From Emcibacter sp. (GTDB lineage: Bacteria; Pseudomonadota; Alphaproteobacteria; Sphingomonadales; Emcibacteraceae): a stretch of DNA of 64,000 bases. Made by a program: the position numbers and the translations under genes. The notes under the pieces are model-generated. The model did not search any database and had not been told where the DNA came from. It saw only the letters and a list, made by a program, of their open reading frames with translations. The stretch lies in the NCBI GenBank assembly GCA_021774785.1, contig JAJFIQ010000006.1:1-64000 (forward strand), given 5' to 3'. Positions 1 to 64,000 of the stretch are shown piece by piece (the first letter of the stretch is position 1; each line of letters begins with the position of its first letter).

Positions 1-1678
1 TGGTAATGGTTTCTGCAACCACAGACAGCGCATCACCGTCAACGTCACTGTCATTACTGAGAACATTACCCGCCAGCACCGTATCTTCCGTACCAGTGAA
101 GCTGTCCGCCACAGCAACAGGACCGTCATTACTGCCGGTCACGGTAACCGTCGCTGTCGCCGTATCATTGCCGCCCTGACCATCAGAGATATCATAGCTG
201 ATCTCAACCGTCGCTGTCTCCCCGTCATCAAGACTGTCATAAGCCGTGCCCGGGTCATAGTTCAACGTGCCATCAGGCTTGATGGTAACATTGCCCGCAC
301 CAGTACTGACCGAAGCGTTCGTCACACTTAAAGTATCCCCGTCAACGTCACTGTCATTGGCCAGCACATCAATGGTCACAGAGCTATCTTCATTGCTCGT
401 CGCCGTATCAGAGGTCGCAACAGGACCGTCATTGCTGCCGGAATCTACCGGATTTTCGTCTACTGGTGTCACATCGATAGTAGCCGTCGCAGAAACACTT
501 GTAGTACCGTCAGATACTGTGAAGTTGAATGGCACATCGTCACCGTTAAAATCGAGTTTTGGATTAAAGGTATAAGTTCCATTACCATTGTCGGTAACCG
601 TTCCAAATGTGTCATCAACACCTACACTAGTCACGTTAAGACTATCACCGTCCACATCGGATGAATTGACCAAAAGGTCTTCCGCCGAAAAAGTAACGGA
701 TGTATCCTCCAAAACAAACCCAAGATCTATAGCACCAACAATAGGGCCATCATTACTACCGGTTACGGTAAGGTTAGCTGTTGCCGTGTCTGTTCCACCC
801 TGTCCATCGGAAATAGAATATGTGATTGTAACAGTATCTGTTTCACCATCAGCCAAATGATCAAAAGCACTGCCTGGGTTAAAGGTGATATTTGAGCCAT
901 CATGTGAAACGGCACCAAGACCATTATCTACGATGGCATCCGTAATGAAAACACTATCATTATTTGCATCGGTATCATTGGCAAGAACATTGATAGTGAA
1001 AGTCTCATTTTCGTCCAAAGCACTGGTGTCATCATTCGCTATCGGTGCAATATTATTGTCCGTATCGCCTCCGTCATCTACTGAAGGAGTATCATCTACT
1101 GGCGGAGTCACATCTACCGGTGTATCGTCTATTGGAAGTGTATCATCTACTGGTGTATTGTCTGCCGCTTCCTGAGGTTCTGCAAACTGCTGATCCGCTG
1201 TATCTTGTACAGAAGCAACATTCTCTGCTGGATCAGGCACTTCGATTTGCGGGGTTACATCCGTTTGTGGTATTGATCCAAATTCGAGTTCAGAAGTAGC
1301 CGTCCCTGAAGTCGTCGTAGGCGTTCCAAAACCACCCACATCCTCTGATAGCTCATTGTTTTTTTGAAATTCGGATAATTTGGCTTCTGCTTGTTCTATG
1401 TTTGTCAGAACCGGTGAGCCATCAACGAAAGTATTCTCAACTGAAGCTGAAGGAAATACAGAGTTATCCTCCTCCGGAAATCCGGCACCCTTATCATTTC
1501 TTCCACCCATATGGATGTTGGCCCTGGTTTGCGTATCCTGCGTGTTATCCTCAATACCGGCATCAAGACGATCATCAGCCTCCTGATCACGCTTAACACG
1601 ATCAGCACCCTGTACGATGGGATCCAACTCAATATCAGAATCGTTTGCTTTCGATTTATCCTGATTATTGTCCGCCAT
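1..1678 (-). CDS. Giant Ig-like/VCBS repeat adhesin, N-terminal part (partial)
   Basis: An uninterrupted minus-strand frame runs from an ATG at 1678 to the left edge (about 559 codons), so the C-terminus is missing. A GGAG ribosome site lies 9 bases upstream. The first ~200 residues are hydrophilic and low-complexity, with no signal peptide, and include repeated PVDDT-type units. After that come tandem ~100-residue cadherin/VCBS-like domains with recurring motifs such as NDGPVA, LANDSDVDGD and SDGQGG. Such proteins are calcium-binding surface or biofilm adhesins (LapA/BapA class) exported by type I secretion from a C-terminal signal, which would lie outside the window. The divergent T1SS genes at 2059-7492 fit this. 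I do not see the LapA-type N-terminal retention module. Exact function and ligand are unknown. Confidence 0.85.
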   Translation of the reverse strand, partial: MADNNQDKSKANDSDIELDPIVQGADRVKRDQEADDRLDAGIEDNTQDTQTRANIHMGGRNDKGAGFPEEDNSVFPSASVENTFVDGSPVLTNIEQAEAKLSEFQKNNELSEDVGGFGTPTTTSGTATSELEFGSIPQTDVTPQIEVPDPAENVASVQDTADQQFAEPQEAADNTPVDDTLPIDDTPVDVTPPVDDTPSVDDGGDTDNNIAPIANDDTSALDENETFTINVLANDTDANNDSVFITDAIVDNGLGAVSHDGSNITFNPGSAFDHLADGETDTVTITYSISDGQGGTDTATANLTVTGSNDGPIVGAIDLGFVLEDTSVTFSAEDLLVNSSDVDGDSLNVTSVGVDDTFGTVTDNGNGTYTFNPKLDFNGDDVPFNFTVSDGTTSVSATATIDVTPVDENPVDSGSNDGPVATSDTATSNEDSSVTIDVLANDSDVDGDTLSVTNASVSTGAGNVTIKPDGTLNYDPGTAYDSLDDGETATVEISYDISDGQGGNDTATATVTVTGSNDGPVAVADSFTGTEDTVLAGNVLSNDSDVDGDALSVVAETIT

Positions 1679-2058
1679 GATTATATTCTCCAGTCACATA
1701 CAAAAAACACATTGAGGTACCCTACAAAAAAATATTGCAGAAATAGTCCATCTGGAAATTTTAACAGCTAATGATAAACAAAATGTTTCCACTTATGGTT
1801 AATGAATATTAACCTTCCAATTAAAAACAATATAAATTTCAGATAGTTATATATTAAAAGTCACAAATAATTTTCATAAAATTTGAACTATTAATGTACT
1901 CTAAGTTCAAAAATTAACCATTATTCAACTCAATAATCGTAATGAAGGAATTTAAGCATTAGATTTGTAACAATAAATTAAGTATTACGTAAGTAAGAAG
2001 TAATCATAAACCTTATAGTGTTACCTATTTGATTAATTAAAAGGTTTGAAGATAAAAT
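1679..2058. promoter_or_regulatory. AT-rich divergent promoter region with CtrA-like half-sites
   Basis: This is a 380-base AT-rich stretch between the divergent adhesin and T1SS genes, with no credible ORF. It holds ATGGTTAA at 1795-1802 (the reverse of TTAACCAT), TTAACCTT at 1809-1816 and TTAACCAT at 1914-1921. The first two form the inverted repeat GGTTAAT-N4-ATTAACC. TTAACCAT resembles the alphaproteobacterial CtrA half-site. Regulation by CtrA is inference. Confidence 0.4.
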
Positions 2059-3792
2059 ATGACTGCATCCAGCGTAGATTTACCAAGGAATTTGGATCTG
2101 ACCAATCACCAGAAATCCCAACCGGGATTCACACCAATAATGAGGCCCGATATTCTGGTGGCTTCTTTATTTCTAAATGTGCTGTCGCTGGCATTACCAA
2201 TAGTCCTACTACAGGTATATGATAGAATTATTCCCAATGTGGCACTGCAAACCCTGACCTTACTTATATTTGGTTTGATCATCGTTTTGATCATTGACGT
2301 TTTATTACGAACTGCACGCTCATACCTGTCGGGATGGATCGGTGCTAAGTATGAACATGAGGTGGGTTGCCTAGCTGTTGAAAAAATATTGAGAGCAGAC
2401 CTGCAGGAATTGGAGAAAGTCTCCCCCGGCGTTCATTTGGACCGTCTGTCATCAATTGATTCAGTACGGGATTTTTACGCAAGCCAGGCGGGACTTGCTC
2501 TGGTCGACCTGCCCTTTATCTTCTTGTTTTTAGGCCTTTTAGGATATATTGGCGGTGCTCTGCTAATTGTTCCGGTTATTTTGCTCCTTATATTAAGCTG
2601 CGTTGCCTTTGCCATTGGAGTGCGCCTGAAAGAAGCCCTTAAAAATGACACTCTGTGGGAAGACCGCAGATACAGTTTCATCATTGAAGTGCTCGGTGGA
2701 ATACATTCTATAAAAAGCATGGCCATGGAAAACCTCATGGGCCGCCGATATGAAAAACTCATGGAAAATTGTTCCAAAGCCTCATATGAGGTGATTTTCC
2801 TTAGTGGTTCGTCTCAGGGAATTGGTAGCATTTTCTCGCAAATTACCATGGTGGCGGTTGCCAGCATTGGAAGTATTCTTGTCATAAACGGGGATATCAC
2901 CATGGGAGCATTAGCGGCCAGTACGCTACTCGCAGGCCGTACAGTTCAGCCTTTGTTGAGGGCCCTTGGAATTTGGACACGGTTTCAACATATCCAGATC
3001 GCCAACGAAAAATTAGAACATATCAACAATATAGCCAACGAGCGTCCAACGGAAACCACCGACATTGAAACTGTCAATACTATTGAAATGAAAGATTTCA
3101 GTTTCGGTTATGAAGAAAATAGCAAGAAAATACTGAACAACATCAACTTGAAATTCAAGCATGGTGACATCATCGGCATTCGGGGCGGTAACGGGTCAGG
3201 AAAATCAACTTTACTCTGGTCACTTATGGGGGGATTGAAACCAACATCTGGGGAAATATTAATCAATGGTCAAAATCCGCAATGTTTCTCCACCGACAGT
3301 TTACGTAAACGAATAGCCTACCTCCCCCAAAAACCCATCATGTTCCGGGGTACTATTTTGGATAACCTGACCATGTTCCGAGGGGATGAATATATTGATG
3401 ATACTGTCAAAATAGGAGAAATGCTGGAACTGAACAAAATTCTGGCCCGCATGCCTGATGGTTATGAAACCGTAATTGGTGATGGTGCACAAAGCGAAAT
3501 ACCAACCGGAATAGCCCAACGAATTACTATCGCAAGATCATTGGCCGCCAAGCCGGACGTGATCTTATTTGATGAAGCTAACTCTGGCTTGGATACAAAA
3601 TCCGATAATAATCTGCAAAAATTAATTGAACAACTTAAAGGCAGCTGTACCATCATACTGGTCAGCTATCGCCCCTCCCTCCTGAGATTGGCAGATAGAC
3701 TATATGACTTGAAAGATGGTCATTTAACCGAACTGAAAGATAAGAATAAGCAATCCCCGTCCTCTCCACAAAATAAAGGGGGACAAAAATGA
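2059..3792 (+). CDS. Type I secretion ABC transporter ATPase/permease, no C39-like domain
   Basis: This 577-residue protein has an N-terminal ABC transmembrane domain (hydrophobic segments from about residue 35) and a C-terminal nucleotide-binding domain. Walker A is GGNGSGKST (K382) and Walker B is VILFDE. Two catalytic elements are abnormal. The LSGGQ signature is replaced by IPTGI (481-485), and the H-loop histidine is a tyrosine (Y537 in VSYRP). Architecture resembles PrtD-type T1SS ATPases. Its stop overlaps the start of the next ABC gene by 4 bases, and an HlyD-family adaptor follows, so the two ATPases probably work together, perhaps as a heterodimer, to export the divergent adhesin. 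The outer-membrane TolC partner is not in the window. Confidence 0.85.
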   Translation: MTASSVDLPRNLDLTNHQKSQPGFTPIMRPDILVASLFLNVLSLALPIVLLQVYDRIIPNVALQTLTLLIFGLIIVLIIDVLLRTARSYLSGWIGAKYEHEVGCLAVEKILRADLQELEKVSPGVHLDRLSSIDSVRDFYASQAGLALVDLPFIFLFLGLLGYIGGALLIVPVILLLILSCVAFAIGVRLKEALKNDTLWEDRRYSFIIEVLGGIHSIKSMAMENLMGRRYEKLMENCSKASYEVIFLSGSSQGIGSIFSQITMVAVASIGSILVINGDITMGALAASTLLAGRTVQPLLRALGIWTRFQHIQIANEKLEHINNIANERPTETTDIETVNTIEMKDFSFGYEENSKKILNNINLKFKHGDIIGIRGGNGSGKSTLLWSLMGGLKPTSGEILINGQNPQCFSTDSLRKRIAYLPQKPIMFRGTILDNLTMFRGDEYIDDTVKIGEMLELNKILARMPDGYETVIGDGAQSEIPTGIAQRITIARSLAAKPDVILFDEANSGLDTKSDNNLQKLIEQLKGSCTIILVSYRPSLLRLADRLYDLKDGHLTELKDKNKQSPSSPQNKGGQK

Positions 3793-6029
3793 CTGGTGAG
3801 GACGTTATAGCAGATCAGAACAGAAAAAAATCAAACGGCCCTGCGCGGGAATTGATGGATAATCTGGAAAATAGTATGCAGGAAGGCGTTACGCTTTCTG
3901 TGTCCGATGCGGCCCAGATGGCCAAGGCTTTCAATACCGGAAAAATTGGCTCTTTCAGTGCCAAGTCCCCCTTTGCATCATGCCTTCTTCCGCTTCTTAC
4001 CGCATTGGGATGGCGCGGGAATATCAGGGGGCTATTCGAAGCCCTGCCCCATTTTGCTGATAGCCTTGATTTAACAGAATTCCGCAATACGCTGGCACAT
4101 TTACATTTTAAAACGGTACAGTCCTCGGCCTGTATATCACAAATAGACGAAAGACTGTTTCCCTGTATTTTTGCTGAGCGGGAAGACCACCCAATCGTAA
4201 TTCTATCAAAAGAAGATGACGGCATAAGAATATTTGATAGCGCGGACCGAAAAGAGAAAATCCTTGAGGATACCTCAATAACCGGCAGGGCCTATTTTAT
4301 ATCCTCTGAATTTACAACACAAACCAACAAGAAAAAGCAGGTAAAACCTGAGGAAAACTGGGTTGGGAATTTGGCCCGGCGTTTTAAGTCCACTATAAAA
4401 CAACTTTTTGCCATGACCTTGGTACTAAATATATTCGCACTTCTTGTACCGTTGTTTATCATGGCTATTTATGATCAGGTAATTCCCTCAAAATCCGGGG
4501 AAACCTTGGCCTATCTGGCAGGCGGGGTCGCTTTTGCCATTCTTTGCGAAATTTTTCTACGAATTATCCGTTCAAGATTTGTCGCCTACCTGGGGGCACG
4601 AGTGGAAAATATCGTCACCAACGCCACTTTCCAGAAACTATTATCCCTGCCCCCGTCCATGACGGAGTCATCCCCGATCGGGGCACAGGTTTCCAGACTG
4701 AGGGAGTTTGATGCCATCAAAGGATTATTTTCGGGCACGCTGGTAAATGTGGTTCTTGAACTGCCCTTCGTGGTAATATTCATTGCGATTATTGCTATTT
4801 TAGGCGGCTCACTCGCCTATATTCCCATAGCAATGATGGGGGTATTTGGCCTTGTTGCTTTTATCATGATGCCCTCCATGAAACATAATGTGGTGTTATC
4901 AAGCCGTCATAAAGCCGAAAAACATGGTTTTCTAGTGGAAAGTATGTCCAACCTTCGTACCATTAAGCAAACCGCATCTGAACAATCCTGGCATGATCGC
5001 TTCCGGCATTTATCGGCTGATGCGGCTTATTCACATTTCCGCACATCCTATGTTTCCCTGTTAATGCAAAGTCTGGCACAGGCAATCATGATGGGTGCTG
5101 GGGTAGCAACAGTAGGATTTGGCGTATTAAAAATTCTGGATGGTGATATGACGGTTGGTGCGCTGATCGCCTGTATGGCTCTGGTCTGGAGGGTTCTGTC
5201 CCCCTTGCAGAGCCTGTTTTTGACCCTGACCAGACTGGAACAGACAATCAATAGTGTAAAGCAGATTAACCTTTTGATGAAAATCAATTCGGAAAATGAT
5301 CCAGATCCGTCTAACCTTTCCCAAAGGGAATTTTCCGGCCATATCATCATGGATCGCGTCAGCTTTCGCTATCGACCAAATGCGGAACCAGCCCTGTTGG
5401 GGGTGACATTTGAAGTAAAGCCCGGGGAAATGATGTCTATCATTGGCCCCAATGCTTCCGGTAAATCCACGGCCCTTAAATTGCTGTTGGCCATGAGCCG
5501 TCCACAAGCGGGGCAGGTAATATTGGACGGGATGGATATCCGTCAAATCAATCCTATTGCCCTGCGGCGTTCTATTGCCTATGTGCCACAGGAATCCCAT
5601 TTCTTTCATGGAACAATTGCCCAGAACCTCAGGCTCGCCCAACCAATGGCTACAAATGAGGAACTGACCGAAGCCTGTACAAAAGCCAATGTTATGGATG
5701 ATGTTAACGCGCTGGCATACGGCTTTGAAACCCGCATAGGTGATCAATCTATTCAAAGTCTACCGACAAGTTTTAAACAAAGAATCTCACTGGCACGGGC
5801 CTATTTGAAAAAAGCCCCGATCCTGCTTCTTGATGAACCGGCCAAAACTTTGGATTTTGAAGGAGATTCTGCTTTTATGAAATCCCTTGATTCCATGAGA
5901 GGCAAGATGACAATCCTGATGATTTCACACCGCCCAAGTCACATTAAAATGGCGGATAAAGTACTTGTATTAGAAGATGGCATGGTACATAAGTTTGGCA
6001 CACCAGCAGACGTTTTTCCAGATCTGTAG
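3789..6029 (+). CDS. Type I secretion ABC transporter with N-terminal C39-like domain
   Basis: This 746-residue protein has about 180 N-terminal residues resembling the inactive C39 peptidase-like domain of HlyB/LapB-type exporters, then an ABC transmembrane domain (hydrophobic segments from about residue 200) and an NBD. Walker A is GPNASGKST and Walker B is ILLLDEP. The H-loop histidine is kept (H714 in ISHRP). The signature motif is LPTSF (658-662) instead of LSGGQ, paralleling the change in the upstream partner. Translation is coupled to the upstream gene through an ATGA overlap. The role is export of a large RTX-like adhesin across both membranes with the HlyD-like protein downstream. 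The family call is firm; the pairing with the first ATPase is inferred from gene order. Confidence 0.87.
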   Translation: MTGEDVIADQNRKKSNGPARELMDNLENSMQEGVTLSVSDAAQMAKAFNTGKIGSFSAKSPFASCLLPLLTALGWRGNIRGLFEALPHFADSLDLTEFRNTLAHLHFKTVQSSACISQIDERLFPCIFAEREDHPIVILSKEDDGIRIFDSADRKEKILEDTSITGRAYFISSEFTTQTNKKKQVKPEENWVGNLARRFKSTIKQLFAMTLVLNIFALLVPLFIMAIYDQVIPSKSGETLAYLAGGVAFAILCEIFLRIIRSRFVAYLGARVENIVTNATFQKLLSLPPSMTESSPIGAQVSRLREFDAIKGLFSGTLVNVVLELPFVVIFIAIIAILGGSLAYIPIAMMGVFGLVAFIMMPSMKHNVVLSSRHKAEKHGFLVESMSNLRTIKQTASEQSWHDRFRHLSADAAYSHFRTSYVSLLMQSLAQAIMMGAGVATVGFGVLKILDGDMTVGALIACMALVWRVLSPLQSLFLTLTRLEQTINSVKQINLLMKINSENDPDPSNLSQREFSGHIIMDRVSFRYRPNAEPALLGVTFEVKPGEMMSIIGPNASGKSTALKLLLAMSRPQAGQVILDGMDIRQINPIALRRSIAYVPQESHFFHGTIAQNLRLAQPMATNEELTEACTKANVMDDVNALAYGFETRIGDQSIQSLPTSFKQRISLARAYLKKAPILLLDEPAKTLDFEGDSAFMKSLDSMRGKMTILMISHRPSHIKMADKVLVLEDGMVHKFGTPADVFPDL

Positions 6030-6031
6030 GG

Positions 6032-7492
6032 ATGAATATGAGCGAAGAAAAAGAAAAGAAACAAGAAAATGATGCCCGGATGTCGCTGGATGATGTCCGC
6101 AATCTGGTTTCGACCGGTGCCAATAAACTTGACCAGTTGACGGAGAAGGCAACGGAACTTGTTCGCCAGAAAAAGACGAAACCCGTCGGCTATTACACCC
6201 GTTTCCTATCCCGAGCTATTCTTCTTGAAGAATCCGGCCCACCCCATGCCATCATTACAACGGTGGGCATTATCTCCCTGTTTCTGTTTGGTGTGATTAC
6301 ATGGGCTGCCGTAACGACATTAAATGAAACCAGTGTTGCCATCGGACAAATTCGGCCCGCATCCAGCGTTCAGCCTGTTCAGCATTTGGAAGGTGGCATT
6401 GTGTCACAAGTCCTTGTTGATGAAGGTGATACCGTTGAAAAAGGCCAGCGTATCCTGACATTAGCCCCGACGGCCGCCATGTCCAACCTTGACCGTATTA
6501 AGGCACGTCATATAGCCCTCACGCTACAGATTATCCGCCTGAAGGCCTTTGCTGCAGATGAAAAAGGTGATTTTTCAGAATATGAAAAAACCTATCCTAT
6601 ATTGGTTCAGGATCAACGGGATGTACTCGTGCAACAGAATAAATCCCGAACGGCACAACAAAAGGTGATCCGTTCGCAAGTGGATGAACGACAGAATGAA
6701 CTGGTTCTTCTTAATCGTCAGGAGAAAACCGAAGAGAAAAACCTGGAAATTATCGCCGAAGAATTAAAAATGCGTCAGGAACTGACCGAAAAAGGGTTGG
6801 GATCAAAAATAATACTTCTGGAAGTCCAGAGGGCCCATAACAAGGCAGAAGGCGACCTGATACAAACCCAATCAAAAAAAGCCAGCATCAGGGCAACCAT
6901 TGCACAGGTTAAGGGAAACCTTGTGGCCCTGAATGAAAAAATGCGCAATGAATCGCTCATTCAGGTGGATGCCTTGAGCAGTGAAAGAGCAGAGGTATCA
7001 GCCGAGCTCACCCAACTGAATGATAGAGTGAGGAGACTTGCCATACTCTCCCCCTCACTAGGGATCGTCAAGGGGCTAAAATATCGCACCATCGGTAGTG
7101 TCATTCCCCCCGGTGATGTGGTAGCAGAAATTGTGCCAATATCTGACAGTCTGGTGGCAGAGGTCAGAATATCACCGCGCGATATTGGTCATGTTGAGGT
7201 TGGCACCAAGGTTCTGTTAAAGATCGATACCTATAATTATGCCCGATATGGCAGCATTACCAGCAACCTTGCCCGGGTATCGGCATCATCATTTATCGAC
7301 GAAGAAGGCAATACATATTTCAAAGGGCTAGTGGAACTGCCCCAAAATTACATCGGAACGGACCCAAAATCCAACCGCATAACATCCGGCATGACCGTGG
7401 TAGCAGATATTCAAACAGGCAAAAAAACCCTGCTGCAATATTTGGCCAAACCAATAAATAATGCGCTCGATACCTCATTCAGAGAGAGATAA
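6032..7492 (+). CDS. HlyD-family type I secretion membrane fusion protein
   Basis: This 486-residue periplasmic adaptor has a cytoplasmic N-terminus of ~75 residues and one membrane anchor at about 80-105. A lipoyl half-motif follows (GGIVSQVLVDEGDTVEKGQ, about 120-140), then a long coiled coil and a C-terminal beta-barrel region ending in the GMTVVADIQTGKK motif typical of HlyD/PrtE proteins. It starts 3 bases after the second ABC gene. A second in-frame ATG at 6038 is better spaced from the GGGA ribosome site and may be the true start. It bridges the inner-membrane ATPase(s) to TolC. The 3' end overlaps the convergent pnuC by 18 bases. Confidence 0.9.
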   Translation: MNMSEEKEKKQENDARMSLDDVRNLVSTGANKLDQLTEKATELVRQKKTKPVGYYTRFLSRAILLEESGPPHAIITTVGIISLFLFGVITWAAVTTLNETSVAIGQIRPASSVQPVQHLEGGIVSQVLVDEGDTVEKGQRILTLAPTAAMSNLDRIKARHIALTLQIIRLKAFAADEKGDFSEYEKTYPILVQDQRDVLVQQNKSRTAQQKVIRSQVDERQNELVLLNRQEKTEEKNLEIIAEELKMRQELTEKGLGSKIILLEVQRAHNKAEGDLIQTQSKKASIRATIAQVKGNLVALNEKMRNESLIQVDALSSERAEVSAELTQLNDRVRRLAILSPSLGIVKGLKYRTIGSVIPPGDVVAEIVPISDSLVAEVRISPRDIGHVEVGTKVLLKIDTYNYARYGSITSNLARVSASSFIDEEGNTYFKGLVELPQNYIGTDPKSNRITSGMTVVADIQTGKKTLLQYLAKPINNALDTSFRER

Positions 7493-8089
7493 ATTCACGT
7501 CTTTGATAGAACGCCACCATGCCACAAGTCCTATAGTTGCCAGCACCAGAAAGAAGCCATAAAGAGCGCTGAAGATATAAAGCCCCTTGGCTGAATAGAT
7601 GCCAATGGCCAAAACATCAACGGTAATCCATAGCATCCAGTTTTCCAGAAATTTTCGGGCCAGAAAATACTGGGCAATCACGCTCAAGACGGTTGTAGTG
7701 GCATCCCAGTAGGGCAAAGCCGCATCCGTATTCCGGTCCATCAAAAGCCCCAGAACAAGCACCCCGGAGGCCGCGAAACCGGCCCATTTAATGCGCTGAA
7801 AATTATTTAATGTGGCAACTCGTAGCTCATCATGCTGAGCATTACGCCCCTGCGCCCAATTATACCAGCCGTATAATTGCAACATCAGAAAAAATATCTG
7901 TAGGCCAAAATCGGAATAGAGTTTGGCATCCCATACAACCCAGCCAAACAGGCTGACCATGACGATCCCCACCGGAAAATTCCAGATATTCTGACGGATC
8001 AACAGAATAATATTAGTAACCCCCAGTACTGTGGTAATCGCCTCTATCCGGTTGTTCATCAGATAGGCCGTAACATCCGTAAAACTCAA
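7475..8089 (-). CDS. pnuC: Nicotinamide riboside/mononucleotide transporter PnuC
   Basis: This 204-residue polytopic inner-membrane protein of the PnuC family has aromatic-rich helices (IRQNIWNFPVGIV, LYGWYNW, NWMLWITVDVLAIGIY), including the conserved W-rich segments that bind the nicotinamide riboside substrate. It imports NAD precursors by facilitated diffusion driven by intracellular phosphorylation. The start is TTG at 8089, with AGGG just upstream. Its tail overlaps the convergent HlyD-like gene. No kinase (nadR) is adjacent, and no riboswitch is visible in the 37-base upstream gap. Confidence 0.88.
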   Translation of the reverse strand: MSFTDVTAYLMNNRIEAITTVLGVTNIILLIRQNIWNFPVGIVMVSLFGWVVWDAKLYSDFGLQIFFLMLQLYGWYNWAQGRNAQHDELRVATLNNFQRIKWAGFAASGVLVLGLLMDRNTDAALPYWDATTTVLSVIAQYFLARKFLENWMLWITVDVLAIGIYSAKGLYIFSALYGFFLVLATIGLVAWWRSIKDVNLSLSE

Positions 8090-8126
8090 GCCACCCTCTC
8101 CCTGTTATATTTCAGCCCGTCACATC

Positions 8127-9068
8127 CTAAAGTCTTTTTTCTATGGCATCCCACAAGAGTGCTGAAATATCCGTGCCGTCAAAGCGTTGGATTTCCTGTA
8201 TGCCCGTCGGTGACGTGACATTTATTTCTGTCAGATAATCACCGATCACATCAATGCCGACGAATAACATGCCCTGCTCACGCAATGTGGGGCCAATGGC
8301 GTCACATATCTGGATTTCACGATCGGTGAGTTTAGTTTTACGGGCTTCGCCGCCCACATGCATGTTGGAACGAACCTCGCCCTCCTGCGGCACACGGTTT
8401 ATGGCACCAACGGCCTCGCCGTCAATCAGGATGATCCGTTTATCGCCCTTTACCACGTCCGACAAATATTGCTGGACAATAAAGGGTTCGGGATAGAACT
8501 CCTGAAACATTTCGATCAGACTGTTTAAGTTCTGATCGTCTTCGCGAATTCTAAAAACACCCGCTCCACCGTTGCCATACAATGGCTTGACGATGATATC
8601 TTTATGTTCCGCGCGGAACTGTTCCACATCACGCCGATTACTGGTGATCAGGGTCGGCGGCATGAGGTCGGGAAAACGGGTCAGAAATATCTTCTCCGGT
8701 GCGTTGCGTACTGATGCCGGATCATTAACCACCAAAGTTTTCGGGTGAATATGCTCCAGAATATGTGTGGCGGTAATATAGCCCATATGAAAGGGCGGAT
8801 CCTGCCGCATCAGAATTACATCCACATCCTCTGCCAGATCAATTGTATCCATTGCCCCAAATGAAAAATGGTTACCCAGCTCACGACGTAGTGTCAGGGC
8901 GCGGGCGTATGCCGTCACCTTGCCGTCCTGAAATGAAAGGTCATTCACATCATAATGATAGAGCTTATGGCCCCGCTTTTCCGCTTCTAGCCCCAAGGCA
9001 AAGGTGCTGTCACCATTAATATCAACTGATTCAATGGGGTCCATTTGTAACGCAACGGTTAGGCTCAT
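8127..9068 (-). CDS. gshB: Glutathione synthetase
   Basis: This 313-residue cytosolic ATP-grasp ligase joins gamma-glutamylcysteine and glycine to make glutathione. Family motifs include MDPIESV near the N-terminus, [11 protein letters not shown], the ATP-grasp glycine-rich loop [13 protein letters not shown], and the C-terminal [12 protein letters not shown]. Length is normal for GshB (about 315). It sits in a minus-strand housekeeping run with sirB1-like, yraN and rsmI genes, an order common in alphaproteobacteria. Confidence 0.96.
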
Positions 9069-9099
9069 TTTTGAGTGTTCCTATTCATGTAGTTTTTGG

Positions 9100-10020
9100 T
9101 CATTCTTTTTCAGGTATTTTCAGGATATTACCACCCTTTATTTCCAGGGCGCGCTTCTCCAAGTCCTGCAACATAGTCATAATCTGTTGTTCGATCAGAT
9201 CATTTTGTTCAAATTTTTTAATATTTTCCAGACAATAACGTAGCCGTTTGCTGGCTTGTTCAAATTTTTCCACATGAGCCTGCAACATACCCAATTCATA
9301 ATGATGTTGTATATTCTGTGGATCAATCATCACCAGCCGTGACAGGATATTTATCGCCTGTCCAAGGTCACTGACCTTTAGGCAGCGCACCTTGATATTA
9401 CTCAGCAAACGCACCAAAATATCACGGTCCGTAATGGCTTGGTAATATTCCGGCTGTAATTCCGTATCGGCATCAGAGAATTTCTGGAGCATATCACGCA
9501 AATCCTTTGCCTCCAACATTTTGCCCCCATTAAACGGATCAATGATCACCTGTCCATCCTTTGCGGGGTCTTTGCCGTGAAGCCGTATCAGGAAATGTCG
9601 TGGGAATTTCAGGCCTTCAATATGCCAGCCCTGCGCCCGCGCCGTATGTATATACAAGATACCTAATGACACCGGCAACCCCTTCCGGTTATCAATTACC
9701 GACATAAGGTTGGCATTTTGCAGGTCATCATAATATTCAGTATTTCCAGTATATTCATGACGCTCATGCAGAACCGTAATCAAGGCCTTGGCGCGATCCA
9801 AAGCCGAATCTGACTGAACATTTTCCCCTTTGAGGTCAAGGTCGAGAATTTCCAAATGATGTTCATATTTCTGGAATGAAACACCGGGCCGGTCCATCGA
9901 TGCCAATATCAAGGCGATATGGGCAATATTATCAAGCGATCCATCACCGTCTCCTACCGCCTTTAACTGTGCCAAATATTCTTTATTCTCTTCGTTCAAT
10001 TGTTCTCGTTCCTCTGCCAT
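9100..10020 (-). CDS. SirB1-family transglutaminase-like/TPR protein
   Basis: This 306-residue protein has a transglutaminase-like N-terminal domain (residues ~40-200; motifs RKGLPVSLGILYIHTA, HFLIRLHG, IIDPFNGG) followed by a TPR-like tail ending in a charged helix. It belongs to the SirB1/Transglut_core2 family, whose molecular role is not settled. It overlaps the 3' end of yraN by 25 bases and is probably cotranscribed with it. The E. coli homolog is somewhat shorter, so the tail here is extended. Confidence 0.85.
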   Translation of the reverse strand: MAEEREQLNEENKEYLAQLKAVGDGDGSLDNIAHIALILASMDRPGVSFQKYEHHLEILDLDLKGENVQSDSALDRAKALITVLHERHEYTGNTEYYDDLQNANLMSVIDNRKGLPVSLGILYIHTARAQGWHIEGLKFPRHFLIRLHGKDPAKDGQVIIDPFNGGKMLEAKDLRDMLQKFSDADTELQPEYYQAITDRDILVRLLSNIKVRCLKVSDLGQAINILSRLVMIDPQNIQHHYELGMLQAHVEKFEQASKRLRYCLENIKKFEQNDLIEQQIMTMLQDLEKRALEIKGGNILKIPEKE

Positions 10021-10394
10021 GCGTCCTTTACATGGGTTGGCAGGCCCCAGGGTTCAACCGCCATCAGATCAAAACGACAGGCAACGCCTTGTGAATTATC
10101 ACTTTTACCATAAATATTTTTCACAAGATACCATTCTGCGGCCTTAATAATACGTTGTTGCTGATGCCATGACAGCGCATTCATGGCATCCTCGCTACTT
10201 TGTCGTGCCTTGACCTCAACAAAACAAATCAGGTTGCCTTTTTGAGCAATAAGGTCAATTTCACCCGATTTGCATTTAAATCGCCGCGCCAGAATCCGGT
10301 AACCTTTCACAGTCAACAATAAAACGGACAGCCATTCCGCCCCCTGCCCCCACAGATAAGCTTTTCGTTTTTTGCGGTACCCCCGATCACTCAT
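9996..10394 (-). CDS. yraN: YraN-family (UPF0102) endonuclease-like protein
   Basis: This 132-residue protein has the UPF0102/YraN signature: a restriction-endonuclease-like fold with GEIDLIAQKGNLICFVEVKAR, containing the D-ExK-type catalytic pattern. The in vivo role is unknown. The start overlaps the rsmI stop (ATGA), and the end overlaps the next gene. The rsmI-yraN pairing is widely conserved and supports the call. Confidence 0.93.
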   Translation of the reverse strand: MSDRGYRKKRKAYLWGQGAEWLSVLLLTVKGYRILARRFKCKSGEIDLIAQKGNLICFVEVKARQSSEDAMNALSWHQQQRIIKAAEWYLVKNIYGKSDNSQGVACRFDLMAVEPWGLPTHVKDAWQRNENN

Positions 10395-11251
10395 TTGCTA
10401 CCCGATAGTTCCAAGGCCCGCGCATAAACCTGCTTGCGCTTTAGCCCTGTGGTATAGGTTACAGATGCCACTGCCTCTTTCACTGACAGGTTTTCCAATG
10501 CCTTGGTTAGGGCCATATCAAGCTGATCTTCACTAACCTCTGTTTCCAATGGCGGGCCAACGATAATCACAATTTCACCCTTTGGCCTGTCGGCTTGTCT
10601 GTAATGTTCGGTGAGATCTGAAAGATTGCCATTTCTGACTTCCTCGAATAATTTGGTTAGCTCCCGACAAATGGCCGCTTCTCGGTCGCCCAGAATTTCA
10701 AAAATATCCCTAAGGCTGTCTTTTAATCGTTTTGGTGATTCGTAAAATACCAAAGTTGCTTTCAAGGCCGAAAGATCCGTAAGTGTTTTCCGTCGGGCCT
10801 GCGTCTTATTAGGCAGAAATCCCGCAAACATAAAACGGTCTGTGGGCAATCCGGCACTGGTTAAAGCAGCCAGAATGGCACTGGCTCCGGGGATACTGCT
10901 GACCGAATAGCCAGCATTTCTGGCTTCTTTCACCAAACGGTATCCCGGATCAGAGATAAGCGGCGTTCCCGCATCACTGACCAGAGCCACAATCTGTCCG
11001 GCTTCTAGCCTTTCCAGTAATAGCGGCAATATTTTTTGTTCATTATGATCATGGTAAGATACCGCCGGAGTCTTGATGTCAAAATAAGCGAGAAGCTTTC
11101 CGGTCACGCGCGTATCCTCACAGGCGATAATATCCGCCTGCTCTAAAACCTTTCTGGCCCGAAAGCTCATATCACCCAGATTGCCAATGGGCGTAGAGGT
11201 GACATAAAGCCCCGGCATAATTTTTTTGTTTTTTTCGGATTTTTTATTCAA
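10391..11251 (-). CDS. rsmI: 16S rRNA (cytidine(1402)-2'-O)-methyltransferase RsmI
   Basis: This 286-residue SAM-dependent tetrapyrrole-methylase-fold enzyme methylates the 2'-OH of C1402 in 16S rRNA. Motifs are LYVTSTPIGNLGD, IACEDTRVTGKLL, ALVSDAGTPLISDPG and SIPGASAILAALTSAGLPTDRF. The TTG at 11251 is the likely start, with AAGGG about 9 bases upstream; the first methionine (11218) has no ribosome site. It is divergent from the LpoA-like gene, with 89 bases between them. Confidence 0.95.
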   Translation of the reverse strand: MNKKSEKNKKIMPGLYVTSTPIGNLGDMSFRARKVLEQADIIACEDTRVTGKLLAYFDIKTPAVSYHDHNEQKILPLLLERLEAGQIVALVSDAGTPLISDPGYRLVKEARNAGYSVSSIPGASAILAALTSAGLPTDRFMFAGFLPNKTQARRKTLTDLSALKATLVFYESPKRLKDSLRDIFEILGDREAAICRELTKLFEEVRNGNLSDLTEHYRQADRPKGEIVIIVGPPLETEVSEDQLDMALTKALENLSVKEAVASVTYTTGLKRKQVYARALELSGSK

Positions 11252-11340
11252 TTCACCTTACCCTTGCCATATTTTTTAGTCATATTTCTATTTTAAGTGT
11301 ATTACAAAGACTATGTAAGGAAAACTGGAAACTATTTTAG

Positions 11341-12801
11341 ATGGTGTCATTGGTTAAAAATATCGGATTGTTCATTTTTACCGTCCTCGGCCTGTCTGGC
11401 TGTGGCGTTGAAACGAGCTATATGATTCGGGATATGGCCGCAATTCCCCCATCCCCCACAGAAAAAGTTTTTCAGGAAGATGACGATGACGGTCTTGCCC
11501 GGCAAGAAATTCGTCTCGGGATTTTATTACCACTCAGCGGGCCAGATGGTGCCATCGGCAATGCCCTCCTCAATGCAGCCACATTGGCCATGTTTGATGC
11601 AAAAGACCAAAGACTGGCCCTTCTGCCCTATGATACCATGGGAACCGAAGAGGGTGCCGTAACAGCCATGACAGCAGTTTTACTCCAGAAGCCTGACCTG
11701 ATAATCGGACCGCTATTTTCCCATGCCATCACAGCTATCAAGCCCATGGCTATGGAAGCAGAGATTAATGTCATTGGATTTTCCAGCGATTATACGGTTG
11801 CGGGGAACGGTGTATTCCTGCTGAATTTTCCCCTTGAGGAACAGATTGAACGGGTTATCCGCTATACATCTGATCAGGGATACGCCCGTTTCGCGGCACT
11901 GGTTCCTGAAACAACATATGGCACGCGCGCATTGAAAATCTTTGGCAATAACGTCGTGCAACAACAACGTGACCTCGCCGCCGTTGAATATTATCCCGCA
12001 GACAGCACAAAGCTTGTGAATCCTGTTAAGAGCATAGCCAAATATAAGGAACGACGCAGGAGATATACCCGCGAGATTGATTTTCTGGAAAAGCTGGGCG
12101 AGGATGATGACCTTGCACAGGAAATGCTGGAAGAATTAAAAAATTCAGAAACCATAGGCGACGTTGCATTTGATGCCATCCTACTGCCGGAGGGTGGGGC
12201 CATGCTAACCACTCTGGCCGCTTGGGTGTCCTATTATGAGATTGACCCCACCAAAGTTAAGCTGCTGGGCACCGGACTTTGGGATGATGAAATGCTGTAT
12301 CTGGAACCACAACTTCATGGTGGATGGTTTGCGGCACCGGATCATGAATATTCAACCATATTTCTGCAACGTTACCGGCAGATATATGGCGAGCAAAGTC
12401 CACGCCTGACAACCCTTGCCTATGATGCCGTTGCCTTGGCTGCAACGCTTGTCCGTCAATCAAAATTTCCCGATTTTTCAGCGAGACAAATCACAAATGA
12501 AAATGGTTTTTCCGGTATTGAGGGAATTTTCAGATTTTCTGAGGAAGGATTAATAGAACGGGGGCTTGCGGTATATGAAGTGGGGTCCAATGAATTCACT
12601 ATCATTGACCCGGCACCAAAGAATTTCATTAAGCGGGATGTGCCCGAGCCTTTGATGACTTTTGATGAAGAATTTAACTTAGAATCCGGCCCAGAAGACC
12701 ATTCAGAAGCGGCAGCCCTTGCGCCGTTGCCCGCAAATGATGGTCGCCCCTTTCCATATAACCCAGTTCAAAAAGATTCTGTAAATACTTATGATCAATG
12801 A
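11341..12801 (+). CDS. LpoA-like penicillin-binding protein activator lipoprotein
   Basis: This 486-residue lipoprotein has a lipobox LSGC (C about residue 21) after a short hydrophobic signal. The body has the periplasmic-binding-protein type I fold related to branched-chain amino acid receptors (LGILLPLSGPDGAIGNALLNAA near residue 60). In alphaproteobacteria this family is annotated as penicillin-binding protein activator LpoA. Position opposite rsmI matches that conserved context. It overlaps the convergent hemW by 128 bases at the 3' end, an unusually long overlap. Whether it activates a PBP here is inferred from family. Confidence 0.8.
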   Translation: MVSLVKNIGLFIFTVLGLSGCGVETSYMIRDMAAIPPSPTEKVFQEDDDDGLARQEIRLGILLPLSGPDGAIGNALLNAATLAMFDAKDQRLALLPYDTMGTEEGAVTAMTAVLLQKPDLIIGPLFSHAITAIKPMAMEAEINVIGFSSDYTVAGNGVFLLNFPLEEQIERVIRYTSDQGYARFAALVPETTYGTRALKIFGNNVVQQQRDLAAVEYYPADSTKLVNPVKSIAKYKERRRRYTREIDFLEKLGEDDDLAQEMLEELKNSETIGDVAFDAILLPEGGAMLTTLAAWVSYYEIDPTKVKLLGTGLWDDEMLYLEPQLHGGWFAAPDHEYSTIFLQRYRQIYGEQSPRLTTLAYDAVALAATLVRQSKFPDFSARQITNENGFSGIEGIFRFSEEGLIERGLAVYEVGSNEFTIIDPAPKNFIKRDVPEPLMTFDEEFNLESGPEDHSEAAALAPLPANDGRPFPYNPVQKDSVNTYDQ

Positions 12802-13834
12802 AATTTTCTATCCCTTGACCAACCCTGCCTTCAAAATTCGTCAGATCAAGACCGCGCCTTAGTCTTAGCCCCATCATAATCATTTCTTCAGCCATTGATT
12901 GACTGGTCAGGCAATTTTGGCTGTCTGTAGCATGGCCTTTGCTCTGTACATTCTTCAGCCATTTTTCCGGGCTTCTATCTTGACTGAGCGCATAAAGCTC
13001 GCCGTTTATACTCATGCGTCCATGAGCCCCCGGCCCAACACCAATATAATCGCCGTATGTCCAATAGGTCAGGTTATGACGGCTTTCCTCTGCTCTACCC
13101 GCATGGTTGGAAATCTCATAGGCGGGAAGACCATGATCTTCACAGATAGCCTGAGTCAGATCATACATATCTGCCGAAAGGTCTTCACCCGGCAAAATAA
13201 TCCGGCCTTTTTCACGGGCCTGATAAAATGCCGTACCGCGCTCTATGGTCAGCTGATACAGGGACAGGTGCCCCACGGACATATCCAAGGCCCTTATCAA
13301 TTCCTGCTCCCACGCCTTAAGCGTCTGCCCCATGCGAGCATAAATCAGGTCAAAACTTGACCGGGAGAAATATTTCTGAGACAGGTCAATGGCCTGCTGC
13401 GCCTCTATCACACTATGTTCGCGACCCAGTGCATCTAGGTCAGGGTCATTCAGGGCTTGTATACCGAGGGACAGGCGGTTAATACCCGCCGCCGCAAAAT
13501 CCTTGAATTTATCCGCCTCCACACTGGTTGGATTAGCTTCCAGCGTTATTTCCATACTATCTGAAGGTGACCAGATATGGACTATCCGGCTGAGCAATAT
13601 CTCTACCGTAACCGCCGACATCAATGACGGTGTGCCGCCACCGAAAAAGACGCTGGTTATGGTTCGTGGGCCGGAAAGTTTCCGGTAATAGTCAAGTTCC
13701 CGCACCAGGGCGCCCGCCCATGCTGCCTCATCAATTTCATCCCGTACATGGCTGTTAAAGTCACAATAAGGGCATTTGGACAGGCAGAAAGGCCAGTGGA
13801 TATAAATGGCTAGATTTTTATTTGAAACAGGCAT
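12674..13834 (-). CDS. hemW: Radical SAM heme chaperone HemW
   Basis: This 386-residue protein has the radical SAM cysteine motif in [14 protein letters not shown] near residue 20, then [10 protein letters not shown] and [10 protein letters not shown], and the C-terminal HemW region. It is related to oxygen-independent coproporphyrinogen oxidase but has the HemW spacing (CxxxCxxC preceded by IYIHWPFC). It is thought to insert heme into respiratory proteins. It overlaps rdgB by 17 bases and belongs to the rph-rdgB-hemW unit, an arrangement common in alphaproteobacteria. Confidence 0.93.
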
Positions 13835-14441
13835 TGATCAATTTGTTGAAAGCATTTGCCCGGTGGCTGATGTCATGCTTTCTGGCGGCTTCCATTTCAC
13901 CAAATGTAATGTCATATCCGTCGGCCTGAAACATAGGGTCATAACCAAAGCCATTGCCCCCCCTTATTGGCCAGACAAGTGTACCATAGACACGCCCTTC
14001 AAAAGATTCAACGTGACCATCGGGCCAGGCCAGAGACAGTGCACAGGCGAAATAGGCCGCCCGGCTATCGGATACTCTGGAACCATCTATTTTGTTGAGT
14101 TCTTCCTCAAGTTTGCCCATGCCATAGATAAAATCGCGCTCACCCGTTTCAGGGTTTACCGCCCATCGTGCTGAATAGATACCCGGCCTGCCGCCAAGTG
14201 CCGGCACCACAAGACCGCTATCATCGGCTAAGGCCACAAATCCGGATTTATCCGCCGCACTATGTGCTTTAAGTTCCGCATTGGCAATGAACGTCTGGCC
14301 GTCCTCTATGGGTTCGGGAAGATTAAGATCAGCCGCAGAAACCGTATCGACGCCAAAAGGTGACATGAGTGCGGATATTTCCCGCACTTTGCCCTCATTA
14401 TGGCTGGCGACCACAAGTTTATCTGCGGAAAATTTGCGCAT
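13818..14441 (-). CDS. rdgB: RdgB/HAM1 XTP/dITP pyrophosphatase
   Basis: This 207-residue nucleotide-sanitising enzyme hydrolyses dITP and XTP to the monophosphates. Motifs are [13 protein letters not shown] at the N-terminus, [22 protein letters not shown] and [11 protein letters not shown] in the middle, and a C-terminal SHRANAF. It shares a base with the rph stop and overlaps hemW, so it lies in a compact operon. Confidence 0.95.
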
Positions 14442-15169
14442 TATTGTCCCTCCGAAATCCCAAGAGCTTTATTCTGCAATTTAACCAATTGATCCACCCC
14501 AATCCGTGCGAGCCGCATTAGGCGCAAGAATTCTTCCTCGGTAAAGGGGTGCTCTTCAGCCGTTCCCTGAATCTCGACAATTCTTTTATCACCGGTCAGG
14601 ATAAAATTAGCGTCCGTCTCGGCCGCACTATCCTCATCATAATCAAGATCAAGAACTGGTGTTCCCTTATATATACCACAAGATACCGCCGCCACAGGCG
14701 TCTTAACTGGAAGGCTTTCCAGTTTGCCATCGACTATCATTTTCTGAAAGCATTGAACCATCGCAACATAGGCACCCGTGATAGACGCTGTGCGGGTGCC
14801 GCCATCGGCCTGTATCACGTCACAGTCAAGTTTAATCTGACATTCACCCAAGGCTTCCAGATCAACCACGGCCCGAAGAGAACGTCCGATCAGCCTTTGA
14901 ATTTCCTGCGTACGACCCGATTGTTTACCCCGCGCTGCCTCACGGCCCATACGGCTGTGGGTAGAGCGTGGCAGCATGCCATATTCAGCCGTCACCCATC
15001 CCTTGCCCGTATCGCGCAAGAAAGACGGTGCTTTGCTTTCCAGGCTGGCGGTGCATAACACGTGGGTATCACCGAATTTGATCAGGCATGATCCCTCGGC
15101 ATGTTTTGAAAAACCCATCTCCAGTGTTACTTCACGAAGTTGGTCAGCGGTACGGCCTGATGGGCGCAT
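14441..15169 (-). CDS. rph: Ribonuclease PH
   Basis: This 242-residue phosphorolytic 3'-5' exoribonuclease trims tRNA 3' ends. It is recognised by [24 protein letters not shown]-like [25 protein letters not shown] and [19 protein letters not shown]. Length is normal. It is the first gene of the rph-rdgB-hemW run. Confidence 0.97.
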
Positions 15170-15228
15170 TATAGAGTCTCCTGAAAAAAAGAATTACATT
15201 AATGCTTTCTTCTACAGACTAGGATGCT

Positions 15229-15417
15229 TTAAGGAAAGAAAATTTCCTCAATCTTTTGATCAAATAGCTTTGCCAGTCCAAAGGCAAGCGGTAAACTGGG
15301 GTCATATTTGCCGTTTTCGATAGTATTTATCGTCTGGCGGGATACCCCTAGCTGTTCAGCAAGGTCGGCCTGTGACATTTTCCGTTCTGCGCGCAATACA
15401 CGTAATCTATTTTCCAT
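15229..15417 (-). CDS. Small XRE-family HTH regulator
   Basis: This 62-residue single-domain Cro/CI-type HTH protein (KMSQADLAEQLGVSRQTINTIE) is followed by the short C-terminal motif FDQKIEEIFFP typical of YgzD/YozG-like regulators that travel with small membrane proteins. It is third in a minus-strand unit after two membrane-protein genes. The promoter at about 16100-16200 carries multiple TTGACA/TGTCAA half-sites, suggesting autoregulation (inference). Confidence 0.9.
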   Translation of the reverse strand: MENRLRVLRAERKMSQADLAEQLGVSRQTINTIENGKYDPSLPLAFGLAKLFDQKIEEIFFP

Positions 15418-15431
15418 CGTAATGCCTCCTG

Positions 15432-15848
15432 TTAAGTGTAGTCTTTAATGCCGTATTTACGGAAAAGAAATGCCAAGACAATAAAATACAATGGACATAT
15501 CAGTGATGCCGCCCAGAATATATCCGGTTGCGGAATTCCGACTTTGACCAGAAGCCCATAAGTAAGGCCTGAAAAAACAACGATCAACAGTGTAATTATC
15601 GCACAATCACCATGTAATTTATGGATCAATTCATCAGCCCTCTTAACGAAATTTACAAGGAAGTGCATGAGAAAATAAGCTGGAATTAATGGACTAAGAG
15701 CTATGGGATAAATCCAGATCGTATCTTCCATTTCTTTCAGAAAATACTTTGATCCCGCGATCATTAACAAATATGCCACAGTTGCCGGTATAATCTCTCT
15801 AAAATATCGGTTAATGCTCTGTTTTTCTTTTTCAGTTAAATCACCCAT
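15432..15848 (-). CDS. Four-TM membrane protein linked to XRE regulator
   Basis: This 138-residue hydrophobic protein has about four membrane helices (residues ~18-40, 45-65, 83-103, 108-130) and a short charged N-terminus. It ends 14 bases before the XRE gene start. Small membrane proteins next to this type of HTH regulator are common, but their function is unknown and I do not recognise a specific family. Confidence 0.75.
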   Translation of the reverse strand: MGDLTEKEKQSINRYFREIIPATVAYLLMIAGSKYFLKEMEDTIWIYPIALSPLIPAYFLMHFLVNFVKRADELIHKLHGDCAIITLLIVVFSGLTYGLLVKVGIPQPDIFWAASLICPLYFIVLAFLFRKYGIKDYT

Positions 15849-15889
15849 GATCAGTCTCCTTGTTATTATGGTAAAAATATCAATCCCAT

Positions 15890-16087
15890 TTACAAAATAG
15901 AATGTCTTACAAGATTTATTTTATGGGACATAGAGTAACCGGATAATTCTAATTCATCCGTCTCAACCCGTTCCGCAATTATTGTTTTAAATGCGAATAT
16001 CATAACCGCACAAATTAACATCGTAGGGATTACCTTCTTCACAAACTGCTTACCGTTTCTAATTTCACACGCGATAAATTTATTCAT
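15890..16087 (-). CDS. Small single-TM hypothetical protein
   Basis: This 65-residue protein has one hydrophobic helix (VIPTMLICAVMIFAF, about residues 17-33). I chose the ATG at 16087 because AAAGG lies 8 bases upstream; an in-frame ATG at 16105 has no such site. It is the first gene of the unit with the four-TM protein and the XRE regulator. No function is assignable. Confidence 0.6.
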   Translation of the reverse strand: MNKFIACEIRNGKQFVKKVIPTMLICAVMIFAFKTIIAERVETDELELSGYSMSHKINLVRHSIL

Positions 16088-16124
16088 CGTATTTTCCTTT
16101 TCCAATTTATTTCGAATCAGTCTT

Positions 16125-16200
16125 TGTCAATCTTCCTTGACATTAAGGAAACTTGTCTAAATGTCAAGAACCTTTTACCTTATGGGTATATAGCTTGACA
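16125..16200. promoter_or_regulatory. TTGACA/TGTCAA half-site array between XRE operon and hrcA
   Basis: Half-sites lie at 16125-16130 (TGTCAA), 16137-16142 (TTGACA), 16162-16167 (TGTCAA) and 16195-16200 (TTGACA). CTTGACATT (16136-16144) and AATGTCAAG (16160-16168) form a 9-bp inverted repeat with a 15-base spacer. On the minus strand the same bases give TTGACA-N16-TAATGT, a plausible promoter for the XRE operon overlapping its own operator. Confidence 0.5.
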
Positions 16201-16223
16201 ATATATATTTACAGCCCCTCATT
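16194..16223 (+). promoter_or_regulatory. RpoH (sigma-32)-type promoter of hrcA-grpE
   Basis: CTTGACA at 16194-16200, a 14-base spacer, then CCCCTCATT at 16215-16223 closely follow the heat-shock consensus CTTGAAA/CCCCATNT. Expected transcription start is about 16230, shortly before hrcA. Confidence 0.6.
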
Positions 16224-16251
16224 GAAATTATTCATGTGAAAGCTTACATTT

Positions 16252-17310
16252 GTGTTTGAGAAAATGTTGATCCAAGATTTAAACCAGCGGTCCCGGACCA
16301 TATTCCGGCAGATTGTGGACACCTATATCCTGACGGGTGAGCCTGTTGGCTCGCGCACGCTCAGCCATAAACTGAATAACCCCCTATCCCCGGCAAGCAT
16401 CCGAAATGTCATGGCCGACCTAGAAGACAGCGGTCTGATCTTCTCTCCCCATAAATCCGCCGGTAGGGTTCCGACAGATATTGGGCTCAGACTTTTTGTT
16501 GATGGAATGCTGGAAATGGGCAACCTGTCACAGGAGGAGCGGACCACAATCCGCGTTCAATGTCAGGAAAGAGGTCACAATGCGGAAGATATATTAACCC
16601 GCGCCACATCCATGCTATCGGGCCTGTCCAGCTGTGCCAGTCTGGTTATTGCCCCAAAAAATGACCAGCCCCTAAAACACATAGAATTTGTTTATCTTAG
16701 CCCCGGCCAGGCCCTTGTGGTGATGGTCAGTGAGGGGGATGATGTGGAAAACAGGATCATCAATATTCCTATTGGTCTGACGCCTGCCGCCCTGACACAG
16801 GCAGGGAATTATCTGAATGCACAACTGGTAGGGCGCACATTTGCAGAAGCCAAACAGCAAATTGAACAGGAACTGAAAAACCAGCAGGCCGAACTGGATA
16901 ACCTGACCCGATCCGTCGTGGAACAGGGGCTGGCTGTTTGGGCTGGGAATCAGTCAACTGACGTCGTTCATGATAATCTGATAATCCGGGGGCAGGCAAA
17001 AATTCTGGATAATATGGACGCGATTCATGATCTGGAGCGCATCCGCCGCCTGTTCAGTGACCTTGAAAGCAAAAAAGACCTCATAGACCTTCTGGAGAGT
17101 GCCCGTGAGGCCGATGGAGTACGAATTTTTATCGGTTCTGAAAATAATCTCTTTTCCCTGTCCGATTCTTCTGTTATCGCTTCCCCCTATATGGATGGGA
17201 AAAATAATATCCTTGGTGTAATCGGTGTTATTGGCCCGACAAGGCTTGATTATGCCCGCATTATACCGCTCGTAGATTATACCGCTAAGGTAATTGGTAA
17301 AATACTTTAA
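16252..17310 (+). CDS. hrcA: Heat-inducible transcription repressor HrcA
   Basis: This 352-residue protein has an N-terminal winged helix (RTIFRQIVDTYILTGEPVGSRTLS, then SPASIRNVMADLE) and the HrcA GAF-like/dimerisation domain, ending YTAKVIGKIL. HrcA represses chaperone genes at CIRCE operators and is itself folded by GroEL. The start is either GTG 16252 or ATG 16264; the ribosome site does not decide. It is followed by grpE after 18 bases. I see no CIRCE-like GAGTGCTAA repeat at hrcA or dnaK, so its targets are probably elsewhere (typically groESL). Confidence 0.95.
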   Translation: MFEKMLIQDLNQRSRTIFRQIVDTYILTGEPVGSRTLSHKLNNPLSPASIRNVMADLEDSGLIFSPHKSAGRVPTDIGLRLFVDGMLEMGNLSQEERTTIRVQCQERGHNAEDILTRATSMLSGLSSCASLVIAPKNDQPLKHIEFVYLSPGQALVVMVSEGDDVENRIINIPIGLTPAALTQAGNYLNAQLVGRTFAEAKQQIEQELKNQQAELDNLTRSVVEQGLAVWAGNQSTDVVHDNLIIRGQAKILDNMDAIHDLERIRRLFSDLESKKDLIDLLESAREADGVRIFIGSENNLFSLSDSSVIASPYMDGKNNILGVIGVIGPTRLDYARIIPLVDYTAKVIGKIL

Positions 17311-17328
17311 AAGTCTGAGAAATAAAAT

Positions 17329-17943
17329 ATGACTGACGATAGTGAAAACACAGAAAACGAAAATATGGAAAACGAAACCCCAGAGGTGGAAACAACAGAA
17401 GAGACAACAGCCGAACCCCAAGTAGAGGAAGTTCAGGATGAAAAGCTTGTCGTTGCTGTTGCTGAAATAGCTGATCTGAAAGACAGGCTATTGCGCGCTG
17501 TGGCGGAAACAGAGAATTTGCGCCGACGTTCTGACCGGGAAAAAGCAGATGCTGCCAATTATGCCATGACCGCCTTTGCCCGCGATCTTTTGAGCGTTGG
17601 TGATAACCTGCGCCGGGCACTGGATAGTATTCCGGCAGATACTGATCTTGGTGACAATGCCAAAACGCTGGTGGAAGGCATTGAAATGACCGAGCGGGAA
17701 TTGCTCAATATGCTTGAACGGCATAACATCAAGAAAATTGATCCTTTAGGGGATAAGTTCAGCCACGACCTGCATCAAGCCCTGTTTGAAGTACCTGACA
17801 CAGGCAAAGAAGACGGTACCATTGTTCAGGTAATGCAAGTAGGTTTTGTCATCAAAGACCGCCTTCTGCGCCCCGCTATGGTCGGCGTTGCCAAAGGTGG
17901 AGGTGGAGACACCCCTGCTCCTCATGTGGATACCAAGGTCTAA
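17329..17943 (+). CDS. grpE: Nucleotide exchange factor GrpE
   Basis: This 204-residue cytosolic homodimer releases ADP from DnaK. It has an acidic disordered N-terminus (residues 1-45), a coiled coil with ENLRRRSDREK, and the beta-wing domain with IKKIDPLGDKFSHDLHQALFE and the C-terminal GFVIKDRLLRPAMVGV signature. It is probably cotranscribed with hrcA from the RpoH-type promoter. A strong hairpin follows. Confidence 0.96.
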   Translation: MTDDSENTENENMENETPEVETTEETTAEPQVEEVQDEKLVVAVAEIADLKDRLLRAVAETENLRRRSDREKADAANYAMTAFARDLLSVGDNLRRALDSIPADTDLGDNAKTLVEGIEMTERELLNMLERHNIKKIDPLGDKFSHDLHQALFEVPDTGKEDGTIVQVMQVGFVIKDRLLRPAMVGVAKGGGGDTPAPHVDTKV

Positions 17944-17958
17944 ACCTTCAGAAAAAAC

Positions 17959-17999
17959 CAATCAAAAAGCCGGAGCAAAAAGCATTGGCTTTTTGATTG
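17959..17999. terminator. Hairpin terminator after grpE
   Basis: CAATCAAAAAGCC (17959-17971) and GGCTTTTTGATTG (17987-17999) form a perfect 13-bp stem with a 15-base loop. It lies 15 bases after the grpE stop and before the 3' end of a convergent gene, so it may serve both strands. Confidence 0.7.
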
Positions 18000-18024
18000 A
18001 TTGCAGGTCAGAATATTCGATCCA

Positions 18025-18267
18025 TTATTCAAGGTCATCTATCAAACATAAGTCTAATAATTCAGTAATGATAATATCTATATTTTTATCATTATTTGAT
18101 AATGACATATAACGTAGTTTGGGTATTAAACAACGTTGGCAACAATCTGAAATACTCTCACATCCATCGAATAAATCGCATGCTGTTTTGAAAGATTGTA
18201 TTGCCTCTATATATCTTCCTTTTAATAAGAACTCTAATGTTTTACTATCTATGTCAGTTATACGCAT
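18025..18267 (-). CDS. Hypothetical 80-residue protein
   Basis: This small acidic protein has two cysteine pairs (CDLFDGC, CCQRC at about residues 30-45) and a helical leucine/aspartate-rich tail. GGAAAG lies 5 bases before the ATG at 18267. It resembles no family I recognise. It is flanked by the grpE terminator and a 318-base intergenic stretch. It could be a metal-binding or regulatory small protein, but nothing in the context says so. Confidence 0.5.
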   Translation of the reverse strand: MRITDIDSKTLEFLLKGRYIEAIQSFKTACDLFDGCESISDCCQRCLIPKLRYMSLSNNDKNIDIIITELLDLCLIDDLE

Positions 18268-18585
18268 ATTCTTTCCAAATACTTAAATAACGACGCCCAC
18301 AAAATCAACTAAATGCACCTTTCATTGTACCGTAAAAAAGCACAATTGTCACGTGCATATAATTTTATTGCCATAGTTAAAGTGGTTAAATATTTTTCCT
18401 TTTCCCCTTCGAACATCCTCTCAATAATAATGATCAGGAGCAGTCTGAAATCCAGAACACTCTTAATTTCATATTAAGTGACAGCTACTCTATGCGTTAA
18501 ACGGTCTTTTTTTTGCGGCAAGCTGATTGGACACGTCATAAAAGCTGAGTTATCCTAAAATTTGGAAAAAAAGAGGGAGCGCCCC
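18268..18585. other. Intergenic stretch before iorA-like gene
   Basis: This stretch of 318 AT-rich bases has no credible ORF. The only structure I see is a weak inverted repeat CTTAAT (18462-18467)/ATTAAG (18473-18478), which could be an operator for the downstream oxidoreductase pair. No terminator or RNA gene is evident. Confidence 0.4.
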
Positions 18586-19056
18586 ATGATAACTTTTTCG
18601 GTAAATGGTAAACAAGTTAACTTTGATGGGGACACGACAATGCCCCTCCTCTGGTACTTGCGTGAAGAACTCAAATTCATTGGTACAAAATTCGGATGTG
18701 GTATCGGATCATGCGGTGCCTGCACGGTACATATAGGTCAACAGGCTATCCGGTCATGTTCTCTGACCATGGCCGAGCTAGACGGGCAAAATATTACCAC
18801 CATTGAAGGACTGGCAAAGGAAGACGAAGAACTGCATCCGGTTCAGCAAGCCTGGATTGACTTTGATGTTCCCCAATGCGGTTACTGTCAAGCAGGACAA
18901 ATCATGGCGATTACAAATTTCCTGAAAGATAACCCGGCCCCAACAGATGAAGACATTGATGAAGGCATCACCAACTTATGCCGGTGCGGCACCTATACAC
19001 GCATGCGAAAGGCCATCCACCATGCGGCGGCCCTCATGGCAAAGAAAGGCGCATAA
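18586..19056 (+). CDS. (2Fe-2S) subunit of IorAB-like molybdenum hydroxylase
   Basis: This 156-residue protein has a plant-type ferredoxin domain (FGCGIGSCGACTVH) and a second [2Fe-2S] domain (PQCGYCQAGQIM, LCRCGTYTRMRKAI). It is the small electron-transfer subunit of the xanthine oxidase family in the two-subunit isoquinoline 1-oxidoreductase/aldehyde dehydrogenase arrangement. The start at ATG 18586 is chosen for the GAGGGAG site 7 bases upstream. It precedes the large subunit by one base. Confidence 0.92.
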   Translation: MITFSVNGKQVNFDGDTTMPLLWYLREELKFIGTKFGCGIGSCGACTVHIGQQAIRSCSLTMAELDGQNITTIEGLAKEDEELHPVQQAWIDFDVPQCGYCQAGQIMAITNFLKDNPAPTDEDIDEGITNLCRCGTYTRMRKAIHHAAALMAKKGA

Positions 19057-19057
19057 G

Positions 19058-21295
19058 ATGACTGCAGTTCAATTAAACAGACGCTCTTTCCTGTCTTACA
19101 GCTTTATGTCCGGCGCCCTGATTGTCAGTGCTCCTTCCCTTATCTTTAGCAACCCGCTTAATGCCGCTGAGGCAGAGGATGATAAAACCATCTCGCCACT
19201 CATTCAGATTAATGAAGATAATAGTCTGGTTTTCTTTAACCCCTCCCCGGATATGGGACAGGGGGTTCATACATCACTCGCCATGCTATTCATTGAAGAA
19301 ATGGATGCTGATTTTGATCTGGTATCTGTGAAATCCCTCTCCTACGGCCTTAGGCGCAATGAAGATGGCAAGATAACCTGGAAAGCCGTGCCCCAATTTT
19401 CCGGTGGTTCCACAAGTGTCCCCAGAAACTGGCCCCTGTTACGTCAAGCTGGGGCTGTTGCACGGCAATTGCTGCTACAAGCCGGTGCCAAACATTTTGA
19501 TACGGATATATCCAAACTCAAAACAGAAAAATCCTATGTCATAAACAATAACGGCAAGCGTATTTCTTACGGTGAACTTGCCCGCGCTGCCGGGGCGGAA
19601 TATTTAAAGAAAGACTTTATGCCTGAGTTGAAAAACCGCAAAGACTGGTCTGTTATTGGTAAAGCACAAAAACAGAAGGATACAAGGGACATTGTGACGG
19701 GCAAGCCACTTTATGGCATGGACATGGACTATCCCGGTGCCAAGGTGGCGGTCATGGCACGGTCACCCTATCTGGATGGATATGTGGAATCCGTCGATGA
19801 TACGGCGGCCCGCGCCCTAGATGGTGTGGTTGATATTGTGGTTCTGGACAGACCGGACACAGATAAATTTTATACATATCTAGCCGCAGGCATTGCTGTC
19901 ATTGCGGACAGCTTCTGGATCGCACTCAAGGCACGTGATCTATTGAAAATTACATGGAATAAAGGCCCCCATTCAGAAGAAAGTTCTGCCAGTCTGCGGC
20001 AGCAATGTGACGATCTTCTCAAAACCAACGGCCAGATTGTCCGCAGTGATGGCAATTTTGATATGGCCATTGCTAAAGCCGACAAGATCATCACCCGCAC
20101 CTATAAGTTACCGCTGGTATCCCATGCCCAGTTAGAACCACAGAATTGCATCGCCCATGTACGCAAAGACAATGTGACAATCATTGGCCCCATGCAAAGT
20201 CCCGGCAGCGCCTCTCGCCTTGCGGCGGGTATCACGGGCCTTGACCGTTTAAATTTTGATATTCGCTATACCCGGCTTGGTGGTGGTTTTGGCCGACGCC
20301 TAACCAGCGACCATGCGGCAGAGGCGGTTACAATTTCAAAACTGTCTGGACTTCCCATAAAACTTATCTGGACCCGTGAAGATGACCTTTCCCATGATTT
20401 TTACCGGCCCATGGGTCATCATGAAATGACTGCGGCCTTTGACAAACATGGCAAGATGACAGCCTGGGCGCACCGTCTGGCCGGAACGCCGAAACATCAT
20501 CGCCGCAACGGCGAAACGCCGGAAGAATATTTTAGCTCAGATCTCTATATTGATGATTTCCCCGCAGGGTTGGTCGATAACCTGAAAGTTGAATATTTCA
20601 TTGCCAAATCGGGAACCCCGCAAGGAAGCTGGCGTGCCCCCGCCCATACGGCAAATGCCTTTGTGGTACAAAGCTTCATGGATGAGATCGCCGATGAACT
20701 TGATGAGGACCCTTTGACCCTTAGACTGAGGTTGCTCGGGCCGGCCAGAGAAATGAAATACGATCAGCATGGCGGACCAATCTATGATACCGGGCGTATG
20801 ACCAATGTTTTACAGCAAGCGGCCAAGCTCGCCGGATGGGGCAAAGAAATACCAGAAGGCCGCGCACAGGGCATTGCCGGACATTTTACTTTCGGCGGCT
20901 ACTGTGCCCTTGTGGCTGAGGTGGAATTAATGCCGGACAACCAGTTTAAAGTCCATAAAGTTAGTGGTGCTATTGATGTGGGGATAGTTGTTAATCCGGC
21001 GGGCGTTCTTGCCCAAATGGAAGGTGGCATTAATGACGGCCTGAGTGCCGCACTGGGACAGGAGGTTCAAATAGAAGGGGGACAAATGATCAATGATAAC
21101 TTTGACCGCTATCATATGATGCGCTTGGCACAGTCGGTGCCGGTGATCGATGTCCATATTGTCGACAGCGAAGCCAATCCATCCGGCATGGGTGAAATGT
21201 CACTGCCGCCACTTGCCCCTGCTGTAACCAATGCTATCGTGCGCGCGGGTGGAAAAAGGCACCGCTCCCACCCCTTGCAGCCCGTAAAACTATAA
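19058..21295 (+). CDS. Molybdopterin-binding large subunit, IorB-like, Tat-exported
   Basis: This 745-residue molybdenum hydroxylase subunit starts with a twin-arginine signal (NRRSFLSYS, then a hydrophobic stretch), so the enzyme is probably periplasmic. Xanthine-oxidase-family motifs include GGGFGRRL in the Mo-binding part and GSWRAPAHTANAF. The E of the C-terminal GEMSLPPLAPA is the usual catalytic base. ATG 19058 was chosen because the Tat motif starts right after it and AAAGG precedes it. Family members hydroxylate N-heterocycles or oxidise aldehydes; the substrate here is unknown. No c-type cytochrome partner or maturation gene is adjacent. Confidence 0.88.
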   Translation: MTAVQLNRRSFLSYSFMSGALIVSAPSLIFSNPLNAAEAEDDKTISPLIQINEDNSLVFFNPSPDMGQGVHTSLAMLFIEEMDADFDLVSVKSLSYGLRRNEDGKITWKAVPQFSGGSTSVPRNWPLLRQAGAVARQLLLQAGAKHFDTDISKLKTEKSYVINNNGKRISYGELARAAGAEYLKKDFMPELKNRKDWSVIGKAQKQKDTRDIVTGKPLYGMDMDYPGAKVAVMARSPYLDGYVESVDDTAARALDGVVDIVVLDRPDTDKFYTYLAAGIAVIADSFWIALKARDLLKITWNKGPHSEESSASLRQQCDDLLKTNGQIVRSDGNFDMAIAKADKIITRTYKLPLVSHAQLEPQNCIAHVRKDNVTIIGPMQSPGSASRLAAGITGLDRLNFDIRYTRLGGGFGRRLTSDHAAEAVTISKLSGLPIKLIWTREDDLSHDFYRPMGHHEMTAAFDKHGKMTAWAHRLAGTPKHHRRNGETPEEYFSSDLYIDDFPAGLVDNLKVEYFIAKSGTPQGSWRAPAHTANAFVVQSFMDEIADELDEDPLTLRLRLLGPAREMKYDQHGGPIYDTGRMTNVLQQAAKLAGWGKEIPEGRAQGIAGHFTFGGYCALVAEVELMPDNQFKVHKVSGAIDVGIVVNPAGVLAQMEGGINDGLSAALGQEVQIEGGQMINDNFDRYHMMRLAQSVPVIDVHIVDSEANPSGMGEMSLPPLAPAVTNAIVRAGGKRHRSHPLQPVKL

Positions 21296-21371
21296 AAGCA
21301 TCATGATTTAACATACGGTTGAGTTGTTTTGAATGAGACAGTTGATGGTACGGCTCTCTCACTTTATCAAT

Positions 21372-21845
21372 TTACATTTTACTATGATCCATATGGTTAC
21401 TATGATCCATTTGGGTTGGTGCTTTTTTCATTACCTTGGCAACAACAGGAACCCTTCCGGCATTCGCAAACTTCAGGACTAAGGGGAATTCATCTCCCTG
21501 AGAAAATTTCATACTTAAGCCGAATACCATAAGATGGTAGCCCCCTGGCTCCACCTTTAATTTACTATTTGCCGCAACAGGAATATCTTTCACCTGTATC
21601 ATTTTCATAACACCATCCTGATTTTTATGTGTATGCATCTCAATACGCTTTGCGAGAGCTGATACCACTTTGATGAGCTTATCCGGCTCGTTGGCTTCAT
21701 TATTAATGGTGAAATACACGGCGGAGGGGCGATTTTCCAATACAACAGGTCGCGTCCAAGCGTCTTCTATGGTTAGTTTCTTTTCGCCAGCAAAAGAAAA
21801 ATGAACGGTGCTAATAATAATCATAATAGAAAGAAAAAATTTCAC
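21372..21845 (-). CDS. PCu(A)C periplasmic copper chaperone
   Basis: This 157-residue protein has a signal peptide (cleaved after FSFAG) and the PCu(A)C copper site: H and M in EMHTHKNQDGVMKM and H-x-M in GGYHLMVFG. The tail is a short His/Met-rich repeat (MDHSNHMDHSKM) encoded by near-repeated DNA at 21383-21415. It delivers Cu(I) to the CuA centre of cytochrome oxidase. It stands alone, convergent with the iorB-like gene. Confidence 0.93.
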   Translation of the reverse strand: MKFFLSIMIIISTVHFSFAGEKKLTIEDAWTRPVVLENRPSAVYFTINNEANEPDKLIKVVSALAKRIEMHTHKNQDGVMKMIQVKDIPVAANSKLKVEPGGYHLMVFGLSMKFSQGDEFPLVLKFANAGRVPVVAKVMKKAPTQMDHSNHMDHSKM

Positions 21846-21946
21846 TATGTCATTCCTTAAAAATTAAAATATTACCCAGAGTAATTTTTTTTACAGCCCG
21901 ATGACAAGGCAAAAAATAAGAAAACTTAATATATACCCTTGCAGTG

Positions 21947-21976
21947 CTTGAAAATGGCCTTATATAAGCTCCATGA
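21947..21976 (+). promoter_or_regulatory. RpoH (sigma-32)-type promoter of dnaK
   Basis: CTTGAAA at 21947-21953, a 15-base spacer and CTCCATGA at 21969-21976 match the heat-shock consensus. Predicted start is about 21984, giving a ~46-base leader before dnaK. Confidence 0.6.
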
Positions 21977-22029
21977 ACTTATGAACGTAATTTACGGACA
22001 AATGTGTCCGGTAGAAAATAGAGGATAGT

Positions 22030-23943
22030 ATGGGTAAAGTAATCGGAATTGACTTGGGTACCACAAATTCGTGTATCTCAATCATGGATGGCTCGAAGCC
22101 AAAAGTTATCGAAAATGCAGAAGGCGGAAGAACAACCCCTTCTATGGTCGCTTTCACTTCAGATGGTGAAAGACTGGTAGGACAGCCTGCAAAACGTCAG
22201 GCCGTCACTAATGCAGAGAATACGCTTTTTGCCATCAAGCGGCTCATAGGCCGGACCTTTGATGACAAAGCCACACAAAAAGACATCGAAATGGTGCCTT
22301 ACAAAATTATCAAATCAGACAGTGGCGATGCTTGGGTTGAAGCCCAAGGCGAAGATTACAGCCCCAGTCAGGTTTCTGCCTTTATCTTGCAGAAAATGAA
22401 GGAAACTGCCGAAGAATATCTTGGCGAAGGTGTGACACAGGCTGTCATCACGGTTCCTGCTTATTTCAACGATGCCCAGCGTCAGGCCACCAAAGATGCC
22501 GGTAAAATCGCCGGACTGGAAGTCCTTCGTATCATCAATGAACCAACTGCCGCTGCTCTCGCTTACGGCATGGAAAAGGAAGACGGCAAAACTATCGCTG
22601 TGTTTGACCTTGGTGGTGGAACTTTCGACGTATCCATCCTTGAAATTGGTGACGGTGTGTTTGAGGTCAAATCCACAAACGGCGATACATTCCTTGGCGG
22701 TGAAGATTTTGACATGCGTCTTGTGGAATATCTTGCCACTGAATTCAAGAAAGAACAGGGCATCGACCTGAAGGCCGATAATATGGCACTACAACGGTTG
22801 AAAGAAGCCGCTGAAAAAGCCAAAATTGAACTTTCCAGTGCCCAGCAGACCGAGATCAACCTGCCGTTCATAACAGCAGATGCCTCTGGTCCGAAACATT
22901 TGACGCTGAAACTGACCCGCGCCAAATTTGAAGAACTGGTAAAAGACTTTATTCAACGGACAATCGCCCCTTGCAAAGCAGCCCTGAAAGACGCTGGCCT
23001 TACCGCTGGTGAAATTGACGAAGTTGTTATGGTCGGCGGTATGACCCGTATGCCAAAAATTACCGAAGTGGTAAAAGATTTCTTTGGTCGCGAACCTCAT
23101 AAGGGTGTGAACCCGGACGAAGTTGTTGCTATGGGTGCTGCTATTCAGGCGGGCGTACTGCAAGGTGATGTGAAAGATGTACTACTTCTTGATGTGACAC
23201 CATTGTCATTGGGCATTGAAACATTGGGCGGTGTGTTTACGCGCCTTATTGACCGCAATACAACGATTCCCACCAAGAAGTCCCAGACTTTCTCCACCGC
23301 AGAGGACAATCAGTCCGCAGTGACCATCCGGGTTTTCCAGGGTGAACGCGAAATGGCCGCTGACAATAAAATGCTTGGTCAGTTTGATCTGGTTGGCATT
23401 CCGGCGGCACCACGTGGTATTCCGCAAGTGGAAGTAACATTCGACATTGATGCCAACGGTATCGTCAATGTTTCCGCCAAGGATAAAGGCACAGGCAAGG
23501 AACAGCAGATTCGTATTCAGGCCTCTGGTGGTTTAAGTGATGACGACATCGAAAAAATGGTTAAGGAAGCCGAAGCCAATGCCGAAGACGACAAAAAACG
23601 TCGTGCTTTAGTCGAGGCCCGTAATCAGGCCGAAGGGACCGCTCATTCAGCAGAAACTCAGCTGAAAGAACATGGCGACAAAATTGATGCTGCCGATAAA
23701 ACAGCCATCGAAGATGCCATCAAGGCCGTGAAAGAGGTTGCTGAAAAAGACGATGTGGAAGCCATCAATGCCGCTTTGGAAACATTGCAACAGGCATCCA
23801 TGAAGCTTGGTGAAGCCATTTACAAGGATCAGGCTGATGCAGCGGGCGACGCCCCACAGGGGGAAGACGAAGCTCCGTCCGGCGCGACAGATGATGATGT
23901 GGTTGATGCTGACTTTGAAGAAGTTGATGACGACAAAAAATAA
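22030..23943 (+). CDS. dnaK: Molecular chaperone DnaK (Hsp70)
   Basis: This 637-residue Hsp70 begins [14 protein letters not shown] and contains the phosphate loops [15 protein letters not shown] and VGGMTRMPK. The substrate-binding domain starts at [16 protein letters not shown], and the acidic C-terminus ends EEVDDDKK. It is an ATP-dependent chaperone working with DnaJ and GrpE. It is followed by dnaJ after 109 bases containing a hairpin. Confidence 0.98.
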
Positions 23944-23994
23944 TTTGATCTTAATGATTGGATTATATATTCATCACATATAAAAGTGACTTGT

Positions 23995-24021
23995 TGCCGT
24001 TCTGCCCTTCGCAGAACGGCA
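23995..24021 (+). terminator. dnaK-dnaJ intergenic hairpin
   Basis: TGCCGTTCTGC (23995-24005) and GCAGAACGGCA (24011-24021) form a perfect 11-bp stem with a 5-base loop. No U-run follows, so it may be a partial attenuator or an mRNA-stabilising element setting the DnaK:DnaJ ratio rather than a full terminator. Confidence 0.6.
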
Positions 24022-24052
24022 TACACATATTAGGTAGAATACCGGAATTATC

Positions 24053-25183
24053 ATGGCGAAGACCTGTTTTTATGACATACTTGAAGTAGAACGCGGCGTA
24101 TCGACGACCGACCTCAAGAAATCCTATCGCAAGAAAGCCATGCGGTATCACCCTGACCGTAACCATGATGATGCGGAAGCTGAAGCTAAATTCAAGGAAG
24201 TTAGCGAAGCTTACGAAATCCTGAAAGATAACCAGAAACGGGCCGCCTATGATCAGTATGGTCATGCTGCCTTTGAAAATGGCGGGATGGGTCAAGGTGG
24301 CATGGGTGGTGGCGGCTTTGACAGCGCTTTCTCCGATATTTTTGAAGACCTATTTGGTATGGGTGGCGGTGGTAGAGGAAGACGAAGCAGTCAACCCAGT
24401 CGTGGTGCTGACCTGCGGTATAACCTGACTATCACGTTGGAAGATGCTTTCTCGGGCAAGGAAGAGAAAATTACTATTCCGACCACGGTGTCATGCGGTG
24501 ATTGTGATGGCACCGGTGCCGAGGAAGGATCCAAGCCGGAAACCTGTACCAGTTGCGGTGGTGTTGGCAAAGTCAGAACCCAACAGGGCTTCTTTACGGT
24601 TGAACGCACCTGTCCCACATGTCAGGGTCAGGGCCAGGTCATTTCCAAACCTTGCGGTGGATGTCACGGCGTAGGCAATAAACAGAAAAAAAAATCCCTG
24701 TCCGTTAAAATACCTGCGGGTGTTGAGGATGGTACAAGAATTCGCCTCCAGGGTGAAGGTGAATGCGGACCACACAACGGTCCCTGCGGCGATCTGTATA
24801 TTTTCATTTCTATTGAATATCATCCCATATTTCAACGGGACGGCTCGACCATATTCTGTAATGTTCCCATTGCACTGACAACGGCAGCACTGGGCGGGGA
24901 AATCAATGTTCCCACCGTTAACGGCAAAAAGGCCAAGGTGAAGATCAATGCCGGCAACCAAACCGGCAAACAATACCGTCTGCGCGGCAAAGGTATGCCG
25001 GTGCTTCATTCACAGCAATTTGGTGATATGGTCATTCAAACAGCCGTAGAAACGCCTGTTGATATGACCAAGAAGCAGAAAGAACTACTGCGGGCCTTCG
25101 CCGATGAATGCGGTGACAATGTCAGCCCGGAATCTTCAGGCTTCTTTGATAAAGTCAAAGAACTGTGGGACGATCTAACCTGA
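24053..25183 (+). CDS. dnaJ: Co-chaperone DnaJ (Hsp40)
   Basis: This 376-residue class I J-protein has a J domain with YHPDRN (HPD present), a Gly-rich linker, four zinc-binding CxxCxGxG-type repeats ([32 protein letters not shown]), and a C-terminal substrate-binding region. It stimulates DnaK ATPase. It is expressed with dnaK from the heat-shock promoter. Confidence 0.98.
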
Positions 25184-25211
25184 TTTTAGGGTCCAGATTT
25201 TACTTATATAA

Positions 25212-25595
25212 TCATGTAAGCTTCATAACCACCCCTATCAACGCCCCTATTGCCAGTATATAGCTCGGCCATGTTGTTAATACTGCCCCAACAATACGTT
25301 TTTCCCCGTCCTTTTTGTAGCCAAAGAAATAAACAATCCGGCCAATCAAAAAGACACTTCCAATGACCGCCGCCCATGATTCGCTCATATAATAGGCAAA
25401 GCCATAGATTGCAGGAATGAACAACACAAGCTGCTCGGTGGTATTAACCTGAATACGATGAAGTCTCTCCCATTTTGCATTTCCCGTGGTAGCCGGTGCG
25501 TTAACAGCATATTTATTTCTTGTTGCCCCAACAATAAGGATGAAGATCATATATTCCAGCAATGCAGTAACGATGACTAAATATACGTAATCCAT
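25212..25595 (-). CDS. MAPEG-family membrane protein
   Basis: This 127-residue protein has four membrane helices and MAPEG features (ERLHRIQVNTTEQLVLFIPAIYGFA, GRIVYFFGY). MAPEG proteins include glutathione transferases and peroxidases; the bacterial members are poorly defined. ATG 25595 is preferred because GGAAAA precedes it; an upstream in-frame start at 25643 would overlap the SRPBCC gene. It is downstream of the ArsR-SRPBCC genes on the same strand. Confidence 0.85.
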   Translation of the reverse strand: MDYVYLVIVTALLEYMIFILIVGATRNKYAVNAPATTGNAKWERLHRIQVNTTEQLVLFIPAIYGFAYYMSESWAAVIGSVFLIGRIVYFFGYKKDGEKRIVGAVLTTWPSYILAIGALIGVVMKLT

Positions 25596-25635
25596 TGATT
25601 TTCCTTTTATTAGTTCGATTTTTCTAAAAGAGGTT

Positions 25636-26061
25636 TCAGGCAATTACAGACCGTAGACTTACCAGATGCTTGTCCCAGCCTTCGTCTAGGGCCATAAGTA
25701 GACCCATTGCTGCATCTCCTGCCGCTGCACTGATACCCTCATGGGTCAATGACAGTTTGGTCCCACCGCAACATTCTTCCAATGTCCAGGTAACCGTTGT
25801 CATCGCTCCCGCCAATGGTTTGATTGTGAAGCTGTATACAAGACATGAAGGTTTTTCCATCTTAAGAACAGAACCCCAGCAGATTTTTGTCACAGAACCA
25901 TCGTCTGCTTCTTGAATCAGGGCATATTCCTGATTTTCAGCCAAATCTGATTCAGCGGGATGAAACCAAAGAGCCAGTTTCTCTTTTTCAGTAAGAAATG
26001 CCCAAACTATTTCCCGTGATACGGCAAAAAAGACTGATTTGGTCAGTGTCATATTAGTCAT
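25636..26061 (-). CDS. SRPBCC/AHSA1-domain protein
   Basis: This 141-residue START/Bet v1-like protein of the AHSA1 group has FFAVSREIVWAFLTEKEKLALWFHP near the start and GWDKHLVSLRSVI near the end. Such proteins bind hydrophobic ligands and are often encoded beside an ArsR repressor, as here (14-base gap). Ligand unknown. AAGGA precedes the ATG. Confidence 0.88.
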   Translation of the reverse strand: MTNMTLTKSVFFAVSREIVWAFLTEKEKLALWFHPAESDLAENQEYALIQEADDGSVTKICWGSVLKMEKPSCLVYSFTIKPLAGAMTTVTWTLEECCGGTKLSLTHEGISAAAGDAAMGLLMALDEGWDKHLVSLRSVIA

Positions 26062-26075
26062 TCATATTTTCCTTT

Positions 26076-26399
26076 TTATTTAATATCATCATTTTCAATG
26101 GCTGTTCTCAACGCAACGAGTTTATCGTCCCAGAATTGATTAAAGTAATTGAGCCATTCGGTCGCAGATTTTAGTCCCAAAGGCTCAAGACGGTTAATAC
26201 GCTCACGTCCGCTGGACCGTACCGATATCAATCTGCCTTCTTCCAAAATGGTGAGATGTTTCTTAATCGCCCCTCTGGTCATATCGAAGCGATCAGAAAC
26301 TTCCCCGATAGTCATGTCTGCCCTGCTCAAATGCATGAGAATTTGACGCCGGGTAGGGTCGGCGAGCGCTCTGAACGCCCCCTGCTCTGCCGCAATCAT
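26076..26399 (-). CDS. ArsR-family HTH regulator
   Basis: This 107-residue winged-helix protein has FRALADPTRRQILMHLS and the recognition helix region FDMTRGAIKKHLTILEEGRLI. It lacks the ELCVCDL metal-binding cysteines, so it belongs to the non-metal ArsR subgroup paired with AHSA1-domain proteins. It overlaps the cupin gene stop by 4 bases and is probably in one unit with the genes on both sides. Confidence 0.9.
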   Translation of the reverse strand: MIAAEQGAFRALADPTRRQILMHLSRADMTIGEVSDRFDMTRGAIKKHLTILEEGRLISVRSSGRERINRLEPLGLKSATEWLNYFNQFWDDKLVALRTAIENDDIK

Positions 26400-26842
26400 T
26401 GTCCTATGGGCAAAAAGTCAAACTTGCCATCCTGATAAAGAAATGTGACACAATCCACATCGGAAACACATTTGCTGATGTGAGCCAGACCCGCCGGAAT
26501 TTTATAATAGGAACCAATTGGCAGCTCGACCTCCGTAGAGGGGTTGGCCCCAACGGCAATGTTGGCAATGGTGCCTTTGATAACCATCCCATACATATTT
26601 GCCTCTTTCACATGAGCGGGACTGATGAGACCAGCAGGCAACCTGACCATAGCCATATAAGCTTCATTAAAACGATCCCCTTGTAATGGAGCGAAGCTAA
26701 CACCTTCATTGGTTATCTCCCAATGCAGCTGTTTGGACGGCATATTGACAATTTGATCAGTAGCCACTGCATACGTACCTATGTCTAATGCACATAATGA
26801 AACGGTGAATATTAAACCAGTCATAAATTTTAGTGATAGCAT
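26396..26842 (-). CDS. Secreted cupin-like protein
   Basis: This 148-residue protein has a signal peptide (about residues 1-25) and a cupin/ChrR-like beta-barrel pattern (GLISPAHVKEANMYGMVIKGTI, IGSYYKIPAGLAHISKCV). Metal-ligand spacing is incomplete by eye, so enzyme function is uncertain. ATG 26842 was chosen because AAGGA lies about 7 bases upstream. That ribosome site sits at the foot of a perfect 22-bp inverted repeat. It is the first gene of the cupin-arsR-SRPBCC-MAPEG run. Confidence 0.65.
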   Translation of the reverse strand: MLSLKFMTGLIFTVSLCALDIGTYAVATDQIVNMPSKQLHWEITNEGVSFAPLQGDRFNEAYMAMVRLPAGLISPAHVKEANMYGMVIKGTIANIAVGANPSTEVELPIGSYYKIPAGLAHISKCVSDVDCVTFLYQDGKFDFLPIGQ

Positions 26843-26850
26843 ATCATTTT

Positions 26851-26909
26851 CCTTGACGTAATACCTTTTGGTATCACTATACATAACACCAAAAGGTATT
26901 ACGTCAAGG
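26851..26909. repeat. Perfect 22-bp inverted repeat upstream of cupin gene
   Basis: The arms at 26851-26872 and 26888-26909 are exact reverse complements with a 15-base spacer. Each arm contains TTGACG and an ACC-N4-GGT core. The left arm holds the start of the cupin Shine-Dalgarno, so in the minus-strand mRNA the stem could hide it; alternatively it is a two-site operator. Confidence 0.8.
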
Positions 26910-27117
26910 GGTTTTATAATTTTTCTCTATCATTAGCGAAAAGCGACTTCACTGCAGAAGGAAAAATTTTCTATTGGGGAACTCTATTGACAAAAGCAAC
27001 GGATGGTACTTATGACGAAAACACACATTCACTAACCCCCCAGCTTTTTGAAATCAAGGGCAATTTCAATAGATAACTTAATATCCATCTTATATTGAGA
27101 AATATTGACAGTATGAC

Positions 27118-27597
27118 TTAGGCTTCAATATCCGTAAGACCTTTTTTAAAATCACTAAAGGTATCAATCAGACCGTCAAGCTTATCTTTATCTATGCCAC
27201 CCAGAAGCTCATCGACCCATTCTTTGTGAATTACTATGGCATGTTTTAAGGTCTTGCGCCCCTCACTGGTCATGGCAACACTATATACGCGCCTGTCTGT
27301 GGGTAATGCCCATTTTTCCACCAGTCCGTCCTTCATAAGGCGACTGACCATGCCCGTAGTATTGGCATTTGACACCAGCAGCATACGTGACAGTTCACTC
27401 ATAGTGATGACACCGCCCGGTGTACGGTCAATGGCTACCAATACGTCAAATTTTGCTAAAGTCAGTGGCGTATGTTGCTTCATACGTTTATTCAAAACCT
27501 GTACTACACGCGTCGAACTTGCCAGAACCCTAACCCAGAGCTGCAACATTTTTTGGTCTTCATTATCTATATTTTCTTTACTCATTTCCTGATTCAC
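27118..27597 (-). CDS. MarR-family transcriptional regulator
   Basis: This 159-residue winged-helix regulator has FDVLVAIDRTPGGVITMSELSRMLLVSNANTTGMVSRLMKDG-type helices followed by the wing DRRVYSVAMTSEG. It is divergent from the OYE-like gene. A perfect 9-bp inverted repeat 55 bases before its start (27652-27676) is a candidate operator. MarR proteins commonly sense aromatic carboxylates or CoA thioesters; the ligand is unknown. Confidence 0.92.
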   Translation of the reverse strand: MNQEMSKENIDNEDQKMLQLWVRVLASSTRVVQVLNKRMKQHTPLTLAKFDVLVAIDRTPGGVITMSELSRMLLVSNANTTGMVSRLMKDGLVEKWALPTDRRVYSVAMTSEGRKTLKHAIVIHKEWVDELLGGIDKDKLDGLIDTFSDFKKGLTDIEA

Positions 27598-27651
27598 CCA
27601 CTTTCAAAATCATTCAAAATACAATATTCAGAAAAGAATATTAGCCTTTTA

Positions 27652-27676
27652 GATATAAAATAAATTGTTTTATATC
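27652..27676. promoter_or_regulatory. Inverted-repeat operator candidate between marR and OYE gene
   Basis: GATATAAAA (27652-27660) and TTTTATATC (27668-27676) with a 7-base spacer form a perfect repeat in the divergent 213-base promoter region. Likely a MarR binding site (inference). Confidence 0.5.
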
Positions 27677-27758
27677 AAGTTCCTGAATAAATTTCTAATT
27701 AGCTCCCATTCAGCACTCTATAATAACAGTTTTTTTATTTAACGTGTTAAGTATTCTC

Positions 27759-27772
27759 TTTTAAGCTTAAAA
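27759..27772. promoter_or_regulatory. Palindrome TTTTAAGCTTAAAA before OYE gene
   Basis: A perfect 14-bp palindrome 38 bases before the OYE-like ATG. Close variants occur before the TonB receptor (37249-37262, 12/14) and in the kor/oah divergent region (40384-40397, 13/14), suggesting a shared operator. Confidence 0.5.
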
Positions 27773-27810
27773 TAACTATGTTACAGTAAAATTTAACACT
27801 GGGAAAAAGT

Positions 27811-29262
27811 ATGCATGAACATATTCTAAAACCTATTACCATTAACGGGGTTAACATTATTAACCGGACTGTTGTCCCGGCGATGGTTACCCGTCTTTCC
27901 GGCGAAGATGGATATATAAATCAAGATATCATAGACCGTTATCTGGGATACGCAAAAGGAAATGTAGGCTTGATTATTGTGGAGGCGATGGCAATTCACC
28001 AGTCAAAGTCTGGCCCCCTGCTACGCATTTCCGATGATAAATTTATCGAAGGCCACAAAAAACTCACTAAAGCCATACATGATTGCAGCAATTCCAAATT
28101 ATTCCCCCAGCTAATCCATTTTATGAAGGTGGCCCGTTCCGGTTGGCGTCAGACCATTGATATGTTGTCCGAGAACGAAATCAAAAATATTATTGGTGAT
28201 TTTGGCAATGCCGCATTGCGAGCAAAGCAAGCAGGCTATGACGGAATTGAGCTTCATTCAGCCCATGCCTATACTCTGTCCTCTTTCCTGTCGCGCCTGA
28301 ACAAACGTCGGGACCGTTACGATGGCCGCTCCCTAGAGGGACGCTTGCGAATGTTTGGCGATGTGATGGCCGAGGTTCGCTCTAAAGTAGGGGATGATTT
28401 TCCCGTTGGTGTCCGTTTCCTCGCCGATGAGATGATTAAGGATGGTTATACCATTGAGGACAGCCGCCTTATTGCCCTGCGTATGGCACAGCTTGGAGTG
28501 GATTATATTTCTCTATCTGTTGGCGGCAAGTTTGAAGATGCCATAATACAGGAAGGCTTGCCCCCCTACCCCTATACCGGATATTCCGGAGAACGCTGTA
28601 TGCCGGGGGCATCCTTTCCCAAACTGCCCCATGTCCATTATGCGGCTTCCATAAAGAAAATAATCAATGAAAAGGGATATAACATTCCCGTTATTTCCGC
28701 AGGAAAAATTAATAACCCTGATGACGCCGAACAACTTCTGCGTGATGGAAAAGCGGATATGATTGGCATGGCGCGTCAATTGCTTGTGGACCCGAACTGG
28801 CCCAGAAAAGTCGCCATGGGCTGTGAACATGATATTGTGCGCTGCGTTTACTGTAATGTCTGCAAGCAACTTGATGAAAAATTCAAGAAAGTCACCTGTT
28901 TTCTATGGCCCAAGGACTATATTCAGGCACCGGAATATGATCCTAACGCCACCCCACCTGTATGGGAAAATGAGAAGCCATTAACAGCGAAATATGTTGA
29001 CGGGGCCGTAAAGTTAAAATGGCAAAGAGCCACAGGCGATGTATCCGGCTATGACCTCTATCGTTCAGAAGATGGTGGAAAAGCCACAGTGATAGAGGCT
29101 AAAAAAGGCGGTAAATTCAATGACAAGTCTGTGCTTGGTGGTCTGAAATACAGCTATTATATCCGGGCATATTCAAAATCCGGACAAGCAAGTGCCCTGT
29201 CAAATGTGGTGGATCTGGATCTGCCCATTGAGGAATTTTTACCGCAGAATACCTTGGGCTAA
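27811..29262 (+). CDS. Old-yellow-enzyme-like FMN oxidoreductase with C-terminal Fn3-like domain
   Basis: This 483-residue protein has residues 1-340 forming an OYE/NADH:flavin oxidoreductase TIM barrel (substrate motif GIELHSAHAYTLSSFLS, then RDRYDGRSLEGRLR). A [4Fe-4S] cysteine set follows at C345, C348, C351 and C363, as in 2,4-dienoyl-CoA reductases and naphthoyl-CoA reductases. The FAD/NAD(P)H domain that normally follows is absent. Instead, residues ~395-475 resemble a fibronectin type III domain (VKLKWQRATGDVSGYDLYRS, KYSYYIRAYSKSGQAS). Reduction of an enoyl or ring double bond is likely; the electron donor must be a separate protein. It lies 26 bases before the PLP decarboxylase. Confidence 0.85.
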   Translation: MHEHILKPITINGVNIINRTVVPAMVTRLSGEDGYINQDIIDRYLGYAKGNVGLIIVEAMAIHQSKSGPLLRISDDKFIEGHKKLTKAIHDCSNSKLFPQLIHFMKVARSGWRQTIDMLSENEIKNIIGDFGNAALRAKQAGYDGIELHSAHAYTLSSFLSRLNKRRDRYDGRSLEGRLRMFGDVMAEVRSKVGDDFPVGVRFLADEMIKDGYTIEDSRLIALRMAQLGVDYISLSVGGKFEDAIIQEGLPPYPYTGYSGERCMPGASFPKLPHVHYAASIKKIINEKGYNIPVISAGKINNPDDAEQLLRDGKADMIGMARQLLVDPNWPRKVAMGCEHDIVRCVYCNVCKQLDEKFKKVTCFLWPKDYIQAPEYDPNATPPVWENEKPLTAKYVDGAVKLKWQRATGDVSGYDLYRSEDGGKATVIEAKKGGKFNDKSVLGGLKYSYYIRAYSKSGQASALSNVVDLDLPIEEFLPQNTLG

Positions 29263-29288
29263 GGCACAATTACTGATATAAGTGTCCC

Positions 29289-30719
29289 ATGAAAGACACT
29301 GAAAATTTCCTGACAGATACAGAAATCGTCAGCAACGCCCTTAATGACTATATGGAACAGTCAAGGTCAAAAATGGCCCCTGTCATCCATCAGAAACCCT
29401 GTGAACATATAGCCGAACTGTTGAAGTTGGATGAACTGGTCACAGATGGTGGTCTAACCGGGGACAGGCTCAAAAACTTTCTGTCTAATTATCTTGCCAA
29501 TACCACACGGTTGCACCATCCGGGCTATCTAGCCCATCAGGTAGCCACATCGCATCCTACAGGTGCTCTGGCGGCCTTCATTGATGCCACAACCAATAAC
29601 CCCATGGCTATTAACGAGATGGGGCCAGCCGCAACCAGTATAGAATACTTCATGATCAACTGGATGCTGACAAAGGTCGGCTGGAAAACGGTCCCAAGTC
29701 ATGAACAACTTGATCTTGCCTCGGATCATGGGGCAGGCGTTTTAACCCACGGCGGCTCGCTCGCCAATCTTACGGCCCTGCTTGCCGCGCGTAGTGCTAT
29801 GGTTCCAGATTTCTGGGTTAATGGCAACCCGGGAAACCTCGTCGTTTTGGTACCGGAACAATCCCATTACTCCATGAAACGGTCTGTCGCTATTTTAGGT
29901 TTAGGCGAGAAAAACTGTATCACCCTCCCCGCAGACAAGGACGGAAGAGTCCTGCCCGCACAAATCCCAGCATTGATTAACCAGTTAGCACAGGAAGGCA
30001 AAATGGTCATCGCCCTTGTGGCCAATGCTTGTGGCACGGCGGCTGGCCTGTATGATCCCTTAACCGAAATTGCCCATATATGCCGAAATTATAATATCTG
30101 GCTACATGTTGACGCGGCACATGGTGGCGGGGCGCTGGTTTCTGACAAATACCGCTATCTTGTGGAAGGAATTGAGCTTGCGGATTCTATAATCTGGGAT
30201 GCCCATAAAATGCTCAGAACTCCTAATGTCTGCGCAGCGGTTCTGGTACGGCAACATCAACATCTCGACCATGCCTTCGCTCAGGAAGCCAGCTATCTGT
30301 TCCACAAAAAAGATCAGCCCGGTTTTGATTTCATGCCGCGTACTGTGGAATGTACGAAAGCAGGGCTGGGTCTGCGCCTGTTTATGACACTGGCAGCCAT
30401 GGGTGAAAAGGGGCTTGAAGATCATGTGAATTTCATTGTAGATATGGCAAAAAAGGCCGCTGATTATATTGACACACAGGAAGACTTTGAGATCGCCATA
30501 ACGCCCGAAACCAATATTCTCTGTTTCCGAACAGATACGGATAATGACCTGCAACTGGAAATTCGCCGCCGTCTGCTGGGAAAAGAAAATTTCTTCATTT
30601 CCACAACTCTATACCGGGGTTCTCGTTGGCTCCGGCTGGTATTCATGAATCCGGTAATTACAATGGATGATGTTAAAGACCTGATCACGGAAATCCGTGA
30701 AATCAAGACAAGTCTGTAG
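29289..30719 (+). CDS. Group II PLP-dependent decarboxylase
   Basis: This 476-residue fold-type I enzyme has the PLP lysine in WDAHKML (K307), cofactor-binding HVDAAHGG, and THGGSLANLTALLAAR near residue 155. Family members decarboxylate glutamate, diaminobutyrate, cysteine sulfinate or aromatic amino acids; the sequence alone does not separate these. Its place between an OYE-like enzyme and a MarR regulator in an aromatic-catabolism region makes an aromatic amino acid substrate worth testing (inference). It is followed by a 33-base palindrome. Confidence 0.88.
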   Translation: MKDTENFLTDTEIVSNALNDYMEQSRSKMAPVIHQKPCEHIAELLKLDELVTDGGLTGDRLKNFLSNYLANTTRLHHPGYLAHQVATSHPTGALAAFIDATTNNPMAINEMGPAATSIEYFMINWMLTKVGWKTVPSHEQLDLASDHGAGVLTHGGSLANLTALLAARSAMVPDFWVNGNPGNLVVLVPEQSHYSMKRSVAILGLGEKNCITLPADKDGRVLPAQIPALINQLAQEGKMVIALVANACGTAAGLYDPLTEIAHICRNYNIWLHVDAAHGGGALVSDKYRYLVEGIELADSIIWDAHKMLRTPNVCAAVLVRQHQHLDHAFAQEASYLFHKKDQPGFDFMPRTVECTKAGLGLRLFMTLAAMGEKGLEDHVNFIVDMAKKAADYIDTQEDFEIAITPETNILCFRTDTDNDLQLEIRRRLLGKENFFISTTLYRGSRWLRLVFMNPVITMDDVKDLITEIREIKTSL

Positions 30720-30762
30720 AAAAATACCATATTTATTACTTTTATTTTAAGAAAAAATAATA

Positions 30763-30795
30763 TAAACTGTAAAGTACAATGTATTTTACAGTTTA
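30763..30795. promoter_or_regulatory. 33-base palindrome between PLP decarboxylase and MarR genes
   Basis: Positions 30763-30795 pair symmetrically about 30779 with only one G-T mismatch (outer arms TAAACTGTAAA and TTTACAGTTTA, inner TACA-a-TGTA). No U-run follows on the plus strand. It is a candidate operator for the MarR-like regulator 121 bases downstream, or a terminator for the upstream gene. Confidence 0.55.
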
Positions 30796-30915
30796 ATTCA
30801 TCTTATAATATTTAATTCATCGGCATGTTTTTTTATATAATGTGCAATTAACTATTGAAATTCATCTTGAGCCTATTAACCTGTTTCCTGAAAGTAACCC
30901 ACAGTGAGACAAAGT

Positions 30916-31497
30916 ATGTCAGATGATTCAAAAATGAATAAGAAAAACACCACAAAAAACGGAGCTCTGGAATTGGACCGCCATTGGCATCTTGCCACCA
31001 ATGATCATGAAATTGCCCTGACTGAGCTGGAATATTCACTTTTTCGCTCCTATGAGAGCTTTTCCAGATGGATGAAAGAATGTGTTGTAGCAGCATCTGG
31101 TTTTAATATGAGCGCCAATGACTGTGCTATCCTTAATCTCATCGCCATGCGTGACCGGCCTAAGGGCATTACGGAAATCGCGCGCCTTCTAAACCGTGAT
31201 GATAATACAAATATCCAATATACTATCCGTAAATTAACAAGCGACAAACTTGTTGAAAAAACATCCACTGATAACCGTCGCAAAGGCGTTCGCTACCGGG
31301 CAACCCCCGCCGGGAATGAGGTCGTGAAACGGTTTGTTGCCCTTCGCAAGGGACTGCTCATAGAAATGACCGAAGCCATTCGGGCCATGGACGACCAATT
31401 GGCCGGCGGCAGTAAGATTCTTGACATTATGACGGGTATGTATGAACAGGCCGCAAGGGTAGCCGCCACCCACAGACCCACTTTCGATGAAGAATAA
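30916..31497 (+). CDS. MarR/winged-helix transcriptional regulator
   Basis: This 193-residue protein has a winged-helix DNA-binding domain (FNMSANDCAILNLIAM, GITEIARLLNRDDNTNIQYTIRKL, wing KGVRYRATPAG). N- and C-terminal helical extensions are typical of MarR dimers. The ATG at 30916 is taken as the start, but GTG 30904 has an equally weak ribosome site. It stands 24 bases before the GMC small-subunit gene and may be cotranscribed with it. It may bind the 33-base palindrome upstream. Confidence 0.85.
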   Translation: MSDDSKMNKKNTTKNGALELDRHWHLATNDHEIALTELEYSLFRSYESFSRWMKECVVAASGFNMSANDCAILNLIAMRDRPKGITEIARLLNRDDNTNIQYTIRKLTSDKLVEKTSTDNRRKGVRYRATPAGNEVVKRFVALRKGLLIEMTEAIRAMDDQLAGGSKILDIMTGMYEQAARVAATHRPTFDEE

Positions 31498-31521
31498 TCA
31501 CCATTAAGGGAGAATATTTCC

Positions 31522-32094
31522 ATTAAGATCAATCGGAGAATTTTTTCCCTATCCAGCGGTGCCTTTACTTTAGCCTTCTTGTTTGAAGGGGCGGTGGTCA
31601 ATCTTACCCCGGCACAGGCAAAAGAACGAAAAATACCTTTTCAAGCTTTAAACAAAGACCAGGCCGCCCTCATTGACCATTTGGGGGATGCTATCGTTCC
31701 AGGGGCAAAAAAAGTCGGTCTGTCCCACTATATTGATCACCAATTGTCTGCCAAGCACGCGGACAATCTTCTTATCCTGAGATACCTAAGGGTAAATCCG
31801 CCTTTTGATGGTTTTTATGCCTCTTCCCTAACGGCATTTGAGCGCGCTGTAACGCGAAAATATAACAAAAACCCCTCAGAACTCACCGAAAGTGAAATGA
31901 CAGATTTTATCACTATTATGATGCAAAAAAATCCTGAAGGCTGGAATGATGCGCCGCCAGCTCCCTTCTTCTATTTTGTCTTGCGTAGCGACGCCATTGA
32001 CGTAACTTACGGTACGATGGCCGCCTTTGATAGTCTGGATATTCCCTATATGGCCCATATAGACCCCACCCAAACTTGGGAAAATATACCATGA
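31522..32094 (+). CDS. Gluconate 2-dehydrogenase subunit 3-like protein, Tat signal, ATT start
   Basis: This 190-residue small subunit partners the GMC dehydrogenase downstream. The frame has no ATG or GTG before the first internal TTG (31579), which would cut off the signal. Reading from ATT at 31522 gives KINRRIFSLSSGAFTLAFLF, a twin-arginine signal of the kind this family carries, with AGGGAG 9 bases upstream. The start is therefore probably the rare codon ATT. The body contains ALIDHLGDAIVPGAKKVGLSHYID, typical of the family. The stop overlaps the GMC gene start (ATGA). Confidence 0.75.
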   Translation: MKINRRIFSLSSGAFTLAFLFEGAVVNLTPAQAKERKIPFQALNKDQAALIDHLGDAIVPGAKKVGLSHYIDHQLSAKHADNLLILRYLRVNPPFDGFYASSLTAFERAVTRKYNKNPSELTESEMTDFITIMMQKNPEGWNDAPPAPFFYFVLRSDAIDVTYGTMAAFDSLDIPYMAHIDPTQTWENIP

Positions 32095-33653
32095 GCGCAT
32101 TTGCAGAAAAAACTGATGTTGTAATCGTTGGTTCCGGTGCAGCAGGCAGTTTAATGGCGGCAAAACTATCCAAAGCCGGAAAAAAAGTTATCATCCTTGA
32201 GGCTGGCCCCGAAAGAACACTGAACGATCTGATCAGTTCGCAGATAAATGCCCGCCGTCTGAAGTGGTCCGGCGAACCTGTGCAGGAAAAAGGCGCACAA
32301 CCCATCGGCAATGTGTTTAATTCGGGCTATGGCACGGGTGGTTCTGCTCTCCATCATTATGGGGTCTGGCCCCGTCTCCATACCGAAGATTTTAATGTTA
32401 AAAGCCTGCATGGGCGGTCGCTGGACTGGCCGATCACCTATGATGACCTGCGGCCCTATTACGATAAAATTCAGCAGGAGGTTGGTATTTCCGGCGACAA
32501 AGCCAGTGAAATCTGGCGTCCAGAGGGGGACGACTATCCCCTGCCCCCGGTACCCATTTTTCAGCAAAGTGAAATTATTGCCAAGGGATTCAAGAATTTA
32601 GGCAAAAGAACTTCACCCCTGCCACTGGCCCTCAACAGCCGGGATTATAAAGGCCGACCCGGATGTCTATGGGATGGGTGGTGTGATGCGGGTTGTCCAA
32701 CCAAGGCTCTGGTCAATCCCCTTGCACTCTATTTACCGGAAGCAAAAAAAATGGGTGCCAGGGTTATTCATGATGCCACGGCCACCCGTATTCTAACCGA
32801 TAACAGCGGCAAAAAAGCCGTTGGGGTAAAATATCATACCAAAGAGGGGATAGAGGTCACTCAAATGGCTGATCTTGTCATTCTCGCGGCTTTTGCCGTA
32901 CAAAATCCGCGATTATTATTGAACTCTGCGGATGGCGGCCTTGCCAATCGTAGCGGGCTGGTCGGTTCTTATATCATGAGCCATGCGGCCGCGACGGTAT
33001 TTGGCCTGTTCGATCAAGAGACCGAACCCTATATGGGGGCCACAGGCGGTCAATTGCTTAATCAGGATTCCTATGACCATAAAGACCAACGTGACAGCGG
33101 GTTTGGCAGTTATCAATGGATGATAGCCCAAGCCGTAAAACCCAACGATCTTCTGGGGTTCGGCGGCAGTAATCCAGCATTATTTGGCAAAAAACTTACT
33201 GAATTCATGAAGCGTGCCGCCCAACATTTTGGCGGCATGACTGGTTGTGTCGAAGATTTGCCCCTGCGGGAAAACCGTGTAACTCTATCAGCAGACAAAG
33301 ATAAATTTGGTATGGCTTTAGCATCCGTGGCACATACGGCACACGCAGATTCACTGGCCCTGTGGCAAGCCGCCAAGGCTGAGGGTGTGGAAATTTTCAA
33401 AGCCGCCGATGCGGTTCAGGTCTGGAACGGCCCTTTGGGTCCCATGCATATTATGGGGGGAACAATTATGGGCGATGACGGGGAAAAATCTGTAACTAAT
33501 TCATACGGCCAATGCCATGACATTGACAATCTCTTTATCGCTGGTTCTGGGTTATTTCCCACCAGCGGCGGTGTCAATCCCACATTCACCGTCCATGCCC
33601 TATCGCTCAGATCATCAGAATATATTGTGAAAAACTGGTCATCCCTCACCTGA
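32091..33653 (+). CDS. GMC-family FAD-dependent dehydrogenase, large subunit
   Basis: This 520-residue protein has an N-terminal FAD-binding motif (VVIVGSGAAGSLMAAKLSKAG) and GTGGSALHHYGVWPR. The C-terminal GMC active-site region contains HIMGGTIMG and the conserved N-P in TSGGVNPTFTVHA. It belongs to the membrane-associated gluconate/sorbitol dehydrogenase alpha-subunit group and oxidises an alcohol or polyol. ATG 32091 is preferred over the TTG at 32076. It has no Tat signal of its own and may be carried out with the small subunit. The cytochrome c subunit of three-component family members is not adjacent. Substrate unknown. Confidence 0.9.
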   Translation: MSAFAEKTDVVIVGSGAAGSLMAAKLSKAGKKVIILEAGPERTLNDLISSQINARRLKWSGEPVQEKGAQPIGNVFNSGYGTGGSALHHYGVWPRLHTEDFNVKSLHGRSLDWPITYDDLRPYYDKIQQEVGISGDKASEIWRPEGDDYPLPPVPIFQQSEIIAKGFKNLGKRTSPLPLALNSRDYKGRPGCLWDGWCDAGCPTKALVNPLALYLPEAKKMGARVIHDATATRILTDNSGKKAVGVKYHTKEGIEVTQMADLVILAAFAVQNPRLLLNSADGGLANRSGLVGSYIMSHAAATVFGLFDQETEPYMGATGGQLLNQDSYDHKDQRDSGFGSYQWMIAQAVKPNDLLGFGGSNPALFGKKLTEFMKRAAQHFGGMTGCVEDLPLRENRVTLSADKDKFGMALASVAHTAHADSLALWQAAKAEGVEIFKAADAVQVWNGPLGPMHIMGGTIMGDDGEKSVTNSYGQCHDIDNLFIAGSGLFPTSGGVNPTFTVHALSLRSSEYIVKNWSSLT

Positions 33654-33673
33654 ATGAGAGGCTCTCTACAACA

Positions 33674-34630
33674 CTAAAGCTCCTGAATATGAAGAATAAT
33701 TTTACCTTTTGTTTGCCAGCTTTCTGAGCGCCGGTGCGCTTGTGCTGCCTCTTCCAATTGCATGATTTCAATGTGGGGTATAAGCAATTTTTTTTCGGCA
33801 TATAATTGCATTATTCCAGACAGCATATGACCGTCCGGACGATTATGTAAAAAATCGGTTTTGATATTCTTTTCTTTTATTTCTCTCATTTCAGGGGGTG
33901 GATTGTTCATATAAGGAACTGCACCGCCGACTTTTACGAGATGTATAGCATCAGCAATAGCCTTTTCACTTGTTAAAGATTCCAAAACAACATCAACGCC
34001 ATCCGCTTCCCTTTCCTTGATGACTTCACTATAATCAGACGTTGTGTAATCAATAACAAAATCGGCTCCCTGCGATTTCACATAATCAAAATTATGCTCA
34101 CGGGCCGTTGTGTAAACATAGGCGCCTCTATGTTTAGCAATAGAAATAGCCACACTGCCAAGGCCCCCGGCTCCGGCCTGAATCAGCACAGATTGACTGG
34201 ATTTCAATTCTGAAAACTCTACTAAAGCCTGCCATGCCGTTAAACTGACCAGAGGCAAGGCTGCCCCTTGCTGAAAGGAAATATTTGCAGGCTTTATAGC
34301 AACGGCAGAGGCATCTACAGCGATATACTCTGCATACGCCCCCCCATGAAGATACCAACTAAAGGCAAGACCTACGACGTCCTGCCCAATCTCCCAATCT
34401 GTGCCATTGCTTTCAACGATACGACCGGAGAAGTCCCATCCGGGGATAATAGGCCATTCCCTTTGAAAGAAATCCTGTAACTCGCCGGCACGAAGCCGAC
34501 GGTCTATGGGATTAACGGCGGCAGCGGCAACTTGAACCAGCACCTGCCCCGGTTTTAATTCCGGCTGGGGCAGGTTGCCCATTTTTAAAACATCCGCAGA
34601 GCCAAACTCTTCATAAAAAATTGCGCGCAT
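33674..34630 (-). CDS. Zinc-independent quinone oxidoreductase-like MDR protein
   Basis: This 318-residue medium-chain dehydrogenase/reductase of the quinone oxidoreductase group has the NADPH-binding motif QAGAGGLGSVAISIAKHRGA and GWDFSGRIVE. No zinc-binding cysteine cluster is present. It reduces quinones or activated enones. It ends convergent with the GMC gene and begins 9 bases after the stop of the TonB receptor gene on the same strand, so it may share the receptor transcript. Confidence 0.9.
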   Translation of the reverse strand: MRAIFYEEFGSADVLKMGNLPQPELKPGQVLVQVAAAAVNPIDRRLRAGELQDFFQREWPIIPGWDFSGRIVESNGTDWEIGQDVVGLAFSWYLHGGAYAEYIAVDASAVAIKPANISFQQGAALPLVSLTAWQALVEFSELKSSQSVLIQAGAGGLGSVAISIAKHRGAYVYTTAREHNFDYVKSQGADFVIDYTTSDYSEVIKEREADGVDVVLESLTSEKAIADAIHLVKVGGAVPYMNNPPPEMREIKEKNIKTDFLHNRPDGHMLSGIMQLYAEKKLLIPHIEIMQLEEAAQAHRRSESWQTKGKIILHIQEL

Positions 34631-34639
34631 TTCAGATCA

Positions 34640-37132
34640 TCAGTTGAAGTTATATTTCACATTGAACCCAAACCAGCGTGGTGGACGGAATGCTATTTCG
34701 TTACAACCACATAATGTTGCAAGGTCAAATCCCTGTGTTCCCGCGCGGGAATCTGTAAAGTTCCGCGCCTGTAATGCCACCTCAAAGCTATCATCGGCAC
34801 TGCTCCATGCCAAACGGGCATTTGCAAGGAAGTAGCTGTCAAACTGATCGGCATCAAAATTTCTCAAATTATAGAAGAATGAATCAGACCAAGAAGCATC
34901 AGCCAGAATGGACATCATTCCGCCAAAAGCATCCCATTCATAACGCACTAACCCTGAAAACTGATATTCGGGGGTGTAGGTCGGCTTAACGTCACGGACA
35001 ATCGGGCCATTGATACGTAATGGGACATCTTTAACTGTGGCATCAATCCATGAGGCGGAAACCTGAGTTAATAAACCGGGAAGTGGTGTAAATTGTACTT
35101 CGAAATCAGCACCGTAATTTTCCGCATCGGCATTGACAACAATGCCTGAAACACCCGTAAACAGGAACGCCTGATAGTCATTATAATCATAATAGAAAAA
35201 GTTGCCGTTAAAGCGGCCACGGCCATCCGCAAATGACTTTTTAAATCCGAATTCATAACTATAAAGAATTTCTTCCTTATAGGGGATAGCTTCCTCAATA
35301 CCTGGAATAGGCAACCCCCCGGCCAGCTGCGCATTAAAACTCCCCGCCTTCACTCCGCGCTTTATGGAAGCGAAAAGCAGCAGATCATCATTTGGACGAT
35401 AATCAAGTTGAAGATTACCGGCCCAAAGCGTATCGCTGGTATCGTCAGTGAATGTAGTAGGGACACCACCCGGAAATATTGGGCCAATTTGAAAAGGGTC
35501 TCCCTGATCAATTTCCAGAGAACTCTGGGTGAAAAAGATTCCCTGAAGAAATTCGTAATTTTTTTCTTCCTGTATGACGCGGATACCAGCGGTAAAGGCA
35601 AGTTTATCTGTAATATCATATTCTATCTGACCGAATGCAGAATAAGAATTGGTCTCCAGATTTGCAACAGAAGAAAGATCAAATGGTGCGCCGGGAACGA
35701 CACCATTCACGGGGAATTTCAGTCCATTATGTGATTCATTGTCTATATTCAGGTAATATAATCCCACAACCCAACGGGAATTTTCACTTTCCCCATTGAT
35801 CCGTATTTCCTGCGTAAAACTGGTCGCATCAACGGAAGCAAAGTTGGCGGCCTGGTTAACCGGCGCGGCATCCACATCGATGAATAGCAGCTTTTCATAA
35901 TCCTTGAAGTCCGTAATAGCCGTTAATGTCATATTTTCATCAATATCCCAGCTGATATTCAGGTTAACACCATAAGTATCGATGCTGCCCTGATCTTCAA
36001 AAGCAAAATCACTGGAGGTGGTAAAGTCAGCACCATCAGGATCAACATAACCAAAAAAATCAGTTCCCACCCCAAAACGGGATGTCAGAAAAGCATCATC
36101 GGGATCATTCAAGCCAAAGACACCATCATTATCCAGGTCAGAGCCTAAATCAATTCCACCGGGGCCAATGGAAGCCCGCGTTTCATTGGGTGCCACATCA
36201 AGAACATTAACCAATTCAAATGTGCCGTTAACATCTTCAAAAACGCCAATAGTCGGTTTGGACTGATATGGTCCTGTTGCAAGATTGCTTGTGGAGTAAT
36301 TTCCGGAAATACGAATAGCCAGATCTTCATTAGGCTGAAACAGGAAAGTACTTCGTGCCGAGAAAGTATCATCATCCCCTAAATCGGCTCCTGCACCATC
36401 ACCGGGTGAGCCGCCAAATTGTCCATCAGGGTAATTATTTTTTAGAAATCCGTCATGGGTCCGGTATTTAACGGCAAACCTGCCTGCAGCCTTATCTGAA
36501 AGCGGAAGATTCACAGCCCCCGTAATCTCGTAGCTTTCCGCATTAGCCGCGGTGTCGAAAATGCCGATCGTTGCATCAATATATCCCTCAACACCTTCAA
36601 ACGTTGGCTGACGGCTAATATAATGCACCAAACCTCCCGTGGCATTCCGGCCAAAGAGTGTGCCCTGCGGACCTTTAAGAATTTCGACGCGATCTATGTC
36701 AAATGTTGCAAAGGATTGCGCCTGTGCGATAGCAATATATCCTTCATCCAGATAGACCGCATTAGGCGATTCCACAATATCATTAAAGTCATTCTGGGTG
36801 ACGCCACGGATTGTAAACTGGGTATTCTGTCCAGCCAGATTTCCACTGATGTGAACGCCGGGAACAAGGTCAGCAACTTCTGAACTTTGCGTAACGCCCA
36901 TTTTGTCCAGCATGTTGCCGGAAAAGGCAGCGAGAGCTATACCTACATCCTGTAAATTCTGTTGTCGCTTTTGAGCGGTAACAGTAATTTCTTCCAATAT
37001 TGAATTGTCCGTTTTTGCTTCATCTTCGGCATAGGATGGTATGGCGGCACCCAACATAATACCGGCAAGGGCCGTATTTCCGAGAAGATGCTTAAACAAT
37101 ATATTGATTTCTTTAGAGGAATTTTGAGGCAC
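34640..37132 (-). CDS. TonB-dependent outer-membrane receptor
   Basis: This 830-residue receptor has a signal peptide ending around SYA, the TonB box EEITVTAQKR, a plug domain (GPQGTLFGRNATGGLVHYIS) and a large beta-barrel ending in a terminal aromatic strand (FNVKYNFN). It belongs to the sphingomonad-type expanded TBDR group that imports varied organic compounds as well as iron chelates. The GTG at 37132 is the start (GGGAG 8 bases upstream). Context with catabolic genes suggests uptake of the pathway substrate (inference). A TTTTAAGCTTAAAA-like site lies 117 bases upstream. Confidence 0.92.
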   Translation of the reverse strand: MPQNSSKEINILFKHLLGNTALAGIMLGAAIPSYAEDEAKTDNSILEEITVTAQKRQQNLQDVGIALAAFSGNMLDKMGVTQSSEVADLVPGVHISGNLAGQNTQFTIRGVTQNDFNDIVESPNAVYLDEGYIAIAQAQSFATFDIDRVEILKGPQGTLFGRNATGGLVHYISRQPTFEGVEGYIDATIGIFDTAANAESYEITGAVNLPLSDKAAGRFAVKYRTHDGFLKNNYPDGQFGGSPGDGAGADLGDDDTFSARSTFLFQPNEDLAIRISGNYSTSNLATGPYQSKPTIGVFEDVNGTFELVNVLDVAPNETRASIGPGGIDLGSDLDNDGVFGLNDPDDAFLTSRFGVGTDFFGYVDPDGADFTTSSDFAFEDQGSIDTYGVNLNISWDIDENMTLTAITDFKDYEKLLFIDVDAAPVNQAANFASVDATSFTQEIRINGESENSRWVVGLYYLNIDNESHNGLKFPVNGVVPGAPFDLSSVANLETNSYSAFGQIEYDITDKLAFTAGIRVIQEEKNYEFLQGIFFTQSSLEIDQGDPFQIGPIFPGGVPTTFTDDTSDTLWAGNLQLDYRPNDDLLLFASIKRGVKAGSFNAQLAGGLPIPGIEEAIPYKEEILYSYEFGFKKSFADGRGRFNGNFFYYDYNDYQAFLFTGVSGIVVNADAENYGADFEVQFTPLPGLLTQVSASWIDATVKDVPLRINGPIVRDVKPTYTPEYQFSGLVRYEWDAFGGMMSILADASWSDSFFYNLRNFDADQFDSYFLANARLAWSSADDSFEVALQARNFTDSRAGTQGFDLATLCGCNEIAFRPPRWFGFNVKYNFN

Positions 37133-37248
37133 AGATTTTCTCCCTGTTCTATGAAAGTGTTTCTTCTAATCAACCAAAGACTGCAAGTGCAGCATTGGAT
37201 CTTTTCCTTTGAATTTTACGTATTTTTTTATAAGTATTTTTATTATTA

Positions 37249-37262
37249 ATTTAAGCCTAAAA
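37249..37262. promoter_or_regulatory. ATTTAAGCCTAAAA, operator-like site before TonB receptor
   Basis: Matches the perfect palindrome at 27759-27772 in 12 of 14 positions, 117 bases upstream of the receptor start. Confidence 0.4.
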
Positions 37263-37308
37263 TAAATTCATACTGTTTGTCAACTACAATTTCCGTTGCA
37301 ACATAAGC

Positions 37309-37348
37309 AAAAAAAATGCCCGATAGATGTAATATCATCCATCAGGCA
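37309..37348 (-). terminator. Rho-independent terminator of the korA-korB-ridA operon
   Basis: On the minus strand a 13-bp stem with two mismatches (arms 37336-37348 and 37317-37329, 6-base loop) is followed by eight T residues (37309-37316 read in reverse), 28 bases after the ridA stop. Confidence 0.8.
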
Positions 37349-37376
37349 CCAAACATTTCTATAATTGTTTTAGATA

Positions 37377-37763
37377 TTAAACGACTGCGGTCGCTTCAAT
37401 TTCCACCTTTGCACCATCTTCAATAAGGCCGCAAATATGGATGAGGGACATGACCGGAAATACTTTTCCCATAACCTCCTGATATACAGCACCAATTTCT
37501 TTCTGCTTATCCAGATATTCCTGTTTATGGGTCACAAACCAAGTCATCCGCACCACATGCTCCGGTCCGGCATCGCATTCTTTCAGTATGGCAAGGATAT
37601 TTAGTAATGCCTGCCTGATTTGGTCTTCCAAAGCGTCAGACACAACGATTTCATTCTCATCCCAGCCCACTTGACCTGCAACAAAGACGACATCGCCCTT
37701 TGCCTTGATTCCATTAGAATAGCCCTTGGGGCGTGGCCAGCCTGGTGGTTGTAAAATTTCCAT
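37377..37763 (-). CDS. RidA/YjgF-family protein
   Basis: This 128-residue protein has the RidA fold signature (FVAGQVGWDENE, RMTWFVTHKQEY, and the C-terminal VEIEATAVV). Family members hydrolyse reactive enamines/imines, and some act in aromatic pathways as deaminases. The usual catalytic arginine region (RxxV) is VVRMTW here. It begins 5 bases after korB and ends just before the terminator, so it is the last gene of the kor operon. Its part in that pathway is not known. Confidence 0.88.
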   Translation of the reverse strand: MEILQPPGWPRPKGYSNGIKAKGDVVFVAGQVGWDENEIVVSDALEDQIRQALLNILAILKECDAGPEHVVRMTWFVTHKQEYLDKQKEIGAVYQEVMGKVFPVMSLIHICGLIEDGAKVEIEATAVV

Positions 37764-37768
37764 TTTTC

Positions 37769-38602
37769 CTATACCTCAAATTGTTTTTGAATTTCTTCCA
37801 TGTCGCCTTTTTCATCACCGCATGAGAAACGGTAAGCTTCCCGACTGCCCCGGTAAAGAACACCTGTGTTAAAACCATCATCCGACATAAGTCGCCGTGC
37901 TGCCCGTGCAGGGTCATCCGTTTCACTAACCATCGCTTCATGCACCTGTTCTTTCCAGATCTTTTGATCCGGTCTGAACGTAACGCAGGGGCTTAATATC
38001 TGTACAAAGGAAAAACCCGGATGTTCTATGGCGTCGGCAATGACTTTTGCAGTACCTTTCACATCGCCAGAAAATGTCCGGGCAATGAAGTTTGCACCGG
38101 AAGCCAACGCAATCACAAGCGGGTGGAACGGTGACAGGCCTGTACCTCCCGGTGACAAAGCACTATCCCAGCTGGGGTCCGTAGTCGGTGAAGGCTGACC
38201 TTTGGTCATGCCATAAACTTCGTTATCCATGACAATATAAGTCATATCCGTATTACGCCGACAGGCATGAAGGAAATGATTGCCACCAATGGAAAAACCG
38301 TCCCCATCGCCACCAGCCGCAATGACCGTAAGCTCTGGTCGGGCAACCTTAACACCCGTTGCCACGGCAAGGCCGCGACCATGTATGGTATGAAAACCAT
38401 AGCTATTGGTATAGGCCGGAATCCGTGACGAACATCCAATGCCAGAAATAACGGCCGTATTTTCCGGCTTCAACTGCAATTTCGTCAAAGCCTGTGTGAT
38501 GGACAATAGAACATGATAATCACCGCAACCCGGACACCATACTGGTTTAAGTTTTGATTTATAATCACTTGCTTTAAATTTTTTCTGAATTATCTCGTTC
38601 AT
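37769..38602 (-). CDS. korB: 2-oxoacid:ferredoxin oxidoreductase beta subunit (KorB)
   Basis: This 277-residue thiamine-diphosphate-binding subunit has WCPGCGDYHVLLSI, ISGIGCSSRIP, HGRGLAVATGVKVARPEL and the ThDP motif GGDGDGFSIGGNHFLHA followed by MDNEVYGMTKGQPSPT. ATG 38602 overlaps the korA stop (ATGA) and has TTGGAG upstream. With KorA it oxidises 2-oxoglutarate (or a similar 2-oxoacid) to the CoA ester and reduces ferredoxin. In Thauera aromatica such a KorAB supplies the low-potential electrons for benzoyl-CoA reductase, which is divergently encoded here. Confidence 0.93.
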   Translation of the reverse strand: MNEIIQKKFKASDYKSKLKPVWCPGCGDYHVLLSITQALTKLQLKPENTAVISGIGCSSRIPAYTNSYGFHTIHGRGLAVATGVKVARPELTVIAAGGDGDGFSIGGNHFLHACRRNTDMTYIVMDNEVYGMTKGQPSPTTDPSWDSALSPGGTGLSPFHPLVIALASGANFIARTFSGDVKGTAKVIADAIEHPGFSFVQILSPCVTFRPDQKIWKEQVHEAMVSETDDPARAARRLMSDDGFNTGVLYRGSREAYRFSCGDEKGDMEEIQKQFEV

Positions 38603-40335
38603 TGGACGCTCCAATTCTTAATGGTGTCGACAATTTCGCCTGGCCGGACAATCAAGGGTCCGGGCCTCCGATAAGATTTTACCTCACCCGGCATATTATA
38701 ATTTGCTCTGAGTAGTTTGAGGAACTGTCCAGAATGGCTCTGTTCCACGACAAGTACTCGTTTTGCACCCATGAGTGTCTGATCAAATTGCTCTGGCACA
38801 GCCGGTGACAACAGACGCATGGCGACAAGCTTGCATGAAACTCCTTCGCCGTTCAGACGCTCAATAGCTTCCCGTACAGCATTTGTCGTTGACCCCCATG
38901 TGAGTATTACAAGTTCACAACCGTCATCACCCTCCACATCGGCCCAATGATCGCCGTAATTAAACTCGGCAACTTTTCGGTCCCGCTTATCCATCTGATC
39001 ACGATGATCTTCCATCAATGTTGATGGCAGCCCCTTGGGATTATGCTCAAGCCCATCGGCGGTATATTGCCCGCCCGGCGTGCCCGGCAGGGTCATGGGC
39101 GATACACCATCTGCTGTTACCGCATAACGCAGATAACTTTCATCCGGCTCACTTTCCACAAGACGCTGTGCCATGAAAGATATATTGGCCGGAGGATCAA
39201 TGATACTACTTGCCTGCCCCATAAACTGATCGGACAGGACGATAGCCGCCGTCTGCATGGCTTCCGCTAAATAAACACTCCACTGAGTCGTAAAAATACA
39301 ATCCTCAACCGAGGTGGCCGCCGTCACGATATGGGGCGCATCACCATGCAATCCGTATACCGCAATATTCAGATCAGTCTGTTCCGACTTGGTGGGAACC
39401 CCCGTTGACGGCCCGCCACGCATCACATTGACGATAACAACCGGCGTTTCCGACGAAACCGCAAGACCAATACCTTCCATCATTAGGGATAACCCCGGAC
39501 CGGACGTTGCGGTCAAAGATGGCCGACCACCGAATGAAGCGCCGATAGCCATATTGATGGACGCCAGTTCGTCCTCTGCCTGTACCAACGTGCCACCAAC
39601 TTTCGGCAGGTTCGGTGACATCCATTCCAATACTTCCGTCGCGGGAGTAATGGGATAGGCCGCTACAAAGCGGATACCGCCACGCAATGCACCAAATCCG
39701 GCTGCCTGATTACCACTAATCAGCCAACGGTCTTTTTTATCATCTGAAGGAGAAACAGTAACCGGAGACGTTATGCCCCCCGCCGCATCATATCCGGCAC
39801 TCACCGCTTCACGGCTTGCTTTCACTGCTGCATCGCCTTTTTTACCAAGTTTCTTGGCTATGATTTTATTTATAGGCTCTTCGTCAAGACCAATCAAGGA
39901 CGCGACAAGACCCAGAATAACCATATTGGCCCGACCGCCCTCAACAGATGCAGCGAGTTCACCGATGGGAACCTCAACTATTCGTGCGCCTGAATCGGTA
40001 AGAATTTCAGGAATATCACCCGTTGCCGGATCGGTAATAATAAGGCTGTCAGCCCCTAACGGAACTTCCCCGGCAAAGCGCTCTGCCCCCTTCCAGTCCA
40101 CCGCGACAAGAATATCAAATGTATCATCCACACAATGAACCGGTTTGCCTGACAGACGAAGTAAGGCTGCCGCCTCACCGCCACGTATTTGCGGACCAAC
40201 GGTCCGGGTCATCAGACCATACAAGCCCGCCTTGGTCGCGGCTTCCAGCATCATATTTCCAGACGTCATCACGCCGGCGCCACCACTTCCGACCATTGCC
40301 ACTGATACAGAAGTATTTTGATCTCCATCGGTCAT
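38599..40335 (-). CDS. korA: 2-oxoacid:ferredoxin oxidoreductase gamma-alpha fusion subunit (KorA)
   Basis: This 578-residue protein has an N-terminal gamma domain (residues 1-190; VGSGGAGVMTSGNMMLEAATKAG, RGGEAAALLRLS) fused to the alpha domain (from about 205: GNQAAGFGALRGG, AYPITPATEVLEWM, EDELASINMAIGASFGG), ending in an LRANYNMPGEV-type tail. This fusion is typical of the KorAB class. AAAGGA precedes the ATG. It is the first gene of korA-korB-ridA, divergent from oah-bcrCBAD with a 214-base shared promoter region. A phenylglyoxylate-type substrate cannot be excluded, but that enzyme normally has five subunits. Confidence 0.93.
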   Translation of the reverse strand: MTDGDQNTSVSVAMVGSGGAGVMTSGNMMLEAATKAGLYGLMTRTVGPQIRGGEAAALLRLSGKPVHCVDDTFDILVAVDWKGAERFAGEVPLGADSLIITDPATGDIPEILTDSGARIVEVPIGELAASVEGGRANMVILGLVASLIGLDEEPINKIIAKKLGKKGDAAVKASREAVSAGYDAAGGITSPVTVSPSDDKKDRWLISGNQAAGFGALRGGIRFVAAYPITPATEVLEWMSPNLPKVGGTLVQAEDELASINMAIGASFGGRPSLTATSGPGLSLMMEGIGLAVSSETPVVIVNVMRGGPSTGVPTKSEQTDLNIAVYGLHGDAPHIVTAATSVEDCIFTTQWSVYLAEAMQTAAIVLSDQFMGQASSIIDPPANISFMAQRLVESEPDESYLRYAVTADGVSPMTLPGTPGGQYTADGLEHNPKGLPSTLMEDHRDQMDKRDRKVAEFNYGDHWADVEGDDGCELVILTWGSTTNAVREAIERLNGEGVSCKLVAMRLLSPAVPEQFDQTLMGAKRVLVVEQSHSGQFLKLLRANYNMPGEVKSYRRPGPLIVRPGEIVDTIKNWSVQ

Positions 40336-40383
40336 ATAAATATTCCTTTTCTTCGCTTCATCCGTAAATCAGGTCAAATATTA

Positions 40384-40397
40384 TTTTTAGCTTAAAA
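40384..40397. promoter_or_regulatory. TTTTTAGCTTAAAA in the kor/oah divergent promoter
   Basis: 13 of 14 match to the palindrome at 27759-27772; 49 bases before the korA start and 153 before oah. Candidate common operator. Confidence 0.45.
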
Positions 40398-40439
40398 TAT
40401 TTTTTAACATTTGTTATATCAGCACTTGACCTTTAATTC

Positions 40440-40452
40440 GGTATTGTGGTAC
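40440..40452. promoter_or_regulatory. GGTATTGTGGTAC motif upstream of oah-bcr operon
   Basis: Fits GGTAYTGTRRTRC, also seen before the hemerythrin gene (48448-48460) and the DUF2249/GNAT divergent promoter (50389-50401). The core is a palindrome of half-site GTAYYR. It is 98 bases before the oah ATG. Confidence 0.45.
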
Positions 40453-40549
40453 TTAATTACTACTTTAATGAGTCTTTGCCTCTTCGTCAACTTGAAAAAC
40501 AGATAAAAAGAGGTAAGACCTAAAACAAAGAATAAAGGAGCCTTTAGGT

Positions 40550-41662
40550 ATGTCACCCACTGATCTGGTTAATCATAATCTGGTAAGCGAAATTACCGCA
40601 GAGGGGATTAACATTGAAAAACGCCCTGCCAAAACATCTGATGGTCAAGTGGTCGATGGCCTCTATAACTATTGGATCATTCTGGATAATCCCGCCCAAT
40701 ATAACTCCTACACTACTGAAATGGTAAAAGCTGTGATCCTCGCCTTCCGTGAAGCCAGCGCATCACGCGACGTGGTGGCGGTCGTTTTCACAGGATCTGG
40801 TGACAAGGCTTTCTGTACGGGTGGTAATACAAAGGAATATGCTGAATATTATGCCGGCAACCCACAGGAATACCGCCAGTATATGCGCCTTTTTAATGAT
40901 ATGGTTTCAGCCATTCTGGGCTGTGACAAACCGGTTATATGTCGTGTGAATGGCATGCGTATAGGTGGCGGTCAGGAAATTGGCATGGCATGCGATTTCT
41001 CCATCACCCATGATTTGGCAAAATTTGGTCAAGCCGGACCAAAACATGGTTCAGCCCCTATCGGTGGTGCCACAGACTTTCTGCCCATCATGATTGGCTG
41101 CGAGCAAGCCATGGTTTCCGGCACCCTGTGCGAGCCTTGGTCTGCTCATAAGGCCTACCGTATGGGTATTGTGGCTGACATTGTCCCTGCCCTGAAGATA
41201 GACGGTGAATTTGTTGCCAACCCACTGGTCATTACGGATCAATATCTGGATGGCTACGGCAAGATCGTTTTGGGTGAATCAAAATCAGGCGACGCGCTGG
41301 CCGACGGCAAGACAGCCCTTAAATCAGGTGAAGTTGACCTGAGTCTGCTGGATGCCAAGGTCGAAGAATTTTGCGCAAAATTCGTTACCACCTTCCCCGA
41401 CTGCATGACCAAAACACTGGAAGAATTACGCAAGCCGAAAATTGACGCATGGAACGCCAATAAGGAAAATTCCCGTGCTTGGCTAGCCCTTAACATGATG
41501 ACGGAAGCCAGAGCTGGATTCCGTGCTTTTAATGAACCCGTTGGGCGAGATCGCGAGATTGATTTCGTCGCACTGCGTCAAGCATTGGCTAATGGACAGC
41601 CTTGGACTTCTGAATTCACGGAAAGCCTGATGCCCGCATCCAGAGCAAATAAGGAGACATAA
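40550..41662 (+). CDS. oah: 6-oxocyclohex-1-ene-1-carbonyl-CoA hydrolase (Oah)
   Basis: This 370-residue member of the crotonase superfamily matches the Oah/BzdY/BamA ring-opening hydrolases in length and motifs: AVVFTGSGDKAFCTGGNTKEYAEYY, CRVNGMRIGGGQEIGMACDF and FGQAGPKHGSAPIGGATDFLP. It adds two waters to 6-oxocyclohex-1-ene-1-carbonyl-CoA and opens the ring to 3-hydroxypimelyl-CoA in the cytoplasm. AAGGAG lies before the ATG. It is the first gene of the bcr operon, 3 bases from bcrC. Dch and Had, which make its substrate, are not in the window. Confidence 0.9.
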   Translation: MSPTDLVNHNLVSEITAEGINIEKRPAKTSDGQVVDGLYNYWIILDNPAQYNSYTTEMVKAVILAFREASASRDVVAVVFTGSGDKAFCTGGNTKEYAEYYAGNPQEYRQYMRLFNDMVSAILGCDKPVICRVNGMRIGGGQEIGMACDFSITHDLAKFGQAGPKHGSAPIGGATDFLPIMIGCEQAMVSGTLCEPWSAHKAYRMGIVADIVPALKIDGEFVANPLVITDQYLDGYGKIVLGESKSGDALADGKTALKSGEVDLSLLDAKVEEFCAKFVTTFPDCMTKTLEELRKPKIDAWNANKENSRAWLALNMMTEARAGFRAFNEPVGRDREIDFVALRQALANGQPWTSEFTESLMPASRANKET

Positions 41663-41665
41663 GAT

Positions 41666-42829
41666 ATGGCAACCAGAGTAGATATTATAGACCACTGTCA
41701 GGCGCTTTACGATGACATGAATTTCACCGCCGCACGCGAGTGGAAAGATGCCAAAGAAGGCCGCCATGTCATTGGCTTCATGCCCATGTATGTACCGCGC
41801 GAGATCATTCATGCCGCTGGTATGATGCCGCTTGGTATTCTGGGTGGTGGCGACCAGTTGGAAGTTATTCAGGGCGATGCCTATTACCAAAGCTATATCT
41901 GCCGTATTCCACGCTCCACAATTGAGCTGCTGCTTACTGACCGTCTGGATTTTGTCGATGGTATGCTTTTCCCCAGCATTTGCGATGTGATCCGCAACCT
42001 CTCTGGCATGTGGAAGCTGCTCCGGCCCGATGTTTATTCCCATTATTTCGATGTGCCGCAAAACTATATGAAAGAGGTTGGCGGTGAATTCTATATGCAT
42101 GAGCTTAATGTACTCCGGCATGATCTGGAAAAGATTGGCGGTGTCACGGTCACTGATGAAGATCTGAGGAATTCCATCGCGGTTTATAATGAAAACCGTC
42201 GGCTTACCCGCGAACTTTATAAATTCCGCTCAGACAAGCCCTGGCTTGCCCCGTCTTCTGAAGTCTACCTTATCAACCGTGCTGGCATGTTAATCCCGGT
42301 AGAAGACCATAATCAGTTGATCATAGACTATATCGAAGCCGTTTCAGCAGAAGATCGTCCGAAACGTGATAACAGCCGTGTCGTTATCTCCGGCTCCTTC
42401 TGTGAGCAACCCCCCCTTAACCTGATCAAATCCATCGAGATGTCAGGCTGTTATGTGGTGGATGATGATTATATGCTGGTTAACCGCTGGTTTACTAAAC
42501 CCGTGCCCACAGATGGCGATCCTATTCAGGCTCTGTCCTATACCTTCCTTGAAGCATCAGTCAAAATGCCGTCCTGCTTTGAGCCGGATGAGGACATTAA
42601 AGGTCTGTTCCTGGTGGATACCGTCAAAGAAAATAATGCCGAAGGCGTTATCTTTGCCGCGACCAGCTTCTGCGATCCGGCCCTGCTGGAACGGCCCATC
42701 CTTCAGGATGTTCTGAATGATGCAGATATTCCTCACATCAGCTTCAAATATGCTGAAAACACCGGGCAGATGCAGCCCATCCGTGAACAGGCAGGAACAT
42801 TTGCCGATTCGATCAAACTTTGGAGTTAA
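41666..42829 (+). CDS. bcrC: Benzoyl-CoA reductase subunit C
   Basis: This 387-residue protein of the 2-hydroxyglutaryl-CoA dehydratase D/BcrC family has GFMPMYVPREIIHAAGMMPLGI, CRIPRSTIELLL and FPSICDVIRN. With BcrB it forms the benzoyl-CoA-binding module carrying a [4Fe-4S] cluster. Length equals the Thauera-type subunit (about 385) rather than BzdO. It follows oah after 3 bases and precedes bcrB by 4 bases. Confidence 0.93.
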   Translation: MATRVDIIDHCQALYDDMNFTAAREWKDAKEGRHVIGFMPMYVPREIIHAAGMMPLGILGGGDQLEVIQGDAYYQSYICRIPRSTIELLLTDRLDFVDGMLFPSICDVIRNLSGMWKLLRPDVYSHYFDVPQNYMKEVGGEFYMHELNVLRHDLEKIGGVTVTDEDLRNSIAVYNENRRLTRELYKFRSDKPWLAPSSEVYLINRAGMLIPVEDHNQLIIDYIEAVSAEDRPKRDNSRVVISGSFCEQPPLNLIKSIEMSGCYVVDDDYMLVNRWFTKPVPTDGDPIQALSYTFLEASVKMPSCFEPDEDIKGLFLVDTVKENNAEGVIFAATSFCDPALLERPILQDVLNDADIPHISFKYAENTGQMQPIREQAGTFADSIKLWS

Positions 42830-42833
42830 TGAC

Positions 42834-44129
42834 ATGAACGCACCACAAAGAAAACCATCTACCGACGTTCAAAAAGATGCCTCTATGGCCAAACAAAAGG
42901 CCATGATCGACGGCAACTTTGACCGCCTTGGTAATGTTAAAAATTCCGGTGAAAAAGTATCCTATACCTTTGTCCCGGGCAACCTGAATGAATTGATCAT
43001 GTGTTTCGACATGGTCGGTAACTATCCTGAGATTAACGCCATTCAGAACGGTCTTCGCAAGAAGTCCGGCGGCATGATAATGGAAGCTGAAAAATGGGGC
43101 CATTCCGAAGATGTCTGTACCTATGTTAAAGCAGACGTAGGCATGATGCGCAAAGGCAATGTTGGCCCCACAGGACAACCGATCCCAGAACCGGATATTC
43201 TAATGCTCAGCTATACGGGTTGTTATACTTTCCTGAAGTGGTTTGAACTTCTGCGTCATGACTATAAATGTGAAACCGCTATGCTCCATGTGCCTTACAC
43301 TGGCGACGGTGAAATCACCCAAAGCATGATTCAATATGTAGTCAAACAGTTGAAAGAGGAAGTTATCCCAAAATATGAGAAAGTCAGTGGTGTTAAATTT
43401 GACATTGACCTGCTTCGGGAAAATCTGGCCCATTCCGCCAAAGCTGAAGATGATTTTGTCTGGGTCCTGGAATCAGCCAAGAATAAACCCTCCCCCATTG
43501 ATGCCTATTTTGGCGGCATCTATTACATCGGCCCCATCTTCACCGCCTTCCGCGGCACGGATCTGGCGGTGGATTATTACAAGACCCTGCGGGCGGAAAT
43601 TGAAGAACGTATCCGCAAAGGTCAGGGGCCGATCACACCCGAAGGGGAAATGAAGAACGAAAAATACCGTATCGTAACCGAAGGCCCGCCTAACTACACC
43701 AGCATGCGCGAATTCTGGAAAATGTTCTACGATGAAGGCGCGGTTGTTGTGGCAAGTACCTATACCAAGGTGGGTGGGACATATGATTTTGGCTTCCGCC
43801 ATGATCCGTCACGGCCGCTGGAAAGCCTGGCTGAATATTGCATGCATTGTTACACAAACCGTAACTTACCAGAGCGGACACGGATGCTGGAAAGCTATAT
43901 CAATGACTATGAAGCTGACGGATTACTGATCAATTCCATCAAAAGCTGTAACAGCTTTGCCGCCGGTGAATTAATGATGATGCGCGAAGTTGAAAAACGC
44001 ACTGGCAAGCCAGCCGCTTTTGTTGAAACCGACCTTGTTGATCCGCGCTATTTCTCCGCTGCGAACGTCAAGAACCGACTGGAAAGCTATTTCCAGATGA
44101 TCGATCAAAAACGTCGTGCGGGCGTATAG
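42834..44129 (+). CDS. bcrB: Benzoyl-CoA reductase subunit B
   Basis: This 431-residue subunit pairs with BcrC. The recognisable segment LSYTGCYTFLKWFELLRHDY, a conserved GGIYYIGPIF block and IKSCNSFAAGELMMMREVEK supply the cluster- and substrate-binding cysteines. ATG 42834, four bases after the bcrC stop, is chosen; an in-frame upstream start would run inside bcrC. Length matches Thauera BcrB. The enzyme reduces benzoyl-CoA to cyclohexa-1,5-diene-1-carbonyl-CoA. Confidence 0.93.
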   Translation: MNAPQRKPSTDVQKDASMAKQKAMIDGNFDRLGNVKNSGEKVSYTFVPGNLNELIMCFDMVGNYPEINAIQNGLRKKSGGMIMEAEKWGHSEDVCTYVKADVGMMRKGNVGPTGQPIPEPDILMLSYTGCYTFLKWFELLRHDYKCETAMLHVPYTGDGEITQSMIQYVVKQLKEEVIPKYEKVSGVKFDIDLLRENLAHSAKAEDDFVWVLESAKNKPSPIDAYFGGIYYIGPIFTAFRGTDLAVDYYKTLRAEIEERIRKGQGPITPEGEMKNEKYRIVTEGPPNYTSMREFWKMFYDEGAVVVASTYTKVGGTYDFGFRHDPSRPLESLAEYCMHCYTNRNLPERTRMLESYINDYEADGLLINSIKSCNSFAAGELMMMREVEKRTGKPAAFVETDLVDPRYFSAANVKNRLESYFQMIDQKRRAGV

Positions 44130-44144
44130 GAAAAGGATAGATAA

Positions 44145-45461
44145 ATGAAATGTTTTATTGGAATTGACCTCGGCTCGACAACCACCAAAGCGGTTATCAT
44201 GACTGAGGATAAAAAAATCATCGGACGTGGCATCACTAACTCCCGCTCGAACTATGATACGGCGAGCCGCGTGGCTAAACAGGAAGCCATGATTGACGCC
44301 CGATTTACGCTATTACGTCAAAATCTGGACGGCAATGAGAAGCTGGGTGACAAGCAGGATGAATTTCTGGATGATCTAGAACGCAATTTTCGCCGTGAGC
44401 AGTTCGTAGAACAGCTGGACGACCTGAAGGCCACCTGCATTCGTAGTTCCGAAGGGGAAAGATTTGACGAAGTCCGTGAAAAACTGAATGAAGTATTGGA
44501 TAAAGTATTCATCCAGTTGCGCGAAGAATCTCTGGCCCTTTATGCCAAGGGTGCGACACGCAAATCTGATTTCTTCCGCGATATTGCGGGCGGTCGTTTC
44601 CTGACATTGTCTGAGGAAATTTCCAAGGAAGTTGGTATCAAATATGATTTTGCTCTCAATGTTTATGACAAATCCATCATTGAGGTGGAAAACCGACCAC
44701 CTGCGGGTAATCTGGAGGGTAAGTTCCTTGATGGTTTACGGAACCTGACCATCGAATCTCCTGAACTTGGCATTACCTTTGAAGATGTGCAGGGCCCTGT
44801 GAAAGATGCCCTTGCCATTGATCTGGAAGAAACATTTGTCGTCGGCACCGGTTACGGGCGTGTTCGTCTTCCCTTCCCGAAAGAACATATCCGTTCTGAA
44901 ATTCTCTGTCATGGGTTGGGCGCACATATGATGTATCCTGGCACCCGTACAGTGCTTGATATCGGCGGGCAGGATACCAAATCCATTCAGGTTGACCCCA
45001 AAGGTGTTGTGGATAATTTTCAGATGAATGACCGCTGTGCGGCAGGCTGTGGCCGGTATCTTGGTTATATCGCCGATGAAATGAACATGGGTCTGCATGA
45101 ACTTGGCCCCATCGCCATGAAATCGACCAAGGCGGTTAAGATTAACTCGACCTGTACCGTATTTGCCGGTGCTGAGCTACGCGACAGACTGGCACTGGGT
45201 GAAAAGCGCGAAGATATTCTGGCCGGACTTCATCGGTCTATCATCCTGCGCGCCATGTCAATCATTGCGCGTTCCGGCGGCATTCGTGATCAGTTCACCT
45301 TTACCGGGGGCGTTGCCAAAAATGAAGCGGCTGTGAAAGCCCTTCGTGAATTGGTGAAAGAAAATTACGGCGACGTAGTCATCAATATTGACCCTGATTC
45401 AATTTACACTGGTGCGCTGGGTGGTTCTGAATTCGCCCGCCGGGCCGTAATGGAGGCTTAA
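44145..45461 (+). CDS. bcrA: Benzoyl-CoA reductase ATPase subunit A
   Basis: This 438-residue ASKHA-fold ATPase of the BadF/BadG/BcrA/BcrD family has phosphate motif [13 protein letters not shown] and [10 protein letters not shown]. Cysteines that ligate the [4Fe-4S] cluster shared with BcrD are C298 (DRCAAGCG) and C337 ([12 protein letters not shown]). Compared with BcrD there is an extra helical insertion at about residues 55-130, as in Thauera-type BcrA and unlike Azoarcus BzdP/Q. It couples ATP hydrolysis to electron transfer from ferredoxin to BcrBC. Confidence 0.95.
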
Positions 45462-45462
45462 A

Positions 45463-46305
45463 ATGGCATTAACAATTGGAATTGACGTTGGAACGGGGGC
45501 TGTAAAAACAGCTTTATTCGAAATCAACGGTGATAAGATCAACTGGATTGATAAGCAAACCGACAGGATCAGAAACCGCGAGCCTTTTATGCTTGCCGAA
45601 GCTGCTTTTGACTATCTGCTGGAACAAAACGGTTATACTCGTGACGATATTGATTATGTGGCGACAACCGGCGATGCGGAAAATATTCCCTATTCCACGG
45701 GCCATTTCTATTCCATGACCACCCATGCCCGTGGGGCACTCTACCTTAACCCCGACGCGCGTTCCCTAATGGATATTGGCGCCCTGAACGGTAAAGCCAT
45801 AAGCATGGATGAAAAGGGCAAGGTACTGAAATATAAAATGACCAGTCAATGTGCTTCCGGTTCCGGACAGTTCCTTGAAAATATCGCGCGATATCTTGGC
45901 ATTGGTCAGGATGAGATTGGTGAGCTGAGCCAAAAAGCGGATGACCCAGAGGTCGTATCCGGCATTTGTGCCGTGCTGGCCGAAACCGATGTGATCAATA
46001 TGGTTTCCCGTAGTATTTCAGCGGAAAATATCCTTAAAGGTATCCATATCTCCATGGCGGCGCGCCTTATCAAACTGCTAAAATCCCTGAAAGTAAGGGA
46101 TGGTGTTGTGATGTGTACAGGTGGCCTTGCTCTTGACAGTGGGCTGGTTCTGGCTCTAAATGAAGCCATGGCAAAAAACAAGATGGATATGCCTGTAGTG
46201 TCCCATGAGGATTCCATATATGCGGGTGCCATTGGTGCCGCCATTTGGGGTGCTTTCAGACATGAAAAACTGGCACAGCTAGATAAAATGGCAGAAGCAT
46301 CCTAA
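45463..46305 (+). CDS. bcrD: Benzoyl-CoA reductase ATPase subunit D
   Basis: This 280-residue smaller ASKHA ATPase partners BcrA. The P-loop is TIGIDVGTGAVKTALFE; the cluster cysteines are C130 (SQCASGSGQFLE) and C169 (GICAVLAETDVINM). The C-terminus contains TGGLALDSGLV and EDSIYAGAIGAAIWG. It begins one base after the bcrA stop. Size is that of Thauera BcrD. Confidence 0.95.
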   Translation: MALTIGIDVGTGAVKTALFEINGDKINWIDKQTDRIRNREPFMLAEAAFDYLLEQNGYTRDDIDYVATTGDAENIPYSTGHFYSMTTHARGALYLNPDARSLMDIGALNGKAISMDEKGKVLKYKMTSQCASGSGQFLENIARYLGIGQDEIGELSQKADDPEVVSGICAVLAETDVINMVSRSISAENILKGIHISMAARLIKLLKSLKVRDGVVMCTGGLALDSGLVLALNEAMAKNKMDMPVVSHEDSIYAGAIGAAIWGAFRHEKLAQLDKMAEAS

Positions 46306-46349
46306 ATTGAATTAAACGAGAGTGAAGTATAAAGAAAAGGAACAATATC

Positions 46350-46592
46350 ATGGCTTTAATGATCATAGATGCCTGTACAGCTTGCGATGCTTGCGAACCG
46401 GTATGCCCCAACGAGGCTATTAAAGAGGGTGATCCAATGTATGTTATCGATCCCTTCAAATGTACCGAATGTGTCGGTGCGGATGATGAACCGCAATGCA
46501 AGCTTGTTTGCCCGGAAGAATGTATCGTCCCCAACCCCGATTTCGTGGAAAGCGAAGACGAACTTCAAGCAAAATATGATGCGTTGGATTAA
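46350..46592 (+). CDS. 2[4Fe-4S] ferredoxin, Alvin type, electron donor to BCR
   Basis: This 80-residue ferredoxin has a first motif CTACDACEPVCP, a second motif with the expanded loop CTECVGADDEPQCKLVCP, and a C-terminal helical extension of about 20 residues. This loop and tail define the low-potential Alvin-type ferredoxins that feed Thauera benzoyl-CoA reductase. It would be reduced by KorAB. It lies 44 bases after bcrD with AAAGGA upstream of the ATG. Confidence 0.93.
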   Translation: MALMIIDACTACDACEPVCPNEAIKEGDPMYVIDPFKCTECVGADDEPQCKLVCPEECIVPNPDFVESEDELQAKYDALD

Positions 46593-46677
46593 CAGATAAT
46601 CCCTCTGGAAAGTTACTAATTATAAAGGTTTTTTATCTATATCTAATATATGCAGTTGAAAATCAGGAGTATGATTA

Positions 46678-46839
46678 ATGAACTATGTGATATTAGATGA
46701 CTTTGAGATCAAAAACCTTCAGGAAAAAGTAAACGCCTATATTAAAAAGGGCTACCGACCCACTGGGGGCGTATCGGCCGTAAATCAAAAAGACGGTTTC
46801 ATCGAATATCTGCAAAGCATGGTTAAAGAAGACCAATAA
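46678..46839 (+). CDS. DUF1737-like small protein
   Basis: This 53-residue protein has AGGAG 8 bases before the ATG. The pattern, a V-E/Q-EKVNAYI-KGYRPTGGVS core followed by YLQSMV, matches the DUF1737 family of small proteins of unknown function. It is the last gene of the oah-bcr-fdx run and directly precedes a strong terminator, so it is likely cotranscribed. A link to benzoyl-CoA reduction is inferred from position only. Confidence 0.65.
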   Translation: MNYVILDDFEIKNLQEKVNAYIKKGYRPTGGVSAVNQKDGFIEYLQSMVKEDQ

Positions 46840-46842
46840 AAT

Positions 46843-46873
46843 AAAGGGCCGGTGTCAAAAACACTGGCCCTTT
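46843..46873. terminator. Bidirectional terminator after bcr operon
   Basis: AAAGGGCCGGTGT (46843-46855) pairs fully with ACACTGGCCCTTT (46861-46873), one G-T pair, 5-base loop. A-rich and T-rich flanks serve both the bcr operon (+) and the convergent GNAT gene (-). Confidence 0.85.
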
Positions 46874-46907
46874 AATACTTACGCTACTAAAGCTAAATAC
46901 TGATACT

Positions 46908-47885
46908 TTATACTGCTTTCGTAAAAGACAGACTTTGTGCAGGTTCAAAGCCGTTATTTTGTAAAAATCCGGCTAACGCCAATTGTTTAGCACCAACCTC
47001 TGTACGAACTGTATCCGCCCTCAGTACCGTGAGGTTAGCCATAAGTTGCGACAATAAAGCACTACCCACATTTTTGCTGGAATAGCCCGGATCAACGCCC
47101 AATGTATCAATGATGGCAGAGGGTTCTGTTTTACCAAATTCCCCAAAATCCACACGCGCCATGACAAAGCCGACCACATGCTCATCAAGCTCGGCCACCA
47201 GTGATACACGAATACCGGATTCGTTCAAAATCTCATCCATCTTGCGCTCAAAATATGATGAACGGCTGTAACCCATAATTTTACCATCAATCTTCATGAT
47301 TGCCGCCAAGTCGCCTTCGCTTAGACTGCGACAGGGCACCTGATCACGGGATAAGGCGGCTATATCATCACTTGAGGGATCACTATAATCAATTTCAAAG
47401 GGTTCATCTTCATCTTCGGCAACTTCTGTATCCAGGTAACTGGTTTCACGCTCATAAATAATGCGCGGAGCCAAAAGAAACCCGGTTGCCGCAAAGAAAT
47501 GCAGCATACTCTGATCATCCCAATCTGCCTGACTGCGAATTTCGTGAATATTCTTGTTTTTGATGATTGTCGACAGCTCTTCCATCAGATGATAACCGAT
47601 GCCCTTTCCCTGCGCGTCACTACTAACACCTATGCCATCAACCACGGCAACTGTCTTGTCCCCACCAAAAGCCCCCTGCTGAAGCCGGACAAGAAGATAA
47701 CCCTGCAAGTCACCATTATTCTCGTAAGCAATATAGATAAACTGCTTTGGCTCATTCAGAGCCGCCGTAACACGCCGTTCAAAGAAACCCTTACGGGAGC
47801 GGCCTGTGTTATTCTCATCTATTTCAATGACCTGTGGCAAATCATTCGCCGTAAGTGGTCTCATCTTTCCTTCAAATTCAGTCAC
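46908..47885 (-). CDS. Tandem GNAT acetyltransferase-like protein
   Basis: This 325-residue protein has two GNAT domains. The first, about residues 8-145, has VVDGIGVSSDAQGKGIGYHLMEEL. The second, about 185-320, has IIDTLGVDPGYSSKNVGSALLSQL, in which the acetyl-CoA loop is less canonical. The two are joined by an acidic linker. Substrate unknown. A related single-domain GNAT protein is encoded at 50451, and both lie around the hemerythrin/NnrS-like genes, so this small family may belong to one regulon. Confidence 0.85.
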   Translation of the reverse strand: MTEFEGKMRPLTANDLPQVIEIDENNTGRSRKGFFERRVTAALNEPKQFIYIAYENNGDLQGYLLVRLQQGAFGGDKTVAVVDGIGVSSDAQGKGIGYHLMEELSTIIKNKNIHEIRSQADWDDQSMLHFFAATGFLLAPRIIYERETSYLDTEVAEDEDEPFEIDYSDPSSDDIAALSRDQVPCRSLSEGDLAAIMKIDGKIMGYSRSSYFERKMDEILNESGIRVSLVAELDEHVVGFVMARVDFGEFGKTEPSAIIDTLGVDPGYSSKNVGSALLSQLMANLTVLRADTVRTEVGAKQLALAGFLQNNGFEPAQSLSFTKAV

Positions 47886-47911
47886 TTAAAATCTCCGTCA
47901 TTAGAATTTTG

Positions 47912-48418
47912 TCACCGCATCTCTGAATATGCCATCATCAGTTCCGCGTCCTCATCTTCTTCAATAATATCTTCCAGCATAGGTAACAGGGCCATTTCCT
48001 CTTTCTGAATATGTGAAATCATCCGTTCAATCAACTCAACGCCACTGATACGAAACTGAACCCATGATGCATCAACAAAGCCGTCTGAGCGCGCCGCTTT
48101 TGCCAATTCAGATAACAAATTACCCAAGGGCAAAATCACATTATGCTCACCCGTCAAAATAGAACTTATGGGGCTATCGCCCATGGCGGCAAGTAAGGGG
48201 AAAAGCTTCTCTTCCTCAAAAGAGAAATGATTTTTCACATCACATTCCACAAGATTGATAATATCCCCCAGAAGCGACGTTATTTCCGCATTGTCGCCCA
48301 CGGGGGTTTTCTTAGGCCCATATTTTTGAAATACCCCTTCAAGCCTTTCCAGAACACTGATGGTCACTAGATGCTCATCGTGAAGTGTCCTGGTAATGTG
48401 ATGGTCAAACGAAAACAT
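47912..48418 (-). CDS. Hemerythrin HHE-domain protein
   Basis: This 168-residue four-helix protein has di-iron ligand motifs HHITRTLHDEHLVTI at the N-terminus, HFSFEEEKLFPLL in the middle and HIQKEEMALLPMLEDII near the C-terminus. Such proteins bind O2 or NO, or repair iron centres (RIC/YtfE-like), and are common in nitrosative-stress loci. The motif GGTACTGTAATAC lies 30 bases before the ATG. It ends 26 bases before the tandem GNAT gene. Confidence 0.85.
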   Translation of the reverse strand: MFSFDHHITRTLHDEHLVTISVLERLEGVFQKYGPKKTPVGDNAEITSLLGDIINLVECDVKNHFSFEEEKLFPLLAAMGDSPISSILTGEHNVILPLGNLLSELAKAARSDGFVDASWVQFRISGVELIERMISHIQKEEMALLPMLEDIIEEDEDAELMMAYSEMR

Positions 48419-48447
48419 AGGGCTTTTATCCTTTAATATGGTATTTT

Positions 48448-48460
48448 GGTACTGTAATAC
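48448..48460. promoter_or_regulatory. GGTACTGTAATAC motif upstream of hemerythrin gene
   Basis: Best example of the GGTAYTGTRRTRC motif shared with the oah-bcr and DUF2249 promoters; its GTACTG/TAATAC halves form an imperfect palindrome 30 bases before the start codon. Confidence 0.5.
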
Positions 48461-48510
48461 TTATTTAAAAAGAAATCAACCAATATCTATATATTTAGCA
48501 CATCATGTTT

Positions 48511-49788
48511 TTAAGGAGTTTTCGGCTGGTTCCTGGTCATATGGCACACCACGGTAATCAGATAACAAAGCAGCCCGGACGCACCAATAAATCCAAGCAC
48601 AGCCCCGATCTTTATGATCACAAAAATATCAAGAATTACCCCAAAAGACACCACCGCCAGACCGGACAAATGTCCCACGGCATTGACCATTAAGAGCCTC
48701 TCATCCGCCATAGATGACGCCAGCATGGGTATTCCCCCACTGCCAGAGGTATGCATACTGCTCAGAAAGGGAATGATCCTTTGTAGAATTCCCGTAAGAA
48801 AGGTCAATAACCACCCGACGACAGCCAGAACACCAAAAAGCGTATGTCCCGTCTCCGACCAATATCCCATAAGACCCGCCGCACCCCATATGATGGTAAG
48901 GCCCAACATAGCCCAGCCAACCCGAATGAGCAGAAACGGTGTCCCAAGACGCTTTCTCATACGTGCGCCATAAACCCGCATCATGCCATAGAGATAAACC
49001 CCAACACCGACCATTGCCAAGAAAATACCAATCAATGAAACCCAATTAAGGTAAATATTGACCCCTACCAAAATTGCAATTATTGCAAGAGTATTGCTGG
49101 CAACAGACAGGCGACCAATCTTTTCCGACGGTGCTGGGGCCAAAGCAAACATGGGCACCAGAATATAAGAAAACCCCATTGCAAGAAGGCTCATAAAACC
49201 AAATATCGCCAAAATAAAATGACTTAACACCATAGCCAGATGATCAGACATAAACCCATGTTCCATATCAATAATTAACATGATACCCAGTATAAGCAAC
49301 CCAATCAGAGACAGCATAGCTGTCCAGCAATGCGCCATTATGGCTGCCATGCCCTGAACCCCGCGAATGTTATTTATTATCAGATAAAAGAATATCAGAA
49401 GACCAATAGCAGTTAATATTGCCCCCCCCATCATCCCAAGATGCTCACCCTGAAACATACCATAGGCCAACAGCATAAATCCCGGAATATAAACCCATGA
49501 TAACAGACGGCAAATCCAGAACCCTCTAAAAGCTTTCCGCGTTGCCACCGAAAGTAGCTGTAATGACGCCCCGATCACTGTCATGGTCAATATACCCAAT
49601 GTGGCAATATGAATCATGCTCAATAATGGTCCGCTTCCGATCATATAACCGGTCAAGTCAGCCGCATTGAAGAAAAGCGTCACCCAGAACAACATATAAC
49701 AAATCATTGCCACCATAAAAAACCGAAAAGGAATAGACGGCGGCAAAAGCCGGCTATTGGCTCCCGATAAAAAATTTGTCCCGATCAT
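48511..49788 (-). CDS. Polytopic NnrS-like heme/copper-type membrane protein
   Basis: This 425-residue protein has about 12 membrane helices and several in-membrane histidines (LLSMIHIATLG, IMAHCWTA, VLSHFILAI, SETGHTLFGV), a pattern seen in NnrS and heme-copper-oxidase-like proteins involved in nitric oxide metabolism. The identity is by pattern, not by a firm signature. It is translationally coupled to the DUF2249 gene by an ATGA overlap. Confidence 0.6.
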   Translation of the reverse strand: MIGTNFLSGANSRLLPPSIPFRFFMVAMICYMLFWVTLFFNAADLTGYMIGSGPLLSMIHIATLGILTMTVIGASLQLLSVATRKAFRGFWICRLLSWVYIPGFMLLAYGMFQGEHLGMMGGAILTAIGLLIFFYLIINNIRGVQGMAAIMAHCWTAMLSLIGLLILGIMLIIDMEHGFMSDHLAMVLSHFILAIFGFMSLLAMGFSYILVPMFALAPAPSEKIGRLSVASNTLAIIAILVGVNIYLNWVSLIGIFLAMVGVGVYLYGMMRVYGARMRKRLGTPFLLIRVGWAMLGLTIIWGAAGLMGYWSETGHTLFGVLAVVGWLLTFLTGILQRIIPFLSSMHTSGSGGIPMLASSMADERLLMVNAVGHLSGLAVVSFGVILDIFVIIKIGAVLGFIGASGLLCYLITVVCHMTRNQPKTP

Positions 49789-50345
49789 GATTTATTTCCT
49801 TGGTAAATCCGAACCTTCAACCCATCTTCATTTTCTTCAAGCGTCTCTGCATACCAATTTTGCTCGCTAAGTTCCGGATAAAGATAGATGGGATCGCGTA
49901 TAAGACGCACCATGAAGTTATCCCCCCCTTCTCCGCCCTTAATCACTTTCAGAATAGCAATCATGGGGTTTGGCGGCTCTAGCTTACGCAAATCCATTTC
50001 CAGCATCCCCTCATGCCAATATAAGGGAAAAGGCGGCAAGTCAGAAATATCCGGCAGGGCAGGAAGATCTACCGTATCCTGTTTTTTAAAAAATACCCGC
50101 CAATGCTTGTCAGATATTGGAACGGCATTACTTTCATAACCCCTTGCCCCCAACATACGTCGCAATGGCACCGGATCAAACGGGGCGTCAATCAATAAAA
50201 TGTCATCTGATGATAGCAAATCCACCTTCACCAGTATCTGTTGCAGGGGGTCAACACCCCCCGTCAATATGGGGCGCACATCCATATGCACGCATTCATC
50301 TACATTAAGGTTAGCAAACCATACCGGTTGTATTCTGCCTGTCAT
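49785..50345 (-). CDS. Tandem DUF2249-like protein
   Basis: This 186-residue soluble protein has two TusA-fold/DUF2249-like modules. The first begins DVRPILTGGVDPLQQIL with a following LLIDAPFDPVPLRRML. The second begins MLEMDLRKLEPPNPMIAIL. These proteins are typically found beside hemerythrins, nitric-oxide-related genes and Rrf2 regulators; biochemical role unknown. ATG 50345 has a GGAT site at good distance; ATG 50354 is an alternative. An in-frame extension up to 50648 exists but is antisense to the GNAT gene and unlikely to be translated. Confidence 0.7.
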   Translation of the reverse strand: MTGRIQPVWFANLNVDECVHMDVRPILTGGVDPLQQILVKVDLLSSDDILLIDAPFDPVPLRRMLGARGYESNAVPISDKHWRVFFKKQDTVDLPALPDISDLPPFPLYWHEGMLEMDLRKLEPPNPMIAILKVIKGGEGGDNFMVRLIRDPIYLYPELSEQNWYAETLEENEDGLKVRIYQGNKS

Positions 50346-50388
50346 ATTTTTCATCCACAACAATGTCTTGAAGGTAGCACAGTAAATT

Positions 50389-50401
50389 GGTATTGTAATG
50401 C
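50389..50401. promoter_or_regulatory. GGTATTGTAATGC motif in DUF2249/GNAT divergent promoter
   Basis: Third copy of GGTAYTGTRRTRC, 44 bases before the DUF2249 start and 50 before the GNAT start. Confidence 0.45.
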
Positions 50402-50450
50402 GCAAATTATAGTTAAAAACAAAAAAACTGTCAGGGAATGTATAGCTTAA

Positions 50451-50936
50451 ATGGCTAATATTAATGAGTTTCACGAGGAAAGCGGCATAACTGTCCGTAA
50501 TGCCTGTGATGGCGATCTGCTCCGCATTATCGCACTGGACGGACAGATAAGTGGTATAAACAAGCAGGAATACTGGCAGGAATCCTTTCGCCGTTTCAGT
50601 GGTACAAAAGACGGACGCCATTTCCTTGTTGCGGAAAAGGACGGCCATATAGCCGGTTTCATCGTTGGGGAAATTCGGGCATGGGAATTTGGCTCACCGC
50701 CCGGTGGCTGGGTCTTCTCGCTGACCGTTGATCCGGATACGCGCCTTGGCGGTGTGGCGACCATAATGTTCGACACCATCTGCCGTTGCTTCAAACAAGC
50801 CGGGGTCGACAAGGTTCATACCATGATCGACCGCAGCAACATCACCGTCATGTCTTTCTTCCGAAGTCAGGGCATGATGGCGGGTAGCAGCATTCCATTA
50901 GAGATAGATTTATCCGAGAGGGAGGAGTCGTCATGA
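50451..50936 (+). CDS. GNAT-family N-acetyltransferase
   Basis: This 161-residue single-domain acetyltransferase has acetyl-CoA-binding motif VDPDTRLGGVATIMFDTI and a C-terminal IDRSNITVMSFFRSQGM. Its stop overlaps the Rrf2 gene start (ATGA), so the two are translationally coupled. Substrate unknown. Confidence 0.88.
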   Translation: MANINEFHEESGITVRNACDGDLLRIIALDGQISGINKQEYWQESFRRFSGTKDGRHFLVAEKDGHIAGFIVGEIRAWEFGSPPGGWVFSLTVDPDTRLGGVATIMFDTICRCFKQAGVDKVHTMIDRSNITVMSFFRSQGMMAGSSIPLEIDLSEREESS

Positions 50937-51367
50937 AATTGCAAAGATCAAGCCGACTGGCCCTTTATTCCGTCCTAGAACTGGCTTCACGTCCTGACGA
51001 GCAATTATCCGCATCGGATATTGCGGCGAAATTTGATGTCTCGCTCAACCATCTGGCCAAGGTATTACGTGACCTTGGCCGGGCCAGAATGGTTGAAGCC
51101 GTACGCGGCGCGGGGGGCGGTTACCGTTTTTGCGGCAATGCCAGACGTACAACCCTGAAAGATGTGGTGGAAGTATTTGAACCGATCACCCTCCATGATG
51201 CTGGTGGATATGAACCAGGTGACAAAACCGATTTCGGTGCCTCCCTCGCGGTGGTCCTCGGCGAAATAGACGACATCGCCGTGGCCACGCTGGATTCCAT
51301 CACCATCGAAACCATGCTGAAGCTCACCAACAGGGTTCAGAAGCAGACCGCCTTAGAAACTGCCTGA
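50933..51367 (+). CDS. Rrf2-family transcriptional regulator without Fe-S cysteines
   Basis: This 144-residue protein has an Rrf2 winged helix (SRLALYSVLELASRP, ASDIAAKFDVSLNHLAKVLRDLGRARMVEAVRGAGGGY). The IscR/NsrR three-cysteine cluster ligands are missing; the only cysteine is in YRFCGNA. In other respects it resembles NsrR in size and in the GxGGGY wing. It is coupled to the GNAT gene and adjacent to the hemerythrin/NnrS-like module, so it may control that module through the GGTAYTGTRRTRC motif (inference). Confidence 0.88.
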   Translation: MKLQRSSRLALYSVLELASRPDEQLSASDIAAKFDVSLNHLAKVLRDLGRARMVEAVRGAGGGYRFCGNARRTTLKDVVEVFEPITLHDAGGYEPGDKTDFGASLAVVLGEIDDIAVATLDSITIETMLKLTNRVQKQTALETA

Positions 51368-51544
51368 TATTTAAAAGTCAAACCGCCAGATTGCACGCAT
51401 GAACATCATGGACCTTATGATGGGACAAAACCTCTGTTACACGATTCTCATGCTCTCTATCTCGAATATTTATCTTGATTACTTCTTTTTACCTAAAGCA
51501 CTATTAGCCTTCCGGCTATATTGACAAGAGAAGTAAAAATAAAT

Positions 51545-52462
51545 CTATCTGCCGAATATATCCGCTGGTGTCAGAATGGGGTCCAGAACGCCAGCCTTGA
51601 ATATCAACACACGAAACAGGCAAAATCCAAACATGATTGATCCCGCAGCGGCAAGGGTCGTAATGAAATTAACCGGTGCAAACATAAGGATCACTAAAGG
51701 CAGAACGGTCCCAATGCCAATAACGCCGTATAAGAATGGTCGTGATAGAAAATCCTTTGTCAAAAGCTCGTAAGACTGTTGCGCACCTTTGGAACCATGT
51801 TTCGCCCCATGCAGCAGGCTCAATATGGTCAACAGCACCGCCGCCACCAGAATGGTCTGGACCGTACCAACCATGGTCAATTGGCTTTCACCAGCGACAG
51901 GGAACCCAAAGGCATTCAGCGCCAGAACCAGCGATGTTCCCGCCAACAAGCCATATAACATACTCGATACCGGCATTAATCCGGTACTCCATAATGCTAT
52001 TGCCGTGGAATGTGACATGGCGAAACCCTGATAGACCACAACCATCATCGCGCCTGCCATGGCAAGCCAATAGACAGGCATCACAAAAGCGTCCGGCACC
52101 ATACCAAACAGTTGTCCAAAGACATGCACCACCCCAAAACCAACAAAGAAAATAATACCCCATAGGCCCCGGCTGATCCACGACCGATCAGGGCGTAACA
52201 TGGCCCGCCATGATTTTCTTGGCACCCCCATATGGGTCAAATGAAAGAATGTTTTACCCACGCCGGTTATCAACAAGCCCAGAATAATACCCGGCATGAA
52301 ATTCAACAGCATGGACGTGAGGAACAGCCCAGCACCCGTTTCCCCGCAAAAGAATGCGGTTGCCATTGGTGTATCCCAGTAGCGTTGGAACCGATAGCCG
52401 GATTTAAAGGTGCGCCCGACAAACCCGGGGCGAAGTACATTTTTTAAACTCATATTAGCCAT
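51545..52462 (-). CDS. NrfD/DmsC-type membrane anchor of molybdoenzyme (PadD-like)
   Basis: This 305-residue integral membrane protein has about eight helices of the NrfD/PsrC/DmsC class, with CGETGAGLFLTSMLL near residue 40 and AMSHSTAIALW near 165. It would take electrons from the Fe-S subunit and reduce quinone. It is third in the operon after the catalytic and Fe-S subunits, 16 bases behind the latter. In Thauera-type bacteria the same arrangement forms phenylacetyl-CoA:acceptor oxidoreductase; other DMSO-reductase-family complexes are possible. Confidence 0.8.
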   Translation of the reverse strand: MANMSLKNVLRPGFVGRTFKSGYRFQRYWDTPMATAFFCGETGAGLFLTSMLLNFMPGIILGLLITGVGKTFFHLTHMGVPRKSWRAMLRPDRSWISRGLWGIIFFVGFGVVHVFGQLFGMVPDAFVMPVYWLAMAGAMMVVVYQGFAMSHSTAIALWSTGLMPVSSMLYGLLAGTSLVLALNAFGFPVAGESQLTMVGTVQTILVAAVLLTILSLLHGAKHGSKGAQQSYELLTKDFLSRPFLYGVIGIGTVLPLVILMFAPVNFITTLAAAGSIMFGFCLFRVLIFKAGVLDPILTPADIFGR

Positions 52463-52478
52463 TGTAATTCTCCTCAGA

Positions 52479-53093
52479 TTAATCGATGTAATATACTTTA
52501 GGACGGGTATTTTTTTCCGCTAGCGGCTGTTGGCCCTTTCGATCCCGGATCAGCTTACTAACCTTGCTGTCCGGGTTATCAAGATCACCAAATATACGCG
52601 CATCCGTCGGGCATGTAGCGACACAGGCCGGGTCTTTGCCCGCATCAACGCGCTCTGAGCAGAAATCACATTTGGTGAAGGTTCCGCATTCAAAGCGGGA
52701 ATAGCCCTGCTCCTCAAAGGGGGTCAGATTGCCATCACCGAAAAGTCCACCCTTTATCTGGGTTTCCTCAATCTGGGTTCGCATATCATAGGGGCAGGCC
52801 ACCGCACAGGAACCGCAGCCAATGCATTTGGCCCCGTCCACCATGACAATACCGTCATCGCGGGTATAGGTTGCCCCGCTTGGGCAGACTTTCTCGCACG
52901 GGGCATCTTCACAATGATTGCAGATGGTCGGCAGATAGGTACGCGACACATTAGGATATTCGCCCGTTTCCGCACTTAGAGTACGGGTGAAGAACACACC
53001 ATCCGGCAGTGAGTTCTCTTGCTTACAGGCCACCGTACAGGCATTGCAGCCGATACAGCGTTTGACATCAAATACCATTCCATAACTGGTCAT
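52479..53093 (-). CDS. Four-cluster Fe-S subunit of molybdoenzyme (PadC-like)
   Basis: This 204-residue DmsB/PhsB-type ferredoxin has four cysteine groups (CIGCNACTVACKQE, CNHCEDAPCEKVCP, CIGCGSCAVACPYD, CDFCSERVDAGKDPACVATCP), enough for four [4Fe-4S] clusters. It has no signal peptide, consistent with a cytoplasmic complex. Its start overlaps the catalytic subunit stop by 4 bases. It carries electrons from the molybdenum subunit to the membrane anchor. Confidence 0.92.
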   Translation of the reverse strand: MTSYGMVFDVKRCIGCNACTVACKQENSLPDGVFFTRTLSAETGEYPNVSRTYLPTICNHCEDAPCEKVCPSGATYTRDDGIVMVDGAKCIGCGSCAVACPYDMRTQIEETQIKGGLFGDGNLTPFEEQGYSRFECGTFTKCDFCSERVDAGKDPACVATCPTDARIFGDLDNPDSKVSKLIRDRKGQQPLAEKNTRPKVYYID

Positions 53094-55687
53094 TGCACGG
53101 CCTTTCCGTCGCTATAGCTATAAAGGCTGCCTTCTCCCTTTAATTCATCGGGGATTTCGTCAAGCTTGGTCAGCTTCACCCGACAAACGGACTCACATTG
53201 TGCACTACAGGCATCGGTATTTTCTAAATCCGCCGGAAGCATGTCATTGAAATGACCGCCGCCGTATGGCACACCCGCATTCTGTGACATCATCCGCGAC
53301 AGGGAATTGGACACGCCGATAGTTTCAGGATGTATGCCCTCTGTCAGGCCAAGCCTGCCATAAATCTTGCCATATTGGGATTCCACAAGAACAAGGTCAC
53401 CATGTTCCAATCCTTTAGCTGCGGCTGTTTTGGTATTCAATTGTAGCGCGGTATGCACCGGATCGCGGTAAACAATATCCTTGATCCACGGATTGCTCAG
53501 GCTTTCACCGAAATTGAGCTGGATATCCTTAAACGTGATGGCATAAAGATCATATTCGCCGTTATCCTTAAGCACAGGTTCCAGAACAGGTGTTGGCAGG
53601 GGTTGATAATCACCCCAATGCCATTCATCACGGATAGGAACCTCAGCATTATCCATGGCTTTTCTGAGGCCATCGCGCTCGCGGATAATATCCTCAATAT
53701 AGAAATGCAGACGCATTCCGTCCCACGGTTTATACCATTTGTCGGTCCGACGCGGGGTTACCGCATGACCATGTTCAATATACCAGTCAAGATCTTTACC
53801 GTTCCAGTTCAGACCCTTGCGCCGGGCCAGTTCCTTGTCACTATGTTTCTGGTCCAGCTCCAATTTCAGATTGGGGCTTTCCTCGAAACCATTTACGATA
53901 TTCAATACACTGTTCCAAACCTCCAGCAAACCAAGCCCTTCTGAAAGATCATTGAAGATGTCTTCCTCGCTGCGGGTATCATAAAGCGGGTCGGTCATTG
54001 GCTGACGCAGACACATGCCTTCGGTATGGGGTGGCTCGATCATGGTCATGTTCCAGCTTTCCAGTGAATCATGGCCCGGCAGAATAATATCGGCAAAATT
54101 ATTGGTATCATTAGGCACAATATCAATGGCCACAATGAACCGCATGTCACGCATGATATTGAACCAGTCTTCCCGCTTTCCGGGCAGGCTCCAGATCGGA
54201 TTGGAGTGACAGATCAGCATAACATCTGGCTTGAAATCCATACTGAATTTTTCAGGATTATTCCAGACTTCCACATTCAGGTGGCCCGGATGAACGCCAA
54301 GCGGGAAATAGCTCATCAGATCCATATTATCCGGCGGAAAAGAAAAGCCAGGATGGGGGCCTAATTGATGAGGGGTTCCCAGCAATTGACCGCTGTCGCC
54401 CTCTGCCACATGGCCGTTATCCACCTTCTGGTCATCTAGCGTTGCACCCACATGACCACCCGGTACATCTATACTGCCCACCAGCATATTCACCAGCTTG
54501 AAAGCATGGTTGGACTGGGTTGAATATTTATGGGCATGAGCGCCCCGGTAATAGTTATATCCGGCGGGGCGCAGCGGAAGGGTACGGCCATCAATATTAA
54601 TAGTATTGCCAATATCTGCGGCCTCGGAAAATTCGCGGGCAATACGGCGGATAGTATCCGCGGGGACGGTCGTAATTTCTGACATCTGTTCTGGCGTGCA
54701 TTCTGCCAGAATATCCTTGAAACGCTGGAAAGATGGCCTGCAGGGCTTGCCACCCACTTCGTAATTTCCTTCCAAGGCATATTCACCTACTGATTTATCA
54801 TCATAGGTTTTGGCTTTATTGTCTTTACTATCCCAGACATATATTTTGCCATCACTATCACGCACGAAATAACCATCATCACCCACCAGATATGGCGCGT
54901 TAGTATCATTTTTCAGGGCTTCATAATCACAAAGTCCCTCTTCTATCAGCACATGACAAAGCCCCAAGGCAAAATGGCGATCTGAGGCGGGCTTAATGGG
55001 TACCCATTCTTCCGCCTTGGCCCCACCAATGGAAAGCCGTGGCTCCACACAGACCACCCGCATGTTGCGTTCAACACGGGCATTAGCCACATGGAAGGCC
55101 TGAGCTGCGGTATGAAGGTGAGAGGAAAAACCATCTCCACTACCGTTGTTAATCCAGTAATTACAGTAATTTACATCATTTGCAGCCGCAAAAGTGGAAT
55201 GGATGAAGCCGTTCATGGGGTGATAGCCACCGCCACAGAAACTACCGGCTGTCGAAAAATAATTACTGTTTCCCACCACCAGTGGCCAGGCCCATAAATA
55301 AAGTTTCTGGAAATCAGCAATAGACGGTAATAACTTGCGAGGATCTTCATCAATGGAAGTTTTTAGCTCACGGATGGTCGTTTCCATGGCTTCTTCCCAA
55401 CTGATCGGAACCCACATGGGGTCAATACCCGGCCCCTTTTCGGGATTAGTGCGTTTCAGGGGCGTTTTAAAGCGTGTCGGGTCATAATGGCGCATGATAG
55501 CCGCATTACCCTTGGGACAAAGACGGCCCATATTAGCCGGACTGTCGGGATCACCTTCAATCTTGTTAATAACACCATCGTCTGTCACATGAACAATCGT
55601 GTTGCAGGAATGTATGCACATTTTGCAAGAGGACTTTTTCCAGGTTCCAGACTTCATGGAATTTTGAACGGGGGTTTGGTCGGTCAT
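53090..55687 (-). CDS. Molybdopterin oxidoreductase catalytic subunit, phenylacetyl-CoA:acceptor oxidoreductase-like (PadB-like)
   Basis: This 865-residue DMSO-reductase-family protein has an N-terminal [4Fe-4S] motif CKMCIHSC with a fourth cysteine in GRLCPKGNA. The probable molybdenum-ligand cysteine is in AGSFCGGGYHP near residue 150, and a C-terminal molybdopterin-binding domain follows. There is no twin-arginine signal, so the active site faces the cytoplasm, as needed for an acyl-CoA substrate. Size (about 97 kDa), the three-gene order with a four-cluster Fe-S protein and NrfD anchor, and the nearby benzoyl-CoA reductase genes all fit PadBCD, which oxidises phenylacetyl-CoA to phenylglyoxylate with quinone. 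The substrate is inferred; polysulfide, arsenic or other oxyanion reductases of the same family usually carry Tat signals. Confidence 0.75.
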   Translation of the reverse strand: MTDQTPVQNSMKSGTWKKSSCKMCIHSCNTIVHVTDDGVINKIEGDPDSPANMGRLCPKGNAAIMRHYDPTRFKTPLKRTNPEKGPGIDPMWVPISWEEAMETTIRELKTSIDEDPRKLLPSIADFQKLYLWAWPLVVGNSNYFSTAGSFCGGGYHPMNGFIHSTFAAANDVNYCNYWINNGSGDGFSSHLHTAAQAFHVANARVERNMRVVCVEPRLSIGGAKAEEWVPIKPASDRHFALGLCHVLIEEGLCDYEALKNDTNAPYLVGDDGYFVRDSDGKIYVWDSKDNKAKTYDDKSVGEYALEGNYEVGGKPCRPSFQRFKDILAECTPEQMSEITTVPADTIRRIAREFSEAADIGNTINIDGRTLPLRPAGYNYYRGAHAHKYSTQSNHAFKLVNMLVGSIDVPGGHVGATLDDQKVDNGHVAEGDSGQLLGTPHQLGPHPGFSFPPDNMDLMSYFPLGVHPGHLNVEVWNNPEKFSMDFKPDVMLICHSNPIWSLPGKREDWFNIMRDMRFIVAIDIVPNDTNNFADIILPGHDSLESWNMTMIEPPHTEGMCLRQPMTDPLYDTRSEEDIFNDLSEGLGLLEVWNSVLNIVNGFEESPNLKLELDQKHSDKELARRKGLNWNGKDLDWYIEHGHAVTPRRTDKWYKPWDGMRLHFYIEDIIRERDGLRKAMDNAEVPIRDEWHWGDYQPLPTPVLEPVLKDNGEYDLYAITFKDIQLNFGESLSNPWIKDIVYRDPVHTALQLNTKTAAAKGLEHGDLVLVESQYGKIYGRLGLTEGIHPETIGVSNSLSRMMSQNAGVPYGGGHFNDMLPADLENTDACSAQCESVCRVKLTKLDEIPDELKGEGSLYSYSDGKAVQ

Positions 55688-55759
55688 TTATGGCTCCCTA
55701 TATTTTAACCGTTTTCCCTGAAACGATGACACCATTTCTTAATAATGGTTTTTAAATGT

Positions 55760-55776
55760 AATTTAATCATTAAATT
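55760..55776. promoter_or_regulatory. 17-bp palindrome upstream of Pad-like operon
   Basis: AATTTAAT-C-ATTAAATT is a perfect palindrome 73 bases before the catalytic-subunit start, in the divergent region shared with the EAL gene. ACCATT (55731-55736)/AATGGT (55744-55749) is a second, smaller repeat beside it. Candidate operators. Confidence 0.45.
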
Positions 55777-55916
55777 CAATAATAGAACTAACATAAAATT
55801 AATCTATGTGAAAGACGTTTTTTCAAAAATTCGCATCTAAACATAAATGTCGATGTTGACCTAACCGCCCATAGGCTCCATTATTCTTATGAAAGTATAA
55901 ATTTACGAGGATCAAA

Positions 55917-57422
55917 ATGCCTGATAGTGATGGAGCCTGGGGCCATTCTTTTAAAATAGGCACCTATAAGACATTTAAAAACCCCATGACTTATGTGGGT
56001 GCCGCAATTGTGGGCGGCGTGTCACTCATGACAAAAGACTTTGCCTGGGGCATCCTTACACCCTTCATTATACCACTTCTGGTACAAGCCTCCATCCGAA
56101 TTCTGGCCGAATATGAATACCGGGAAATGCTTGCAGGCAATGGTGATATTTCGGCGGACGACAGCCCCGAACTGGCCACTATTTCAGATATATCGTCCTA
56201 TTCAGCACTTTTCCGGTCCATGCAAAAAACCGGCAAGCCTCATCTTTTGATTAAAATCCAGATTAACCCCGCATCAGAAGTCATCCGACTAAACGAAATC
56301 AATGGTCTTTCGGCTGAGAACACCATGATAAGAATGATCGGAAAGCTTATTCAGAAAAGCTTTGAAGATGGGATAACTTTCAAAGTTTCCTTCAATGCCT
56401 TTATGGTCATCCTGACAGGCGACTATGAAAGCCATGAAAGGCGACTCTATGACTTCATTGACGCACATACCCCCTGCAGAACAGAAATAAATGGCACCGT
56501 TTATTTTCCAAATCTTTTGGTAGGGATCACACCGATGGGAAGTCATCTGGGTGAAAGCTTCTCTCGGCTCGAATTTGCGCTTCAGAAAGCTTTCCGCACA
56601 TCAGGCAGACCCTATTGGCATGTGGCTAAGGATAGTGAGGAATTTAATGAATATCGCAAAAACAGAATTGGATTACGCCACGTACGAGAGGCACTGGATC
56701 ATTCGGAATTAGGTCTATTTTCCCAACCCATCGTGAAGCTATCTGATGGCCCAAAACCCAATAAATACGAAATTCTATTGCGCCATTATCAATCGGATAC
56801 GGATATTCACTCTCCTGCTAAAATACAACAATATGCTGATTTTAATAGAATTTCGCAGGATGTAGATATTTATATCATCACGCTTTTATGTCAGAATTTC
56901 CACAAGCTTAAGAGAGAAGTCGACAGCTTATCCATAAATTTGACGGGATCATCATTTACAAGCCCGCGCTTTGTCGGACTAATAAATGATATTGTATCAC
57001 AGGAAAATGTGCCTAAAGCCAAGATCATACTGGAAGTAACAGAGACTATAGCCAATCAAAATATTGCACAGGCTATCAAAACCATGAAAGAATTACGGGC
57101 CAGCGGTTTTAGGCTGGCGCTTGATGACATTGGAATCGGGTCCAGCAATTTTCATAACTTGAGCCTCTTTCCCGTTGATTATTACAAGATTGATCGTCTT
57201 TATTGCGAGGATATCCGCCAGCATGAGGATACTCGCCGGTTCGTACAGCTGATCATTGATATCGGCAAATCGAAAGGCATAGAAATCATAGCAGAAGGCA
57301 TCCCAGATACGGAAACACTCAAACTCATGACCGACATGGGTGTGGATTTTTCACAGAGCTTCCTAACCGGGGAACCAAGCGAACTGATCAAGGCCCCAAA
57401 ATTTGTTTCCCCATCTAAATGA
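55917..57422 (+). CDS. EAL-domain c-di-GMP phosphodiesterase with degenerate GGDEF
   Basis: This 501-residue protein has two hydrophobic N-terminal segments (about residues 20-65) and a GGDEF-like fold at ~90-240, where the signature is replaced by SFNAFMVIL, so it is probably not a cyclase. The C-terminal EAL domain starts about residue 262. EAL-domain catalytic residues look kept: E285 in YEILLRH, N in SINLTG, E in LEVTET, DD in ALDDIGIGSS, K in YYKID, E in AEGI. The DDFGTG loop is altered to DDIGIG. It is likely a membrane-bound c-di-GMP phosphodiesterase or sensor. It ends abutting the LysR gene. Confidence 0.88.
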   Translation: MPDSDGAWGHSFKIGTYKTFKNPMTYVGAAIVGGVSLMTKDFAWGILTPFIIPLLVQASIRILAEYEYREMLAGNGDISADDSPELATISDISSYSALFRSMQKTGKPHLLIKIQINPASEVIRLNEINGLSAENTMIRMIGKLIQKSFEDGITFKVSFNAFMVILTGDYESHERRLYDFIDAHTPCRTEINGTVYFPNLLVGITPMGSHLGESFSRLEFALQKAFRTSGRPYWHVAKDSEEFNEYRKNRIGLRHVREALDHSELGLFSQPIVKLSDGPKPNKYEILLRHYQSDTDIHSPAKIQQYADFNRISQDVDIYIITLLCQNFHKLKREVDSLSINLTGSSFTSPRFVGLINDIVSQENVPKAKIILEVTETIANQNIAQAIKTMKELRASGFRLALDDIGIGSSNFHNLSLFPVDYYKIDRLYCEDIRQHEDTRRFVQLIIDIGKSKGIEIIAEGIPDTETLKLMTDMGVDFSQSFLTGEPSELIKAPKFVSPSK

Positions 57423-58322
57423 TCATACATCGCGACAGGCAACAGTCTTTCCCATCTCTCCTTCAAGTCTGGCTTTGATATCCGGAATGTGACGAATGAT
57501 GAATTGCCGGAACGCCCGCATACGCGCTGCCGCCCGCAAATCGCGATGAGACAGCAGCCATACTTCCAGTGACGGTACCGGGTCACTCAATCGAACCAGT
57601 TCAGGCGCAGAGTCACCAAGAAAACAGGGGAAATATCCAATACCAGCATCCTGTTTCGTGGCCTCTAACTGAATAAGAATATTATTAAAATGCCCCCTCA
57701 TCCGAAGATACGGAAAAGGTGACTTATCCACCCAGTTCGGGCGTTGTTCCGGCGTGCCCCACCCGATCCATCGGGCCGGAGATTTTTTCAAATCCGGGCG
57801 GTATTTCTTCACATAAGCCTGTGTAGCGTATACGGCCTGATGCATTTGGCCCAGACAACGCCCTATCAAATGCTCCGGTGGCTCATAAGTCAGCCGGATT
57901 GCAACATCTGCTTCCCTTCGGGACAAGTCAAATACTTCAGTTGAATCACTAACTTTTATCTGAATTTCGGGGTTTTCCTCCATGAAATTGAGAAAATACG
58001 GCATGAAAAGATTGATCACAACTACATCAGGGATGGTGACACAGACCTGACCCTCAAGGGTACTGTCCCGCCCGGTCACACTGCGACCAAAAGCATGTAG
58101 GTTATCATCAGTCTGCAAAGCTACGGGCAAAAGCTCCTGTCCAGCTTCCGTCAGTTGATAGCCATCCGGTAGCCGATCAAATAATTTTACGCCCATACTG
58201 CTTTCAAGAGATTCAACACGTCGGGAGACTTTAGAGTGGCTCACCTTTAACTGTTTTGCCGCCGCCCGCATGGATGGGGCTTCCGCTACTGCCAGAAAAA
58301 TCTTCAAGTCATCCCAATTCAT
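57423..58322 (-). CDS. LysR-family transcriptional regulator
   Basis: This 299-residue protein has an N-terminal LysR HTH (MNWDDLKIFLAVAEAPSMRAAAKQLKVSHSKVSRRVESLE) and a substrate-binding domain. It starts with the MxWDDLK form common in regulators of redox and membrane-stress genes. It is divergent from a MAPEG gene (126-base gap), which is the likely target. Its stop abuts the convergent EAL gene. Confidence 0.94.
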   Translation of the reverse strand: MNWDDLKIFLAVAEAPSMRAAAKQLKVSHSKVSRRVESLESSMGVKLFDRLPDGYQLTEAGQELLPVALQTDDNLHAFGRSVTGRDSTLEGQVCVTIPDVVVINLFMPYFLNFMEENPEIQIKVSDSTEVFDLSRREADVAIRLTYEPPEHLIGRCLGQMHQAVYATQAYVKKYRPDLKKSPARWIGWGTPEQRPNWVDKSPFPYLRMRGHFNNILIQLEATKQDAGIGYFPCFLGDSAPELVRLSDPVPSLEVWLLSHRDLRAAARMRAFRQFIIRHIPDIKARLEGEMGKTVACRDV

Positions 58323-58448
58323 TACAACTTTATCTCTTCGTGGTTCATTAATGCACCAGACTGTCAGCTTTTCAGTGACTAGTCAATGATAGTGATCATG
58401 TTTATTAACAGTGCAAATCATATACCATCACGCATAAAAGGATCGATT

Positions 58449-58838
58449 ATGGAACAGACATTAACTTTACCATTTATCAGCGGCTATACGGCTGCATTTC
58501 TCGGAACAATGCAGGTTGCCCTGATGATGACAGTAGGTTTTGCCCGCAGAAGCACAAACGTACCTCTTGGGGATGGGGCTAATGAAATTTTGACCCATAA
58601 AATACGCCGCCATGGTAACTTAGCAGAGAATGCCTCTATTTTTCTTATTCTGCTTGGCTTGCTGGAAATCACGGGTGGAGCGCAAAATATTATTCTAGGC
58701 CTTGCCGTCATATTTGTCGCCGCCCGTCTATCACACGCCTATGCACTTTCCGGCCCGGGCAAGCCGGTTATGGCACGGGCGATGGGTGCTATGGGGACCT
58801 TTGTTGGTATTATTGGTACCGCCGGCGCATTAGTATGA
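58449..58838 (+). CDS. MAPEG-family membrane protein
   Basis: This 129-residue protein has four membrane helices and the motif ILTHKIRRHGNLAENASIFLILLGLLE, characteristic of bacterial MAPEG proteins. ATG 58449 is preferred over the upstream 58386 because AAAAGG lies 7 bases before it. It may act as a glutathione-dependent detoxification enzyme. It is probably controlled by the divergent LysR regulator. Confidence 0.9.
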   Translation: MEQTLTLPFISGYTAAFLGTMQVALMMTVGFARRSTNVPLGDGANEILTHKIRRHGNLAENASIFLILLGLLEITGGAQNIILGLAVIFVAARLSHAYALSGPGKPVMARAMGAMGTFVGIIGTAGALV

Positions 58839-58881
58839 CACCTCTCAACGGTGCAATAAAGAGACATACGAAATTAAATTC

Positions 58882-59886
58882 ATGAAAATAAAAACTGAAA
58901 CTTCGCTGCTCCACGGCGAAAAACCTATTGAAAACGCCCCATTCATACAACTGGGCAATGGCGGGCTATGCATCCCTCAACATTATTTGTTGTATCAGCA
59001 TACCCGCCTGTCTGTAGAAAAAATAATTCTGGATATTGACTATAATGTCCGCTACCTGATCTTTGTTAGCGAAGACAAAAGCGGTATTTACATCCAAATT
59101 GGCGTGGTGGGGTTTGACAATTACATTTCTGCCAAATCCCAAAAGGAACAAAAGGTCGTTTATGGCAGAAAGTGGCGTGTTGAGGCTGAATTGCCCACAT
59201 CGGAGATAATTCAAACAGTTTTTCTTGCCCTTAAAAAGGCCCGGGAACATGAGATCAGAGAATTATTTCGCTTTACTCACGGCAAGACTTATACGACACC
59301 GTTTAATAACCATCACGATTTGCCGTTGATTTCACAAAATGCCGAATTAGTACGTTTACATGATCTTAACCCCTATGAGGACTTAGGGTTTCAGAACTAT
59401 AAGGAAAAGCTTGCGAGCATCCGGTATGATGGGGCAAGATTACAGTTAAAATCCATAAAAGAGCTAGTCAATGGAAAATGGCTGGTTGATATAAAAATCA
59501 AATCTGGGCCGAATGGTCAATTGCCTGAAATCAAAGATATGGAAATTTCATTCCTATTGACGTCATTGACGATGAATGAAATTTATTATCAGATCATGGA
59601 TGAATTTCTGTCATTAAGTGACCGGCATGTGGAAGAGAATTTTCTCTATAAAGGGTTTGCCCGGTTCAGTCGGAAAAATAGCATCATTGCCATATCTGAC
59701 CTCTCGTCCGTATTACGGCAGAGGATAAAGAATGGTGAACATCATGCCTTTGCTTTAGCCTATGAATCTGCGAATTATCAAACTGATAAAACTCGGGTGC
59801 CGAAACTTTATGAGGGGGCATTATCTAACAAAATAAAGTCATGCCTGACACGTTTTGGTCAGTTGGAGGGGTTTCTGCCGGAATAA
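58882..59886 (+). CDS. Unrecognised 334-residue protein
   Basis: This is a soluble, mixed alpha/beta protein with no signal peptide or membrane helix. Two parts are visible: residues ~1-120 with short beta segments (RYLIFVSEDKSGIYIQIGVVG) and ~150-330 with a helical C-terminus (SSVLRQRIKNGEHHAFALAYE). I do not recognise the family. It begins 43 bases after the MAPEG stop and ends at a hairpin. A weak ribosome site precedes the ATG. Codon use looks like the neighbours. Confidence 0.75.
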   Translation: MKIKTETSLLHGEKPIENAPFIQLGNGGLCIPQHYLLYQHTRLSVEKIILDIDYNVRYLIFVSEDKSGIYIQIGVVGFDNYISAKSQKEQKVVYGRKWRVEAELPTSEIIQTVFLALKKAREHEIRELFRFTHGKTYTTPFNNHHDLPLISQNAELVRLHDLNPYEDLGFQNYKEKLASIRYDGARLQLKSIKELVNGKWLVDIKIKSGPNGQLPEIKDMEISFLLTSLTMNEIYYQIMDEFLSLSDRHVEENFLYKGFARFSRKNSIIAISDLSSVLRQRIKNGEHHAFALAYESANYQTDKTRVPKLYEGALSNKIKSCLTRFGQLEGFLPE

Positions 59887-59911
59887 GGGCAGGCATGATT
59901 TCGCCTGCCCT
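59886..59911. terminator. Bidirectional hairpin between convergent genes
   Basis: AGGGCAGGC (59886-59894) and GCCTGCCCT (59903-59911) form a perfect 9-bp GC-rich stem with an 8-base loop between two convergent genes. No long U-run follows. Confidence 0.65.
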
Positions 59912-59920
59912 CTATAGGTA

Positions 59921-60475
59921 TTAGGCGTTACTCGGTGCCCAGGCAAATTTCTGGAACGGTGCATCAATCGGCGTATGGGCAACATGATTTACATAGTTAC
60001 TCATCACTTTTTGTGACAGACCCAAGATAACTTCCATTATATTCTGCTGTGTGTAGCCAGCGGTTAGAAAGTCTTCCACATCTGCACTACTAACCTGTCC
60101 ACGTTCGCGCAGCATTTTTAAGGTAAAGCTTCTCAGGGCTTCAAGTTTTTCCGGCAATGGCGTATTGTTGCGCAGTGCTTCAGAAATCTCATTATCTACG
60201 CCCATCATATTAGAAATCATACTATGCGCCGGAACACAGTAATGGCACCCATGCTCAACATTAATGGTTTGCCAGATAACCGTCTGTTCATCCGCTGATA
60301 GAGATGTCTGCATGAAAAGTGCATGCACATCCTGATAGGCTTGCAAAAGGCTGGGTGAAGAACCCATAACCGCATGCAGATTTGGAATCATGCCGAAACC
60401 CTTCATGGATTTTTCAAAGAGGGGTACCGTACCTTCGGGAGCGGTATCGAATGTATGGAGTGGGAAATTAGTCAT
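59921..60475 (-). CDS. Carboxymuconolactone decarboxylase/AhpD-like protein
   Basis: This 184-residue helical protein of the CMD/AhpD superfamily has the redox pair C-x-x-C followed by H in EHGCHYCVPAHS (about residues 76-87), as in AhpD-type peroxidase reductases. It probably acts in oxidative or electrophile stress. It is divergent from a TetR regulator with two operator copies between them, so TetR control is likely. Confidence 0.9.
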   Translation of the reverse strand: MTNFPLHTFDTAPEGTVPLFEKSMKGFGMIPNLHAVMGSSPSLLQAYQDVHALFMQTSLSADEQTVIWQTINVEHGCHYCVPAHSMISNMMGVDNEISEALRNNTPLPEKLEALRSFTLKMLRERGQVSSADVEDFLTAGYTQQNIMEVILGLSQKVMSNYVNHVAHTPIDAPFQKFAWAPSNA

Positions 60476-60507
60476 TTCAATGTCCTTGGTTTATAAAAAA
60501 TAGCTTT

Positions 60508-60554
60508 TTGAGTGATCGTTCAAAAAAAGTACTTTATTTTGAGCGAGTGTTCAA
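60508..60554. promoter_or_regulatory. Two TetR operators between ahpD-like and tetR genes
   Basis: TTGAGTGATCGTTCAA (60508-60523) and TTGAGCGAGTGTTCAA (60539-60554) share 13 of 16 bases, each with TTGA/TTCAA inverted ends, 31 bases centre to centre (about three helical turns). They sit 33 bases before the ahpD-like start and 38 before tetR. Confidence 0.75.
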
Positions 60555-60591
60555 GTATAATTTTTAAATAAATTTAAGAAAGTTAATTGCC

Positions 60592-61185
60592 ATGGGCAGA
60601 CAACAACGTTACGACAGGACCGAAACCGTTGAAAAGGCTATGAACTTATTCTGGCGCGGTGGGTATTCCGGCACCTCAATGCGCGACCTAGAAGAAGGTC
60701 TGGACATGCGTCCGGGCAGTATTTATGCCAATTTTGGCAATAAAGAACAGCTTTATAAGGAATCGATGGACCTTTATGCCGATAAATCCTTCACAGCTTT
60801 TCAGTCTCACATTGAAAAGGCTGATAGCTTTATGGAGGGGCTTGAACTTTTCATAAAGCAGCTTCTGTTCACCTATGAGACCCCCTGCTCCTGCATGTTG
60901 GCAAAGACCCTTGCAGATATCAATCCTGACAGTGCGGCATTAAGAGAAAAAGCGAGCCAAATGATTGGTGATTTTGAAGATACTCTGGTTAGTGAACTGG
61001 AAAAAGCGAAAGCCTCAGAAGAAATTAACAGGAATTGTGATGTCCGGTCACTGGCCCGTTATATTCAGGTGCAAATCATTGGTCTCAGATCCTATGCAGA
61101 AATGCAGAAATCTGTGATTACGGTTAATGAATTATTAGATGATGCGCTACAGGCCATAAGAAAAAAAGCAGGCAGCAAGAATTAA
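60592..61185 (+). CDS. TetR-family transcriptional regulator
   Basis: This 197-residue regulator has a TetR HTH (KAMNLFWRGGYSGTSMRDLEEGLDMRPGSIYANFGNKEQLY) and a C-terminal TetR_C-type ligand domain containing a CSCMLAKTL segment. It most resembles the AcrR/NemR-like group sensing electrophiles. It is divergent from the AhpD-like gene with paired operators, so it probably represses both genes. Confidence 0.94.
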   Translation: MGRQQRYDRTETVEKAMNLFWRGGYSGTSMRDLEEGLDMRPGSIYANFGNKEQLYKESMDLYADKSFTAFQSHIEKADSFMEGLELFIKQLLFTYETPCSCMLAKTLADINPDSAALREKASQMIGDFEDTLVSELEKAKASEEINRNCDVRSLARYIQVQIIGLRSYAEMQKSVITVNELLDDALQAIRKKAGSKN

Positions 61186-61210
61186 TCTCACGGCCCGCTT
61201 TAAATAATAA

Positions 61211-61357
61211 TTAGAATTTATAATTATAACCTAAACGGAAACGGGCTTTCAGAGAAAACTGGTATTGGCTAGCTTCCGATAGGATAAAAGTAAAGCTATG
61301 GCAGTAGAAAGGGCTCTTGATAGCCCTTGCAGGAAGCGAATAGAATATCGCTAATAC
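61211..61357 (-). pseudogene. Remnant of an outer-membrane protein C-terminus
   Basis: A minus-strand frame between a TGA at 61358-61360 and the TAA at 61211 ends in SQYQFSLKARFRLGYNYKF. This shows strict alternation of hydrophobic and polar residues and a terminal Phe, the signature of the last beta-strand of an outer-membrane beta-barrel. No start codon or upstream gene body exists; the response-regulator gene begins beyond it. It is probably a decayed porin or TonB-receptor tail. A 7-bp hairpin (61309-61328) lies inside. Confidence 0.4.
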
Positions 61358-62002
61358 TCACAATATATTAATGTGATTGGCTATACTTACGGCCTGTGTT
61401 CTGTTGGTTGCTTTCAGTGCCTTTAATATCCCTGCGATATGCACTTTAACTGTCCCCGTGGCGATGTCCAATTCACGGGCAATTATCTTGTTGGGTTTGC
61501 CCTCTGCCAAAAGCTTTAGCACATCAAACTGCCGTTTGGATAATACTGGACGGCTTTCTTCAGTGACCAAAAATCTGCTAGTAGAGTCCTGAACATTATA
61601 ATTTGATCTACCCCCGATTACTTCAGGTGAGAAATATCTGCCGCCTGCAAGTACGATCTGAAAAACAGATATGGTAATCTCTTTTTTTGTCTGCTCTCCT
61701 ATAAATGCGCTGGCACCTATTTCATAGGCCTTACGCATTACTGCGTAATCTTCCGTCGTGGAGAAAAGCACAATATTACTACCCAAACTGCTTTTCTCAA
61801 TCTTATCCAGCATGCCCATACTACCAACTTCCGGCACGTCCAAATCAACGATAACCATATCCAGCTCAAGGCCAGCCGCTACAGTGGCACCTTCTTCAAT
61901 GGAATCAGCCTCCAGAAAGTTGCATTCTTTGTCAATTTGCAGAAAAACAGCCTTCATGCCCTCTCGACAAATGTCAAATTGATCTACAATTAATACGCGC
62001 AT
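61358..62002 (-). CDS. NarL/LuxR-family response regulator
   Basis: This 214-residue protein has a receiver domain (residues ~1-120; phosphoacceptor probably D53 in IVDLDVPEVG; the N-terminal acidic pocket has one Asp, IVDQFD) and a LuxR-type HTH (LSKRQFDVLKLLAEGKPNKIIARELDIATGTVKVHIAGILKAL). It is 95 bases downstream of the histidine kinase gene on the same strand and is the likely partner. Targets unknown. Confidence 0.92.
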   Translation of the reverse strand: MRVLIVDQFDICREGMKAVFLQIDKECNFLEADSIEEGATVAAGLELDMVIVDLDVPEVGSMGMLDKIEKSSLGSNIVLFSTTEDYAVMRKAYEIGASAFIGEQTKKEITISVFQIVLAGGRYFSPEVIGGRSNYNVQDSTSRFLVTEESRPVLSKRQFDVLKLLAEGKPNKIIARELDIATGTVKVHIAGILKALKATNRTQAVSIANHINIL

Positions 62003-62097
62003 TCTGCCTTGCCTTTATTTTTCTTTCTAACGTAGAGTCCACATTAATAATGGTCAATATACAATATGGCCTAGACTTTGGTCCTAATTCATCTGGC

Positions 62098-64000
62098 TTA
62101 TTTCGCTGCCGAAATGACACTTGTTTCTGCATTTAGAAAATAAACTGAGAAACAGCTTCCTATGCCAGCATTACTCTCAACATGAACTCTGCCACCCTGG
62201 AGCTCTGCTAGATTTTTTACTATTGTTAACCCCAGCCCAACGCCGCCGTGAACTCTATTAAGATTCATATTTTTTTGAACAAAAAGATCAAAAATTGATT
62301 TAACATCAGATTTATCAAGACCAATACCCTGATCAATCACTTCGATAACAAATTCTTCATTTTGTCGATAAAGATTGACCTTGACCGTATCATTCTCCTG
62401 GGAGAATTTAATGGCATTATCTATAAGATGTATCAATATCTGCCGGGTATGTTCTGGATCAAGATGTACGTCGGGCATGCCATCACTTATATTAGTCTCT
62501 ATATTAATATTTTTCTTAGCAGCTCTTTCAAGCAAGTGAGACAGGCTATTATCCAGCAGTGTATTAGGTGAAATATAACTAGGCTGAAATTTAATGGAGC
62601 CTAATTCATAGCTAGTTACATTCAATATATTCTCAATAAGTTTCAAAAGCTCCTTACCACTGCTATTTATATCTTCGGCATAATCCCGATAGGTTGGGAT
62701 ATTAAGCTCTCCCAACTGTTCTTCAGCTATCATAGACCCAAAACCAATAATGGCGTTCAGGGGTGTTCTGAGCTCGTGACTGACGGTTGATAAAAATTGT
62801 ACTTTGGCAATATTAGCTTCTTCCGCCTGACATTTGGCGGAAAGCAGTTCCTGCTCCCTATTCCACCTTACGGTAACATCCTGCATGGTTCCTTCCATCC
62901 GGGTCGGCGTACCATCTTTCAGCCTGAAAATTTCCCCCCGTGCCTCGATCATTTTTTCCGATCCATCAGGCATCATTATACGATGGATAAGCTCATAATT
63001 ACTGTCATTTTTAAGAGCAGACATAACAGATTTATCAACAATATCACGATCATCAGGATGAACTTTTTCCAGAAAAGTTTCATAATCAGGTTCAAAAATA
63101 TCTGATGTCAGGCCAAAAATATTGTAAACTTCATCGGACCAAATGACTTCATTGGAAGCCATAGCCCATTCGAAGTTTCCAAGATTGGTCATTTTTTGTG
63201 CCCTTGCCAATCGGGCTTCACTTTCCACTAATGCCCTGTTAGACCTGCGGATTTCTGTAATATCTTTACCCTCAAGTATAATCAGTGAAGAGTTTTTATA
63301 TTCTGGCCAGATCACTTTAATCGAAACTTCAAGAATTATTTTCCGGTTTTTTTCTCCTACCGCATTAACGATAAGCGAGATATCTTCACCCGGTTTGATC
63401 TTCGATACGGCCACCTCTATTAAAGAGAAATCCATTTCACTGGCCCAGAATTCACAATCCCATACTTTTTTACCAATATTTTTCTCTGGTTCCGCCTGTA
63501 ACAAGCGCCTTACCGTATCGTTGAATTCCACCACTTCCCCATTACCATTCATCAGTATGGTAATATTATGAGAAGAATCAAAAAGCATTCTGAATTTTGC
63601 TTCATTTTCCCTCACAAGACTTTCCTGTTCCAGCCGATAACTGATATCACGACATATAGCCGTATAGCGACAGAAGCTTCCCTCAGGATGTTTTTGTATA
63701 GCGATATCAAGCGGGATTTCTTTGCCTGATTTTGATATGCCAAAAAGCTCCGCCCGTTGCCCCATGTGACGGGAGGCTTCGCCAGACTTGTCATAAGAAT
63801 TGATAAGCCCCTTATGAGTTTTATGCATGGGTTTAGGTAATAATAGATTCAAAGATTGCCCTAGAATCTCTTCTTCCCTGTAACCGAATATTTTTTCAAA
63901 TGCGGCATTCACCAACATCACATTATGATTTCCATCAAGCGAGATTACAGCATCGGCTGAAAGATTGATAATTTCAGCCAAAATATCTTTGTTCTTAACA
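62098..64000 (-). CDS. PAS-domain sensor histidine kinase (partial, N-terminus cut by edge)
   Basis: The frame is open through the right edge, so the true start lies outside. Visible domains in order are PAS (ADAVISLDGNHNVMLVN), PAS (FRMLFDSSHNITILMNGNG), PAS/PAC (EVYNIFGLTSD, VHPDDRDI), HisKA (FLSTVSHELRTPLNAIIGFGS) and HATPase (LIDNAIKFS, DQGIGLDKSD, GGVGLGLTIVK). No membrane segment is visible, so it may be a soluble sensor. It precedes the NarL-type regulator and probably phosphorylates it, although NarL partners usually carry HisKA_3 rather than HisKA domains. Confidence 0.92.
   Translation of the reverse strand, partial: VKNKDILAEIINLSADAVISLDGNHNVMLVNAAFEKIFGYREEEILGQSLNLLLPKPMHKTHKGLINSYDKSGEASRHMGQRAELFGISKSGKEIPLDIAIQKHPEGSFCRYTAICRDISYRLEQESLVRENEAKFRMLFDSSHNITILMNGNGEVVEFNDTVRRLLQAEPEKNIGKKVWDCEFWASEMDFSLIEVAVSKIKPGEDISLIVNAVGEKNRKIILEVSIKVIWPEYKNSSLIILEGKDITEIRRSNRALVESEARLARAQKMTNLGNFEWAMASNEVIWSDEVYNIFGLTSDIFEPDYETFLEKVHPDDRDIVDKSVMSALKNDSNYELIHRIMMPDGSEKMIEARGEIFRLKDGTPTRMEGTMQDVTVRWNREQELLSAKCQAEEANIAKVQFLSTVSHELRTPLNAIIGFGSMIAEEQLGELNIPTYRDYAEDINSSGKELLKLIENILNVTSYELGSIKFQPSYISPNTLLDNSLSHLLERAAKKNINIETNISDGMPDVHLDPEHTRQILIHLIDNAIKFSQENDTVKVNLYRQNEEFVIEVIDQGIGLDKSDVKSIFDLFVQKNMNLNRVHGGVGLGLTIVKNLAELQGGRVHVESNAGIGSCFSVYFLNAETSVISAAK

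Follow-up and report, generated by a model that had tools for sequence, protein, structure and literature searches.

Among described complexes, PsrABC follows the same plan of an Fe-S subunit and an NrfD-type anchor as the locus considered here, and EbdABC, belonging to the same superfamily, performs the water-dependent hydroxylation of a benzylic carbon. Indole arises from tryptophan and is typical of the N-heterocyclic pollutants. As for its anaerobic degradation, the excerpted text of a 2018 review (PMC6221969) reports oxindole, isatin, dioxindole and anthranilate as indole intermediates in nitrate-reducing sewage; for Desulfobacterium indolicum it names the same compounds except dioxindole. 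The same text terms the mechanism a black box. In a window of 64,000 nucleotides (the whole stretch analysed, from contig JAJFIQ010000006.1 of Emcibacter sp.), the complex encoded at positions 51545-55687 is, on balance, probably a membrane-bound, cytoplasm-facing molybdenum dehydrogenase of the PadBCD type that oxidises oxindole to isatin, which would be step two of indole degradation without oxygen.

Subunits and neighbourhood of the complex

Three ORFs lying on the reverse strand exactly at these positions, with Pfam domains above cut-off, confirm the three-subunit, Tat-less molybdoenzyme complex with an NrfD anchor that had been predicted. They encode a catalytic subunit of the molybdopterin type (53090..55687; 865 aa, 97.0 kDa), an Fe-S subunit (52479..53093; 204 aa, 22.3 kDa), whose four Cys motifs are expected to bind four 4Fe-4S clusters, and an NrfD-type membrane anchor (51545..52462; 305 aa, 33.1 kDa), presumably the quinone side. 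As called, the first two ORFs overlap by 4 bp, and 16 bp separate the second from the third. The domains found are Molybdop_Fe4S4, Molybdopterin and Molydop_binding in the catalytic subunit, several Fer4 in the Fe-S subunit and NrfD in the anchor. The same gene order is kept in five Emcibacter-type relatives (L011-L014 and L032, the anchor ORF of L014 being short, 241 aa), so that the arrangement is not due to chance.

The molybdopterin domains, the fold and an N-terminal 4Fe-4S motif (C21-C24-C28-C57) place the catalytic subunit in the DMSO reductase family. In an alignment of 38 rows, C21, C24, C57 and C151 are invariant and C28 almost so; from the family, we take Cys151 to be at the likely position of the Mo ligand. 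A motif and hydrophobicity scan disclosed neither a twin-arginine motif ahead of the first Cys cluster nor a hydrophobic segment in this subunit, while eight hydrophobic windows, two of them overlapping, were detected in the anchor. The missing Tat signal had been read as a pointer to PadB, but it is not diagnostic, since 67 of 86 relatives also lack the motif in the same test, the start sites of some open ORFs being uncertain.

It is highly improbable that the complex belongs with the reductases of oxyanions, sulfur compounds or other substrates akin to ArrAB or PsrABC, even though ArrA and PsrA are the closest solved structures and a Cys is conserved at the likely Mo-ligand position. The identity in these structural matches is 19-23%, the Tat signal is missing, and the catalytic subunit stays far under the NCBIfam cut-offs for TtrA, PhsA (181.3 vs 694) and ArrA (138.4 vs 1600), reaching that of no oxyanion or sulfur reductase model; this much agrees with the predicted PadB type. 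No PadB model turned up in the same NCBIfam search. On the basis of the missed cut-offs and of the aromatic-catabolic partners described below, the reductase reading was set aside.

The complex lies about 5 kb from a benzoyl-CoA reductase operon, bcrC-bcrB-bcrA-bcrD (41666..46305, forward strand), whose four subunits are above the NCBIfam equivalog cut-offs, as is oah (40550-41662) upstream of bcrC. A ferredoxin gene (46350-46592; Fer4 25.8 vs a cut-off of 21.1) stands downstream of bcrD. Divergent from oah-bcr, on the reverse strand, is korA-korB-ridA (37377..40335), coding for a 2-oxoacid:acceptor oxidoreductase and a RidA-family protein, and an Rrf2-family regulator (50933..51367, forward strand; TIGR00738 88.9 vs 73.3) is convergent with the complex. 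The proximity to bcr had been taken as support for a route from phenylacetyl-CoA to benzoyl-CoA; the bcr genes are genuine and consistent with the reading, but other genes occupy positions 46908-51367 between them and the complex, and, among the five Emcibacter-type loci, only the stretch fetched for L032 contains bcr genes. The xanthine oxidase (XO)-family genes of the window (18562-21295) were rejected as the partner Xdh, their large subunit aligning in parts only, at 22-31%.

The clade of the catalytic subunit and the phenylacetyl-CoA route

In a tree of relatives, which contains neither the Thauera and Aromatoleum PadB nor reference reductases, the catalytic subunit falls inside a clade of 12 rows (SH-aLRT 100). 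Its nearest relative outside the Emcibacter type (67% identical) is encoded between padEFGHI and xdhBCA, so that the link to a phenylglyoxylate-type dehydrogenase is real. Genes of the pad set adjoin the complex in 4/12 clade genomes: padEFGHI in G532 (L104), Desulfocarbo (L018) and L024, and at least padH and padI on the short contig of L017. The PadEFGHI proteins of the first three are at or near the NCBIfam phenylglyoxylate cut-offs where scored. In the genome of the window, by contrast, a search for PadI gave a best score of 54.7 bits vs a cut-off of 700. PadI was likewise not found in the five Emcibacter-type relatives (E<=1e-30), nor across 398 genomes of the phylum (E<=1e-100), a search in which the control had no match either. 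Searching 300 and then 399 genomes of the order of G270 returned G486 and G532, and then also G771, in 32 kb of which no complex of either type was found; the 4 genomes in the family of G532 and the 64 in that of G486 yielded no further match at E<=1e-150.

Not all the clade members have partner genes of this kind, which counts against the indole reading. Neither PadI nor a close Xdh nor a gene of the isatin hydrolase type was found in G403 and G404 (62-63% identical), the PF04199 protein on the contig of the G403 complex being only 26-29% identical to isatin hydrolases. G405 possesses padH and padI, and no close Xdh or isatin hydrolase was found in it; no close Xdh was found in G407, whose contig ends at a hydantoinase gene. 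Four acidobacterial loci (45-48% identical) have no partner gene within 8 kb.

A different subfamily, 26-28% identical to the catalytic subunit of the window, has the phenylacetate-CoA ligase gene paaK adjacent in two of six loci (L106 and L107, genomes G191 and G232); it was not found beside those of L124, L089, L067 and L077, some of which are short contigs. The genome of G486, where padEFGHI is at most 7 kb from bcr, holds this other subfamily only and none of the clade of the window. Judging from these sequences, the other subfamily is the better candidate for phenylacetyl-CoA.

These data bear on the original prediction, according to which the complex is PadBCD, oxidising phenylacetyl-CoA to phenylglyoxylate, with electrons passed to quinone and benzoyl-CoA fed to Bcr. 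The padEFGHI genes beside relatives, the absence of a Tat signal and bcr in the same window agree with it; moreover, the genome of the window holds a PaaK (681.8 vs 646.3) adjacent to an indolepyruvate-type oxidoreductase (IOR) and a 2-oxoacid oxidoreductase, so that it is probably able to form phenylacetyl-CoA, and its 2-oxoacid oxidoreductases might accept phenylglyoxylate. Against it are the absence of PadI from the searched Emcibacter-type genomes, the PaaK adjoining the other subfamily in G191 and G232, the gene content of G486, and the fact that Xdh and isatin hydrolase would have no part in a phenylacetate route. We therefore regard this reading as unlikely. What stands of the PadBCD identity is a cytoplasm-facing oxidation of a methylene group, with pad genes beside some relatives and no reductase cut-off reached; phenylacetyl-CoA as the substrate is unsupported, since the genes that recur beside the complex encode a hydroxylase of the XO family and a ring opener of the isatin hydrolase or hydantoinase type, PadI is missing from the genome of the window and PaaK stands beside the other subfamily.

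Partner genes and a putative anaerobic indole pathway

The XO-family hydroxylase is present in eight of the 12 clade genomes and in the same cluster as the complex in five of them: xdhBCA is immediately upstream in G399, G400 and G401, whereas fdhD lies in between in G532, and hydantoinase and padEFGHI in Desulfocarbo. The Desulfosporosinus cluster contains a version of Xdh that is 41-45% identical. In the genome of the window, the xdhBCA ortholog is at G000:C19:100467-102812 and is 91% identical to that of G399. Among solved structures, Xdh comes closest to 4-hydroxybenzoyl-CoA reductase rather than to an enzyme acting on N-heterocycles, a point against the indole reading.

An isatin-hydrolase-type gene occurs in 7/12 clade genomes and is replaced by a hydantoinase gene in 2/12. 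In the genome of the window, though outside the window itself, a PF04199 protein is encoded (L172:9909-10694; G000:C19 near 488 kb) that scores 318-332 bits against solved isatin hydrolases and 94.4 against the best other structure. The corresponding values for the G532 protein, whose gene lies 30 bp upstream of padE, are 279-329 and 119.4. Both retain the motif HTGTH.D.P.H, which, together with the similarity to the solved enzymes, identifies the partner gene of the window's genome as being of the isatin hydrolase type. The other two PF04199 copies of this genome do not resemble isatin hydrolases, the one on C11 being 37.9% identical over 190 residues and C19:72748 having no match at E 1e-10. 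In the other five Emcibacter-type genomes, the protein is found at 83-84% identity. The closeness of this partner to solved isatin hydrolases is directly observed, as are the gene identities, the clade and the co-localisation.

After the isatin hydrolase gene, the window's genome and its kin carry iorA-iorB. A related plasmid-borne IorAB of Tritonibacter is two genes away from a 53%-identical hydrolase; those of Azospirillum and Caballeronia share a gene run with a 'salicylyl-CoA 5-hydroxylase', and no hydrolase was found beside IorAB in these two stretches. Hydantoinase genes, a match to a broad class, are within the clusters of Desulfocarbo, L024 and Desulfosporosinus. In G399, every part except bcr is located within about 17 kb of a single contig; in the genome of the window, xdhBCA, isatin hydrolase and IorAB are outside the window and the pathway parts are distributed over three separate loci, which weighs against the reading.

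From this gene content, we infer the following reactions and their order, with oxindole as the substrate of the complex. XdhBCA would hydroxylate indole at C2, forming oxindole, whose C3 methylene might then be oxidised by the complex with water to isatin, via dioxindole, the four electrons passing through the Fe-S clusters to quinone. Isatin hydrolase, or the hydantoinase-type amidohydrolase in other lineages, would open the ring to isatinate (2-aminophenylglyoxylate), which IorAB or PadEFGHI may decarboxylate with CoA to anthraniloyl-CoA; finally, Bcr could reduce the ring of anthraniloyl-CoA (or take benzoyl-CoA).

Two other substrates have been considered. Oxindole might be hydrolysed and CoA-activated first, the complex then oxidising 2-aminophenylacetyl-CoA before decarboxylation; the hydantoinase and PadEFGHI neighbours would fit equally and the substrate would stay a CoA ester. 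However, two ligase queries (PaaK and benzoate-CoA-ligase-like) found no CoA ligase beside the complex in the window and 16 other loci, and isatin hydrolase would be left without a role, making this route very unlikely. Slightly more remote still is another benzylic or N-heterocyclic substrate handled by the same logic, such as an indole carrying substituents or a ring resembling phenylhydantoin: the ring opener varies by lineage and the hydantoinase matches a broad class, but those isatin hydrolase proteins that were compared with solved structures gave specific matches, and the gene is present in 7/12 clade genomes.

That Xdh, the complex, isatin hydrolase or hydantoinase, and IorAB or PadEFGHI form a gene set for anaerobic indole degradation, in which the complex would be a quinone-linked, isatin-forming oxindole dehydrogenase and oxindole a new substrate for the PadBCD type, seems to us slightly likelier than its opposite. 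No description of the set appeared among the literature matches listed, which cover open-licence papers, so that one may be in print elsewhere. The genomes carrying it are those of alphaproteobacteria of the Emcibacter type, of one further pseudomonadote (G532), of Desulfocarbo and of Desulfosporosinus. Since the set recurs and includes a recognisable isatin hydrolase, it would turn the black-box question into direct tests of named genes with predicted substrates and products; padEFGHI or a PadB-like gene alone is no proof of phenylacetate degradation.

Comparison with known systems

The structure comparisons, in which many superfamily members score close together, are uninformative on the substrate. 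The catalytic subunit resembles those of ArrAB (VIA Z 31.2 over 705 residues, rmsd 2.9) and PsrABC (VIA Z 30.7 over 680 residues, rmsd 2.8) in fold and in the N-terminal 4Fe-4S motif, and differs from them by the low identity (22-23%), by the lack of a Tat signal in the window's complex and by the neighbourhood. The distance from EbdABC is also considerable (18% identity over 713 residues; NCBIfam ebdA 57.5 vs 2000). With the PadBCD of Thauera and Aromatoleum, the complex shares the three-subunit plan (molybdopterin, Fe-S, anchor), the absence of a Tat signal and padEFGHI beside relatives; here, however, the partners are Xdh and a ring hydrolase rather than phenylacetate-CoA ligase, which adjoins a separate subfamily. 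Lastly, the predicted intermediates agree with those given for anaerobic indole degradation in the excerpted review text (PMC6221969), where they are known from metabolites, whereas here they are predicted from genes.

Structure and relatives of the complex

The enzyme complex encoded at 51545-55687 (minus strand) is real and conserved. It comprises three closely spaced minus-strand ORFs at the coordinates given. In agreement with the original prediction, the catalytic subunit lacks a Tat signal, and the membrane subunit is of the NrfD type. The catalytic subunit harbors a 4Fe-4S motif and molybdopterin domains, the Fe-S subunit contains four Cys motifs, and in the NCBIfam profile search the catalytic subunit fell below every cut-off. 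When its structure model (mean pLDDT 88.4) was compared with 998 aligned chains, the top match was ArrA (Z 31.2, rmsd 2.9, 705 residues, 22% identity), followed by PsrA (Z 30.7, rmsd 2.8, 680 residues, 23% identity).

A phylogenetic tree (86 rows, quick method, support by SH-aLRT only, containing no reference PadB, Arr, or Psr sequences) was constructed using the best 80 of at least 585 confirmed relatives from a scan of named genomes, many genomes of the comparison set being MAGs on short contigs. Five relatives, from MAGs labelled Emcibacter or Alphaproteobacteria, are 91-95% identical to the window's catalytic subunit in the best segment of the scan. The latter is embedded in a 12-row clade (support 100) together with the five rows of the Emcibacter type, two labelled Gammaproteobacteria or Pseudomonadota, G532 (a genome of the same phylum as the window's source), Desulfocarbo indianensis, and the loci L017 and L024; with two Desulfosporosinus and four acidobacterial rows it forms an 18-row clade (support 100). 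The loci L004, L005, and L124 are placed in a distant clade.

Between bcr and the complex, the window (46908-51367) codes for GNAT proteins, a hemerythrin, a DUF2249 protein, an Rrf2 regulator, and a hydrophobic protein without Pfam match, a block conserved in the Emcibacter-type locus L032. Beyond bcr from the complex, at 31579-37132, lie genes for a GMC oxidoreductase, a gluconate-2-dehydrogenase-3-like protein, and a TonB receptor, whose kin directly follow the complex in L012 and L013, as does the TonB receptor in L014. An Old-yellow-enzyme-family protein (27811-29262, plus strand) carries about 100 C-terminal residues beyond the family matches.

Partner genes in the 12-row clade

An XdhA (XO-family hydroxylase) at least 64% identical to that of G399 is present in 8/12 genomes. 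In G399, G400, and G401, it immediately precedes the complex; G532 and Desulfocarbo carry it within the complex's cluster, and G398, G402, and the window's genome (G000) at a separate locus. Seven of the twelve (G000, G398-G402, G532) harbor an isatin-hydrolase-type gene, two of these seven genes having been compared with solved structures, and two (Desulfocarbo and G407, locus L024) a hydantoinase at the complex locus; G403, G404, and G405 belong to neither group. A PF04199 protein of G403 (L015, 413-1216, minus strand), about 7 kb from the complex, is 26-29% identical to the isatin hydrolases studied.

In all six genomes of the Emcibacter type, the hydrolase is followed by IorAB (in G398 by IorA only, where the contig ends). 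Beside the complex, G532, Desulfocarbo, and G407 carry the padEFGHI genes, a search for which had been proposed; on the short G405 contig, padH and padI were seen. In G403 and G404, a search for PadI found none; either the complex exists there without partners, or those assemblies miss the partner genes.

In G399, the arrangement spans about 17 kb of a single contig. The complex shares its strand with xdhBCA; the opposite strand then carries, in this order, genes for a TonB receptor, an alkylhydroperoxidase-like protein, and an AraC-type regulator, and finally isatin hydrolase followed by IorA and IorB. The order is isatin hydrolase, padE to padI, complex, fdhD, xdhBCA in G532, and xdhBCA, hydantoinase, padE to padI, complex in Desulfocarbo, where PadE, PadG, PadH, and PadI exceed their cut-offs and PadF is 2 bits short. 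In G000, the complex lies beside bcr on contig C24, with xdhBCA near 100 kb and hydrolase-IorA-IorB near 488 kb of C19; in G400, complex and hydrolase are on separate contigs. Outside the 12-row clade, xdhBCA, 2-oxoacid oxidoreductase genes, hydantoinase, and complex are consecutive in Desulfosporosinus (L131), and no partner gene occurs within 8 kb of the complex at the four acidobacterial loci.

Phenylacetyl-CoA as substrate

The complex is probably not the phenylacetyl-CoA enzyme originally predicted. Phenylacetate-CoA ligase (PaaK) adjoins another subfamily, 26-28% identical to the window's catalytic subunit, in G191 (699, over the cut-off of 646.3) and G232 (619.4, just under it). Moreover, G486, with padEFGHI within 7 kb of bcr (PadI 820.3 vs. 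a cut-off of 700), holds one member of that subfamily; the window's clade is not represented there at E<=1e-150, and no Xdh exceeds 34%. At four further loci of the other subfamily (L124, L089, L067, L077) PaaK was not found, and PadI at E<=1e-100 occurs in 0/398 genomes of the phylum, G191 and G232 apparently included. That the other subfamily, rather than the window's clade, represents the true PadB is therefore a lead and unproven. The other subfamily, a second kind of molybdenum complex found at L106, L107, and L124, has a catalytic subunit whose N-terminal cluster motif is missing its third Cys; phenylacetate-CoA ligase adjoins it in L106 and L107.

In G000, one cluster (L126, C19:361000-369000) combines PaaK with the alpha subunit of indolepyruvate ferredoxin oxidoreductase and with a 2-oxoacid oxidoreductase, so that phenylacetyl-CoA is probably present, and the complex may have a double role, acting on it besides oxindole.

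A putative anaerobic indole pathway

Every function being assigned from sequence and neighborhood, the complex is probably the enzyme that oxidises oxindole in an anaerobic pathway of indole degradation. Hydroxylation of a ring carbon adjoining nitrogen is common among XO-family enzymes. Among solved structures, Xdh comes closest to 4-hydroxybenzoyl-CoA reductase (306 bits), ahead of 6-hydroxypseudooxynicotine dehydrogenase (263.9) and quinoline 2-oxidoreductase (257.7), and its GAK..GE motif is present in 5/5 aligned. Since oxindole and phenylacetyl-CoA share an aryl-CH2-C(=O)-X group, a PadBCD-type oxidation of oxindole by the complex would yield isatin. The hydrolase, next in the route, scores 331.6 bits to isatin hydrolase A vs. 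94.4 to the best other structure. Its product, isatinate, is 2-aminophenylglyoxylate, and a phenylglyoxylate-type dehydrogenase would therefore convert it to anthraniloyl-CoA.

A RidA-family gene (PF01042; 37377-37763, minus strand) lies directly after korAB beside bcr. RidA-family proteins hydrolyse imines or enamines, and this one would suit the removal of the amino group once the anthraniloyl-CoA ring is reduced.

Related IorAB also occur on plasmids (157 records matched IorA; one stretch each of Tritonibacter, Azospirillum, and Caballeronia was read). An isatin-type hydrolase was not found in the Azospirillum and Caballeronia stretches, where a gene named salicylyl-CoA 5-hydroxylase lies in the same run as IorAB, the Azospirillum run also containing an AMP-binding protein and a Rieske dioxygenase. 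On the Tritonibacter plasmid, a 53%-identical hydrolase lies two genes from IorAB. According to a 2018 review (PMC6221969), the indole intermediates of nitrate-reducing sewage are oxindole, isatin, dioxindole, and anthranilate.
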